Assembly (NCBI GenBank): GCA_964034945.1
Contig: OZ035960.1
Location: forward strand, 82,026,148-82,090,147
Origin: Chrysopilus asiliformis
Lineage: Eukaryota > Arthropoda > Insecta > Diptera > Rhagionidae
DNA length: 64,000 nucleotides
Reading direction: 5' to 3'
In this document: in pieces, positions 1 through 64,000 of the stretch
How positions within the stretch are numbered: the first letter of the stretch is position 1
Layout of the letters: every line of letters starts with the position of its first letter
Program-made: the position numbers and the translations under genes
Notes under the pieces: model-generated
Seen by the model: the letters and a program-made list of their open reading frames with translations, nothing else
Databases searched by the model: none
Told to the model about the DNA's origin: nothing

Positions 1-2
1 AA

Positions 3-2577
3 AAGAAGTGGAGAGTAGTGGTGGATTTCAGGAAACTGAATGACGTCACTATTGGAGACGCTTTTCCACTGCCTAGAATCGAGGAGATTCTGGACCAGTT
101 GGGAAACTCTACTTATTTCACCACACTGGACTTAGCTAGCGGCTACCATCAGATTCAAGTTGAGCCAAACGATCGAGAAAAAAACCGCTTTTAGTACACC
201 TTTTGGTCATTTCGAATTTACAAGGATGCCGTTTGGATTAAAATCGGCTCCTGCTACATTTCAAAGGGCTATGAATCACGCCTTGACAGGGTTACAAGGA
301 ATAAAGTGTTTCATATACATCGATGATTTGGTCATTTACGGAAAAACCCTAGATGACCATAACCAAAAATTGATGGATATTTTCGAACGTCTCAGAATCC
401 ATAATTTTAAACTCCAACCCGAGAAGTGTCACTTCCTTAAAAAGGAAGTAATTTATTTAGGACACAAATGCACGAAAGAAGGTGCTCTCCCCGATCCCCA
501 AAACATAGAATGTGTAAAAAATTTCCCACGTCCAAAAACTATTCGACAAATTCAAAGTTTTTTAGGACTTGCTAACTATTATAGGAAATTCATTGAAGAT
601 TTTGCCCAAAAGGCCTTACCCCTCACAACGTTACTCAGAAAAGGCAACAAGTTTGTTTGGAACGAAGCATGCGAAAAAGCCTTCGAATCCCTCAAAGAAG
701 CCTTAACTTCTCCACCACTTCTGGTATATCCAGATTTTGCTAAACCATTCTCATTAACTACGGATGCTAGTGGAGAAGCGCTAGGAGCTATACTATCGCA
801 GGACGAAAGGCCAGTAGCCTACGCTAGCCGAACTTTGAATGAGGCTGAACGCCGATATTCAACAATAGAAAAGGAATTGCTGGCAATAGTTTGGGCTACT
901 AAACATTTTCGATGTTATCTACTCGGACGTAAATTCATCGTTTACTCCGACCATAGGCCATTAAAAGGAGTGTTCAATGTCAAGGACACCACCACACGAC
1001 TGACTCGTTTTCGTCATAAATTATCTGATTACGATTACGAAATTCAGTATAAGGCAGGTAAATTAAACACGGCAGCAGACGCCCTCAGTCGAATTCCCTC
1101 GTCTAAAAACAATGAAAATCTCAATGAAATAACCCAACAACAACAATATGAAAACTCGTTAGATCCAATACTTGACGAAAGCCCACAAATAATAACGCAT
1201 GAAAATTTACCAAAGCACCGCGGTATAGCTAAAACCGAGGAACAAGAGGTGAGGAATAAAACAAACGATTCGACCAAGAATCATCAACGAATTCAAGTTG
1301 TAACTCGAAGCCAAAGTAAACAAAATAAACAACAGATGGAAAAATCAAATCAAAGCGAGAGTGCAACAACAACTAATTCATATGATAAAAATGCAACACA
1401 GCAATTACCCGAAGACAATGCACCCGATAATGACCATGAAAAAGGTGAACGAGGTAATGAACTTGAATATGAGGCTGATTCTAATGACCCAGTTATTTCC
1501 ACAAAAAATGTACAGCAATTAACTGATCGAAAGGAAATAGAATCCGTACTCATGACCTACCACAATAGTCCTTTAGGCGGACACCAAGGAGTTTTCAAAA
1601 CCTACCACCGAATAAGACGCCATTATCGGTGGAAAAACATGATAAAAGACATCGAAACCTTTGTCAAAAGTTGCCGACTTTGTCAAGTAAACAAATATTC
1701 ACGCTACACGCGTATGCCAATGGTCATTACAGACACGGCACTACTCCCCTTTGACAAAGTATACCTGGATATAGTCGGTCCACTCCCTGTGACCAGTACA
1801 GGAAATAAATACCTTCTCACGTTCCAGGATGATCTCACCCGATTTTTCGATTGTGTTGCAATAGAAAACTGTGAAGCCGAAACAGTGGCAAAAGCTTTCT
1901 ATGAACAAATTATCACAAGATACAGAATACCCAAGAAAGTGGTCACCGATCAAGGAACCAATTTTTTGAGTGACGTATTCAAAAAATTGTGTAAATTGTT
2001 GAAAATTCGGAAGTTGCAAACAACAGCCTACCATCCTCAAACAAATGGGGCACTCGAACGGTCCCATCGACCTCTTGCGGAATACTTACGAAATTTCGTA
2101 AATGAATATCCGACCACTTGGGATCAATGGATTAGAGAAGCAGTACACGTCCATAACAACACTATACATGCTTCCACCAAATTCACCCCAATGGATTTAT
2201 TATACGGGTTTTCCGCTGAACTTCCTACAAGCGTGAAACGAGATCCAGAACCACTGTATAACGATGAAAATTATTATCATCTTTTAAAATACAAACTTCA
2301 AATGGCCTACAAAAAGGCTAGAGAAAATCTATTGGCGAGTAAAATGAAAAACAAAACCTATTATGACAAAAACTCCGTCAACAAAAATTTCCAAATCGGA
2401 GATTGGGTTCTTTTAAAAAACGAAACTCGGAAAAATAAGTTAAGCCCAATTTGGCTAGGACCATTTGAAATTAAAGCAACCCCTAGCCCAGTAAACTCGG
2501 TTCTTAAAATACGCAACAAACTTGTACGCCTCCATAACAACCGGCTGAAGGCATACAACAGACGAGACAAACACTAA
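3..2577 (+). pseudogene. pol: E1 pol: reverse transcriptase, RNase H, integrase (5' part absent, one frameshift)
   Basis: Polyprotein for reverse transcription and integration. The first 59 codons are in frame 3 and run to an A7 tract at 178-184, where D has A6; the rest is in frame 1. Visible motifs are the RT YIDD box, the RNase H start TDASGEALGAIL, an integrase HHCC zinc finger with CRLC intact, and the catalytic triad in YLDIVG, TDQGTNF and NGALERSHR. A GPF chromodomain-adjacent motif lies near the end. Nearly identical to D pol. The single-base homopolymer change is either a real lesion or a base-calling error. Confidence 0.92.
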
Positions 2578-2770
2578 AAAGAAAACGAAAAAAAAAAAAA
2601 AAAAAACTGAAAAAACAAATGGGAAAAGAGAGAACTTTACTCAGCAAAATGGCAATAACCCTGTGGAAACTGAAAGGAAAACTGAGGAGACAGTCAGTGG
2701 GAAATCAAAAGAAAAAGAGCTGAAATTTTTGAAAAAAAAAAATAAATAAAAATTTTTTTTATATATATAA
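2578..2770. other. A-rich spacer after E1 pol
   Basis: A-rich stretch with an A19-20 run near 2590 and a TATATA run near 2760. No ORF or RNA gene is recognised. Confidence 0.5.
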
Positions 2771-2771
2771 T

Positions 2772-2777
2772 TTTATT
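2772..2777 (-). promoter_or_regulatory. AATAAA polyadenylation signal of the E1 antisense ORF
   Basis: AATAAA on the minus strand about 55 nt past the stop codon at 2831. Confidence 0.5.
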
Positions 2778-2830
2778 TAAGTTCGACTTTAGAAATGACA
2801 TAACAAAAAAATTTCTGTTTATATGCAATA

Positions 2831-3208
2831 TTAACTCCAGAAGATGTTCCTGAGCAGGCCATCCTGATCTAAACCGAATACGTTAAGATTTAGATCCTCT
2901 GCCAGATCCTCCAGAGTGTTAACGGGGATGTCATCTTCCAACACCGTCCCCTGATTGGTAGAGATATGAAGACCCGATACGATGGCCACTGGGAAACACA
3001 GAGAAGGCAGCGCCTCAATAACTGCAGCTTGAAGGGCTCTCCGATCATGAATCGGAAAGACGTCCAACAAATCCTCGAGCCACCTCTGGGCCTGGCGTCG
3101 GTGTGAATACGTAGACACCACAGCCATGGATCCAACTTGATGCAAAGCCACTGCCTCTCTAGACAAAATTATCAAAGAATACTCCGACTGGGAACGGCAA
3201 AACAACAT
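2831..3208 (-). CDS. Antisense accessory ORF of E1, 125 aa, unknown function
   Basis: Intact ORF opposite to E1, between pol (ends 2577) and env (starts 3591). It is clearly richer in GC than the flanking sequence. It has its own core promoter (TATAAATA and TCATTT) 38-72 nt upstream and an AATAAA on the minus strand at 2777-2772, so it looks like a real transcription unit. The protein is acidic and leucine-rich, with no signal peptide or membrane segment. Its N-terminal pattern (SQxxxSLxIxxR then VVST) weakly recalls the spliced antisense genes of C and D (SQHDSALFIM then VVTT). Homology is an inference; I recognise no known family. Confidence 0.65.
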   Translation of the reverse strand: MLFCRSQSEYSLIILSREAVALHQVGSMAVVSTYSHRRQAQRWLEDLLDVFPIHDRRALQAAVIEALPSLCFPVAIVSGLHISTNQGTVLEDDIPVNTLEDLAEDLNLNVFGLDQDGLLRNIFWS

Positions 3209-3245
3209 GATGATGTATTAATGAACGGAATAAATTACTGAACGT

Positions 3246-3280
3246 AAATGAGAGCCATCACGGAGCGACAATTATTTATA
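3246..3280 (-). promoter_or_regulatory. TATA/initiator core promoter of the E1 antisense ORF
   Basis: TATAAATA at 3280-3273 and TCATTT (arthropod Inr consensus TCAKTY) at 3251-3246 on the minus strand. The Inr A lies 31 nt from the first T of the TATA box, a normal spacing. The ATG is 41 nt downstream of the predicted start. Confidence 0.55.
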
Positions 3281-3561
3281 AGAAAGGAAAACTGCAAAAC
3301 AAGCAATTCAGGTGTTTTCCAAATCACGTACTAATTGACGCACATAGAACCAACCAGCTCCAATCCATTTCCACCGGGAATTCTTACTCAGCACATAATT
3401 TGGCCAAGCGTAAAATGCTGATCGTTTAGGAATATCGAAATTTCGATTAAATTAACAATTAATTCTCAATAACCATATGAACGTAAATGTAGAATGAAAA
3501 ATGCCATCAACCTCACAGTAAAACCCTAAAGAATTCAAATCAAAATTCAACAACAAATTTT

Positions 3562-3578
3562 TTTTTGTTTCCTCATAG
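3562..3578 (+). promoter_or_regulatory. 3' splice site for subgenomic env mRNA (E1)
   Basis: A T-rich tract ends in CCTCATAG at 3578, 12 nt before the env ATG. Errantivirus env is known to be made from a spliced mRNA, and the position fits. Confidence 0.6.
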
Positions 3579-3590
3579 TTTTCCACAAAA

Positions 3591-5585
3591 ATGCCACGGT
3601 TAGAATTGGTCTTGACAACACTACTCGGAGCGTCCACAGTGTGTCTAGCAAGCCCAAACACAGTAAAATTAACACCATTAGAACCCACTGGAATATTTTT
3701 TGAGCAAATTGGAACAGCATACCTATACAGAAGACAATGGACCGTATTAACTCAACTAACGCATCCCGATTGGAATTCTACTTTGGACTTTATCAGCCAA
3801 TGCAAAGGACTCATAAATGACCTATGCATATCCCAAACCAAATCATTACAGACAGCCAACCGATATTCTATGGCCAAGCATCTGAAAAATGAGAGTTGTG
3901 CGGAGTGGAAGACTGAAATACACCGCCTAGCGGCAAACATCGAGGAGCACCACAAGGAGTTAATGTATTTCTCACATACCAGAAGCAAACGGTCCTTATT
4001 CAATTTTGTGGGTACGGCAGCTAAATTTCTCACAGGAATTATGGACGACAATGACGCTCAAGAGATCTACCAGCGGCTCAACGATTTAGAAACCGGGAAT
4101 AAAAAAAGGGAAGAAATTCTGAAACACCAACTAACAATAATGCGCTCAAATTTTGACACCTTAAGTAAACCCTTAACCAATTTAACGGAACAATATAACC
4201 TAGTTAGTATTAAAATTAACCAAATAATAGATAGAATGAATGCTACCACAAAGAAAACTCAGGAAGATATAATAAAATTAGAATTACAGACTGAAATGCA
4301 TGAGGTGATTTTACTAATGATAACAAAATTACAACAGATCGAGAGACAACAAGGGGATACTTTTACAATACTCAACGCGCTCAGTCAAAACAAGCTCCAT
4401 CCACTTATAATACGGCCCCAAGACCTAAAACTTATTTGGGCAGAGTCTACAAATAATTCGGGAAATTTCATTAAAGATTTCGCCTCTTTGTCACAAATAA
4501 TAACCGTAAAAAGCTTTCAACTAAAGGATCGCATACTGATCAAAATTCAAATACCCATGCCAGAGCCTAATTCATTTTCCATCCAAAAAGTGTACTATCT
4601 ACCAACGCCGCACGGCAAAATGCACACTCTCATCCATTCCAAAATAAACTACGTATTCAACAACACACTGCGAAAGGAATTCGTGGAATTCACGGGAACT
4701 GAATACAAAGACTCATGTAATAAGCTACAAGAGTTAGGAGAAAGCCCAGTATTCATTTGTTATCAAGTCAAGGCTCTGATTGGAGGAGTAGGACCTCAAA
4801 ATTGCCTGCTAAATTTGTTAACCGCAACCTTCTCGGAAACAGATAGCTGCCAACATGTAATACTCCGGAATCAAATAAATTATTTAGTTCCGTTAGAGCA
4901 ACCGAATCACTGGCTTTACGTTTTTGATACTGAGAAATATCTCCAAATATTCTGTGAAAACCACCACGAATCAGTAATCATGAGAGAATCGGGAGTGCTA
5001 ACCCTTTTAGAGGATTGTACCTACCAAGCAGAGACTCTCCGTCTACCATTTTACTCCGTGCGTACAAAAAATCTCCCCCTACATCAACCCGAGGTCCATC
5101 GTGCACCCATCTTCAAAATTCCATCGCACATTGCGCGACACCTGAACCGTCAAGCAATAGATATTCCAAGTAAACTACAGATAAGTTCTTTCGATTCCTT
5201 ACACAAGGATCTACAATCAGAACACATGGCGATAGGTGAAGTTGAAAAAGAGATCAACGACCTAACCGTAACCGAAACTATGAACCAATACCGCACACAC
5301 ATTACCACTCAATGGGCTTTATTTTCAATATTGCTATTAATAGTCGTGATCTATCTTATTTACCGATGCAAGGGTGGGTTAAGTAAAAGAATGAAGAAAA
5401 GTAAAAGACAGAAAACCAAATTAAATCCTATTCGCATTGCCCTACCCGAAATTAATGATACCAAACCTCAAGAATCTGAAAGTAAAAACATGGACGAAAT
5501 ATTCTCATTAGGGACCGCTCAAGGTACCAACGACTGGACTTTCCAAAAGAAAAAGGGGTGGGAAAGTCTAGGCTTAAAATTCTAA
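3591..5585 (+). CDS. env: E1 envelope glycoprotein (errantivirus/baculovirus F-type fusion protein)
   Basis: Intact 664-codon ORF. A hydrophobic N-terminal signal peptide ends near residue 21. A furin-type site RSKR lies near residue 134 and is followed by a fusion-peptide-like SLFNFVGTAAKF and a heptad-rich segment. A membrane span (ALFSILLLIVVIYLIY) lies near residue 575, followed by a basic tail. Length and order are typical of errantivirus env. It closely resembles D env. The ORF itself shows no break, although E1 pol is frameshifted. Confidence 0.92.
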   Translation: MPRLELVLTTLLGASTVCLASPNTVKLTPLEPTGIFFEQIGTAYLYRRQWTVLTQLTHPDWNSTLDFISQCKGLINDLCISQTKSLQTANRYSMAKHLKNESCAEWKTEIHRLAANIEEHHKELMYFSHTRSKRSLFNFVGTAAKFLTGIMDDNDAQEIYQRLNDLETGNKKREEILKHQLTIMRSNFDTLSKPLTNLTEQYNLVSIKINQIIDRMNATTKKTQEDIIKLELQTEMHEVILLMITKLQQIERQQGDTFTILNALSQNKLHPLIIRPQDLKLIWAESTNNSGNFIKDFASLSQIITVKSFQLKDRILIKIQIPMPEPNSFSIQKVYYLPTPHGKMHTLIHSKINYVFNNTLRKEFVEFTGTEYKDSCNKLQELGESPVFICYQVKALIGGVGPQNCLLNLLTATFSETDSCQHVILRNQINYLVPLEQPNHWLYVFDTEKYLQIFCENHHESVIMRESGVLTLLEDCTYQAETLRLPFYSVRTKNLPLHQPEVHRAPIFKIPSHIARHLNRQAIDIPSKLQISSFDSLHKDLQSEHMAIGEVEKEINDLTVTETMNQYRTHITTQWALFSILLLIVVIYLIYRCKGGLSKRMKKSKRQKTKLNPIRIALPEINDTKPQESESKNMDEIFSLGTAQGTNDWTFQKKKGWESLGLKF

Positions 5586-5784
5586 AATCCATTACCATCA
5601 AATAACAGAAAAACCTATTCAATAACCATAACGGTTTCTATTTGATAACGAAAATTATATATAATAACAAAAAAAAAAAAAAAAAGGGGAATTTTGTATC
5701 AATATATAATAAATTTTTGAATTTGTATAAGCAAAACATCAAAACCAAAGGCAAAACATAATATGTATAAAGGATAAGATCTAG

Positions 5785-5816
<32 letters not shown>

Positions 5817-5866
5817 TAATAACAAATAAGTCTCAGTATATGTCAAAATAAAATAATAAGATATTT

Positions 5867-5905
<39 letters not shown>

Positions 5906-6062
5906 AAAACTAACTATAAGTCAGAATGCACACAAAAGAAAAAAAAAAAAAAAAGAATTTTTAAATATATATCCATAGGAATAGGTAAAACAAAGAAATA
6001 GACACTAACATTTTGATGACATTTCGAAAAATTACATTTTTCTTTCTTCAGGGGGTAAGGAA
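5586..6062 (+). repeat. A-rich 3' region and polypurine tract of E1
   Basis: Four A-runs (about 15 to 30 nt) and a TATATATA tract fill this stretch. The last 45 nt match the segment next to the 3' LTRs of C and D. They end in AGGGGGTAAGGAA, the likely polypurine tract, directly before the LTR. Unlike C and D, there is no antisense gene here. Confidence 0.7.
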
Positions 6063-7009
6063 TGTGATGAATTGCATTTCGACTTTTCCAAACCTGATGC
6101 AATCCATCACTTTGGCTAAAGCAAAAGGTACAAAGTTCCAAATCAGAACATTGAACCATTCACCATTCAATAAATTCAATAAAACTTCACAATCAAAATG
6201 CACAAGTGCACTCCGGTCACTGTACTTTGTACCCACCATAAGCCTTACCTTTCATCATAATAATAATTCCGCCATACAACCCAATGAACCCCAAAACGTA
6301 CAAAATACGTTTATCAAAGGCACGACCTCATATTTCATAACAATACTTCAACGTACAACTCAAGAAATCCCAAACGTACGAAATACGTTTATTGAAGACA
6401 CGCGACAAGCGCGATCCTATTTCACAACAATTTTATTGTTTTCATAATAATTGTATGCCGATCTTAATTCATAAACAACTTCACCAGGCCGGTCAAAATG
6501 CTGATTCTTCCAAATAGTTCTGAAAAATAATTTCACAATTCACCTTTGAATTGAAACTTTTACCTATATTGTAATTTCACAATGTAGGTTAATTAGGAAA
6601 TCGTCTGAACGACAAAGATTGACCAGGTCAGGAAGGTGATAAAAGCAAGGGACGACCGGTGAAGCAGCAGTTAGGGACAAGGTTTTGAGCTAGTGAGAAG
6701 CTCGGGAGTTAGTAAAAGATTTTAGAAAGGGTGAGAAAACGAGTTGAAGTCGAGAGTTAGAGAATTTTATTTTCTCGGTGTCGGAAAAACAGTTAGCTGA
6801 AAAATAGTCGGAAATTTACTGGAAACAAATCTGTTAATAGTGCATTACAAAAAATAATAATCGAGTAGTTTTAAAGTATAATAGTTTTAAAGTGTGTAAT
6901 TAAATAAGAAGAAATAACATTGTATATTAACTTGCCGTGAGAAACTTAATAAATGTTTGAAATTACCACAAAAGTGTTTTAACTTCGCCCAATCAGAAGA
7001 GGTGTCACA
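6063..7009 (+). repeat. 3' LTR of E1 (947 bp)
   Basis: Starts TGTGATGAATTGC and ends GTGTCACA (TG...CA). Its first ~50 nt form a hairpin (GTGATGAATTGCATT against AATGCAATCCATCAC in relatives). It contains two copies of an ACGTAC..TACGTTTAT repeat near 6297 and 6375. It is the same subfamily as the LTR of F (941 bp once that LTR's insertions are removed). Confidence 0.9.
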
Positions 7010-7015
7010 ACCCTA

Positions 7016-8479
7016 TTAGTTTTTGTTGAAGGCGATTATATTCGTGGTACATTCACCTTTTTGAATGTACCTTCTTAAAATATCGGTGTCTTCGTTTAAG
7101 TCTTTTATATCTACGAATACTCTTATATTATTGAATATGCTCTCATATTCTTTTTCTTTTCGTTCGACAAGAATAATTTGTAGTCTAAATCTGTTTACAA
7201 TAGTTTCGAGGATCGGTATATGGTCGTGGAAATTTTCTTCTTGTGAATGGACAGTTTGTCTTTCTGAAGGTACTTGTGGATCGGTGCTAAAGTTTTCGTC
7301 TTCACTTTGTGGTCTCGGACTATCTTCTAAGTGGTTAAAGAGGGGTGTTTCAAATAAGTTAATCTCGTTTGTTTCTGCGTTTATGTGGCTGAGAAAGTCA
7401 GCGATTTTATTATCTTTCCCTTTTATGTAATCGATTTTTATGTCATATTCACCCAATTGTAACAACCACCTTTGGAGGCGGGGGTTAATGTCTTTTCCGT
7501 TGTATTTGGTTTGCAACCATTTAAGGGGTTGATGATCTGTGTGCAGATCGAACTCTTTGCCATATAAATATGGTCGAAAATTCTTTGTACCCCACACTAT
7601 AGCAAGGAGTTCCTTTTCTATAGTGGAGTAGTTTTTCTCGTGGTCATTAAGTGTTCGTGATGCATAACAAAGTGGATGGCCATCTTGTGTAAGAACGGCT
7701 CCTACAGCTAAATTACTTGCATCGGTAATTAGCTTAAACCTTTTATTGAAATTCGGATATCTCAAAATTGGATGACTAGTTACTAATTCTTTGAGTTTTC
7801 CAAAGGCTGCAATGTAACTGGGGTCATTAGAGTTCACTTTAGTGCCCTTTTTGAGATATTGGACCATTGGTCCAGCAATTTTGGCATAATATTTCACGAA
7901 TTTTCGATAGTAACCAGTGACACCTAGAAATGATTTTATCTGTTTTTGCGTTTCGGGAAGCTTTAAGCTCCGGATAACTTTTAGTTTTTTAGGGTTTGGT
8001 TTGATGCCGTTTGCAGTAAGTATATGTCCAAGATATTCGGTTTCTCGGGCTAAAAAATTGCATTTGTCAATTTGGATCTTGAGTCCAGCTGCTCTCAATC
8101 TATTGAGGATTTTTCTTAGGTTTATCATATGTTCTTTTAGGGACGTGCTGAATATCAGAATGTCGTCAAGGTATACGACACATATCACATTAATAAATTC
8201 TCTCAGTATTGAGTTCATTAATCTTTGGAATGTAGAAGGAGAATTTTTCAAACCGAAAGGCATTCTTAAGAATTCATAGTGCCCAAATGGTGTGGAAAAA
8301 GCCGTTTTCTTCCTATCTTTTTCTTCCATTGGAATTTGGTGGAACCCTTTAGCTAAGTCTAAGGTAGTGAAATACTGAGCTCGACCTAAATTGTCATTTA
8401 TTTCTTCCGTATTTGGTATAGGGAACTTATCGTTAATTGTGACCTCGTTTAACTTTATGTTTTCTTTGGCACGATCCAA
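7016..8479 (-). pseudogene. pol: H pol: RT and RNase H domains, C-terminally truncated
   Basis: Open for 487 codons. RT block with YLDD catalytic motif (VVYLDDILIFS), then RNase H (TDASNLAVGAVLTQ, STIEKELLAIVW, HTDHQPLKW), then the linker that normally leads into integrase. A TAA at 7016 and the E1 LTR end it. Sequence style matches 17.6/297 elements. The N-terminal end of this frame follows a small deletion: the conserved segment between the fingers motif and LNEVTIND is missing. Confidence 0.88.
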
Positions 8480-8683
8480 AGAGGACTGTTATAAGGAGAA
8501 TTGCTCTATTTTGTTCTAACATTTCGCCAATTTGGGGTTCTATTTCTTGTTTGTGCACTTGGGGATACCTATATATTTTAGAATATATTGGATTATCTGT
8601 GGTTGTAATGATTTGATGTTTTATTTCATGGGTAAAAGTTAGTTTATCCCCCTCTTTGTAAAATAGATCTTCGCTATCTTTTA
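8480..8683 (-). pseudogene. pol: H pol: start of RT, frameshifted
   Basis: The segment before RT reads in one frame, shifts by one near 8505, shows SPYNSPLWIVPKK, then shifts again with an internal deletion near 8465. The reading frame enters from 10912 upstream of the Harbinger insertion and is continuous once one TTA duplicate is discounted. Confidence 0.75.
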
Positions 8684-8902
8684 AAGGGCCCATAGACGGG
8701 CAACTTTGTTTCCAACCTGGTCGCCAACCTGGTTGGTAGTTTTCACCACAGACGAGACGGAATGTTGGCAACCAAGTTGTCAACATCATTTTTAACAAGA
8801 TCCCGTCGACTTTAGGTGATTTCTCTAATTTTTTTATTGTTTATAGTTTACTATGTTTATTGTTTATAGGACAACTATAAGGTATATGTTGAATAGTGAA
8901 AA

Positions 8903-9529
8903 ATGAGTAAGGATTTATTATTAGTATTGGTTTTAAACGAGTTGTGCGAAGATGAGGTGCCCCCTTTGAAAAAGAAAAAAATTTGGGCAAAGGAGTGGTA
9001 TCAGAACCGTGCTCAGTTTTCTCATTCAAATTTAATGCGTGAACTACGTGTGACTGCACCTGACGATTTCAAAAACTTTTTAAGAATGGACAGCAACACC
9101 TACGATGAATTATTGAATGCAGTAAGACCATTCATTGAAAAGAAGGACACGATAATGAGAATAGCTATTCCTGCAAATGAAAACCTGTCTGCAACCCTAC
9201 GGTTTTTGGCAGTGGCCAGAGCTTCGAGGACTTAAAATTTCTCACTGGAATATCGCCACAAAGTCTTGGAGTCAGGTCGTACGATCAAAACCCTTTTGAA
9301 CGTGATAAATTTGAATCCGCAAAAGGCATCCATCGTTACTTTATCCACCTGTTATTTACATAATTTTTTGAGAAAAAAAAATCGTCTATTTATTTGCGAG
9401 GAAGTGTTGATGTTGAACATGCAAATACTTCGAAAATACAGTTTGGTCCCTGGAGATCTGACCCCCAGCAATTATGTGAAGTTGAACCAACATACTCAAG
9501 AAATCCTACTTCCGATGCAAAAGCGATAA
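8903..9529 (+). pseudogene. Harbinger transposase remnant, DDE core deleted
   Basis: The N-terminal 110 codons carry the family segment ending IPANENLSATLRFLAVA. A one-base loss then shifts the frame, and FEDLKFLTGISPQSLG follows in another frame. The sequence then jumps to the C-terminal block with SIVTLSTCYLHNFLR. The central catalytic part is missing, so this copy cannot encode active transposase. Confidence 0.82.
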
Positions 9530-9652
9530 GGCAAAAATTTACTACTTACTTCAATGGTGTATAGGAGCAGTTCCTTGGCAAAATCAATATATAAAAAACT
9601 TACCATAATTGTTAAAATTTATATTGCAATTAAATAAAAAAATCGTTCATTT

Positions 9653-10589
9653 TTAAGAAAATGTATTATCTGAAAATAATTCTTGTACATTCTTGTATAT
9701 AAGTGGTGAATTCACATTTCCTGGAGACGGAAGGGGGTGTTGGGAAAAAGGAGTAGACGAGCTTAGCAACTCAATGTAGGAATGATGAGATGGAAGTAAA
9801 GTTGAGGAAGCAGGACTAGGGGCGGATGAATTATTGGAAGAAGAGCTGCCACGGACGGAGTGCAGGGAAAGTAAGTCGAGTTGTCCCAAGACAAGAAAGT
9901 CTTCTATGGCCTTCTTAGCGTAAATTTGCTGAATTGAGGACAATTTTCGATATAACATAGCCCAACTTTCAGCAAAAACACTTGCTTCATCTTTATTGTT
10001 GGTGTCTTTATTGGTCAGTTTCCCCAAAGTTTCCTTCAACAGGTCATTTCTTTCTGCCATATGTTCAACCATAGATTTCTTTCTCTTATGTGGGTATGAA
10101 TTTCCAGGTGCATTTTCAATAGCTTCCTGAAAGGATTACAAGTAGATACCTTATCAACATTAAAAATATTGTAACTTGGAGTGATATTGCACTTACCTCT
10201 GCTAGATCAATTGAGTTTTCATCCTGCTCAAGGTCTATTGTTGATATACCAGAGATTTGAACCTCCTGGTCGCGAAGAAACCCTAATGCTTCGAAATACC
10301 ATAAGCTAAGGGCATATTCGTCTTCGACTCCGGCTCCAGACCTTTGGCTTTTTTCGACTTTTTTTAATTCCCTCCGGTAGCATGTTCTTATATTTGTAAG
10401 TCTTTTCTTAAGGCTGTCGGTATTCGCATCTGGTTCAATATCTTTATAAACGTTTAAAAGTTTTGACCATGCGACTTTCTTTTTGTTTCGATCTTTAAAG
10501 ATTTTCGATTTTACTTTCCACAGCTCGGGCAAATCTTTTAACTCGTCAAAAAAAGCGACCCAGCTTTGAGTGAAAGGTATACTACACAT
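9653..10589 (-). CDS. MADF/BESS-domain accessory protein of the Harbinger element, two exons
   Basis: Exon 1 (10589-10197) encodes a MADF-like domain (WVAFFDEL, WSKLLNVYKDI, RRELKKVEKS, LWYFEALGFL). A 70-nt GTAAGT..TTTCAG intron lies at 10127-10196. Exon 2 (10126-9653) ends with a BESS-like motif (KAIEDFLVLGQLDLLSL). Splicing keeps the frame and no stop or shift is visible. PIF/Harbinger elements often encode such a DNA-binding partner that carries the transposase to DNA and into the nucleus. Exon borders are inferred from consensus sites. Confidence 0.8.
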
Positions 10590-10911
10590 TCTTAGGTCGT
10601 ACGATCAAAACCCTAGTAAAATTAACCAAACTGAACCGAACTTAATCAAAAAAACTATTTTTGACACTTCACTGTTCTCATTGCAGTACTCAATGCAACT
10701 GAGATTGGCAACCAGGTTGTAAACTTGCCTACAGACACCCCAACATGAACGCCAACATGCTAAGTTTTCAAATTTTTTTGATTTTACACCAACCTGATCG
10801 ACAACATGAAAAACCAACCGCCAACTTGGCCACAGACGTACAACATCGACCCCAACATTGCATGTTGGCGACCAGGTTGGCAACAAAGTTGCCCGTCTAT
10901 GGGCCCTTTTA

Positions 10912-11430
10912 GTGTTTTAATAACGTTTTCTTTCTCCTCCACGTTAAGGTGATCTAAGTTTAGTTTACTTAAAAAATCATCCTTAACGCTCTCTAAGCTA
11001 TGTATTTCGCTGAGAACATAAGGGTACTTGTTTTCCTCAAATAAAATTTTATTGTTATTTATCTAGATATATTTATCATCTAAGTTAATTTTTGTTTTAA
11101 AAGAAACTAGGAAATTTTGTCCCATGATCGCATCGTAATTTCTATTCCCTAAATCTAATATTTTCCATATTACGGAGCCGTTGAATTTAAATTCCGCCGG
11201 TATTGGGGTCACAAGTTTTTTGGTCACTTTATTTACACCGTTAATGGTTGAATAAAAGACGGGTTGGGGTAGATTTTCTTCAGAAAATTCAGTAATGATA
11301 TTAGGTTTTATAACGCTAGTGGCTGCTCCTGTATCTACAAGGCATTTTACCTTCTTGGTACCTAGAGTTATACATATTATGGGGAGTTTACATTCCGAGG
11401 CTCTGTATGAAAATTTACATCTTGCTCGTG
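10912..11430 (-). pseudogene. pol: H pol: protease region
   Basis: The minus strand shows the link from protease to RT (FEENKYPYVLSEIHSLE). A TAG interrupts it near 11063. Upstream is a VDTGAAT-type retroviral aspartic protease block near 11330. Decayed but clearly collinear with 17.6-like pol. Confidence 0.65.
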
Positions 11431-11905
11431 TTTAATAATGCCAATTTCCATCAGGGGCGGGAAGATTTCGGGTTTGTGCCGGATTTTGTCGAAATTGTTG
11501 TGTTATTTTGGTTATTGTTATTGTTATTACTATTATAGTTTCTTGGTGGATTATTATGGATTCTTTATCCGTCATTATTATTCGTATTTTGGCGATTGTT
11601 ATAGTTAACATTGGCATGATTGTTATTATTAGTATTATTAGAATTATTTTTGTACGAGGGGTTTGTATTTTTGTTAGTGACACTTTGGCCTTTATTAAAA
11701 TTATTTTTATGTTTCCTACTCCTAGGGTCTACCGCTTCTTCGGTATCTAATAATTTTAACTTGTCAAATTTACTATAAATTTCGACTAAAGTGGCATTTT
11801 CTGGTATATTACCTCTTAAAAAGTCATGAATCTTATGACTAACAATATCTGATAAATATTTATCCGTATTATTAGGATGATAGGTGGGTGGTGTTATCCA
11901 CGAAT
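11431..11905 (-). pseudogene. gag: H gag C-terminal end, Asn-rich
   Basis: The minus strand reads YHPNNTDKYLSDIVSH, then a helical stretch, then a long Asn-rich tail encoded by AAT/AAC repeats (11500-11650). Such tails occur in 17.6-like gag. At least one stop is present. The ORFs on both strands over the Asn tract are low-complexity by-products. Confidence 0.55.
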
Positions 11906-11988
11906 AACGTTAGTTAATTAAAACTCATTAAAACACCCTTTGTTTTGGTTAATTGTCTATTTATTCTAAAAAAAAAAAAAAAAAAAAA
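11906..11988. other. A-rich junction between H and the accessory module
   Basis: Ends in an A20 run (near 11970-11988). No coding content recognised. Confidence 0.4.
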
Positions 11989-12239
11989 TTACTACTGTAC
12001 TTCTTCACCAGATCAATACATAAAATCGTATAAAATACAAGATAATTTAGTGTAGTTTCAGTTTGGGAAAAAGGTTAGAAAATTTTAATTTAATATCCAA
12101 TGTCACAAAAATCATGTAATTTATTTGCTTTTCTGTTTCAAATAATTTTGTTTTACTATTTGTTTTCATGTTATATTTTCAAATAGTCTTTATTAAATTT
12201 CATAAATTAACATGTACAAAAAAAAAAAAAAAAAAAAAA

Positions 12240-12320
12240 AAAACTTTAGTATTACTTTAGTATTAAGTGATTATGGATTAGTTGGAAAACGATAATTGCA
12301 ATTACATTTAAAATATTAAA
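12240..12320. other. AT-rich spacer, no gene seen
   Basis: Flanked upstream by an A24 run near 12218-12242. Nothing coding. Confidence 0.4.
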
Positions 12321-12324
12321 TTAT

Positions 12325-12965
12325 CTTGGGGACCAAAAATAATTTGAGAATTTTAGTAAAAAATCTGAAAAGCAAAAGTCTGGAGAAAATATAAAAAAGC
12401 CAAAAAATAATCTGAAAATTTTAGTAAAAAATCTGAAAAGCAAAAGTCTGGAGAAAATATAAAAAAAAAACCAAAAATAATTTGAAAATTTTAGAAAAAA
12501 ATCTGAAAAGCAAAAGTCTGGAGAAAATATAAAAAAGCCAAAAAATAATCTGAAAATTTTAGTAAAAAATCTGAAAAGCAAAAGTCTGGAGAAAATATAA
12601 AAAAAAACCAAAAATAATTTGAAAATTTTAGAGAAAAATCTGAAAAGCAAAAGTCTGGAGAAAATATAAAAAAGCCAAAAAATAATCTGAAAATTTTAGT
12701 AAAAAATCTGAAAAGCAAAAGTCTGGAGAAAATATAAAAAAAAAACCAAAAATAATTTGAAAATTTTAGAAAAAAATCTGAAAAGCAAAAGTCTGGAGAA
12801 AATATAAAAAAGCCAAAAAATAATCTGAAAATTTTAGTAAAAAATCTGAAAAGCAAAAGTCTGGAGAAAATATAAAAAAACCAAAAAAAAAAAAACAATC
12901 TGAAAATTTTAGTAAAAAATCTAAAAAGCAAGAGTCTGGAAAAAATCTACAAGGCTGAAAACTAG
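12325..12965 (-). repeat. 68-70 bp minisatellite (9 copies, 138-bp dimers)
   Basis: GCAAAAGTCTGGAGAAAATA recurs with spacings 68, 70, 68, 69, 68, 70, 68 and about 75 nt, alternating two variants, hence a 138-bp higher-order unit. Phe-rich minus-strand ORFs across it are artefacts of a stop-free repeat. A related T-rich repeat occupies the same place 3' of the gene in D (27396-27760). Confidence 0.85.
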
Positions 12966-13062
12966 AAGAAAAAAAAAAAGAAAAAAACACAAAAAATAAA
13001 TAGAGTTTTGATGATTACAAAAATTTTATTCAACAATTTTTTTTTATTTTTACAATTAATTT

Positions 13063-13483
13063 TTATAATTTGACAATGGCCGAACCCCCGGGCTTGCAGA
13101 GAGTTCCCATATATTGAAGGCCGAGATCTTCAACAACGTAGACCCGCTGCATATTCAGCGGGGGACTCTCCATTTGGCCATACACCTTATGGCCCATGTC
13201 GTAGGGGAAGCACACTAATATCGTGTCTTCCCCTATTTCGTTCGCCAGAGTAATGTCGAGATACTCATTTACTAGCTCAAAGCTGCCCGCGCTGAGGCAG
13301 AAGGCTAGCATGAGCTCAAATTCCTTCATGATTTCTGGAATTCTCTCCCGACGAGATGGCGGCCAGTCATAATAAAGATGGCAGAATCCTGTTGGCTGTC
13401 GTATATCTGGAACCTAAGAAAAAAAGGGAAAATCTTTATTTAATAAAAAAAAAAAAGGGGGAAAATAAATAATAAACTTACAT
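13063..13483 (-). pseudogene. Broken copy of the spliced accessory gene (module B)
   Basis: AT (13483-13482), a 68-nt GTAAGT..CTTAG intron (13414-13481), then exon 2 starting with G, so the start codon is split exactly as in C and D. Codons 2-16 match, then a 25-nt deletion near 13348 shifts the frame. The remaining 88 codons to 13063 are open and highly similar to D (EYLDITLANE, MESPPLNMQRVY). The TATA/initiator region is missing because the rearrangement at 13527 cuts just upstream of exon 1. AATAAA lies at 13030-13025. Confidence 0.8.
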
Positions 13484-13526
13484 TATAACGGATGAGTCGT
13501 GCAGCTAGCAAAAGTTCTCGAACACT

Positions 13527-14503
13527 TAATCGTCTAGGGATTTTGCAGGGGCAAAATAAGCGATCATCATATTTTTGAAATTTATAAAACTCGTGAATGT
13601 GTGGGAGCCGATTAGGCTATATGCTTCACCTTTTAATTTGGACCTTAATACGGAGAGGAACATGGGAACAACTTCGGGCGCAAGGGTATCGTGAATCTGT
13701 TGAGCACAGTCTAGGAATTGCCTCAGATCTGTCTCTAATGTGTGTGTTCTCTCACCAGTGAACACTGGAACCATCAGGCTCACCAATTTTGAAATCTCAG
13801 TTAATGAAGACATTTTGTTTTCTATTTTTACCACTTTGTCTTTTTCACCAGAAATCAATTTATCAACCCGTGTTAAAAATTCGTGTATCGTTTTAGATAA
13901 CCTACTATTTTGCTGATCGGTCAGCTCTAAAGGTTCTAAAATATTACTACTAATGGAGTTTACCGACTCCTCACTATCTAAAATCACAAAGTTGTTATTG
14001 TCCCTATCTAAAACTATCTTTTCTCTAATATTCAAAATACTTTCAATCTTTTGACTTACGGATATGTTGTTGCCTGTTGAGGTGTTTCTTCGGAATATGT
14101 TGCCTTCCTGTTGTGCTGGTCCTTCGTTAGTTGCTGATGTTTCTGGAACTATGTCTCTGGGTCTGTGGTTGATTCTACTGGGTCCTGGGATGATACTGCT
14201 TTGTTGATTCCTCTTCGGTGTTTGGTTGAATAAATATTGTAGATCGTCAGCTATGGTGTAAATTTCGTCAACTTCGCGTTGTAGGTCTGGTGAAACTGGT
14301 TTGAAGGGGATCATGGAGAATTGTTGTACTTTACTTGCTGTATTGGTCTGGTCCTTCTTAGGTGTTGATTGTGGTTGAGGTGGGATTCCGTTGTAAAATT
14401 CGTCTGAACTTACTGAAGAACTTCTTCCTTCTGGTGTCTGGTACTTAGTTGTAGCTTTTCTTCTCGGATTTCGTCTGGTAAACTTTCGTAGTATGTTGGA
14501 CAT
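13527..14503 (-). pseudogene. gag: Gag of element B, truncated before the zinc knuckles
   Basis: About 325 codons, nearly identical to the start of D gag, beginning with a basic N-terminus (MSNILRKFTRRNPRRK). It stops at the junction inside TCGTCTAGGG, so the capsid C-terminus and all zinc knuckles are absent. Over the shared region it keeps the frame that D has lost near 35863. Confidence 0.88.
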
Positions 14504-14730
14504 CTATCGTTACTATTGTTTCGGGCTGGTTCCTTTCCTTTCTGCGTTTGACGCACTTTTCACTTCACTTGTTTCAGGAATTTTTCTGATGTTAAATGTC
14601 ACAAAAGTTTTTTGTTGCGATGACCCGGATAACATTTGTCACTACACAACTGTTTTTTAATCACTTGTACCACTTGTCCTTATTGAACTGTGGCCCCATT
14701 AACAAGTGATCTTACCAACTGCGCCATAAA
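14504..14730 (-). promoter_or_regulatory. Leader and primer binding site of B
   Basis: Untranslated leader between LTR and gag. The minus strand reads TGGCGCAGTTGGTAAGATCA starting at 14726, a few bases inside the LTR end. A TGGCGCAGT-type PBS is typical of the 17.6/297 errantivirus group (tRNA-Ser primer by family knowledge). C, D and F have the same start. Confidence 0.7.
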
Positions 14731-16054
14731 TGTGACACTTATTTTTGAGAACACCAAACTTATCCTGAAACTATGATTGAAACACTCACTGTAACTTTTG
14801 TTGAGGATTTTATTTAGTATATTTTTTACAAATGTATTTACAAATTTACAATTTTTGTCAAATCACAAATGTTTACAAGTTTTAATTTTCACAAATTCTC
14901 AATTTGTTTTACAGATTCAATCTTCCCGAATGTTCTTGGTTTGTTTAGTACTAATTACACAAAATTTTAATCTTCGCAAATAAGAATAATGTACAACTTT
15001 TAATCTTCATGGGATTTTTGCTTGTTTATTTCACCATTTTAATTTTCACAACTTTTAATAACTGAAAACTCCTTTTTTCGAATTCTGGTTAATCTTGAAG
15101 AACAAAAGTCCGGGTACTCTTCTTACTCAAATCACCTTTTCGAAAACGACAAACTTCCCGAAAACAAAAACTGTGTATTGAATAAACTTCGTCGATAGTT
15201 TCTCGATAATTTAAATTTTAACGATTAAAATCAATTAACTAAAAAATATTCGCAAAATAACTCCGTACAAAAAAATCTTTTAAAACTCTTAAAATAACTT
15301 TCGAAAAATAACTTCCAAAGATAACTGACAAAAATAACTGACACAAAAAAGAACTTCCAAAAACTAAAACAAAACTCCCAAAAAAACTGCCTCTAGTCAG
15401 GCCTTAACACCTTCTTTTATAGGCTTCTTGACCTGCTCAATTTAGTGATGGTGGGAATCATAAGTCACGTTGCCAAAACAGGTGCATGAAACATTTGCCC
15501 TAATTCTGGGTGACGGAAATAAGAGTTGCATTGTCATGTAATGCTAATTCGCGTATTTCACTGTTGTGCAATAAGATCAACATATTTGTATTGAAATATG
15601 AGCGCGCTTGTCGCGTGCTTCTTTTTTTTGCTGATTGACATTTTATGATTTTAATGTTGGATATATGGTGGAAGCGTTGACCGACGGTATTTGGGTGAAT
15701 TGAAGAGTTTTGATGATTTCGCATAATGTGTTTGAGAAAAATATATTGACAATTTTACCTAGGGTTTATGTGCAGGTGTTTATGCAGTTATATGGCGGGT
15801 GCGTTGACCTACGTTATTTAGGTGAATTGAAGAGTTTCGATGATTTTGCATAAGGGCATATGGAAGATCCAATTTTGTATAGGGTTTAACCAGGGGCATT
15901 GACCAGGCTGCATAGGAAAGTAATAAGAATTGCATATGAATTGCTTATGTTGCTCAAAGGATGGGTCAATGTTCTGGCTTAATACTTTGTACCTGTTGTT
16001 TTTAGGGTAAGTGATGGATTGCATTCTGGAAAAGTCGAAATGCAATTCATCACA
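14731..16054 (-). repeat. 5' LTR of element B (1324 bp)
   Basis: Reads TGTGATGAATTGC...GTGTCACA on the minus strand. It carries the LTR-start hairpin and the tandem GTGCGTTGACC..GATGAT repeats seen in C and D. The PBS follows immediately, so this is a 5' LTR. The outer flank at 16055 is GGGT; no partner end is seen. Confidence 0.9.
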
Positions 16055-16178
16055 GGGTAGTAACATCACTTATTATATTTATTACATTTAACATCACTTA
16101 TTATACTTATTATATTTAAATTCGAACATCACTTATCACACTTATTACATTTTGACATTACTTGGTTATACTTATTAA
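16055..16178. repeat. Short satellite-like repeat ACATCACTTATTATACTTATT
   Basis: Three to four degenerate copies of a roughly 30-40 nt AT-rich unit. The array resumes after 18919, so the hAT element 16179-18911 inserted into it. Confidence 0.6.
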
Positions 16179-16204
16179 TAGGGCTGCCAAAAATATGCAC
16201 TAAA

Positions 16205-16475
16205 AAATAAAAAATAAAAATTTTTAAAAAAAGCTTTTATTAAAAAAAATGCACTAAAAAGAAAAAAATAATTTTCTGGACGCTGTGTATCACAAATATA
16301 AAAGCTTTTAAAAAGCGAGATAAATGTTTATTTTATTGTTTTATGCTTTATCTCGCTTTTTAAAAGCTTTTATATTTGTGATACACAGCGTCCAGAAAAT
16401 TATTTTTTTCTTTTTAGTGCATTTTTTTTAATAAAAGCTTTTTTTAAAAATTTTTATTTTTTATTTTTTTTATTT
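16205..16475. repeat. Foldback with ~120-bp arms
   Basis: A left arm ending GCGAGATAAA and a right arm beginning TTTATCTCGC are near-perfect inverses, separated by about 20 nt. The arms include AAAAGCTTTTA and the segment GTATCACAAATATAAAAGC. Possibly a smaller palindromic element. Confidence 0.85.
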
Positions 16476-16489
16476 TGTTCTTTTTAGTC

Positions 16490-17130
16490 TTCGAATATAT
16501 ATCCTTACATTTGAGATGTCCTTACAGGCTTTTTAACTTGAGAATCGTATTCAGCGAACCCCAAAACCCGCAGAATATATTTTTTCCCGGAACAATTGAG
16601 GAAAGGGATAATCACGTTATCCTTACAGGACCTTCCGTTATCCTTACAGACTTTTTAATGACAGATTCGGATTCAGCGACCCCAAAAACCCCCAGAATAG
16701 ATTTTTTTCCGGAAAATTTGGAGAAAAGGATAATCACGTTATCCTTACATTAACTTCCGTTATCCTTACAGACTTTTTAATGACAGATTCGGATTCAGCG
16801 ACCCCAAAAACCCCCAGAATAGATTTTTTCCGGAAAATTTGGAGAAAAGGATAATCACGTTATCCTTACAGGACCTTCCGTTATCCTTACATACTTTTTA
16901 ATGACAGATTCGGATTCAGCGACCCCAAAAACACCCAGAATAGATTTTTTTCCAGAAAATTTTGAAAAAAGGATAATCACGTTATCCTTACAGGACCTTC
17001 CGTTATCCTTACAGACTTTTTAATGGCAGATTCGGATTCAGCGACCTCAAAAACCCCCAGAATAGATTTTTTTCCGGAAAATTTGGAGAAAAGGATAATC
17101 ACGTTATCCTCACAGGACCTTCCCTTATCC
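16490..17130 (+). repeat. 122-bp minisatellite, 5 copies
   Basis: ATCACGTTATCCTTACA recurs at 16611, 16733, 16854, 16976 and 17098 (spacing 121-122). ORFs through it are not genes. Confidence 0.85.
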
Positions 17131-17139
17131 TTACAAGGA

Positions 17140-18715
17140 CGAAGTAGAGAAAATATTGTATTGTCATCGGACTTATATAAGTGTACAAAATTTCAAGTGA
17201 ATCGGATGAGTGGAAGTGGGTCAAAATTTGATTGCAAGATTTGACCCCGACAGACAAACAGACAAGATAGCGAGCTAAATAAAAGCTTTTAAAAAAGGCG
17301 AAATATGCGCATATAATATGCACTTAAATATGCACTTTAAAAACATTAAAAATCCGAAATATAGTATATTTCAGCCAAAATAGTGAACGGAACTTGTTAA
17401 AATGTGGTTAATTCGACTTATGTGGAAAATAAAAAAATTGAAAAAATAATAGTCTGTAAAAAAGATTGACATTTTGACTGACAAAAAATTTTTTTACTTG
17501 TTTCTAAATTGCAACTGTTAAATTTCAAGATATTTCGAAAAGATGTTCAATACTTCATATTGTCTATGGTATAATCGGGGTTAAAACTTGTAGAAAAATC
17601 TCAGTTGTTGCTACCACAAAACTTTCTTCCACAAAATCTACGACCCTGCGCAATTTACGCTATCCCTATCGTTTTGTCAACCAAAGACGACCTCAAAATG
17701 TACAAAATTTGAAATAACTTGAGAACGGTAAAAGATATCAATTTACTCCTATTGGAATTTCTCGGCTTCTGGGTGGAAGCTGGGTTTTCAGGGCAGACAT
17801 GTCCGACCTGTTGGGGGGAAATTTGGATGTGAAAACATCCGCAAAAATAATATAATTTTGTTGTTATAAGCCGAGAAATTCGAGTATAAACCATGAATCA
17901 GAAATGGTTCAATGGTTAAACACTAAATAGATATCAATTTACGGTAAAAGGTCAAAATGTAGAAAATTTCATTGCCTTTAACTCGTTTTTCAAAAGTTTT
18001 TTCGAATTAGTTTGCAAGTAATTCGCAAAAATATATTTTTTACATTTTAATAAAAATATTTCAATAACGGTAAAAGATAATGGATAACTGTAAAAGACAA
18101 AATCGTGCAGAATGCCATTCTCATTAATTCATCTCATATATACAGTAAGCAAAACACAATTTTTTCGAGATAATGGAAAAAAATTAATTTTTTTAAAATA
18201 ACGGTTTATCTTGATAACAGGTTGAGATATCGAGTTATACCTAAAGACAAAAGTGTGGGAAATTTTATTTTCTCCAAAAAACGCGTAGTTTTGGGAGTAA
18301 ATCGAGAAAAACGAAATTGCGATTTTTGAAAAACCGCCATTTTGGATACTTCCGGTTAACGGATTTCCACCAAAAGTTGATAGGATCGTCCCATTCCAAG
18401 ACCAAATATGCCTATAAAATCTCATGGCTCTAGCTCTATTAGTTTTTGAGAAATCTTGTACACAGTCTGACAGACTGACATACAGAAAGACATTTTTGTA
18501 ATATGACTCCAATCGACAAAGGAGTGATCGGGAAATATTTTTTTAGGTTAAATTAAAAGGTTGAAATTTTTCATGAATACAATACTGTATTATACTTCGT
18601 AGAAGAAAGTAAAAACACATATTTATTTATTTTTAATATTTATTCTAGCTGAAACAGTCGAATTATAATTTGAATTGTACAAAAAAAATTTGGTTGTTCA
18701 TGAAAGTTGTAAAAT
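17140..18715. other. Internal non-coding part of the hAT-like element
   Basis: AT-rich, with no convincing ORF, RNA gene or further terminal repeats. Short conserved-looking strings (GACAGACAAACAGACAAG near 17250, CAGTCTGACAGACTGACA near 18465) hint at older repeat copies. Confidence 0.4.
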
Positions 18716-18933
18716 ATGCAACTAAATATGCATTATATGCATTTATATGCATTTATATGCAAATATGCACTAACGTGTCAAATATGCGAAATATGCAACA
18801 ACAAGTGACCTTCATTCGCTTCTAAACTTATTGATTCGGATGAATAAAAAACTCCCGGAGCCGAAATCATAACGACAAGAAATATGCAAATGCATATTTT
18901 TGGCAGCCCTACTTATTAAATTTTAACATTACT

Positions 18934-19384
18934 TGTTTATCGCACAAGACTGTCTCTGTCGAAGTATAGAAATCAACTGCCAAAGTTACGCGCATCCGAA
19001 AACTCCACTTGAGTTTTCCCATCATTAGATGCACGTAGAATATTGATTAGCGAGCGCATTCCAATATTTCTATCATCGGTCAGCAGAGTCTACACGCGCA
19101 TCCGAAAAACCACTTGAGTTTTCCCATTCTCGTCCAATACTCTGCTGACTAGTGCAAACTTCGATAATCAATTCCATATGCTTAAATGCAGATGTTTGAC
19201 CCATCGATTGCTTGCACTTGACCATGAAATATGGCCATGACTCGCTTAATATTTAAGTGGCACGTGAAGTGCTCAAGGTGTCGAAAGACTTTTCTTCAAG
19301 TGCATAAGGCACTTGAGTTCATTCGACTACCGAAATGAAATCTGACTCCTTTCGGTGATTTATGTGAGGCTTGGACTCACAACA
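18934..19384 (-). repeat. Copia-type 3' LTR (451 bp) with polypurine tract
   Basis: The minus strand starts TGTTGTGAGTCC and ends GATAAACA, with TGTT/AACA termini. Directly upstream on the minus strand (19385-19397) is CTAAGGGGGATGG, a good polypurine tract. It is a Ty1/copia-like 3' end whose body is not recognisable to the right. Confidence 0.65.
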
Positions 19385-19397
19385 CCATCCCCCTTAG

Positions 19398-20038
19398 AAA
19401 AAGAGAATTCGCACTTAGAATTCTCTTTGCAGGTTGTGGGTCTGTCGGAGTCAGTGAACAGTTTTTTTTATTATCATTAGCTTGTGTTCAGTTGTTTCGT
19501 GACGTATAACATAACAATCGCCTTGGCGTACTTTAGGTTTTAAATTTCGCTGACTTATCTCTATGTTTCTTGTTTTGATTTAGCATCCGTAAATGTTATT
19601 TCTTTCTTTTGTTTTACTTTGTTATGTTTATTATTATTTATTTATCTTTTGTCACTAATAAAAAATAAAAAATTTTCTTTTCTTTTTTTTTTAATTCTTA
19701 CTAAAGCAATGAAAGGAAAATTGAAATATATTGTGTTATATTGATAAATTTATTAAAATATTTTTTTTTATTTCTGTATAATTTTAATTGTTTATTAAAT
19801 TCAACAAATTTTGTATATAGTGAATTAAAAATTTTTTTTTTTTTGTATTGATAAATTTATTGTGTGTACTTCTATGTACTTATTGTTTATTAAATTTAAT
19901 TCTATCTTGACTTCTTATTAAAAATAAAATGACATTTGTATTTTTCTCTATTTCTTCCTTTTTTTTTTACTTAGTGTGTGTATGTATATTTAATTAATTC
20001 CATATATTTAAAATATTTTCTGTTAAAAAAAAATGCAA
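19398..20038. other. AT-rich remnant between two copia LTRs, no gene seen
   Basis: Long T and A runs and no coding similarity recognised. Probably the decayed 3' interior of the element whose LTR is 18934-19384. Confidence 0.4.
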
Positions 20039-20274
20039 TGTTGATATTATTGGGTTTAATGGGCTGAACTATTATTAATTAAAAGACTTTATTAAATTGT
20101 TTTAATTTCAATTCTTTATTTTAGATGACCATGCAACTTCTTTTCTTTTCAAACACGTATTTCACAATAATGATGAAATCATGGAGGTCAGTGTTGCCAT
20201 ACAATATCCTCTATTAGGAACTTAAATTTGTACCCTTGAAATACCCTTAATTCATTTTGGCATATACTCTAACA
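20039..20274 (-). repeat. 3' LTR of the split copia element (236 bp)
   Basis: The minus strand starts TGTTAGAGTATATGCC, similar in style to Drosophila copia, and ends AATATCAACA. The polypurine tract TTTTTGAGGAGGCA lies at 20288-20275. The 3' end at 20039 is chosen from TG/CA termini and is less certain. Confidence 0.65.
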
Positions 20275-20726
20275 TGCCTCCTCAAAAATTAATCTTTACT
20301 TTACTAAATCACATTAAGAAGTTGTCTTTCACGTCATCCTTCTAATTCTTATCTGGGAATTACATATGGCCCAACATTTATTGCAAGGATTAGGAAAACC
20401 CAGAAAAACCTAATCAGACCATTTCAAAATTCAAACAATAAATCATTAAGCAATTCTTTTACTTATTAATAATTTACTTATGTCTATATTCTTAACTTAA
20501 TTCAGATTTTTTTTTTTTAGTGTAAATAATTCATTTTTATTGGTTCAGACTTATTAATTCAATAATCACAATAGAAATTCATAATTCTTTTCTTATTAAT
20601 AGTAAAAACAAAATAAAATAATATGAAAAAAAACTTAGTCTTATTCATTTGTACATATTTGTAATTCATGATTATATAGTTTTAATTACTATATTTATTC
20701 TTTTAATCCTAATCCGTTTCTCAATT

Positions 20727-22110
20727 TCAGAAATTTAATGATTTTGTCATCATATCGGCCAATTGTTTACCTGTAGGAATATAAACCAATTTTATTACTT
20801 TATTTTCAACTTGTTTTCTTGTGAAATGATATTTGATATCAATATGCTTTGACCGTTTATGTGAAGAAGGATTATTTCCAATACATATACATCCGTTATT
20901 ATCTTCATAAATCGTTATTGGTCTTTTAATTTCTATATTTATACTTTTACCTAATTGTTTTAGCCATATTGCTTCTTTTACTCCTTCAAACAAGGCCATA
21001 TATTCAGCTTCAGTTGATGATGCAGCAACTGACATTTGCCGTTTTGTACACCAACTCACTAAGCAATTTTCATACAACATAAACAAGTAACCCGTTGTAC
21101 TTTTTCTATCTGTTTCATTCGAACCCCAATCAGAATCGACGTAGCCTTTCAATAATTTGTTATAATTTTCTTGTCTGTAAACTATATAGTTTCAAATTTA
21201 TGGTTCCCTTTAAATATCTTAAAATTTGTTTTAAGTTTTTCCAAACCTCTTTATTGTTTTTAGTCGCATAACGACTAAGGATATTAACTGCTGCACTTAA
21301 ATCTGGTCTTGTACATAACATAATGTACATTAGACAACCCATCAAGTTTTTACAAGGTAAATTATCATTTTGTTCAGAATTTAGTGCTTCGTAATCAATT
21401 TTGCTGGGAAGAGGCGTATTAATAGCATTACAATCTTGCATATTAATTTTTTTTAATACTAATTGAATATAATGTACTTTGGTCAAGTGATACGCTATTT
21501 TCAGTTCTTTCAACTCTTATTCCAAGAAAATATCGTATCTGACTCAGATCAGTCATTTTAAATTTGCTTTTTAAATATGATTTTATTTCCATAAGACTTT
21601 TATTATTACCGGTTATAATTATTATATCGTCAACTTATAGAATAATATAGATATTTTCTGATATTTTACCTTTATCCAGCAAATATATGCACCTTTCAAC
21701 TTCTGAACTCTTAAATCCTTTTTCAATTAGTGCTGTCTCAAATACTTCAAACCAGCATCGTGCTGATTGTTTAAGACCATGTAATGCCTTATTTAGTTTA
21801 CAAACTTGATTTCGTTTGTTTTTAACACCCTCTGGAACATTCATATATATTTCTTCCTTTAGTTTTCCATTCAAGAACGCAGTTTTTACATCCATATGAT
21901 GTACTAATAATTTGTGTTGGTTTGCAAAAGCCATCAAAAATCGAAAACTTGTAATTCTGGCTACAGGAGAAAATGTCTCTTTAAAATCAGATAAGTATTC
22001 CTGAGTAAATCCACGAGCTACTAACCTCGCTTTATATTTTTTAGGATTACCCACTTCATCGTGTTTAATTGAAAACACCCATTTGCAACTAACTATATTC
22101 TTGTTCTTAG
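20727..22110 (-). pseudogene. pol: Copia pol 3' half: RT and RNase H
   Basis: Ty1/copia RT from SCKWVFS through VARGFTQ and KTAFLNGKLKEEIYM to the catalytic box, where a TAA at 21635-21637 replaces the Tyr of YVDD. Two frameshifts follow (near 21515 and 21155), then RNase H with GYVDSDWGS, KSTTGYLF and STEAEYMAL and the tail ending KSLNF. It is the continuation of the copia copy at 47299-49780; the two halves are separated by element C and share the TSD TTAG. Confidence 0.92.
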
Positions 22111-23466
22111 TGTAACATAACGTGTCTTCACCTCGATGCGGCTAATAAATATTTTTGTGAAACTTTCACCCCAAAACAATAAAACAAAGTCACAAAATTT
22201 ATTTTAAAGATTTTTATTCACTTTAGATTAATTTGACAGTTTACACAAATTTTTATAATTTAGTTGGTTCACAATTTTTAGTCTTATTATCTTAGTTTGA
22301 ATTACCTCACAAAATCTTCACAATCTTGCTTAACCTAATTGGTTTAACGAATTCACAAATTTTAATCTTATTAACCTTTTATAATTTCATTTGAATAACT
22401 AAGTCTTCACCATCTTGATTAACCGAAAACTAAATTTTAATGTCTGAAGAACAAAAGTCTGAATTTTCTTCTTACTCAAATCACTTTTCCGAAAACTGTG
22501 TATTAAAATGAACTTCGTCGGTAGTTTCTCGAATTTAACAATTAAGATCCCTTAACAACTGGAAAAAGAAAAACTCAAAAACTCTTTTAAAATCTCTCCC
22601 AACTAACTGAACTCGAAAAACACTTAAAAACTCCTTTAAAAATTCTTAACATGACTTTTTAAAAACATAACTTTTCAAAATAGAATAACTCCCGATGACT
22701 TCTATCAAAGATAACTCTTAATAACCCTTCCAAAGCTCCAAACAAAAACTATAAAATCACTCCCTTGAGTCAGGTCTTAACACTTTCTTTTATAGGCTTG
22801 ACCTGCTCATTTTATTGATGGTGGGAATCTTAGTCACGTTGCCAAAACAGGTGCAAGTAACACTTGACCTAATTCTGGGTGACGGAAATAAAAATTGTAT
22901 TGTCATGTAATGCTAATTCGCGTATTTCACTGTTGTGAAATAAGATCAAAACATTTGTATGGAAATATGAACGCGTTTGTCGCGTGCTTCGTTCTTTTCG
23001 CTGATTGGCATTTTAATGTTGGATCTATGGCGGGTGCGTTGACCGACGTTATTTAGAGTTTTGATGATTTCGCATAATGTGTTTGAGAAAGATATATTGA
23101 CAATTTTGCCTAGGGTTTATGTGCAGGTGTTTATGCAGTTATATGGCGGGTGCGTTGACCTACGTTATTTAGGTGAATTGAAGAGTTTCGATGATTTTGC
23201 ATAATGGCATATGGAAGATCCAATTTTGTATAGGGTTTAAGCAGGGGCATTGACCGGGCTGCATAGGAAAGTAATAAGAATTGCATATGAATTGCTTATG
23301 TTGCTCAAAGGATGGGTCAATGTTCTGGCTTAATACTTTGTACCTGTTGTTTTAGGTAAAGTGACTTGAAGAATGGGTCAATGTTCTGAATGAATACTTT
23401 GTACCTGTTGTTTTTAGGTTAAGTGATGGATTGCATTCTGGAAAAGTCGAAATGCAATTCATCACA
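22111..23466 (-). repeat. 3' LTR of C (1356 bp)
   Basis: The plus strand starts TGTAACATAACG and ends CATTCATCACA-type (..ATTCATCACA). It matches 45932-47298 but lacks 11 bp near 23057 and has a few substitutions. Confidence 0.95.
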
Positions 23467-23522
23467 TTCCTTACCCCCTGAAGAAAGAAAAATGTAATTT
23501 TTCGATGTCAACCAAAATGGGT

Positions 23523-23552
23523 TATAAAAATGATAGTCATCTCTTGTCAGTT
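23523..23552 (+). promoter_or_regulatory. TATA/initiator core promoter of the antisense gene in C
   Basis: TATAAAAA at 23523 and TCAGTT at 23547-23552, with the Inr A (23549) 26 nt from the TATA start. It is a textbook arthropod arrangement. It lies just inside the 3' LTR and overlaps nothing coding. Confidence 0.75.
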
Positions 23553-23611
23553 TTAATTGTGCGTGAGTCTTTTGTTGGAAACTGCCGTCTACCAATTTAC
23601 TAATTTGCAAA

Positions 23612-24019
23612 ATGTAAGTTATTTTTATTTTAATTTCAATCCATAAAATCAATTTTTATTTCAGGTTCCATGTTTACAGTAGCCCTAACGATTCAGCTAT
23701 ATTTGTCATGACGAGCCGACATCTGGTAGCAAGGGAGATTTGTGGGCATCTTGTGGTGGCGACGCCAGCGGTAATGGAAGAATTCCAGCTCATGCTGGCG
23801 TTCTGTTTAAGTGCTGACAATTTCCATGAGGTGAACGAGTACCTGGACATGACCCTGTCCAGCGAGGTAGGGGAGAACACTATCTTAGTGTGCTTCCCTT
23901 ATGACATAGGTCATAGGATTTTTGGCTGTTTGGAATCGCCCCCGCTGAATATGCAGCGGGTTTACGCGGTGGAGGGGCTTGGTCTCCGTGGTAAATTTGG
24001 ATCGATGTTAAAAATCTAA
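23612..24019 (+). CDS. Spliced antisense accessory gene of C, 118 aa, unknown function
   Basis: The start codon is split: AT at 23612-23613, a 51-nt GTAAGT..TTTCAG intron (23614-23664), and G at 23665. The ORF then runs to TAA at 24017-24019. Predicted start of transcription 23549. The protein is small and soluble-looking, with no signal peptide or membrane span. Most conserved between copies: an EFQLMLAFCLSA block, EYLD, VCFPYD and PLNMQRVYAVEGLGL. GC content is higher than in the element's own genes. It lies between env and the 3' LTR on the opposite strand and overlaps the env stop by 12 nt, tail to tail. Compared with D it lacks the minisatellite and has a different C-terminus. Confidence 0.8.
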
Positions 24020-25237
24020 AGTGGGGTAATTTAATTGAGCTTTTCGCCACGATATTGGTTCGTCTTGCAATTCGGGTAACGCGATTGAAATGGGTTCCTT
24101 GTTCGGGATAGGTTTAGACGTGTGTAATTCAGGGAGGGATAATGACATTGTTCCGTTTACGGGCATTGGGTCTCTTGTGAGTTTTCGTAACCTCCTTTTG
24201 AATTTTCTTGAAGTTTTCGTCAATTCTTTACGGCTCTTCCAAAATTTTTTAATTTTCATTATCATATAAATTATTCCTACCACCAAAATTATACTGAGTA
24301 CTGTAATGACTGCAGTGAATCTTGTGTCGTGTTTATCGTGTTTTTGTGATTGTTCTAATTCGTTCAGTTCTTTAAAAAGAACATCTAATGACACACTGTC
24401 ATCACGGAGATGTCTATTTAGTTCTTTATAGGATACCGGTTTTATTGGATCAGGTAAATCTAGTTTTGATGGATTTCTTTTTGTGAAATCAAATTTCGGT
24501 AAGGTTAATCTGTATAGGTCGGGTTGCACTGTGTTAAATGGCTTGACCTGTTTTGTGTGGTAGGGTAATACCATGTTTAGTATCTGGAAATGGCATGGTT
24601 TGAGGAGGGTAATAATTCCGGAAAATTGAAGATCGAATGAAGAATGTGTATCGTTACAGAAACATTGCAAGGTCATTGATGTCGATAGTGAATATAGCCA
24701 ACTGTTTAGGTGTTCGAGATTTACTACAAAATTAGGATTACTTTTTAAAATTCTGTGTGGACAGGATGGGGTTTGGAGGAAAGGTGTGGTTAGGGTATTT
24801 ATCATACATCGGGAAGAATCAAATCCAGTTATCATTGGTTTCTTGAATTCACATAGATAGTTGTGGGGATCGTTGTAGCTTTGTATTTTCTTACACAGAT
24901 CTACGAACTCGTTTTGCCGTAATTCCATAAATTGTTTGTTTTTTGTGTTATTAATAATATAATTAATATCCGAATCTATTAGGGAAAAATTTTGACCATT
25001 CAAGGGTGTTGGATAAAGGTATACTTTATTTACGCCAAACTCAACTTCTTCGGGTAGTGGAATCTGTATCTTTATCAGGATATTATTTTCCGTTTTAATG
25101 CTGTCTACCGTCATTAGATTTGATAAAGTGGCGAAGTCACGAGAAATTGGGGTTTTTGAGACATTGAGAAGTATATCCGACATTATTTTGTGGAGGTCGG
25201 AAGGTCTTAGGACTAAGGGATGTAAAGTTCTTTGAGA
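24008..25237 (-). pseudogene. env: C env, C-terminal part
   Basis: About 409 codons, from the segment after the heptad region through the cysteine-rich domain to a membrane span (TAVITVLSIILVVGIIYMI) and a basic tail. The N-terminal part is at 38528-39314; D sits between, with TSD GAGA (25234-25237 and 38528-38531), and the frame is kept across it. The first few codons of the larger ORF here come from the D LTR and do not belong to env. Confidence 0.92.
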
Positions 25238-26763
25238 TGTGACACTCAAAATTAAACTGTTCCTGAAATTGGTGATTGAAACGCTCAGTTTTCTTTTGGT
25301 TATTATTTATTTTTAGCTTTGTTAACTCTTCACAAACTTCTTTTTTTAGAATTAGATGTTTACAATTTTTTGATCACAATATTTTTGTTCTTTTTATTAA
25401 TTTCACTAAATTCACTATTACAAAGTGATTTATTACAAAGTTAGTACATCTACGTTTTATAATTTTTTGATTACAATGATTTCGTTCTTAAACTTCTCCA
25501 ACACAAACAAAACTTTAAAATTATTATTCTTAAAACAATATTCTACACAATTCTTAGGAAAAACCTCACTTCAAAGTTAAAAAAAAAACTCATTTCAAAA
25601 CTCTATAAGACTCTCTTTAAAAACTCAAAAAATAACTCTTTCTTTAAAAACTCAAAGGAAAAAACTCTTTTTAAAACAAAACTCAAAGAACTCTGGTAAA
25701 AAACTCAATAATAACTCTTTTTAAAACTCAATAATAACTCTTTTTAAAACTCAATAATAACTTCAAAACTTTCCTCAAAAACTCAAAAGATAAAACTCCT
25801 CGAGCCAGGCCTTGACACCTCCTTTTATAGGCGTCTTGACCTGTTCGATTAATTGATGGTGGGAATCCTAGTCACGTTGCTAAAACAGGTGCAAGTAACA
25901 TTTGACCTAATTCTGGGTGACGGAAATAAGAATTGCATTGTCATGTAATGCTAATTCGCGTATTTCACTGTTGTGAAATAAGATCAAAACATTTGTTGCA
26001 ATATGAGCGCGTTTGTCGCGTGCTTCGTTTTTTTGCTGGTTGGCATTTTTATGATTTTAATGTTGAATACATGTCGGGAGTGTTGACCGACGGTATGAAT
26101 TGAAGAGTTTTGATGATTTCGCATAATGTATCTGAAAAAGATATATTGACAATTTTGCCTAGGGTTTATGTGCAGGTGTTTATGCAGTTATATGGCGGGT
26201 GCGTTGACCTACGTTATTTAGGTGAATTGACGAGTTTCGATGATTTTGCATAATGATTTCTGAAAGGAGTATTGATCGGACCGGAAACTGATGTTTTTGT
26301 ATAGGGTTCGGATAGGTGCATTGACCGGACTGCATATGAAAGTGATAGGAATTGCTTGAGAATTGCCTATGTTGCTCAAGGGATGGTTCAATGCTCTGTC
26401 TTAATACTTTGTACCTATGGTTTTAGGTAAAGTGACTTGAAGAATGGGTCAATGTTCTGAATGAATACTTTGTACCCGTTGTTTTAGGTTAAGTGATGGA
26501 TTGCATTCTGGAAAAGTCGAAATGCAATTCATCACATTACGTTATTTATGAAAGATGTATTGATCGGACCGGAAACTGAAGGTTTCTTATAGAGTTTGGA
26601 TAGGTGCATTGACCGGGCTGCATAGGAAAGTATTAAGAATTGCATATGAATTGCTTATGTTGCTTGAAGAATGGTTCAATGCTCTGTCTTAATACTTTGT
26701 ACCTATTGTTTTAGGTAAAGTGATGGATTGCATTCTGGAAAAGTCGAAATGCAATTCATCACA
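25238..26763 (-). repeat. 3' LTR of D (1526 bp)
   Basis: TGTGACACTC...ATTCATCACA in plus orientation. The LTR-start hairpin occurs twice, at the end (26722-26763) and ~230 bp inside (26492-26533), because the terminal ~230 bp are duplicated. The 5' LTR has the same duplication. Confidence 0.96.
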
Positions 26764-26819
26764 TTCCTTACCCCCAGAAGAAAGAAAAATGTAATTTTTC
26801 GGAATCAACAAAATTTGGT

Positions 26820-26850
26820 CATAAATACGACAGGTCTCTTCTTGGTAGTT
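26820..26850 (+). promoter_or_regulatory. Core promoter of the antisense gene in D
   Basis: CATAAATA at 26820 and GTAGTT at 26845-26850 align with TATAAAAA and TCAGTT of C at the same spacing. Both boxes are weaker matches to consensus. Confidence 0.5.
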
Positions 26851-26898
26851 TTAATTGTTTGCGGACACCTTTGATTGCTGCACATCTCAACCGTTACC

Positions 26899-27351
26899 AT
26901 GTAAGTTTTTCTCCTTTTTTTTTTCTTTTTTCAGGTTTGTGCGTTTTTATAAATTTTTTTTTTTTTTCTTTTTCATAGGTTCCACGTATACGATAGTCAG
27001 CACGATTCGGCTCTCTTCATCATGACCGGCCGCCAATTAATCGGGAGGGAATTTTGTGGTCACTTGGTGGTGACTACCCCAGAGATAATGGAGGAGTTCC
27101 AGCTTATGCTTGCATTTTGCCTCAGCGCGGGGACCTTCGATTTGGTGAACGAGTACCTGGACATCACGTTGGCGAACGAGGTTGGGGAAGACGCAATCTT
27201 AGTGTGTTTCCCCTGCGATATGGGCCATAAAGTATATGGCCACATGGAGAGCCCCCCGCTGAATATGCAGCGGGTTTACGCGGTGGAGGGGCTTGGTCTC
27301 CATTTTATGGGGACCTTGTGTCAGCCTACGAATTTAGTTAAGAATTTTTAA
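26899..27351 (+). CDS. Spliced antisense accessory gene of D, 124 aa, unknown function
   Basis: AT at 26899-26900, a 78-nt intron (26901-26978, GTAAGT..TTCATAG), and G at 26979; open to TAA at 27349-27351. An upstream TTTTTTCAG near 26934 is a possible alternative acceptor, but the downstream one gives the N-terminus shared by all copies (MFHVYDSQ). Conserved blocks are as in C, with a GTLCQP tail. AATAAA at 27367 and 27371 supplies a polyadenylation signal. Opposite in strand to D and placed between env and the 3' LTR. Plant Ty3/gypsy elements carry unrelated antisense ORFs at this position; I know of no described insect counterpart. Confidence 0.8.
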
Positions 27352-27395
27352 AATTTGTATTAATGAAATAAATAAAGAAATTTTTAATAGAAAAA

Positions 27396-27765
27396 TTGCA
27401 TTTGTTTTTTATGTATTTGCTCCCGTTTTCAGTGTTTTGTTTCAGACTTTTGTGTTTTCGACATTTTTGTTTCAGCTTTTTATATCTTCTAGGTATTTTT
27501 TTTTTTTTTTTTTTTTCAATTTTCAGTGTTTTTCTACATTTTTGTTCAAGCTTTTTATATCTTTTTGGTCTTTCTAGGTATTTGTTTCAGTGTTTGGTTT
27601 CAGACTTTTGTGTTTTCTACAATTTTTTTTTTTTTTTTTTTTTTTTTTAGGTATTTCAATTTTCAGTGTTTTTCTACATTTTTGTTTCAGCTTTTTATAT
27701 CTTTTTGGTTTTTCTAGGTATTTGTTTCAATTTTCAGTGTTTTTCTACATTTTTGTTTCAGTCAA
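27396..27765 (+). repeat. T-rich ~70-bp minisatellite downstream of the D antisense gene
   Basis: Repeats of TTTTCAGTGTTTTTCTACAT with TTTCAGCTTTTTATATCT. Includes T18 and T23 runs. Shares CAGACTTTTG and TTTTTATAT with the minus strand of the module B repeat. ORFs through it are spurious. Confidence 0.8.
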
Positions 27766-28158
27766 AAGACATGTTTTTGATAGACAGGCGAATATTAATT
27801 TGCCGAATTAATTATATAAACCTTACATAAATATAATTAAACATTATTTTTATACTAATTTTATCATTATTAAGTTATATATTTAATTTATATAAATAGA
27901 TTTAAAAATAATTACTAAATCCAAGTATATATTTATTAAAATAAAATACTGATTTTTAATAATTTATTTTATAGCTTATCCCATAAAATATTAATATTAA
28001 ATTGTATTTATTTTTTCATAGAATTAAATGTGCCATTAAATTAAAATTTTCTAACCTTTTCTCCAAACTGAAACTACACTAAATTATCTTGTATTATATA
28101 GGATGTTATGTATTGATCTGGTGAAAAAGTACAGTAGTATTGGTACCAGAAAGTCAGA
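27766..28158. other. AT-rich spacer and edge block of the D accessory module
   Basis: 28033-28140 is the block shared, inverted, with 11989-12095. It ends 18 nt from the env stop. The rest is AT-rich DNA without genes. Confidence 0.6.
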
Positions 28159-30159
28159 TCAGAATTGCAACCCTAGACTGTTTTTCCCTTTGCTCTTCTG
28201 AAAAGACCAGTCATTTGTTTGTGGTTCTACTTCTAATGTAAAAATTTTATTTATTTCTGCACAATTATCCTGTTCCCTATTGACACTGTTTACGTTATTG
28301 ACGTCCTCACTTGAGATTTCGGGTAAAGCGATTTTTATGGGTTTTAATTTTCGATTTTTTGTTTTACGACTTTGTTTACACGATTTTATTCTAAACCGGT
28401 AGCCTACATACCCTATAAATATTAACAGTATTAACGAAAATATGATCCATTGCGCCGTTATGTGACCGTGGTATTTATCAATTTTCTCAGTTAAGGTGAG
28501 ATCCTTTATTTCTCTGTTAACGTGATCTAAAGCTATTTCTTCCGCCCTTAAGTCTTGATGTAATGAATCGTAGGAACTTACTTTTAGTTTTTCTGGTAGG
28601 GTTATTGGGTGTTGGTCGAAATGGCGTTCTATTAGGGTTGGTATTTTGAGGAGTGGTGTACGGTGGAATTCTGGTTGGTGGATGCGTAAGGTCTTAGTTT
28701 GTTTGAAGTGGAATGGTAGGCTTTGAGTCCCAATGTGAAATGTGCAGTCCTTAAATAAACTTAACACTCCAGTTTCCCTTAGCGTGAGAGATTCATGGTG
28801 ATTTTCGCAGAAGATTTGCAAATCTTTCTCAGTGTTGAAGACGTATAACCATTTGTTGGGTTGTTCCAGTGGTACCAAGTAGTCCGCTCTGTGACGCAAT
28901 ATCATATGAGGGCAACTTTCTGTCTCGGAAAACGTTGCTGTGAGCAAGTTCAGGAGGCAGTTCTGAGGAGTTAGGCCTGTAGTTAACGGTTTTGTTAGAT
29001 AACAAATAAATTGAATAGATTCCCCCAGTTCTTGAATTTTGTTACATGTATCTTTGAATTCGTTTCCTTCGAACTCTAGATATTCTTTATGTAAAGTGTT
29101 ATTGAGGATATAATTCGTTTTTGACTTTATGAGTGTGTACATCTTGCCGGTTGGAGTTGGCAAGTAATACACCTTCTGAATAGAAAATGAATTATGTTCG
29201 GGTATAGGGATTTGAATTTGCACCAAGATCCTATCGGTTAACTGGACGCTCTTGACCGATATTATATGAGTTAATGAGGCGAAATCTTTAGTTAGGAAGA
29301 CTGTATTGTTGATACAGTCGAGCCAGATATTTTTTAAATCTTGTGGACGTACTATTAATGGGTGAAGTTTGTTTTGACTTAGCGCATTTAGGATCGTAAA
29401 GGTGTCTCCTTGTTGCCTTTCAATTTGCTGTAACTTTGTAATCATTAGTAAGGTTACCTCATGAATTTCTGTTTGCAGTTCCAACTTTGTTATATCTTCT
29501 TGTGTTTTTTGTGTAGTTGCGTTCAGGCTACTTATTATCTGGTTAACTTTTGAACTAACTATTGCATATTGTTTGGTTAAATTGGCTAAAGGTTTACTCA
29601 GGGTATCGAAGTTTGATCTGATAACGGTTATTTGGTGTTTTAGGATTTCCTCCCTGGCCTTATTCCCGTCTTCCAAACTACTGAGCCTTTGATAAATTTC
29701 TTGTGCGTCATTGTCATCCATGACACCCGTTAAAAATTTTGCGGCCGTTCCCACGAAATTGAATAGTGAACGTTTAGTCCTGCTATGTGAAAAATACATT
29801 AGCTCTTTATGGTGCTCCACTATGTTAGAGGCCAGTCTTTCGATTTCATATTTCCATTCTGAGCACGTTTCGTTTTTTAGGTGCTTAGCCATTGACTTAT
29901 GATTAGCCATTTGTAAGGACCTACGTTGTGAATTGCATAATTCGTCTATTAGGGATGTACTTTGCTGTATGAATTCCAAAGTGGACTTCCAGTCTGGATG
30001 AGTTAATTGCGTTAACACTGTCCATTTTTTCTTGTAGAAGTATGCCGTTCCAATTTGCTCGAAGAATATGCCGGTTGGCTCCAGCGAGGTATACGATGCG
30101 ACTCTTGGGCTATCTTGTCCAGATGCTAATGTGATGGTGAGCATCACTACTAACAACAT
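28159..30159 (-). CDS. env: D envelope glycoprotein, intact
   Basis: 666 codons. Signal peptide over the first ~14-20 residues, furin-type site RTKR near residue 131 followed by SLFNFVGTAAKF, a heptad-repeat segment, a cysteine-rich ectodomain, a membrane span (IIFSLILLIFIGYVGY) near residue 575 and a basic tail. A 3' splice-like GTGAACAG precedes the ATG by about 6 nt. No lesion seen. Very close to E1 env. Confidence 0.93.
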   Translation of the reverse strand: MLLVVMLTITLASGQDSPRVASYTSLEPTGIFFEQIGTAYFYKKKWTVLTQLTHPDWKSTLEFIQQSTSLIDELCNSQRRSLQMANHKSMAKHLKNETCSEWKYEIERLASNIVEHHKELMYFSHSRTKRSLFNFVGTAAKFLTGVMDDNDAQEIYQRLSSLEDGNKAREEILKHQITVIRSNFDTLSKPLANLTKQYAIVSSKVNQIISSLNATTQKTQEDITKLELQTEIHEVTLLMITKLQQIERQQGDTFTILNALSQNKLHPLIVRPQDLKNIWLDCINNTVFLTKDFASLTHIISVKSVQLTDRILVQIQIPIPEHNSFSIQKVYYLPTPTGKMYTLIKSKTNYILNNTLHKEYLEFEGNEFKDTCNKIQELGESIQFICYLTKPLTTGLTPQNCLLNLLTATFSETESCPHMILRHRADYLVPLEQPNKWLYVFNTEKDLQIFCENHHESLTLRETGVLSLFKDCTFHIGTQSLPFHFKQTKTLRIHQPEFHRTPLLKIPTLIERHFDQHPITLPEKLKVSSYDSLHQDLRAEEIALDHVNREIKDLTLTEKIDKYHGHITAQWIIFSLILLIFIGYVGYRFRIKSCKQSRKTKNRKLKPIKIALPEISSEDVNNVNSVNREQDNCAEINKIFTLEVEPQTNDWSFQKSKGKNSLGLQF

Positions 30160-30255
30160 GATGAACTGTTCACGGAATAAAGTGAAACGAGTTTTAGTAA
30201 AAATTTAGGAGAGGGTAGAAAGAAAAGTGGGATTTGTATAACTCTATTTTGTTTT

Positions 30256-33200
30256 TTAATTTTCGTGTTTATCTCGACTAATATATTCTTTCAGTCGATT
30301 ATTATGGATGCGAACAAGTTTGTTGCGAATTTTTAGAACTGAGTTTACTGTACTAGGGGTTTCTTTGATTTCATATGGTCCTAACCAAATTGGACTTAAC
30401 TTATTTTTTCGAGTTTCGTTTTTTACAAGAACCCAATCTCCGACTTGGAAACTTTTGTTGACGGAATTTTTGTCGTAATAGGATTTGTTTTTTAGTTTGC
30501 TTGCCAATAGATTTTCTCTGGCCTTTTTGTACGCCTTTTGCAGTTTGTATTTTAACAGATGGTAATAATTTTCATCGTTATACAGTGGTTCTGGATCTCT
30601 TTTCACGCTTGTAGGAAGTTCAGCGGAAAAACCGTATAATAAGTCCATGGGAGTGAATTTGGTTGAAGCATGTATAGTGTTGTTATGCACGTGAACTGCC
30701 TCCCTAATCCATTCATCCCAAGTAGTCGGATATTCATTTACGAAATTTCGTAGGTATTCCGCCAGGGGTCGATGGGACCGTTCAAGTGCTCCATTAGTTT
30801 GAGGATGGTAAGCTGTTGTTTGTAACTTTCGAATTTTCAACAGTTTACACAATTTCTTGAATACGTCGCTCAAAAAATTGGTTCCTTGATCAGTGACCAA
30901 TTTCTTGGGTATTCTATACCTTGTAATAATTTGTTCATAGAATGCTTTAGCCACTGTCTCAGCTTCACAATTTTCTATTGCAACGCAATCGAAAAATCGG
31001 GTTAGGTCATCCTGGAACGTGAGAAGATATTTATTTCCGCTATTGGTTACTGGAAGTGGACCGACTATATCTAGATATACTTTGTCAAAGGGGAGTAGTG
31101 CCGTGTCTGTAATGACCATTGGCATACGCGTGTAGCGTGAATATTTGTTTACTCGACAACTTTTGACAAAGTTTTCGATGTCTTTCACCATATTTTTCCA
31201 CCGGTAATGGCGTCTTATTCGGTGGTAAGTTTTGAAAACTCCTTGGTGTCCGCCTAATGGACTATTATGGTAGGTCATGAGTACAGATTCTATTTCTTTT
31301 CGGTCAGTTAATTGCTGAATATTTTTTGTGGAAATAATTGGGTCAATAGAATCATCTAAAGTTTCAAAATTTTCACTTTGTTTATCTTTTTCATGGCCGT
31401 TATCAGGGGCATTGTCTTCGGGTAATTGCTGAGTTGCAGTTTTATCACATGAATTAGTTGTTGTTGTACTCTCGCTTTGATTTGGGTTTTCCATCTGTTG
31501 TTTATTTTGTTTACTTTGGCTTCGAGTTACAACTTGTATTCGTTGATGATTGTTGGTCGAATCGCTTATTTTATTCCTCACCTCTTGTTCCTCGGTTTTA
31601 GCCATACCGCTGGGTTTGTATAATTGTTCTTGAATCAAGTTTCTTGGGTCTTCGTCGAGCATTGTCTCTAACGAATTTTCATATTGTTGTTGTTGGGTTA
31701 TTTCATTGAGATTTTTATTATTTTTAGACGATGGAATTCGACTGAGGGCATCTGCTGCCGTGTTTAATTTACCTGCCTTGTACTGAATTTCGTAATCGTA
31801 ATCAGATAATTTGTGACGAAAACGTGTAAGACGAGTTGTAGTGTCCTTGACATTGAACACTCCTTTTAAAGGCCTATGGTCGGAGTAAACGATGAATTTA
31901 CGTCCTAGTAAATAACATCGAAAATGTTTAGTAGCCCAAACTATTGCTAGCAATTCTTTCTCTATTGTTGAATATCGGCGTTCAGCCTCATTCAAGGTTC
32001 GGCTAGCGTAGGCTACTGGCCTTTCGTCCTGCGATAGTATTGCTCCAAGTGCTTCTCCACTAGCATCTGTGGTTAACGCAAATGGTTTAAAAAAATCTGG
32101 ATATACCAGAAGAGGTGGAGATGTTAAGGCTTCTTTTAGTGTTTCGAATGCCTTTTCACATGATTCGTTCCACGCAAATTTACTACCCTTTCGAAGTAAT
32201 TTCGTAAGAGGTAAGGCCTTTTGGGCAAAATCTTCAATAAATTTTCTATAATAATTGGCAAGACCTAAGAAACTTTGTATTTGTCGAATAGTTTTTGGAC
32301 GTGGGAAATTCTTTACACATTCTATATTTTGGGGATCGGGGAGAGCGCCTTCTTTCGTACATTTGTGTCCTAAATAAATTACTTCCTTTTTGAGGAAGTG
32401 ACACTTCTCGGGTTGGAGTTTAAAATTGTGGATCCTGAGACGTTCGAAAATATCCATCAATTTTTGGTTATGGTCATCTAGGGTTTTCCCGTAAATGACC
32501 AAATCATCGATGTATATGAAACACTTTATTCCTTGTAACCCTGTCAAGGCGTGATTCATAGCTCTTTGGAATGTAGCAGGAGCCGATTTTAATCCAAACG
32601 GCATCCTGGTAAATTCGAAATGACCAAATGGAGTGCTAAACGCTGTTTTTTCTCGATCGTTTGGCTCAACTTGAATTTGATGATAGCCGCTAGCTAAGTC
32701 CAGTGTGGTGAAATAAGTAGAGTTTCCCAACTGGTCCAGAATCTCCTCGATTCTAGGCAGTGGAAAAGCGTCTCCAATAGTGACGTCATTCAGTTTCCTG
32801 AAATCCACCACTACTCTCCACTTCTTTTCGCCGTTTGCTCCCGCTTTCTTAGGTACTACTAAGAGAGGGGAGTTCCAGGGACTTTTGCTAGGTTGGACTA
32901 TTCCTTCTTCCACCATTTTATTAACTTGTTCGTTAATAACTTTTCGATGGGTTTCGGCCAGACGATAATTCTTTAAATTTAGAGCACCTTGGTCCTGCCG
33001 TATTGGTATTTTATGTGTAAGAACGTTAGAATGGGTTAATTTATCATTGGGAAGATGGAAAAGATCATGAAATTGCGAACAAATATTTATTATTGACTGC
33101 CGTTCTTCGTGATTTGCCTCTGGGTCCATTTGGATTGATTCGATAATTTCCCGAATCCTTTTATATGGAGGGGATTTAAACCGGTTAGGTTGGTCTAAAT

Positions 33201-34946
33201 TTTCTTGACACGAAAAAATTTTAAACTTTTTTGCTTTAACAATTTTTAGGGGCATGCTTTTCAAGGAGATTTGATGCGTATTTGAATTTAGTATGCTAAT
33301 TGTTATTTTTCCATTTAGGGGCCGCACTAGGGTGTTAGCTACGTACACTCCATCGGCGATTTCCCCGGACATACAAATAAGATCTTCATTTCCGCTTTGG
33401 ATTGGTATTTCGATTACCTTTTCCGTACGTGGGGGTATTATTAGATTTGCTGGATAATCATAAATTTTTTGAGAGAATTTTAGTTGTTCATTGTTCAGGT
33501 TATGTTTTTTGGTTAAATTAATGTCTGTATGTGCGGTTTTATTTTCCGCTGACGGCTTAAAAATTTGAATACTGAGTTCCTTTTCCAAAGATTTGCACAA
33601 ATTTCTAACATCATCTATTGTTTTGATAGAATTCCCTGTTTGTTTGGAGGGAAAGTTAATTGTTTGGATTTGAGTGGTATTTTTTGATTTGTTTAGATTA
33701 TTAGTAGATTTAGTTGATGAGCTAGTAGTGCTTTTTATTGGAACTGATTCAAATGGGTTTTGTTTTGACCCTGCTGCCTTCCCGAGTCGTCCTGTACGAC
33801 TGGGTTGTGAAATTTTCGCTATCTCGGCGTAAGATTTGGATGATTGGGCCACGACATTATTTGCTCGTGGTTCCGAACCTACGGTAGATAGATCACAAGT
33901 GACTATGTTATTCCATGTACCTGACCTTGATAATACCTTCTGAGTCGTGATCTCAGATTTGGTTGTTTTGTTCAAGGGGTCAGTGGAATTTTCTAGCTGT
34001 TTCACTTGTAGTGATTTTGGATTTTCAGAAGTTTTGTAAATCGGTTTATGATTATCGACCTGTCCATGTTCAGTATGAGCTTTCGATATTTGGACCAAAC
34101 CCTTCCTTGAGCTTGGATTCGAATTTGCATTTACCTGAGATTGAGCCGTTTCACTATTATATCGACCTGTCCTTAGCATCACTTTCTGAGTCGCGATTTC
34201 AGATTTTGTGATTTCGTGCAAGGAGTCATCTATAAAGTCAAATTTAAACTCATGCTCTGATTGCAGCGCTTCTATTGCTGGAAAATGGAGTCGTTTCATA
34301 ATACAATCGATTCTACTTCTATTCCATAAAATATCCCTTCCTATGATACCATCGCAAGGAACCGATTCATTATCGTTGACTACGTGAAATTGACAAGTCA
34401 ACGCTTCTTTATTTGGATCTCGCATCACAGCCGTCATTTTGGCTTCACAGATGCCTATCGATCGTTCAGATGCACCGTATAAACCAGTCAGAACTACTAG
34501 TCTATTTCCGCTAATCGGAGTACCGGGTTTCAAGATCGATCGTCTAATTAGACTTACATCTGCTCCTGTATCCACCAAAAATTGAACTTGCTTTTTACAA
34601 GCGATGTCAACATCCGCGGTTATTACTACCTCACGATAAAGTTTCTGGTATGGGATGATTATTTCATTAGTAGGCATGGGGTCGATTTTCTTTTGGGGTT
34701 TTGAGTTTTCGGGAGTTTTCTTGGATGGTTGAGACCTCATTGCAATAGGTTTTTTGGGTTTTAGAGTGGAGTTTTGAGATTTTAAGGGAGAATTTTGAGA
34801 ATTCATTGCAATGGGTTCATTAATGTTGGGAGTTGCTTTGGAGTCTTGAAGTTTAGTTGCAGAGGGTTGATTAATTATGTGAGTTTGCGATTTACACCAC
34901 TTTTTGCTTTGGTCTGAAGATGGGTGCGGAGCTTCAAACCTTATTG
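30256..34946 (-). CDS. pol: D pol: protease, RT, RNase H, integrase (integrase zinc finger damaged)
   Basis: Open from the gag overlap to 30256; the first ATG is at 34806. Protease VDTGADV (Asp about residue 79 from that ATG), RT with YIDDL, RNase H TDASGEALGAIL, and integrase with D,D,E in YLDIVG, TDQGTNF and NGALERSHR. A 9-nt in-frame deletion near 31155 removes three residues that include the last Cys of the HHCC finger (E1 has CRLC, D has CR). A long Asn/Gln-rich linker separates RNase H from integrase. Confidence 0.95.
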
Positions 34947-36775
34947 GTTTCCCTGTGTCATTGGGTTGAAATTTGAGTTTTCTATATTATTTTTCTGTTC
35001 CCACTTTTGTTTTGCAGGACACTGATTTATATTATGGGTGTCTCGATCACACCAATCACAATGTTGAAGAGTTGAGGAGTTATTTCTGTTATAATTTATT
35101 TGTGCTTGATTTCGTTTTGGTGTGGAAGTTTGGAAATTTGAATTATTCGTTTGTTTCCAACACCTGTCGGTACTGTGGCCGTTGATTTGGCATTTAGTAC
35201 AGAAATATTGCCTTGATCGGCAATCTTGGTAATCGTGACCTATTCGCTTACAAAAGCTGCACGTTGTAATTTTGCTGTAATTTCTTTGTATATTTGTGGG
35301 AAAGTTAGTAGGTGGTGGGTTTCTAGAAAAATTTCCTTTTGGATTTTTACTTGAGTTTGGGAGAAAACTTTGATTCGAAAAACTATTATTTGGGAAATTG
35401 GAGTTATTATGATGTGAAATGTTCAAAAAATTTTGGGTCCAATTGCTTGAATCCGACACATTTGAAGAATGTTCGAACGAATAGTTCATTCGTCGATCTT
35501 TATAGGCTTTTAGTTCAGTTTTTTCTATTGTGTCGGCTAACACCATGAGGGATTCCATTTTATCGAGAGTGCTAGTCATTAGGGCTTGACGTATTGTCGG
35601 GCTTAAAATTCCCACTCGGAAGGTAAATCGAACTTCCTGTTCGATTTCTTTAATTAAAGCAAAGCTGCCTTCGGGGTATTTAGTTTGAACTGTTTTGTGC
35701 ATTTCTGTATAGATTTTTATTAAACGACATCCAAAAGCTTGGACTGTCTCTCCAGGAGTTTGTGCACACCTCCTTAATTCGACATATAAATCGTCTAGGG
35801 ATTTTGCAGGGGCAAAATAAGCGATCATCATATTTTTGAAATTTATAAAACTCGTGAATGTGTTTAGGCTATATGCCTAAACATTAGGCTATATGCTTCA
35901 CCTTTTAATTTGGACCTTAATACTGAGAGAAACATGGGAACCACTTCGGGCATAAGGGTATCGTGAATCTGTTGAGCACAATCTAGGAATTGCCTCAGAT
36001 CTGTCTCTAATGTGTGTGTTCTCTCACCAGTGAACACTGGAACCATCAGGCTCACCAATTTTGAAATCTCAGTTAATGAAGACATTTTGTTTTCTATTTT
36101 TACCACTTTGTCTTTTCCACCAGAAATCAATTTATCAACCCGTGTTAAAAATTCGTGTATCGTTTTAGATAATCTACTATTTTGCTGATCGGTCAGCTCT
36201 AAAGGTTCTAAAATATTACTACTAATGGAGTTTACCGACTCCTCACTATCTAGAATCACAAAGTTGTTATTGTCCCTATCTAAAACTATCTTATCTCTAA
36301 AATTCAAAATACTTTTAAATTTTTGACTTACGGGTATGTTGTTGCTTGTTAAGGAGTTTCTTCGGAATATGCTGCCTTCCTGTTGTTCTGGTCCTTCGTT
36401 AGTTGCTGATGTTTCTGGAACTGTGTCTCTGGGTCTGTGGTTGATTCTGCTGGGTCCTGGGAGGATGCTGCTTTGTTGATTCCTCTTCGGTGTTTGGTTG
36501 AATAAATTTTGTAGATCGTCAGCTATGGTGTAAATTTCGTCAACTTCGCGTTGTAGGTCTGGTGAAACTGGTTCGAAGGGGATCACGGAGAATTGTTGTA
36601 CTTTACTTGCTGTGTTGGTCTGGTCCTTCTTAGGTGTTGATTGTGGGTGAGGTGGGATTCCGTTGTAAAATTCGTCTGAACTTACTGAAGAACTTCTTCC
36701 TTCTGGTGTCTGGTACTTAGTTGTAGCTTTTCTTCTCGGATTTCGTCTGGTAAACTTTCGTAGTATGTTGGACAT
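34941..36775 (-). pseudogene. gag: D gag, disrupted by one local mutation
   Basis: N-terminal half 36775-35864 and C-terminal half 35831-34941. At 35863-35881 a 19-nt palindrome (TTTAGGCTATATGCCTAAA) replaces nine bases present in B, adding 11 nt, shifting the frame and giving a TAA. The C-terminal half has three CX2CX4HX4C knuckles (CSFC..C, CTKC..C, CDWC..C) and an Asn/Ser-rich linker. Gag forms the capsid and binds RNA. Confidence 0.93.
34947..34953 (-). promoter_or_regulatory. -1 frameshift slip site G GGA AAC between gag and pol of D
   Basis: On the minus strand gag reads CAG GGA AAC CAA TAA, so GGGAAAC is in the right phase (X XXY YYZ) three bases before the gag stop at 34943-34941. 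The -1 frame is open straight into pol. GGGAAAC is a known retroviral slip heptamer. I did not establish a downstream pseudoknot. Confidence 0.8.
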
Positions 36776-37001
36776 CTATCGTTACTATTGTTTCGGGCTG
36801 GTTCCTTTCCTTTCTGCGTTTGATGCACTTTTCACTTCACTTGTTTTCAGGAATTTTTCTGATGTTAAATGTCACAAAAGTTTTTTGTTGCGATGACCCG
36901 GATAAAGTTTGTCACTACACAACTATTTTAAATCACTTGTACCACTTGTCCTGCTGAACTGTGGCCTCATAAACAAGTGACCCTACCGACTGCGCCATAA
37001 A
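36776..37001 (-). promoter_or_regulatory. Leader and PBS of D
   Basis: The minus strand reads TGGCGCAGTCGGTAGGGTCA from 36996, next to the 5' LTR. No ORF. Confidence 0.75.
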
Positions 37002-38527
37002 TGTGACACTCAAAATTAAACTGTTCCTGAAATTGGTGATTGAAACGCTCAGTTTTCTTTTGGTTATTATTTATTTTTAGCTTTGTTAACTCTTCACAAA
37101 CTTTTTTTTTTAGAATTAGATGTTTACAATTTTTTGATCACAATATTTTTGTTCTTTTTATTAATTTCACTAAATTCACTATTACAAAGTGATTTATTAC
37201 AAAGTTAGTACATCTACGTTTTATAATTTTTTGATTACAATGATTTCGTTCTTAAACTTCTCCAACACAAACAAAACTTTAAAATTATTATTCTTAAAAC
37301 AATATTCTACACAATTCTTAGGAAAAACCTCACTTCAAAGTTAAAAAAAAAACTCATTTCAAAACTCTATAAGACTCTCTTTAAAAACTCAAAAAATAAC
37401 TCTTTCTTTAAAAACTCAAAGGAAAAAACTCTTTTTAAAACAAAACTCAAAGAACTCTGGTAAAAAACTCAATAATAACTCTTTTTAAAACTCAATAATA
37501 ACTCTTTTTAAAACTCAATAATAACTTCAAAACTTTCCTCAAAAACTCAAAAGATAAAACTCCTCGAGCCAGGCCTTGACACCTCCTTTTATAGGCGTCT
37601 TGACCTGTTCGATTAATTGATGGTGGGAATCCTAGTCACGTTGCTAAAACAGGTGCAAGTAACATTTGACCTAATTCTGGGTGACGGAAATAAGAATTGC
37701 ATTGTCATGTAATGCTAATTCGCGTATTTCACTGTTGTGAAATAAGATCAAAACATTTGTTGCAATATGAGCGCGTTTGTCGCGTGCTTCGTTTTTTTGC
37801 TGGTTGGCATTTTTATGATTTTAATGTTGAATACATGTCGGGAGTGTTGACCGACGGTATGAATTGAAGAGTTTTGATGATTTCGCATAATGTATCTGAA
37901 AAAGATATATTGACAATTTTGCCTAGGGTTTATGTGCAGGTGTTTATGCAGTTATATGGCGGGTGCGTTGACCTACGTTATTTAGGTGAATTGACGAGTT
38001 TCGATGATTTTGCATAATGATTTCTGAAAGGAGTATTGATCGGACCGGAAACTGATGTTTTTGTATAGGGTTCGGATAGGTGCATTGACCGGACTGCATA
38101 TGAAAGTGATAGGAATTGCTTGAGAATTGCCTATGTTGCTCAAGGGATGGTTCAATGCTCTGTCTTAATACTTTGTACCTATGGTTTTAGGTAAAGTGAC
38201 TTGAAGAATGGGTCAATGTTCTGAATGAATACTTTGTACCCGTTGTTTTAGGTTAAGTGATGGATTGCATTCTGGAAAAGTCGAAATGCAATTCATCACA
38301 TTACGTTATTTATGAAAGATGTATTGATCGGACCGGAAACTGAAGGTTTCTTATAGAGTTTGGATAGGTGCATTGACCGGGCTGCATAGGAAAGTATTAA
38401 GAATTGCATATGAATTGCTTATGTTGCTTGAAGAATGGTTCAATGCTCTGTCTTAATACTTTGTACCTATTGTTTTAGGTAAAGTGATGGATTGCATTCT
38501 GGAAAAGTCGAAATGCAATTCATCACA
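37002..38527 (-). repeat. 5' LTR of D (1526 bp)
   Basis: Same length and nearly same sequence as 25238-26763. One C/T difference is seen near 37100. Contains the duplicated ~230-bp terminal segment. Confidence 0.96.
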
Positions 38528-39314
38528 GAGACAATGAATTTAGAATAGTGAAAATCTCGCCCTGCTGCGTTTCGATCCTTTGGAGTTTAGTCAGGATGAG
38601 GAGGATGGCCTCGACCGATTCTGCTTGTAGATCTAGTCTGTTCAAGTGACTAAGATTCGAATTATCCGTTTCGTTTAAACTTTTGAGAATTTTATTTAGT
38701 TTATTAGATATGATTTTATTTTGTTGGGTTAAATTTGTTAGAGGTTCACTGAGGCTGTTAAAATTTGATTTCATCAGTGTAATTTGTTTTCTGATAATTT
38801 CGTCTCGTTTCCCATTTCCTTTCTCTAAATTTTGCAGGCGGTCATGAATTTCCATGGCATCCTCGTTATCCATTACTCCAGTCAAACATTTCGCTGCGGT
38901 TCCAACGAAGTCAAATAAGGATCGCCTTGTTCGGTGGTGCGAGAAGATCATTAGTTCTTCGTGGTGTTCTTGTACAGTTCTGATTAGTCGTGATATTTCG
39001 TTTTTCCATTGTCCGCATACCTCGTCCTTGATTCCTCTGGCCTTGGTTGTCTGTCCCCGGGTCAATAGTTTTTCTCGCTCCGCACATAACTCACTCATGA
39101 GGGAAGAACTCTGTTGGAAAAATTCGACAGTATTTGTCCAGTTCGGGTATGTAATCTGAGTTAGTATGGTCCAACTCTTAGTGTAAACCCAGGCTGTTCC
39201 GATTTGTTCGAATAGAATTCCATTGGGATTAAGGGGTTTAATGGTTACAGCTGTATTAGGAGTCTGGGCCCCAATCCCCGTTAGGCATGCCAAGATGATT
39301 ATAGTCTGCATCAT
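38528..39314 (-). pseudogene. env: C env, N-terminal part
   Basis: Signal peptide (MMQTIIILACLTGIGAQ), furin-type HRTRR before SLFDFVGTAAKC, and heptad region; cut by D at 38528. A CCACTAG acceptor lies 6 nt upstream of the ATG. Continues at 25237. Confidence 0.92.
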
Positions 39315-39459
39315 GGTTACCTAGTGGACAAACAAAATTTGGGTAGTTGATGAAGCCTTATTCACTTTGGGTTAGTTACAGTAGAGGAATCATTTATTTA
39401 TTTGACAAGATTGTCAATTTAGGTGAAGGTTGTCTACTTAGCTGTCGAGAGATTTTAGT
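39315..39459. other. Pol-env junction of C
   Basis: Short spacer with the env 3' splice-like site on the minus strand; no further feature. Confidence 0.4.
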
Positions 39460-42400
39460 TTAGCATATTGAGTAGAAGAATTTTATTCGGTTATTGTGTA
39501 CCCTAACTAATTTCTTTCCAATTAGAATGACGGAATTTACTGGATTAGGGATATCTTTTATTTCATATGGACCTTTCCATATAGGATCTAGTTTTGACTT
39601 TCTAACTTCATTACGAAGTAGTACTAGGTCTCCTATTTTATAGGTTATGTTGGAGGCAGTCCGATCGTAGTAATGTTTTGATTTATTTTTACTTGCCAAA
39701 ATATTTTTTCGAGCAATTTTATAGGCTGTTTGAAGCTTATATCGAAGAAGATAGTAATAATTTTCGTCATTATAAAGTGGTGCGGGTTCACGTTTGAGGT
39801 TGGTGGGGAGTTCGGTGGTAAAACCGAATAGAAGATCCATAGGAGTATATTTAGTGGATGAATGAATCGTATTGTTATGTACGTGGACCGCTTCTCTGAG
39901 CCATTGATCCCATGTCGTAGGGTGCTCGCTAACAAAGTTTCGAAGGTATTCTGCTAATGGACGATGAGTCCGTTCTAAGGTGCCGTTGGATTGGGGGTGA
40001 TATGCCGTAGTACGTAATTTGTGAATTTTTAGTAGTTTACACACTTGTTTGAAAACGTTGCTCAAGAAATTTGTACCTTGGTCGGTCACTAGTTTCTTTG
40101 GAATTCGATACCTTGTAATGATTTGTTCGTAAAATGCCTTAGCAACGGCTTCTGCTTCGCAATTATCTAGGGGAACGCAATCGAAGAAACGAGTTAGATC
40201 GTCCTCGAAAGTTAGGATATATTTGTTTCCTAAATTAGTGGTGGGTAATGGTCCTACAATATCCAAATATACTTTGTCAAAGGGCATGGACGCAGTGTCC
40301 GTGATTACCATAGGTAACCGAAAATGTTTTGACTGCTTATTCTTCTGACATTGAGGGCAATTTTTTATAAATTTTTCAATGTCTCGAAGCATGTTTTTCC
40401 ATCTGAAATATGTTCTGATCCGACTATAAGTCTTGTAGACTCCTTGATGACCTCCTAAAGGGGCATTGTGATAGGTTTTCAAGACAGTTTCTATTTCCTT
40501 AGGGTCGGTTAAGAACTCATATGTTTTACTTTGACCTAGAATTTCTTCTTCCAATGATGTTAAATCACTTGGCTCAGCATTTTCAATCGCTCCTATTTGA
40601 GAGTCGTTTTCGTTTACCTTGAACGGTGGGTGTTTTGAAACTTGAGAATCACTTAATTCGTTTGTTTGATTTTCTTCCACAATACATTTTGCCGCTTGTC
40701 TTTTTTGCGAGCGGGTGACGACACCAACGTTTGTTGTTTTTGTTTCTTTGGAGGAATTTTGATTCGGGTTTTCTAAGTAAGTGATTTTTCCATTTTTGCT
40801 ATAATCAACCATAACATTTTGACGGCTTTCGTCGTGCGCTGTTTTCTTAACATTTTGTTGTTGTAAATCTGTGTCATTAACATGGCTAGGGTGTTGATCG
40901 TAGGGAATTCTACTTAATGCATCAGCGGCGGTATTATGTTTACCTGCCTTGTATTCGATTACATATTCATAGTCTGATAATTTGTGCCTAAACCTGGTTA
41001 ACCTTGAGGTCGTATCTTTGATGTTAAAAACTCCTTTTAAAGGACGGTGGTCCGAATATACAATAAACTTTCTACCTAATAAATAACATCGGAAATGTTT
41101 GGTAGCCCATACGATGACTCGCAATTCTTTTTCGATCGTGGAATATCGGCGTTCCGCTTTGTTAAGTGTTCTACTTGCATATGCGATAGGACGTTCATCT
41201 TGTGCTAGTATTGCGCCCAATGCTTCCCCGCTGGCATCAGTCGTTAAAGTAAATGGTTTGGAAAAATCAGGATACACTAGTAACGGTGGATTAGTGAGTG
41301 CATTTCGAAGAGTTTGAAAAGAATCTTCACATTTAGCATCCCAATTAAATTTTTTACCCTTTTTTAGTAAATTAGTTAATGGCAAGGCCGTTTTTGAGAA
41401 GTTTTCGATAAATTTTCGGTAATAATTGGCTAAACCAAGGAAACTTTGAACTTGGCGAATGGTTCTGGGTTTGGGAAATTCTTGAACACATTTCACATTT
41501 TGAGGGTCGGGAAGTGCTCCTTTACTCGTGCACTTGTGACCTAAATAAATAACCTCTTTTCGGAGAAAATGACACTTTTCAGGTTGCAATTTTAAATTGT
41601 AGTTTCGTAGTCTTTGAAATACTTCAATCAATTTGTCATTATGATCATTTAAATTTTTTCCGTAGATTACTAAATCGTCAATGTATATAAAACATTTTAT
41701 TCCTTGCAATCCTGTCAGAGCATGGTTCATTGCTCTTTGGAAGGTAGCAGGAGCTGACTTGAGCCCGAATGGCATCCTTGTGAACTCGTAATGTCCAAAG
41801 GATGTGCTGAAGGCTGTTTTCTCTCGGTCTTTGGGGTCTACCTCTATTTGATGGTAGCCGCTAGCTAAATCCAAGGTAGTAAAGTATGTTGAGTTTCCTA
41901 ACTGGTCCAGAATTTCTTCAATTCTAGGCAGAGGAAAGGCGTCGCCAATAGTGACGTCATTCAGTTTCCTGAAGTCAATCACTACTCTCCATTTCTTTTC
42001 TCCATTAGCTCCCGGTTTTTTAGATACAACTAAAAGAGGGGAATTCCATGGACTTTTGCTAGGTTTAACAATGCCATCGTCGATCATTTGTTTAACTTGA
42101 TCGTATATAACTTCCCGTTGGATTTCTGGAAGGCGATAGTTTTTGAGATTGATCGGTGGTTGATCAGTCTTAGTGGGAATTTTATGTTTTAAAATGTTTG
42201 AATTAGATAATTTATCTCCGGGTAAATGAAATAGATCATGATATTGGGAACAGATATTGAGTATAGATCGTCTTTCTTCCTCGTTAAGAGATTCATCGAG
42301 TATTATAGACTCTGTAATCTGTTTAATGCGTTTGTACTTCAGTGGGGATTCTGTGTTGGTTTTTAAAGAGTTCAAAGCAAATATTTTATATTTTTTCATT

Positions 42401-43911
42401 TTTATTAATTTTAGAGGTATTTCGTTCAGAGTCACTTCGGAGGAATTATTGTTAAGAATACTGAGAGTAATTTTCCCGTTCATAGACCTTACTAGGGCGT
42501 TACACAAAAATACACCAGGTTGAAGTTCTTGGGATAAACATATATGATCAGATTTAATTTGGGTTGCTGGATATTGTATTATTGTTTCGGATCTAGGTTG
42601 AATTCTTAAATTAAATGCTTGCTTATGAAATTGGTGATCGTTTTGGTAAGAAGAGAGTTGTTTCCAATGAACTTTATCCGACGGTAGCTTAAATTTTGTT
42701 TTACGGAATTTGGGATTTTCCGCGTTAATGGAATTATATACATGGGAAGGTTTTTGATGTTTTGGAAGTTGGAATTCGTTAAAATCTTCCTCTAGTTCTT
42801 GTACAAGTCTGCGTACGTCCTCTATACATCTAATTTTTGGAGACAACTTTGGTATTTGTGCCTAATTAACAAGTATTTCTTGTTCTTGAAGGTTCGTGAA
42901 TTTTGTGTTTAAATTTTTATATTTTGAAAGTGTACTGTCCTCGGTGGGATATTTCAGTAGCGCCTTTCGCTGATTGGCAGTATTTTTTATTACTGTGTTC
43001 GGAACCTTATTTGTTGTGTGGTGCGCGCTTGAATTTGAAAGTGTACTGTCCTCGGGGGAATATTTCAGTAGCGCCTTTCGATTATTATTTTGGAAATTTT
43101 TTGATCTATTCTTCTCAGGTATTCCAGAAAACATTTGTCGTTTATCTGCCTGGTATTCAGAATGATCGGGTAGGGAAAACTTTTCAGTTTCTATTTCAGA
43201 CACACTAATTTCCTTTATGTTTACCCTTCTGTAATCTTGATTTCCCAAAGGTATTCCAGAAAACTCTTTTGGTTTAACTGCCTGTTGGGGAGCTGAATTA
43301 AAGGGTATCATCAAATCTTCTTTCATATCTCCTTGTACGGTAAAACGGAGATTCTTATCGACACAATCGATGTACGTTCGGTTCCATAGGAAATCCCTTC
43401 CTAAAATTCCATCGAATGACATAGAGTTCGTATCTTCGACAATTTGGAATTCACATTTAAGGTTGTAAGTAACAGTATCATTGGTTTCGGCCTCAACTTT
43501 TCCTACACAGGTTCCGAGGGTTGTACTATCTCCGCCGTAAAGGCTGTTTAGAAGGATTGACTTTTGTGGATTTGGGAGTATTTCCGGTTTCAGTGCTTCT
43601 TTCTTCAGCAAACTGACATCCGCTCCTGTGTTCACGAGCAATTTTAAAGGGTTATTTTTTGCTATGTCCGAGTTTACATTTACTGTAGCGTCATTCTGTA
43701 TAGGAAAATTAGTTGTGACAGGTCTGTCGCTATCAGAAATAGAAGTTAGTACTTTAGGGTTTAATTTCGGGAGAGCTTTAGGATTGTCATCAGAAGGTTT
43801 TAAAAATCTACACTCTTTTTGCTTAGTGGGAATAGAAGTCGAGTGTATTGCTTCTTCCCTTTTTAGTTTTCCTGCGACTTTTTCTGATCCCATCTTAGTT
43901 TGTAGGGACAA
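39460..43911 (-). pseudogene. pol: C pol: protease (D to N), stop, then RT, RNase H, integrase
   Basis: 43911-42862 holds the protease region; its catalytic motif reads VNTGADV instead of VDTGADV (codon 43630-43632). An in-frame TAA at 42862-42864 separates it from 42846-39460, which has RT (YIDDL), RNase H (TDASGEALGAIL), an integrase with intact HHCC (CPQC) and D,D,E in YLDIVG, TDQGTNF, NGTLERTHR. Frame is the same on both sides of the stop. Overlaps the gag end in the -1 frame. Confidence 0.93.
42930..43090. repeat. Internal duplication in the C protease-RT spacer
   Basis: GAAAGTGTACTGTCCTCGG and the following ~30 nt occur twice, about 110 bp apart (near 42926 and 43036), giving repeated KALLKYSPEDSTLS-type peptides. 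Confidence 0.7.
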
Positions 43912-45662
43912 TTCGCAGAAGCGTGGGTGTTTCTTTCACACCACTCACATATTTCGGAGTTATCATTCGGAGGAGTTGGTTGTTGCGTAATAGCATTAAT
44001 TTTGGCTCTATTGGTATTATTTGGAAAATTGGAATTGTTCGACTTCTGAGGGTAATTGTTTTGAGGTCGGCCCTTTTGATTATGTCGACAACGTTCGGTG
44101 CTATGGCCATTTACTTTACAATGTGCACAGTAGTATTGTTTGGTCCGACAGTTTGAAATATCGTGTCCAATGTTTTTACAGAAATCACAGCGCAAGTTTC
44201 TGGAATCGGAGGACCTATTTGGTTGCGATTGATTTTGGAAAGTGGAGTTATTCTTGGGTTGAAAATTTCTAGAGTAGGTATTAGATTTATTTAATGTTCG
44301 GTTCGTGAAAGAATTGGTTAAATTATTTGTGCCGTTTAATCTTTGACTTGAGTCGGGGTTAAAATTTGAAAAACTGTTATGCGATAAATTTTGATAAGAA
44401 TTTAACTCATGGTCGAAAAGTCTGCTTGACCGGTTTTGAGAGTAAACCCTTTCTTCCGATCTTTCGATTTCTTCGGCCAGATTCATTAATGCCAATAATG
44501 TTTTATCTGTGTGTCCCAATATGGCTTGTCGTATTGTAGGACTAAGAATACCTGACTTGAATGTGAATTTTGTTTCCTCTTCGACTTCTCGTAATAACGC
44601 GTCATTAGCCGAAGGGTATTTTTTTGTAACAGCCAAACGTAATTCCTTGTATTGTTTGACCAGTCTGCACCCGTATGCCATTACTCCTTCACCTGGCCTT
44701 TGTACGCATTTTCGTACGCTGGCGAACAGGTCGTTGATACTTTTAGAAGGGGCATAGTTTACAGATAACATTTCAGAAAAATTTTGAAAGTTGTCGAAAT
44801 TGTTATTTCTCATCAGGTCATAGGCATCTCCCCTTAGCCTTGTTTTTATCAGAGAGAGAAACAGAGGACATTCTTCTGGGTTAAGATTGTCATAAATTTG
44901 TTGGGCACTATCTAAAAATATTTGTAAGTCTATTCTAACTGTATCTCGATTTTCACCCGAAAATAACGGAACAATTTCGTTAATTAATTTTGCGGTATCT
45001 AGGAAATTCATTTTGGAAACTGGAATTGGGTTGTACTGACTTGGACTATATAATTCTAGAACGAATCGATCAATTGACTCTATAAATTCGTTAAGCGTAG
45101 AGGGTAAATTATTTTCTTCCGCGAAGGTTTCTTCGTTAAGAGATGATATCTCACCGAATTGACTATCTTGCCAAAACAATTTCAAATTTTGATTACTAGT
45201 ACTTAAATACTTATTCCTAAAATCTACTATTTCTTGAATTTTGTCACTTACAAACTTTTCCTGTGTTGAATTTGATGCTAATTTGCTTCTTGGGTAAATA
45301 CGTCCTTCTCTAAGCGGCACGTCGCTGTATCTCGTTGTCCTGCTAGGTCCTGGTTGTGGTGTAGATGTGTTGAATTGCTTGGTACTTTTCGGTGTTCCCT
45401 GAATTCCTTCTATTTGTTCCGTCTGTTCGTTGATCCTCAGTTGAATTTCTCCTAGTAAGTCGTATAAGGTGTCTGTCGTCTCCAGAAGTTGTGGTGTTAC
45501 GGTTACAGTCTTCTTTTCTGGTGTTCGTCCTTCGGTGTCTAATTTTTGTGATGTGGTAGAGCCTTGTTCTTCATTCGGGGTGATCGGTGATTTCGATGTT
45601 GATTTCTTCTTAACTTTCCTGTCGGGATTCACTCGGAGAACCGTTTTCAACAGTTTTGACAT
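43863..45662 (-). CDS. gag: C gag, intact (599 aa, three zinc knuckles)
   Basis: Basic N-terminus (MSKLLKTVLRVNP), a Ser/Thr-rich linker, a capsid-like central domain, then three CX2CX4HX4C knuckles (CDFC..C, CAHC..C, CEWC..C). The 3' end overlaps pol by about 49 nt in the -1 frame; AGGAAAAC just before the stop resembles a slip site but is not a perfect heptamer. Confidence 0.93.
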   Translation of the reverse strand: MSKLLKTVLRVNPDRKVKKKSTSKSPITPNEEQGSTTSQKLDTEGRTPEKKTVTVTPQLLETTDTLYDLLGEIQLRINEQTEQIEGIQGTPKSTKQFNTSTPQPGPSRTTRYSDVPLREGRIYPRSKLASNSTQEKFVSDKIQEIVDFRNKYLSTSNQNLKLFWQDSQFGEISSLNEETFAEENNLPSTLNEFIESIDRFVLELYSPSQYNPIPVSKMNFLDTAKLINEIVPLFSGENRDTVRIDLQIFLDSAQQIYDNLNPEECPLFLSLIKTRLRGDAYDLMRNNNFDNFQNFSEMLSVNYAPSKSINDLFASVRKCVQRPGEGVMAYGCRLVKQYKELRLAVTKKYPSANDALLREVEEETKFTFKSGILSPTIRQAILGHTDKTLLALMNLAEEIERSEERVYSQNRSSRLFDHELNSYQNLSHNSFSNFNPDSSQRLNGTNNLTNSFTNRTLNKSNTYSRNFQPKNNSTFQNQSQPNRSSDSRNLRCDFCKNIGHDISNCRTKQYYCAHCKVNGHSTERCRHNQKGRPQNNYPQKSNNSNFPNNTNRAKINAITQQPTPPNDNSEICEWCERNTHASANCPYKLRWDQKKSQEN

Positions 45663-45931
45663 TTATTTAATCGCACTATGCCGGGTTCACGTCACTGTTA
45701 CTGTTTGTGATACTAGTTCTGCTTAAGTAATATAAGTACACAAACTAAATGTTCGAATGTTCGCGATAGCAATAGTAAAATGTTCACTTTCCGCTGGCTT
45801 CTTTCGTTTGTGATAATAGCACTTGTTACTATTATAAATTACACAAATTTAGAGTTTAAATGTGCGTGATAATGAATTATTTCACTTTACTTCACTAATT
45901 TTTCTGCAAACATCCTACCAACTGCGCCAAA
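45663..45931 (-). promoter_or_regulatory. Leader and PBS of C
   Basis: The minus strand reads TGGCGCAGTTGGTAGGATG from 45929, two bases from the LTR. No ORF. Confidence 0.75.
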
Positions 45932-47298
45932 TGTAACATAACGTGTCTTCACCTCGATGCGGCTAATAAATATTTTTGTGAAACTTTCACCCCAAAACAA
46001 TAAAACAAAGTCACAAAATTTATTTTAAAGATTTTTATTCACTTTAGATTAATTTGACAGTTTACACAAATTTTTATAATTTAGTTGGTTCACAATTTTT
46101 AGTCTTATTATCTTAGTTTGAATTACCTCACAAAATCTTCACAATCTTGCTTAACCTAATTGGTTTAACGAATTCACAAATTTTAATCTTATTAACCTTT
46201 TATAATTTCATTTGAATAACTAAGTCTTCACCATCTTGATTAACCGAAAACTAAATTTTAATGTCTGAAGAACAAAAGTCTGAATTTTCTTCTTACTCAA
46301 ATCACTTTTCCGAAAACTGTGTATTAAAATGAACTTCGTCGGTAGTTTCTCGAATTTAACAATTAAGATCCCTTAACAACTGGAAAAAGAAAAACTCAAA
46401 AACTCTTTTAAAATCTCTCCCAACTAACTGAACTCGAAAAACACTTAAAAACTCCTTTAAAAATTCTTAACATGACTTTTTAAAAACATAACTTTTCAAA
46501 ATAGAATAACTCCCGATGACTTCTATCAAAGATAACTCTTAATAACCCTTCCAAAGCTCCAAACAAAAACTATAAAATCACTCCCTTGAGTCAGGTCTTA
46601 ACACTTTCTTTTATAGGCTTGACCTGCTCATTTTATTGATGGTGGGAATCTTAGTCACGTTGCCAAAACAGGTGCAAGTAACACTTGACCTAATTCTGGG
46701 TGACGGAAATAAAAATTGTATTGTCATGTAATGCTAATTCGCGTATTTCACTGTTGTGAAATAAGATCAAAACATTTGTATGGAAATATGAACGCGTTTG
46801 TCGCGTGCTTCGTTCTTTTCGCTGATTGGCATTTTAATGTTGGATCTATGGCGGGTGCGTTGACCGACGTTATTTAGTTGAATTGAAGAGTTTTGATGAT
46901 TTCGCATAATGTGTTTGAGAAAGATATATTGACAATTTTGCCTAGGGTTTATGTGCAGGTGTTTATGCAGTTATATGGCGGGTGCGTTGACCTACGTTAT
47001 TTAGGTGAATTGAAGAGTTTCGATGATTTTGCATAATGGCATATGGAAGATCCAATTTTGTATAGGGTTTAAGCAGGGGCATTGACCGGGCTGCATAGGA
47101 AAGTAATAAGAATTGCATATGAATTGCTTATGTTGCTCAAAGGGTGGGTCAATGTTCTGGCTTAATACTTTGTACCTGTTGTTTTAGGTAAAGTGACTTG
47201 AAGAATGGGTCAATGTTCTGAATGAATACTTTGTACCTGTTGTTTTTAGGTTAAGTGATGGATTGCATTCTGGAAAAGTCGAAATGCAATTCATCACA
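45932..47298 (-). repeat. 5' LTR of C (1367 bp)
   Basis: TGTAACATAACG...ATTCATCACA in plus orientation. Carries the LTR-start hairpin and two ~120-bp-spaced GTTGACC..GATGAT repeats. Confidence 0.95.
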
Positions 47299-49780
47299 TT
47301 AGGTATATCAACTAAAGTCCAGGTATCATTCTGTTCGATCGATCTGAGTTCATCTTCAATTGCCTTCTGCCATTCGATTTTATCAACTCTATTTTGAATT
47401 TCATCAAATGAATTAGGTACTAGACTCACACTCGCTTGGCTAAGCATTGCAATATCACATAAATCATCTTCCTTATATGATATTACCGGAAGATTTTTAA
47501 TTCTTTCACTTTTCCGTGATTTATCATTTTCAATTTTCATTCTTTTCTTAAACTCTGCAAGAGTTAAGTTCTCATTATCGGATTCATCATTTTCAGATTC
47601 ATTACCACACTCATTACTTTTGCCATTGTCAATCGGTCTAGACTTTAAGAAGTCAATTTCATCTACTACTACATCTCTGACAACACTAAATTGTCGTTTT
47701 ACCACATCCCACACCTAATAACCATTTGGCTGATAACCTACAAGAATGGCCTTACTAGAATTTGAATTAAACTTTGTCTTTCTAGTTTTATTATGTATGT
47801 AAACTGTGGCTCCAAAAACCTTCAAGAATTCTAATTTTGGCTTTTTACTATGCCACATTTCATATGGTGTTTTATTCTGCCTTAATGCTTTAGTGGGAGT
47901 TATATTAATTAAGTACGTTGCAGTTAACACTACCTCTTCCCAATAGCATTTTTCTAAATCTGCACTTTTTCAGTTATCGTTCTCACCATTCTTTCAGCCA
48001 CTCCGTTTAATTGAGGTGTTCTTGGTACCGTTAAATGATAAGATATTCCTTTTTCACCACAGAAAGCTTTCATCTCATTTGAAACATATTCACCTCCATT
48101 GTCACAATATAAATTTACAATTTTTAAATTAAAATAATTTTCGCTTTTAGTAATAAAATCTTTAAAAACAGCAAAGACATCAGATTTATAAGTTAATAGA
48201 TATGTTACACAGTAATGTGTAAATTGATCTATAAAGAATACAAAATAATTTTTGTTATTCATAGTCGGAGGTGTTATTGGTCCACAAACATTTGAATGGA
48301 CTATGAATAGAGGTCTCTTAACAAAACTTTTATCTTTCCTTGGTTTAAAAGGCAATCTTGCTTGTTTTCCTTTTATACAAGCTTCGCACAATTTGTTGTC
48401 AGGATGTACTCGATCTAATTTAAAACTATCTTTAAACATTTTACAGTTTTTAACTTCCATAAATTTAAATTTATTCATATGCCCTAATCTTTGATGCCAT
48501 ATATTATAATGGTCATTTAATACTACAGTATTTACAAATTTATTTTTATGAATAATACTTAACTCTATAATAGATAAATTATTTAATTCTTTACCTGTCA
48601 TTATAATTTTATTGTCTTTAATTACTTTCGCTCCATTCTTATCAAAGACTACGGAAGCTCCATTCTGCTGTATCCTTCTTACTGACAGCAAATTATGGGG
48701 AATGTCTGCCCAATATAATACTTCATTAAGACATCCAAATTCACCTGAACTCGCTTTGATTTTGATTCTCCCTTTCTTTGTAGCTTCAATAAAGACACCA
48801 TTTTTCGCCATCGATATTTTCATTGGAGGTTGCAACTCAATAAAGTCATCATATAACTCTTCATTATTAATTATGTGGTCGGACGCTCCTGAATCCAAGA
48901 TGAACATTGTTGTAGCAATATTAAGATCTTCGCCGCCTAACATAAAAGCAAAACTGCTTTCATTTGCACTCCCTGATGTCGAAGGTTGCAACACAGTTAC
49001 TGACTGGGCGTTACTGGTTTTATTATTATACTTTAATCGATTTTGATAATAATAACAATTTTTCTTTATATGTCCTCTTCGGCCGCAATGATGACACTTC
49101 ACTAAAGGTTTTTTACTTTTGTATTTGCTGTTGAATTTAAAACGATTAGTATTATAATTAAATTTATTTCTACTTATCTTTTCGCGATCCACATTGATTT
49201 TCTCTACATTTAACACTTTTGCTACCATGTCAACGTCCTCATTTTTTAATTTAACCTCGTGATCAAGTAATCTCGTTTTTACAAATGCCAGAGTTAGGTT
49301 TTCTTCTCCCAAAGTTTCGATCGCTGTTATTACACCATCATACGTATTGGGCAAAGTCAACAGTAAATGAGCGACTTTGTCCATCTCACCCAATTTTGCA
49401 CCAGCAGTTAAAATTTCGGTGATTAAGTCATCAAATATGGTAAAATGCTTTAATAAATCTGTATCAGCACTTAACTTCAAACTTAACAACTTTTTTCTAT
49501 ATGCGAGTTGAGTCGCAAGACTTTTCCGTTCATAGATCTGGTCTAAGTTCTTAAGAATTTCACGTGCAGACATGTTTGACTTTGCAAATCCAAGATACGA
49601 GTCAGCCAAGTACTCAACAATGGTACTTTTCGCAATCCTCTCCATTTTCGCCCATTCCGGCGTTACAACCTCTGGAGTGTCGGTATCGATAAATTTTATC
49701 ACATCTAATTCACTCAACAATGCATGGATGCGAAATTTCCACACACCATATTTGTCGCCATTAAATGGCCTATATAAATA
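47299..49780 (-). pseudogene. pol: Copia gag-pol 5' half: gag, protease, integrase
   Basis: Ty1/copia copy close to Drosophila copia. Gag starts internally at RPFNGDKYGVWKF and has a CHHCGRRGHIKKNC knuckle. The protease has LDSGASDH. The integrase has a zinc finger, then VHSNVCGP where Asn (48290-48292) replaces the first catalytic Asp, then YCDNGGEY and PQLNGVAER. A frameshift near 47950 and a TAG near 47713 follow. Element C cuts it at 47298; the rest is at 22110-20727. The 5' LTR and first gag codons are missing. Confidence 0.92.
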
Positions 49781-50692
49781 TAGGTATAATTGAATGTCTG
49801 GCATCACTTCTCGATGAGCGCTTCTTGAGTCTTTTGAGTTACACCACTTGATTATTTTTCGTACGAATAGTGATATGATAATGATTACAGCTAAAATGGT
49901 ACCGGTGTAACCTATAGAATACTGATGGATGTCGTGTTCATTGATACTTTTTGACAAATCATTTTCTTTTTCTAATTGTTTGTTGAGCCTTTGACTGAGG
50001 TCGATAAACTCATTGTCGTGGACATCCTTGAGAAGAACTACTTTAGGTATTTGTTGCTTGGTTTTGTTTTCTGCCTTTCTATATAGTAGATTTATTGAAA
50101 CATTTATACTAGGTAGGTAGAATGAATTTACTTCCGTGTAGATAACGTTTTCAGTTTCGATTATGATTTCATTAGTTCGTATACAACAACCTACTGGTAT
50201 ACTTAATGAACCTACTCCTTTTATTGTTTCGGTGCGGACTTTTGTACCGCAAATGCAGTCAATTCTTTGTTCTTTTAAGGTTGAGAATAACCATTGGTTG
50301 GGTTGAGCCAATTGTATCCAGATCATGGTATCCGGTATTTGTACTATTTTGCACGTTGGTGGCACCGTATGTGCGTGTCTTAGTAATTTAAATTCACACA
50401 AATTGTTACCTGAATATGCGTTAAAAATAGGATGTATTAATTTGCATACATATTCTTGCTTTTCAATGCTTATGCAACTCATAAAATCCGCGTTGTTTAG
50501 CGTATAATAGTGTTCTTTATTAATATCTGTCATCAAATATCTCAAAGAGGGTTGGGTGTACACTAGTGTATTGTTGTGTGGAGTAGGCAACGGGATAGCT
50601 TTGTATATTTTATACGTTTCCCTAATGGGTAACGGAATTTTTATACGAAATATTATTTGTGTATTTCCTATATGCGTGCTTGTTTTACCCAA
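47954..50692 (-). CDS. Open chimeric ORF: env ectodomain/TM of G fused to copia gag-protease-integrase
   Basis: One uninterrupted 912-codon frame. Residues ~1-300 are the C-terminal half of a gypsy-type env (cysteine-rich region, membrane span GTILAVIIIISLFV near 265-278, cytoplasmic tail). From ~308 it is copia gag onward. The join near 49770-49795 reflects deletion of the end of G (with its 3' LTR) and the start of copia (with its 5' LTR), which happened to preserve the frame. Whether it is expressed is unknown; no promoter is evident. Confidence 0.85.
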   Translation of the reverse strand: MGKTSTHIGNTQIIFRIKIPLPIRETYKIYKAIPLPTPHNNTLVYTQPSLRYLMTDINKEHYYTLNNADFMSCISIEKQEYVCKLIHPIFNAYSGNNLCEFKLLRHAHTVPPTCKIVQIPDTMIWIQLAQPNQWLFSTLKEQRIDCICGTKVRTETIKGVGSLSIPVGCCIRTNEIIIETENVIYTEVNSFYLPSINVSINLLYRKAENKTKQQIPKVVLLKDVHDNEFIDLSQRLNKQLEKENDLSKSINEHDIHQYSIGYTGTILAVIIIISLFVRKIIKWCNSKDSRSAHREVMPDIQLYLYLYRPFNGDKYGVWKFRIHALLSELDVIKFIDTDTPEVVTPEWAKMERIAKSTIVEYLADSYLGFAKSNMSAREILKNLDQIYERKSLATQLAYRKKLLSLKLSADTDLLKHFTIFDDLITEILTAGAKLGEMDKVAHLLLTLPNTYDGVITAIETLGEENLTLAFVKTRLLDHEVKLKNEDVDMVAKVLNVEKINVDREKISRNKFNYNTNRFKFNSKYKSKKPLVKCHHCGRRGHIKKNCYYYQNRLKYNNKTSNAQSVTVLQPSTSGSANESSFAFMLGGEDLNIATTMFILDSGASDHIINNEELYDDFIELQPPMKISMAKNGVFIEATKKGRIKIKASSGEFGCLNEVLYWADIPHNLLSVRRIQQNGASVVFDKNGAKVIKDNKIIMTGKELNNLSIIELSIIHKNKFVNTVVLNDHYNIWHQRLGHMNKFKFMEVKNCKMFKDSFKLDRVHPDNKLCEACIKGKQARLPFKPRKDKSFVKRPLFIVHSNVCGPITPPTMNNKNYFVFFIDQFTHYCVTYLLTYKSDVFAVFKDFITKSENYFNLKIVNLYCDNGGEYVSNEMKAFCGEKGISYHLTVPRTPQLNGVAERMVRTITEKVQI

Positions 50693-50882
50693 ACGATATA
50701 CTACCCAATAGCAGAATAGTTGGTCTACCTACTCAAACGAATGGTTTTCTCAGTTGCATACCCCAAAAATTAGGCAAATTCTTAAATGTGTTAAAATTCT
50801 TTATATTTTCAAAAACTATGTATCTTACAGATTATTTTTAGAAAAAAAAGTAATGATAATTCATTTATTTAGACTAATTATA

Positions 50883-52244
50883 CCGTTACAAAGATGAAAC
50901 GACGGTGACAAAATAGTTAGTCTACTCCGGAATCGCTGCAAAATAGTTAGTCTATCACCTATTTTTACCATTTGGTGACATCTCCCCTATTTTTAATTAC
51001 ATCATTAACCCTTTTTGGCATTGTATCTACCAATTTTTCACAGTCCTCTGTTGTGAAAGAATCCCAAATCTTTACAATACAGTCCTGAAGTTCCGTAATT
51101 GTGCGAACGGGATATGTTTTCAATTTCTTCTTCATTTTGCCCCACATAGCTTCAATTGGATTAAGATCCGGGCTGTTTGGGGGCCATTTCATCAAAGGAA
51201 TTTCTTTTGTTTGTATCCATGATATAGTGGTTTTCGCAGTATGACAAGGAGCTCCGTCTCGTTGGAATATAAATTCTCCTTCGGGAGATTGAAGATTAGG
51301 GATTGAAGGCTGTAACTGATTTTCTAATATATCTTGGTACTTGACTGCATTGATTTTGGAATCAACAAAGCAAATATTTCCCATTCCGCGTCCTGACATG
51401 CATCCCCACACCATAACAGATGCTGGAAACTTAACCTGTCGTTTTAAACAATCGCGATGTAAAGATTCATTCTTCTGACGGATGACCACATTTCTTTGGT
51501 CACCTACGCAAACCATAAATTTTGACTCATCACTCCAGATAACAGATCTCCATTGTCTTAAAGTCCAATTGCGACGTAATTGTGCCCAGTCAAGCCTTTT
51601 CTTTTGATGCGACTTCAACATATGAGGTTTTTCCTTCGCCTTACATAGTTAAATAATAAATATCATTTTAACGCAAGTTTACTTTTAAACTTATCTTTAC
51701 CTTGTAAAACTTATATCCTAGTTTTTTAATTTCTCTCCTGCATGTATCAACAGATACATCTTTTCCTATACGTGATCTCCAATTCACTGTTATGGCAGCA
51801 GTAGTTTCTCGCCGATTATTTTTTATCAATTGCCGCAAAATTTGTTTTTCACGTTGAGTAGTTGAAGATGGCCGCCCTGTCTTCTTTTTTAACTTAATTG
51901 TTTGGTACTTTGAGTAGCCAGCGACAATATTTTGCACAGATGTACGCGGTATTTGCACTTCAGATGCAATTTTGTAAGTAGATTTACTTTGTTTCCACGC
52001 ATTAATGATTTTTCCCCGAATTTCTTGAGAAATCGGTTTACCGCGAACCATTTCGATGATTTATTGTTGCACACTGCAAAAAAACTTCTCCAAATTGTGC
52101 AACGTGATGCAGTGCAAAACAACTGTTGAATTAAAACCTTTAAAACTCAGAGTGACTCAAACATTTTTATTGTGGACTAACTATTTTGCAGCGATTCTGG
52201 AGTAGACTAACTATTTTGTCACCGTCGTTTCATCTTTGTAATGG
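50883..52244 (-). mobile_element. Tc1-type (DD34E) transposon, apparently intact
   Basis: Ends CCGTTACAAAGATGAAACG on the left and CCATTACAAAG.. on the right, ~72 bp, few mismatches. Each end holds two direct copies of AAAATAGTTAGTC inside the inverted repeat. Inserted at the TA in the centre of the foldback; the right TA is pushed away by the adjacent 52245-52814 element. Confidence 0.85.
50965..52051 (-). CDS. Tc1-family transposase, 2 exons, 341 aa
   Basis: Exon 1 52051-51701 encodes a Pipsqueak/paired-like helix-turn-helix (SQEIRGKIINAWKQS) and a GRPSST hook. A 61-nt intron (51640-51700, GTAAAG..TGTAAG) keeps the frame. Exon 2 51639-50965 has IWSDESKF (D), FQRDGAPCHTA (D) and SPDLNPIEAMW (E) with 34 residues between the second D and E, i.e. 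DD34E. No stop or shift; length normal. Catalyses cut-and-paste transposition at TA. Confidence 0.88.
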
Positions 52245-52814
52245 CCCAGCAATCCCGGGGTAAGCACTTTTTCAAATTCGAATTTGTGTTGGTGACCATG
52301 GCACTGTGTGTGTTATGTACATCGCCGCTGCCGCATGAAAAAATTAAAACAAAACAAAACGCACTGTTTTGACAGTGCAATAAAAAATAGTTAAGTGCGA
52401 ACGCGTTTTTTATCGGACATAAAAGATAAAAATTCAACATCAAGGAGTAAAAAAAGAATGTTTTAAAATAAATAATTAAATGTTTCTTTTAAAACAGTTT
52501 AGTTTTTAATTTTTAAACAATTTTTGGTGAGCATTTTCTTGGGAAAAAAGTGTTCATTACTTCTAGTGCAGTACTTATGTAAGTAATCCATGTAAGGAGT
52601 TCTGTAAGAGCTTATTTTCAGAATTTTTATAACCCCTTACAGAATACCTTATAGAACTACTTCTGGAGAAGCGGACGGTGCAATTACATGTATTCACAGA
52701 CACGAAGTATATAGCTGAATTTTTTCCCGGGGCCCTATCAAAGTTTCATTTCTAGTAAGCATTACTTTCAGGCATTATTTCACTCCTCTAAAAAGTACTT
52801 CTGTGTTTGCTGGG
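52245..52814. mobile_element. Short non-autonomous relative of element X
   Basis: Bounded by CCCAGCAA and TTGCTGGG, with GG on both sides as possible 2-bp duplication (52243-52244 and 52815-52816 by one alignment). Its right ~260 bp are the inverse of the left end of X (53018-53250) with few differences. Confidence 0.65.
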
Positions 52815-53481
52815 GGTATAATTAGTCTACATAAATCAATTATCATTACTTTTTTTTCTAAAAATAATCTGTAAGATACATAGTTTTTGAAAATATAAAG
52901 AATTTTAACACATTTAAGAATTTGCCTAATTTTTGGGGTATGCAACTGAGATTACCATTCGTTTGAGTAGGTAGACCAACTATTCTGCTATTGGGTAATA
53001 TTTGTAACAGGTTATTTCCCAGCAAACACAGAAGTACTTTTAAGAGTAGTGAAATAATGCCTGAAAGTAATGCTTACTAGAAATGAAACTTTGATAGGGC
53101 TCCGGGAAAAAATTCAGCTATATACTTCGTGTCTGTGAATACATGTAATTGCACCGTCCGCTTCTCCAGAAGTAGTTCTATAAGGTATTCTGTAAGGCGT
53201 TATAAAAGTACTGAAAATAAGGCCTTACAGAACTCCTTACATGGATTCTGAATATAAGCAGATTTGTATTCCTGAATTCAGTAGGCCCAGAAGTAGTACC
53301 GCAAGAAGTGAAATAAATACTTTTTGTATGGATTCTGAAAACTTTGAATAAATAAAAAAAAACATTATTATTTATATTTTTATACATATATTTTGTTCAA
53401 AACTTAACGAAAAGAAATAATGCAAAACAAAACAAAATCAAATTCAATGAAAATTAATGAAAAAAAAACAGAAGGTTCAAT

Positions 53482-54473
53482 TCATCTTCAGCTTTTTCGA
53501 TAGACTTCTCGCCTTATGAATCCGATTTTTGGCAGCACTTAAAAATTTTCGAATTTCATTTTCATATGCCTCCCTCCCAATAGATCCTGCGCAAATATCT
53601 GCATTAGCAATAAATAGAGATATTGAGTCAACAAAGATAAAAAAAAATAGTAGATTACATTTAATTACAGAAGATAAGGCGTTACTTACCATAAATTATG
53701 TTTTTAAAAAGGATGAGGCAATAAAGACTGCGCTTCCCGTTTTTACCGTGAAGGTTGAAATCATCACAAACTTCATCCGCGATGATTTTTTTAAATATAT
53801 TGGAAAGACTAGATGCACCCTTTAATTTCCTCAAAAATGATTGCTGGAAGATTAATAAAATTAGTAGTACGATTTGCTTTATTATTTGTAATTCATACTT
53901 CATACCATATGTGATTTAAATTCCATAGATTTAAGTTTCTCCTCACAATCGCTGAGCTGTTGTACGCTGATAAAAGGCAGTAATTGTTCAATATCGCTGT
54001 AGTCTTCCTCACTTTCAGAACCTATTTTTTTTACTTTTTTAAGGATCCTTTCTGACGTTGCCAATATATTTCTTAGAAGTTTATTATTTGCCTCCATTTT
54101 AGCGTAATTTTCTCTACTTTTCTCCTTTAAATATTTTATTTCCTGGTTCATTTCGCATAACATCCCCATCATTGTGTTATTCGTCTTCTGTAACGCTGTA
54201 AAGGAATGTGTTATAAAAAAAAAACAAAGCAATTTCAATTGTTAACCCATTACCAACAAATAAACTAGCTGGGACAGATGGTGATTGCTGCAACTCTTCT
54301 GACGAAAACAATGAACTGGTGTAATTTTTGGCTGGCATTTCAACTAGTCCTTCTTGAGATAGTGGAGCGCTCACCTTTGTGGAAATCGATTGCAATGTGG
54401 GTTGCGTATCAGTAATTCGGCTGCTGTTGATTTTTTGTTCAAAATTTAATGGTGATAACGGGTTTCTGACCAT
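53482..54473 (-). pseudogene. DUF4806-like accessory protein of X, multi-exon, decayed or unverified
   Basis: The minus strand shows about four exon-like pieces. 54473-~54250 is a Ser-rich N-terminus. ~54190-53905 is a coiled coil ending LPFISVQQLSDCEEKL. ~53840-53685 has LRKLKGASSLSNIFKKI and LHGKNGKRSL. ~53600-53482 has a basic helical tail. The order matches DUF4806 proteins encoded next to Tnp2-like transposases in insects. Exon borders are uncertain, so I cannot tell whether it is functional. Confidence 0.55.
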
Positions 54474-54525
54474 TTTTTTAGATGCGATAAGTTCTGAGAT
54501 TAAAACTGTTTTATAATTAATTAGA

Positions 54526-55849
54526 ATTTGGCGACGAAGTAAAGGAATTGCAAAGAATTGGAATCAAAGGTGGACCTTCACATGAAGTAAAGCAATTTAA
54601 AATTCGGTTGTTCACTTGTGATACTCCAGCGAAAGCTTACATTTGTTGTGTTCAAGGTCACAACGGCAAAAACAGCTGTCCGAAATGCAATCAAGTTGGG
54701 AAAACGTTGAACAGAAGGGTAGTTTTTGATACAAAAATATGCGAACCAAGAACTGATCAATCATTTATGTGCAGAACAGATAAGCCACATCATAGACAAC
54801 CGTTTCAGTTTCAAAATCTTTTATTAGAGGAAATTGGTATTGGCATAGTATCTCAGTTTCCATTTGATGCTATGCATCTTGTAGATCTTGGAGTCACTAA
54901 AAAAATTCTAATTGCTTTATTCCAGAATCGCAAGTTTGGCGTTAAAACTAATGACATAAATGAAAAAATTATTTCCATCCAAAAACATTTTCCCTCAGAG
55001 TTTGGCCGAGTTTGTAGGTCATTGGATGAATTTAATAACTGGAAAGCAACCGAATTTAGAATTTTTTTATATTATACAAGAATTGTTGTGCTTAAAGATT
55101 CAATAAATGAAGACCTGTATTACCATTTTCTACTTCTCCATTGCGGCGTGAGAATTCTAGCTTGCCGAAATAGTTGCAATCAAAATGCGGAAGTGGCAAA
55201 TGAAATATTAAAAAATTTTGTTGAAATATTTCCATCTTTATATGGTGAAAGCAAAGTAAGTTTCAATGTTCATGGTCTGTTACATTTAGCAGATTGCGTT
55301 AAGCAATTTGGGCCTTTGGATAGTTTTTCAGCTTACAAGTTTGAAAACTTTATGCAGTTTCTCAAAAGTTTAATTCGTAAGCCAAACCAAATTCTTCAAC
55401 AACTAGCCAGACGTTTGACAGAGCACCAAAAAGTGGACTATCACAGGAATTTATCAAAATTTGGCAAATTTGAGGTCTAATTTAATAAAGATTGCGATTC
55501 GTATTGTTTCGTCAAAACAAATATTGCATTGAAAATTGTTGGAGAGGGACGACAACAAGGAAAAGAAACTATTATTGGCTTTCCATTTCGCGTTGTTGAA
55601 AATTTTTTTACCACTCCAGTTTTGTCTTTAAATATAGGTATTATCTTATGTAGTGATTTGGGAGATCAAGTCCTAACATTTAACAAAGATGAAATATTGT
55701 ACAAATTTTTTCTATTTGCATGTAACGTTCAACATCATTTCGAAATTCTGACTGCAGCTCACTCATGCGATTTGAAATGGTTTTGTCCATACCTAAAATA
55801 TCACAGAAAAATCTTCAGAAAATCTCCTAATTTCTACTTCCATATGTAA
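54526..55849 (+). pseudogene. Tnp2/Transposase_21-like transposase of X, N-terminus missing, one stop
   Basis: Starts after an ATTAATTAG acceptor-like site. Contains the zinc-binding segment CCVQGHNGKNSCPKC, the hallmark FPFDAMHLVDLGVTKKIL, SLDEFNNWKATEFRIFLYY, VHGLLHLADCVKQFGPL and FSAYKFENFMQFLK. A TAA at 55478-55480 interrupts the frame, which stays open to 55849 (IIGFPFR, NFFTTPVLS). The first exons are absent. Assignment to the CMC (CACTA-like) group rests on these motifs. Confidence 0.75.
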
Positions 55850-55995
55850 GTACTTCAGAAACTAGTTGCAATGGTATCGAAAACAAGTAATTGCGGAACT
55901 CCTTACATATAAGGTAAAAAACAGGAGATCTGCTTGCCTGATTGTAATGGGCATTGCAACTACTTTTATAACTACTTACATAAGTGCTGCACTAG

Positions 55996-56590
55996 AAGCT
56001 GCACTAATGACATCAATAATTTTATTTTGAATATTTTCGTAGCGGTGTATCATAAGATTGGTGTTAGTTAATAATAACTCCAATTTATTTAGGCATTCTG
56101 CATCTGTTAGTGCCTTTTCTAAATAATTCTCCCTATTGGATAGTTGAGATAAATGATTTTCTATAGTTGCATACTAGGTTTTTACCTCTAGTCGTGTTCT
56201 AGCGAAAAGATTTGTTGTGGTATCAATGATTGACGTTTGATTTTTCATTAAAGCAATTATATGATCATCGTTATTTCTTAATTCTGTTATTTGGGTATTG
56301 TAATATTTTGCGTCATCTTCGTTTAGTGTGCCAAATAGGGTTTTACTTGCGGAACCTATAATTCCCAGGAGTGATCTCTTTTTTCTATAATTTTGGGGTT
56401 TTAGGAATTCGTTTTGTTGGGATATGGTGTCTGTTAGGATTTGTATTTGATACTTGGTACTGTTACATAATTTAAAAATGTCGGAATTTGTTCGTTCGAT
56501 TGTTGCGCATAATTTCCCTATTTGCTCTGCATAATTTCGTATTTCCTGGAGTTCGTTGTTGAAGTTTGTTAAATCAAAATATGTTATGAT
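55996..56590 (-). pseudogene. env: G env, middle part
   Basis: Reads through a furin-type site (YRKKRSLLGIIG), a fusion-peptide-like stretch and heptad repeats (NNDDHIIALMKNQTSIIDTT). One TAG near 56186 breaks it. Left of ~55996 element X interrupts. Confidence 0.8.
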
Positions 56591-58684
56591 TAGGGCCCGG
56601 ATTTAAGGCACTTATAAAATGGGAAAAAAGGCAGGCAAAAAGGCAGTATAAAAGACTGAATAAGCATTAATTTTTTAAAAAAAAGGCATTTATTTAAACA
56701 AAAGGCATTTTCATTGCACTAATATTACATATCGTGTATCACAAAATTGAACGCAGAACGCTCGCAAAAAATTCAAAAAAATTAAATTCATATAAATAAA
56801 TTGAAAATAATATATAAAAGATAATAGCCGTATAAAGATTCTCATTTCGTTTAATTAATATGAGTATTCGCTGCTTTTTACCTACAAGTTGTAATAGTGA
56901 CGTTACTTCAGGTGACGTGAGAATCATAATAGGTAATACGAATCTAATACTGATTGCAAGAAATAATTAAATGTCTTTTCAAGTTTTCAAATGTTAAGCT
57001 CAATCTGTTGTCTGCTAATATGTTTTTCAACCGAGAAAATGATCTTTCCACATCTACCGATGTTATAGGGGCATATTTATATGCTGCTAAAATGTCAGGT
57101 TCTAATATTTGGCTTTTATTATTTTTCCCTGACAAAATCTCGGCGATATCCTCAAGTTTTTGAAAACCTTCGTTAGATTCTACAACTTTCTTAATTTTTT
57201 GTAAAACTCTTTTTCCATTTACTTCGGGAATTTTAGAAAGATTTGTAATAGCATCTCTAACGATTTTAACAGAATCTATCAATAATGTATTTTGTGCCTC
57301 GAGCAGAACAATAATATCGGGAATCTTACTGAAATGTGCTTTAACAAAAGCCAGATCCGGTCTGATTTGTTTACTTGTTGATAAAATTTCGTGTACAATT
57401 TTAACCGATATTGAGTCCTCTTCAGATAGCTGCTTCATTACTAAATCAATTTTATTTATGTAAGTTGCACAATATAGCGCTACTGAAAGCCAAGTTCCCC
57501 ACCTGGTAATAACTGGTTCGGGCGGTAGCGGAATGTCGGGGAGCATTTCCTTAAATAATTGCCTTCTATAAGGTGACTTCAAAAATATTTTTTTCATATT
57601 CGCAATAAGTACATCTATTTCAGGAAATAAAATTCGGATATACTCTGCCACCCTGTGAAATCCGTGTGCCAAACACGTTACATGTATCATGTTCGGAAAA
57701 ATAGTTTGCAGGGCTTTGGGCGCCTTTTTCATATATGGTGCAGCATCCGTGACTAACAGAAGAACATCTTCATATTTAATTTCCCCTAACCATAGAAAAT
57801 TAAGAGTTTTGACCATTGATTGGCTGATTGTAGTACTGTTAGTTTTTTCTAGGTGTTCACAATTCAATAAAAATATTTGGGATGACCTGTCTGACTCTAA
57901 CGAGCCTACAATAACGTTGGCTATATATCTTCCAGTAGTATCCGTCGTTTCATCTATTGATACCCATATTTTTTTGCCTAAAGTGGATCATTTAGTTTCA
58001 ACAATCAATATGTGAACAAAAACTTACCTAAAAGTTCTTTTCTAATCCGCGAAATTGTTTCTAAATAGCAGGTTTCCAGGTAATTCTTTCGTAACATTGA
58101 TTCATCTGGAATTTTTTCATGGCAATATTTTTGAAAAAACTCTTTCAAAGTATTATTTTTCAATTTCCAAAGTGGAATATTTGCTTTAACAAATGCCATA
58201 CATAAATTCCTGTGTACGGCAGTTTTTATGTGTTGTGTCGCAAAATACTTTTTTGAATGATTCACTACTTTTTCGCAAATTTTGCAAAAAAGCAAACTCC
58301 CGTCTGTCGAGAAAGACTCTTTGCCAAATGTAATTTACAAGGTTCACGAGTATAAGGCGGTTTTCTCGTGTGATTTTTGGCATTTTTAAGTTTTCAATTT
58401 ACTACCAAAACTAAACTGATCGCACATTGGCGCAACTGTCATAAATATAGGCATTGCCAAATCAAAAAAAAAATGATAATTTTTATGGGTACTTTAAATT
58501 ACCCTAAAAAGAATTTATAAATCTTTTCAAGATCGGAATTATTAAAAAAGGCATTAAAAAAAGGCTAAAAGGTCGAAAAAGTGGGAAAATAAGCAAAAAT
58601 GCCTAAAAGGCAGTTATTATACAAAAATGAACGAAAAAAGCAAAATAGGCAAAATGCCTTTTTGCCTTAAATATCCGGGCCCTG
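56591..58684 (-). mobile_element. hAT transposon (2094 bp) in G env
   Basis: Ends TAGGGCCCGGAT (left, first base mutated from C) and CAGGGCCCGGAT (right, inverted), 8-bp duplication GTTATGAT (56583-56590 and 58685-58692). Subterminal AAAAGGCA repeats on both sides. Env frame resumes across it. Confidence 0.92.
56944..58383 (-). pseudogene. hAT transposase with N-terminal zinc finger, one frameshift
   Basis: Exon 1 (58383-58028) starts MPKITRENRL, shifts by one near 58320, then has a BED/CGGBP1-like finger (LLFCKICEKVV..QHIKTAVH). A 50-nt intron (57978-58027, GTAAGT..CTTTAG) follows. Exon 2 (57977-56944) has VSIDETTD with the first catalytic Asp, VTDAAPYMK, CLAHGFHRV, TRWGTWL and the hATC dimerisation block ITSVDVERSFSRLKNIL. 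Complete except for the shift. Confidence 0.85.
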
Positions 58685-58692
58685 GTTATGAT

Positions 58693-58833
58693 TGTCCATT
58701 CATTACTGTACAACCTTGCCTTCCCGATTTCCTCTATGTATATTCCCGGGTGGTCCTTGAAATAGGAATATTTGATTTCCGCCGCCGTGGTAATCAACGG
58801 AAAGATTGTTATTATGGGCACAAAAATCGTCAT
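58693..58833 (-). pseudogene. env: G env, N-terminal end
   Basis: A signal peptide (MTIFVPIITIFPLITTAA), then the conserved start of the env ectodomain (GIYIEEIGKARLY). TTGCAG four bases before the ATG is a likely 3' splice site. Cut by the hAT at 58692. Confidence 0.75.
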
Positions 58834-58927
58834 TTTCCTGCAAGTTCCGTATATGTTAAAAAGAGAAGAAATAATTTGCGTTTGCGCTATGTACAAAGCG
58901 GATACGGATTTTATATACATTGGGTTA

Positions 58928-59584
58928 TTAATCATGGTATGATTTAAGATTATTATTATGGACTATTTTTTCCTTATTTCTAATTTTTATTGTGGTGTTC
59001 TCGGGGGAATTAATTTTTGTAATTATATATGGCCCCGTCCACAGTGACGAAAATTTATTTTGTTTCGTGTGGTTTCGTAGCAGAACTTGTTAGCCTACGT
59101 TAAATTTTATTTCCTTGGTATTTTTGTCGTAATATATTTTTGACTTGTTTTTGTGTTGTAGTATTGTTTCACGAGCATTTTGTTGAGCATGCTGTAATCT
59201 ACTTCTTAATTCATTTGCGTATCTTTCGTAGTTATAACATAACTCAAGTTTGTTTTTTAGATTGCTTGGGATTTCCGCGTTATATCCGTATAGGAGTTCG
59301 TACAGAGTGAAATTCGTACTGGAGTGTACACTGGTGTTATATACAAACATAGCATATGGGATCCAAGTATCCCAACTTTGCGGATCTTTGTTGACGTAGT
59401 GTCGTAAATATTCTGTCAAGGTCCGGTGGCTCCGTTCTAATGCGCCATTTGTCTGGGGGTGATATGGCGAAGTTTGAAGTTTTCTTATTTTCAATAATTT
59501 GCACATTTCGGTGAATACTTCACTTAGAAAATTTGTACCTTGGTCCGTTAATATGGAATCGGGGATTCCATGTCTGCATACTAT
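58928..59584 (-). pseudogene. pol: G pol: integrase C-terminal part
   Basis: Core motifs TDQGTNF (D) and NGALERSHR (E), followed by the C-terminal domain. A TAA at 59090-59092 interrupts just before VLLRNHTKQNKFSSLWTGPY (GPY motif), and the frame then runs to the natural stop at 58928. The F LTR cuts the N-terminal side at 59585; flanking bases there are CTAT. Confidence 0.88.
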
Positions 59585-61032
59585 TGTGATGAATTGCATT
59601 TCAACTTTTCCAAACCGGATGCAATCCATCACTTGAGTTAAAGCAGAAGGTACAAAGTTCCAAATCAGAACATTGAACCATTCAATAAATTCAATAAAAT
59701 TTCACAATCAAAAATTGCACAAGTGCACTCCGGTCAATGTACTTTGTACCCATCATAAACCTTACATTTCATCATAATAATAATTCCGCCATACAGACCA
59801 ATGAACCCCAAAAACGTACAAAATACGTTTATTAAAGGCACGACCTCATATTTCATAACAATTCGTCGATGTGTACAACTCAATAAACCCCAAACGTACA
59901 AAATACGTTTAGTGAAGGCACGCGACAAACGCGATCCTATTTCACAACAATTGTATTGTTTTCATAACAATTGTATGTCGATCTTCACCAAGCCGGTAAA
60001 AATGCTGATTCTTCCAAATAATTCTGAGGGCTCACGACCAGAGCAAATACGAATTAAATGATTTCATAATTCACATCTGAATTGAAGTTTTTACCTATAT
60101 TGCCATTACACAATGTAGGTTAATTAGGAAATTGTCTGAACGACAAAAAATTGAGCAGGTCAAGAAGCCTATAAAAGAAGGTGTTAAGGCCTGACTCGGG
60201 AGCAGTGTTGGGGTTATCTAGATAATAATTATCTAGATAATCATCTAGATAAAAAAAAATGTTATCTTTATCTTATCTAGATAACACCCCAAAAAAGTTA
60301 TCTTTATCTTATCTAGATAAAGGAAAATCCCATTTATCTAGAGATAATCGTTACCACCGAAAATCAAAAAATTAAATCTGAAAAAATGCTGAAACGAAAT
60401 TGTTTTCTTCATACTTTTGAAAACCTAAAAACTTTTTTTAGGAACAGTTTTATACAGTGTTGTGCCACGTAGTCTACGTGATGTAGACTACACCATTGTC
60501 TACGCGTAGACTATTACTGTAGACAATGGTCTATTCTCTACGCGTAGACAATGTAGACAATCAATAAAATAAAGGATAGCTGATTTGGTTTTAGAATCTC
60601 ATTTTCTTCAATTAATTTTAACATAATAAAGCACAATTTCCAGTTCTAATTCTATGCATGCAATCTAAGCGACTTGTTTTTTAATTTTTGCAATTGAAAT
60701 TACATTGAATTCTAAAACCTTTTTGCTTCACACATTTTTTAATATAACGAACCGTTTATTTAAAAAACTGATTCATTTGTATGGGATGGCTTTGCTCATT
60801 TAAGAACATCTGTTTGATTTTTTCGAAAAACACGTTTGTTTCTAGTCTTTAGCTTAATTCCGTTGAGAGTTGTCGTATTGACAGATAGACGGAAATCTAT
60901 ACGGAAGTAAATCAAATAAAGTAAATCAAATACCCGTAGTGGAGTATAAAAAATATTAAAAATAAAAACTACCAAAACTAATTCAAGAATCCAGCGCCTC
61001 GCCATTTCTTGTAATTGGCCATTTCCTATATA

Positions 61033-61964
61033 AAGGGTGGTTAAATTTTAAGGGCCGATGTTGAATGTGAACCACACCTAAACGTCAAGTTTTTTTCTGC
61101 ATTTCATTTGACATTTCTCAATTTCAGACTAACTCAATTTGAACCATGGAAAGATACACAATCGAGCAACGCGTCGTCAATGGTCAGAATGGTGGCAAGA
61201 AATGGCAACAGTGGATGATCAATTTTCGAAGAAAATCATCTTCAGTGATGAGGCACATTTTCACCTCAGTGGATTCGTCAATAAGCAGAACAGCCGCATT
61301 TGTGCGAATGATAATCCAAGAGTGATTGTCGAAAAACCAATGCACCCACAAAGAGTGACTGTTTGGTGCGGTTTATGGGCTGGCGGCATCATCGGGCCGT
61401 ATTTTTTCCAAAATGAGGCCGGTCAGGCAGTTACTGTGAATGGTGTTCGCTATCGTGAGATGATAACGAACTTGTTATGGCCCGAATTGGAAGATATGGA
61501 TGTGGACGATATGTGGTTTCAACAGGACGGTGCCACTTGCCACACAGCTACCGAAACAATCGCTCTTTTGCGCGACAAATTTAATGGCCGTGTTATCTCA
61601 CGTGGTGGCGATGTCAATTGGCCGCCAAGATCATGTGATTTGACACCGTTGGACTTCTTTCTTTGGGGTTATTTGAAAGAAAAGGTGTACGTCGATAAGC
61701 CAGCAACAATTCAAGAGCTAAAGGATGAGATAATTCGGCACATTAACGGCATAGAACCTCAATTATGCCTCAGCGTCATCGAAAATTTGGACCATCGGAT
61801 GGAGGTGTGCCGCCGAGGTCGCGGCGGCCATTCGATTGTGTATCTTTCCATGGTTCAAATTGAGTTAGTCTGAAATTGAGAAATGTCAAATGAAATGCAG
61901 AAAAAAACTTGACGTTTAGGTGTGGTTCACATTCAACATCGGCCCTTAAAATTTAACCACCCTT
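61033..61964 (+). mobile_element. Mariner-like element (932 bp), internal deletion derivative
   Basis: Inverted repeats of ~125 bp start AAGGGTGGTTAAATTTT and are flanked by TA (61031-61032 and 61965-61966). The repeats reach into the coding region: the start codon lies in the left one and the stop codon in the right one. Confidence 0.92.
61139..61873 (+). pseudogene. Mariner-family transposase lacking its DNA-binding domain
   Basis: The original start MERYTIEQRV (61145) is followed by a deletion that removes the helix-turn-helix region and joins, out of frame, to RRQWSEWW. From there the catalytic core is open: FSDEAHFHL (D), FQQDGATCHTA (D), PPRSCDLTPLDFF (D), 36 residues between second and third D. 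The C-terminus ends in VYLSMVQIELV within the right repeat. Cannot bind ends without the N-terminus. Confidence 0.85.
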
Positions 61965-62284
61965 TAGTATAGTATTAGATATATGACTCACTGATGACTT
62001 TGTTTTGACAGATATGAGAAAGTCTACATTGTCTACGCAAAGTCGACATTGTCTACACCAATGTCTACTTTGTCTACCCCAAATCTATTGTCTACGCTAT
62101 TGTCTACACTGAAGTGTAGACAATTAAAGTCTACGCGTAGAGGAACAACACTGGTTTTATACAATTTTTGTTTACGGACAAGGAAGCGAAGTGTCATTCT
62201 TTCCCTCGCCTCTCTTCTCTTGTCCATAAAAAAAAAGTTCTGCCAGTAACTGTTGCCAAGTGTAAACCGGGCTATGAACGAAAT

Positions 62285-63080
62285 AAAAAATCATAACGTT
62301 ATAAATTTCCTTACGTAGCAAAATTAAACTTATATTTCGTGACGTTATTTCGTTTTGTATCGATAAAAAACTTAATTTCGTTACGTTATAATGTTATTAT
62401 TCCGTTACACATTGAAACTGAAAACAAAAAAACGCACTGTAATAATAGTTTATCACAAAGTAATTCAGTTCAGTTTCCATAAAAATAAATTGTATAACAA
62501 ATAATAAAACTCAGCAAAAAGAAAATACAAATAAAAACGGAAAAAAATGTGATTATTAAGTTAAAAAATCAATAAAAAATACAAAAGACAAAAAATCACA
62601 CAAAAGTTTTGTTCATTAAAAAAATTGTCTCCACAAAAGCGTGATTTTGATATCAAAGATATAGATTTTTTTTATAGAATTTCGCTCTTCTTCTGGAGTT
62701 ACTAAAAAGAAAATCTTTTCGCTACCAAAAAACTTGCTTAGAAGATTTCCATTTTTGTATCTCCAGAAATAGAGTGAATCTGGCCAAAACAAAATCCGAT
62801 TTAGAATCAAAATACGATTAAAAACACTACTCCAATATTTTTGATTATATTTTATGTCTGTGGGGTTATACTTGATGAACTTTTGTGGGAAATTTCACAA
62901 AAAATAATACTGAACAAAACAAGGAAATACTAATAAACAACGAAAAAACGTAATATTTTTTTCGTTTTTCGTTATGGTAACGGAATTGAATTTCTATAAC
63001 GTTCATTATAACGTAATTTTGAAGAAAAAGCCCGAAAATCATTTCGTTATTTCGTTACGTTACGATAACGTTTCTTATCC
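62285..63080. repeat. Two clusters of CGTTATAACG-type repeats in hAT-like element 1
   Basis: Palindromic AACGTTATAA / CGTTACGTTATAA motifs cluster at 62295-62410 and again at 62945-63075 in roughly mirrored order. They may be the subterminal zones of one more non-autonomous element whose ends I could not locate. No ORF between. Confidence 0.45.
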
Positions 63081-63689
63081 GTTTTCTTTTATTATTATTT
63101 CGTTTCTTATTATATTTAAATTGGAAATCAAGAAAAGCAAAAAATTTTGTGCTATTTTTTTTAGTACGTAATTTTGAATTTTGTGCAATGTCAAAATAAA
63201 TATTTATCTAAAAATTATCTAGATAATTTGGCTTTTTATCTTATCTTATCTATTATCTTTCATATTTTCATTATCTATTATCTTATCTAGATAAACATTA
63301 CGAGCATTTATCTTTATCTTTATCTAGATAAAAAAATAATTATCTGGCCCCAACACTGCTCGGGAGTTAGTTAATGAGCCAGTTAGGGAGTACGGTTTTT
63401 TGAGTTAGAGAAGTGAGTTGAAGTCGGGAGCTGCAGAGGAATCAAGGTTTAGAAAAAAGGAAAAAGTTTGTTTGAAGTTTAGAAAAAGTTTGTTTGAAGT
63501 TGAGTAGTTAAGAAATTGTTGTGTGTATAATAGTAAAAGAGGAACTTAACTAATAATATAACTTGTGTTAGAAATTTGTAAACATAGTGTAAGCAGATTC
63601 AGTGTAATTAATAGAGGAGAATTATAATAAATCAATTGGCAGAATAACAACAACGTTTTTAAATTCACCCTAACAAAATAGGTGTCACA

Positions 63690-63882
63690 TTTATGGCGCA
63701 GTTGGTAGGATTACTTGTTTATGAGGCCACAGTTCAGCAGGACAAGTGGTACAAGTGATTTAAGAATAGTTGTTTCGTGACAAACGTTATCCCGGTCATT
63801 ACAACAAAACTCTTGTGACATTTTGTTTTAAAGGGCGAAGTGTACTGTGCAACCAACGGCAGAAACCAGTCCGAAGTGATAA
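63690..63882 (+). promoter_or_regulatory. Leader and PBS of F
   Basis: TGGCGCAGTTGGTAGGATTA starts at 63694, four bases after the LTR. The leader has no ORF of note. Confidence 0.75.
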
Positions 63883-64000
63883 ATGTCAGATACACTACGG
63901 AAATTTCTTCGCAGAAACCCGAGAAGACGCGCTACGAGAAAATACACAACTCCACATACAGAGAGCTCATCCATAAGTTCAGAGGAATTCAACCGCGGAA
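63883..64000 (+). CDS. gag: F gag, first 39 codons (runs off the window)
   Basis: Starts MSDTLRKFLRRNPRRR and continues in frame to the end of the window; clearly homologous to the starts of B and D gag (MSNILRKFTRRNPRRK). The body of F lies outside. Confidence 0.88.
   Translation, partial: MSDTLRKFLRRNPRRRATRKYTTPHTESSSISSEEFNRG

Follow-up and report, generated by a model that had tools for sequence, protein, structure and literature searches.

A predicted spliced antisense gene between env and the 3' LTR of errantivirus-like elements in Chrysopilus asiliformis

Introduction

How could a retroelement that must pass through a genomic RNA carry a gene with an intron, and is the small open reading frame (ORF) lying opposite gag, pol and env in two LTR elements of the fly Chrysopilus asiliformis such a gene? 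The question is raised by a 64-kb stretch of DNA, here called the window, which contains nested LTR elements. Two of these, designated C and D, both lie on the minus strand and contain, between env and the 3' LTR, a small gene on the opposite strand, with 118 codons in C and 124 codons in D and one predicted intron in each (Table 1). A preliminary description of this DNA had proposed an intron-bearing antisense gene in this interval of both elements, a proposal borne out by the ORFs, the shared splice signals and the selection described below. The best explanation, with a probability of about 0.85 that excludes the role of the protein, is that these sequences are a genuine accessory gene of an errantivirus-like lineage, transcribed in antisense, spliced and coding for a protein.

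Elements Carrying the Gene

Elements C and D are genuine LTR insertions, flanked by 4-bp target duplications (TTAG for C, GAGA for D). The near identity of their LTR pairs (99.1% and 99.9%, respectively) indicates that both insertions are recent, and D is inserted within the env of C. Because reverse transcriptase, RNase H and integrase domains and a Baculo_F envelope are present in both, C and D are classed as errantivirus-like, i.e., env-bearing Ty3/gypsy elements, a classification based on domains, gene order and LTRs with duplications. Pfam searches found RVT_1, RNaseH, integrase and Baculo_F in C, D and a further element on the plus strand, A, while RVP was found in D alone. The gene order is gag-pol-env, with gag assigned by position; the gag ORFs gave no Pfam match. 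The sequence following the 5' LTR (TGGCGCAGT...) is one that we take to resemble a serine-tRNA primer site. Searches for relatives with the D env, the D pol and a pol alignment gave 6, 24 and 53 pattern matches in viral_contigs, respectively, none of which was confirmed.

Element A is a relative of D, its pol within the window being 92% identical to that of D in protein (dS 0.41). Nevertheless, the interval between its env and LTR lacks the gene, and no tblastn match to the C or D antisense protein was found there, which indicates that related elements can dispense with it.

The elements may have exchanged parts, as judged from their uneven similarity. An alignment of 767 columns between the LTRs of C and D (22743-23468 vs. 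25776-26538, about half of each LTR) shows 86% identity, whereas synonymous sites are saturated between their pol genes (39460-42846 vs. 30256-34806). Conversely, A and D share pol (90% identity in DNA) but hardly the LTR. These patterns suggest that LTRs and coding parts have been swapped between lineages.

Table 1. Positions of elements, predicted gene parts and sequence motifs in the 64-kb window.
Feature	Positions	Strand	Remarks
3' LTR, element C	22111-23466	-	partner LTR 45932-47298; 99.1% identity, 1369 columns
Polypurine tract region, C	23467-23485	-	adjoins 3' LTR; identical in A; 1 base differs in D
TATA-like box, gene C	23523-23530	+	26 nt before A of initiator-like TCAGT; motif only
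Predicted exon 1, gene C	23549-23613	+	+1 at 23549 from motif; ends in AT
Predicted intron, gene C	23614-23664	+	51 nt; GTAAGT...TTTCAG
Exon 2/coding sequence, gene C	23665-24019	+	118 aa including split ATG
7-bp hairpin, C	23941-23960		perfect inverted repeat within ORF
env of C, 3' part (Baculo_F)	24008-25249	-	Pfam PF12259; split by D insertion, rest at 38523-39314
pol of C	39460-42846	-	
3' LTR, element D	25238-26763	-	partner LTR 37002-38527; 99.9% identity, 1527 columns
TATA-like box, gene D	26820-26827	+	27 nt before A of initiator-like GTAGT; motif only
Predicted exon 1, gene D	26847-26900	+	+1 at 26847; ends in AT
Predicted intron, gene D	26901-26978	+	78 nt; GTAAGT...CATAG
Exon 2/coding sequence, gene D	26979-27351	+	124 aa including split ATG
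7-bp hairpin, D	27255-27274		same repeat as in C
Two overlapping AATAAA signals, gene D	27367-27376	+	starts 27367 and 27371
env of D (Baculo_F)	28159-30159	-	Pfam PF12259, E 8.6e-30
pol of D	30256-34806	-	RVP, RVT_1, RNaseH, integrase domains
Exon 2, copy B	13063-13413	-	25-nt deletion breaks frame
7-bp hairpin, B	13143-13162		same repeat as in C
Predicted intron, copy B	13414-13481	-	68 nt
env-to-LTR interval, A	5586-6062		477 nt, T-rich on minus strand; gene absent

Gene Copies and Evidence for Selection

The antisense gene is richer in GC than its surroundings, as previously noted, with values of 0.49-0.51 against 0.36-0.41 in the seven pol and env ORFs or ORF pieces compared; GC3 is 0.57-0.65 against 0.32-0.43 in pol and env ORFs. 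Only one of the six reading frames is open in both C and D, and the other five hold 2 to 10 stops per copy. In C, exon 2 and env meet tail to tail, the final 12 nt of exon 2 being shared with the end of env.

Comparison of the window with itself revealed a third copy of the gene, B, which the preliminary description of the gene had not mentioned. It lies at about 13.06-13.5 kb on the minus strand and has the same donor, acceptor and split ATG. Its spliced reading as it stands comprises 29 aa. Near 13.52 kb (13515-13528) it joins gag sequence that is 93% identical to the gag of D. Since the gene and gag share a strand at this junction, unlike in C and D, copy B looks like a rearranged remnant with an inversion-type or chimeric junction. 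All comparisons of the gene involve three copies from one window, one of them broken.

Differences between copies are concentrated at third codon positions, amounting to 22/13/48 by codon position for C-D (107 codons; p = 6.5e-6), 12/5/55 for B-D (p = 5e-14) and 18/14/57 for B-C (p = 5e-9), each by chi-square against even shares. For C-D, the NG86 method gave a dN/dS of 0.107 over 107 codons (dN 0.166, dS 1.56) and 0.122 over all 116 aligned codons, and LWL85 gave a dN of 0.160 and a dS of 1.00; the LWL85 values for B-D were 0.082 and 1.25. With dS near or at saturation, and with values missing from YN00 (C-D and B-C) and NG86 (B-C), these ratios are approximate; all those obtainable nevertheless lie far below 1. 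The level seen for C-D equals that of pol between A and D (0.106). Strong purifying selection acts on the antisense proteins. Homologues in other element copies and dN/dS across copies were the checks put forward in the preliminary description; the former are present in C, D and the broken B, and the latter is about 0.11 for C-D, far below the neutral value.

Homology of the Antisense Protein

Searches of family collections at E values up to 10 found no Pfam family for the C or D protein, although the HMMER filters drop most weak matches in such a search, and nothing credible in PHROGs (phrog_19077, E 0.37, D only) or NCBIfam (NirD, E 0.13, C only). A search of 5.8 billion proteins returned four candidates, none at E <= 10, and scans for the gene pattern returned 75 matches in viral_contigs and 56 in genome_contigs, of which 0 were confirmed. 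A control search with the D env also came back empty (5020 candidates, none at E <= 1e-5), so the missing homologues say little about the antisense gene, including about its rarity. AlphaFold2 gave mean pLDDT values of 35 from two sequences and 40 from four rows, without a confident fold. With neither a credible homologue nor a fold, the role of the protein can be argued only by analogy.

These searches bear on the origin of the gene. It may have been captured from a host in genomic, intron-containing form and retained as a mimic or decoy of a host protein, an account of origin and role that is compatible with an antisense accessory gene as the best explanation but is itself rather unlikely. 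The elevated GC3, the host-like intron and the absence of the gene from A would fit such a capture, and so would a weak match of the D protein to the ribosomal protein eL20/RPL18A. By sequence, the D protein matched 18 PDB sequences at E values up to 10, comprising 17 eL20 proteins (best E 0.089) and one invertase. When scored on an eL20 profile built from two sequences, it also beat all reported shuffles (500 were supplied, and 322 sequences received a score in total), and none of 150 column shuffles attained the hhalign score for eL20. On the other hand, eL20 was the best pick from 177,635 PDB sequences, its hhalign probability was 5%, and C, for which the PDB search gave a single match (E 1.2), scored below one shuffle. 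The eL20 match was missing both for C and for the two-sequence C+D profile, which had no match in the PDB, and the absence of a credible family in Pfam, PHROGs and NCBIfam likewise argues against a captured gene. The candidate homology to eL20/RPL18A was rejected on these grounds.

Predicted Intron and Split Start Codon

In C, D and B, the predicted intron interrupts the start codon, such that exon 1 ends with AT and exon 2 starts with G. Unspliced antisense RNA from C or D would read ATG-TAA, and exon 1 of these copies holds no other ATG; translation of the full-length protein should therefore depend on splicing. Introns next to the start codon are found in many host genes, so a split ATG alone is not unique. 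The donor GTAAGT and the acceptor YAG|GTTCC are the same in all three copies, while the interior of the intron can hardly be aligned.

To what extent such signals occur elsewhere is indicated by a scan of both strands of the 64 kb for GTAAGT, a pyrimidine tract and YAGG within 35-120 nt. Three of the five strict candidates are the copies of the antisense gene. Joining the exons yields long ORFs in C and D alone, and the two candidates outside the gene give ORFs of just 2 and 6 aa. Because the rule was fixed after the gene was known, the scan indicates rarity and is not an independent prediction.

These observations weigh on the idea that the gene is real but intronless, with translation starting at an internal ATG (codon 16) and the splice-like signals arising by chance. 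An in-frame ATG is indeed present at this place in C, D and B, and the excess of third-position differences upstream of it is weak between C and D (4/2/7). However, the stretch of 14 codons preceding the internal ATG changes in the manner of coding sequence between B and D (2/0/9), if less clearly between B and C (4/2/9), and chance would have to account for splice signals at the same place in three of three copies around a diverged intron interior, as well as for the share of gene copies among the strict candidates. An intronless gene is consequently improbable.

The preliminary description held that an intron in such an element is stable only if the genomic RNA reads it antisense, which overstates the case. 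Retroviruses keep sense introns because unspliced RNA gets packaged, and the env of errantiviruses is itself produced by splicing. The antisense layout lets the gene keep its intron through the RNA stage but is not the sole way of doing so.

Transcription Signals

Promoter motifs for the antisense gene lie just outside the 3' LTR in both elements. Boxes of the TATA and initiator type had been described here at normal spacing; the boxes are present, but their separation of 26-27 nt is a little short of the textbook distance of 30-31. Owing to this spacing, and to the reading of the D box as CATAAATA, a promoter belonging to the antisense gene is plausible and no more, as judged from short motifs. 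At the other end, the polyadenylation signals previously reported for D were recovered at 27367 and 27371, and copy B holds two signals of the AATAAA/ATTAAA type. No AATAAA or ATTAAA was found for gene C from 24000 to 25250, and a C transcript would thus probably run into env in antisense. The 1.2 kb without a canonical poly(A) signal in C, the short TATA spacing, the lack of the gene in A and the small number of copies, three in a single window with one broken, were counted against the antisense gene.

Transcripts of C that enter env could point to the antisense RNA as the working product, pairing with the env or the 3' end of the genomic RNA and damping the element, as in micropia, whose antisense RNAs lack coding capacity according to excerpts of a published account (PMC7264820). 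The overlap of gene C with the end of env agrees with this idea. Selection, however, acts on the protein, since amino acids are kept while synonymous sites are near saturation, and a function of the RNA could only be additional; an RNA product in place of a protein is highly improbable. Chance ORFs and a chance intron in a low-complexity region, for which only the short length speaks, can be set aside as practically negligible in view of a dN/dS of about 0.1 with near-saturated synonymous sites, a third copy and a single open frame.

Proposed Expression and Relation to Known Systems

Under the preferred reading of a spliced, protein-coding gene, RNA polymerase II would start just outside the LTR, as the motifs suggest, and produce a short antisense pre-mRNA, from which one small intron would be removed. 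Splicing would join AT to G and thereby create the start codon of an acidic protein of 118-124 aa (pI 5.2 in C and 4.7 in D). The sense genomic RNA would hold the intron in reverse and could not splice it out, so that the gene would pass intact through reverse transcription. Purifying selection over near-saturating synonymous distances implies that the antisense protein helps the element.

Antisense accessory genes have precedents among LTR elements, namely in deltaretroviruses and plant gypsy elements. As described in excerpts of PMC10186651, HBZ of HTLV-1 and APH-2, APH-3 and APH-4 of HTLV-2, HTLV-3 and HTLV-4 are encoded by antisense genes at the 3' end, are expressed from spliced transcripts originating on the 3' LTR side and affect viral transcription. 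The likeness is one of layout, in that a protein ORF lies antisense to gag-pol-env at the 3' end. In C and D, however, the promoter motifs are found beyond the LTR, the ATG is divided by the predicted intron and the elements are of the Ty3/gypsy type with a Baculo_F env. An unspliced coding form exists for HBZ as well (PMC10186651, in part), whereas unspliced RNA from C and D would meet a stop directly after the ATG.

Among plant elements, GENE23 of maize Grande and the antisense ORFs of RIRE2 and Retand likewise occupy the region between pol and the 3' LTR, and GENE23, whose product is nuclear, is transcribed from its own promoter just upstream (excerpts of PMC11963269 and PMC7264820 for the former, of PMC7264820 for the latter). 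The word "intron" occurs 0 times in PMC11963269 and PMC7264820, and the start codon predicted to be made by splicing is a further difference from the known systems. Retand proteins mostly carry TRP28 (PF04195) in the part of the source available (PMC11963269), a domain that Pfam does not find in C or D. About half of the Retand elements surveyed hold tandem arrays in the same interval (PMC11963269, in part). Tandem arrays also closely follow the antisense gene in B (12332-12946, 68-nt units, 8.8 copies) and D (27496-27778, 140 nt, 2.0 copies), in the interval occupied in Retand.

In insects, micropia of Drosophila hydei offers an antisense promoter in an LTR element, differing in that its antisense RNAs are noncoding (PMC7264820, in part). 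The sORF1 and sORF2 genes of the MDG1 group resemble the antisense gene as small accessory proteins with low dN/dS, but sORF2 has a forward orientation, lies mostly upstream of gag and encodes a membrane protein resembling viral fusogens (excerpts of PMC11952523). No protein-coding antisense gene of an errantivirus or insect LTR element was found among the matches listed from open-access PubMed Central, including the accessible text of PMC8622228, PMC12992720, PMC5408684 and PMC13172572. Within that scope, the earlier statement that antisense ORFs are known from plant gypsy elements, here Grande and Retand, and not from insects holds.

By analogy with HBZ/APH and GENE23, the protein might be a trans-acting regulator of the element or the host cell, a tentative assignment that falls somewhat short of even odds. 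Host mimicry is an unlikely role, and interference with host silencing is slightly less likely still. A broader proposal, possible but somewhat more doubtful than the regulatory role, is that animal Ty3/gypsy retroviruses evolved a spliced antisense gene with a splice-made ATG independently of HTLV and the plant elements, that its protein is specialised for regulation or for antagonising silencing, and that the ATG acts as a built-in check restricting translation to nuclear, correctly processed antisense RNA.

If transcribed, the gene would add a case, apparently of independent origin, to those of deltaretroviruses and plant gypsy elements. Errantiviruses are a model group for piRNA defence, and since antisense transcription of retroelements can feed small-RNA silencing, a protein gene kept on that strand poses a testable paradox. 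The shared intron offers a clean readout in the form of spliced antisense reads.

Conserved Stretch and Additional Repeats

C and D share an identical stretch of about 50 nt towards the end of the ORF (23938-23987 and 27252-27301), despite near-saturated synonymous sites elsewhere. The corresponding run of 15 identical codons has a permutation p of 0.001. Its first part is the hairpin, which is kept in B and forms a run of six codons shared by the three copies (p 0.02). Allowing three mismatches or fewer, a search for the hairpin gave three matches in the window, one per gene copy, where 0.24 were expected. RNA folding of the region was mixed, with z-scores from -0.2 to -3.8 over six pieces, and Rfam at gathering thresholds gave 0 matches in the window. 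The identity of the ~50 nt may reflect either an overlapping RNA or DNA signal or recent recombination.

Other repeats occur elsewhere in the window. An LTR-like sequence of the A type (59585-60181) is 83% identical to 6063-6650 and is directly adjoined by a pol fragment (59398-59548) that matches the integrase part of the C pol. Two inverted repeats were observed, one with arms at 52574-52814 and 53018-53258 (95% complementary) and one with arms at 50698-50884 and 52815-53001 (97% complementary), the latter enclosing a DDE_3 transposase ORF at 50965-51621.
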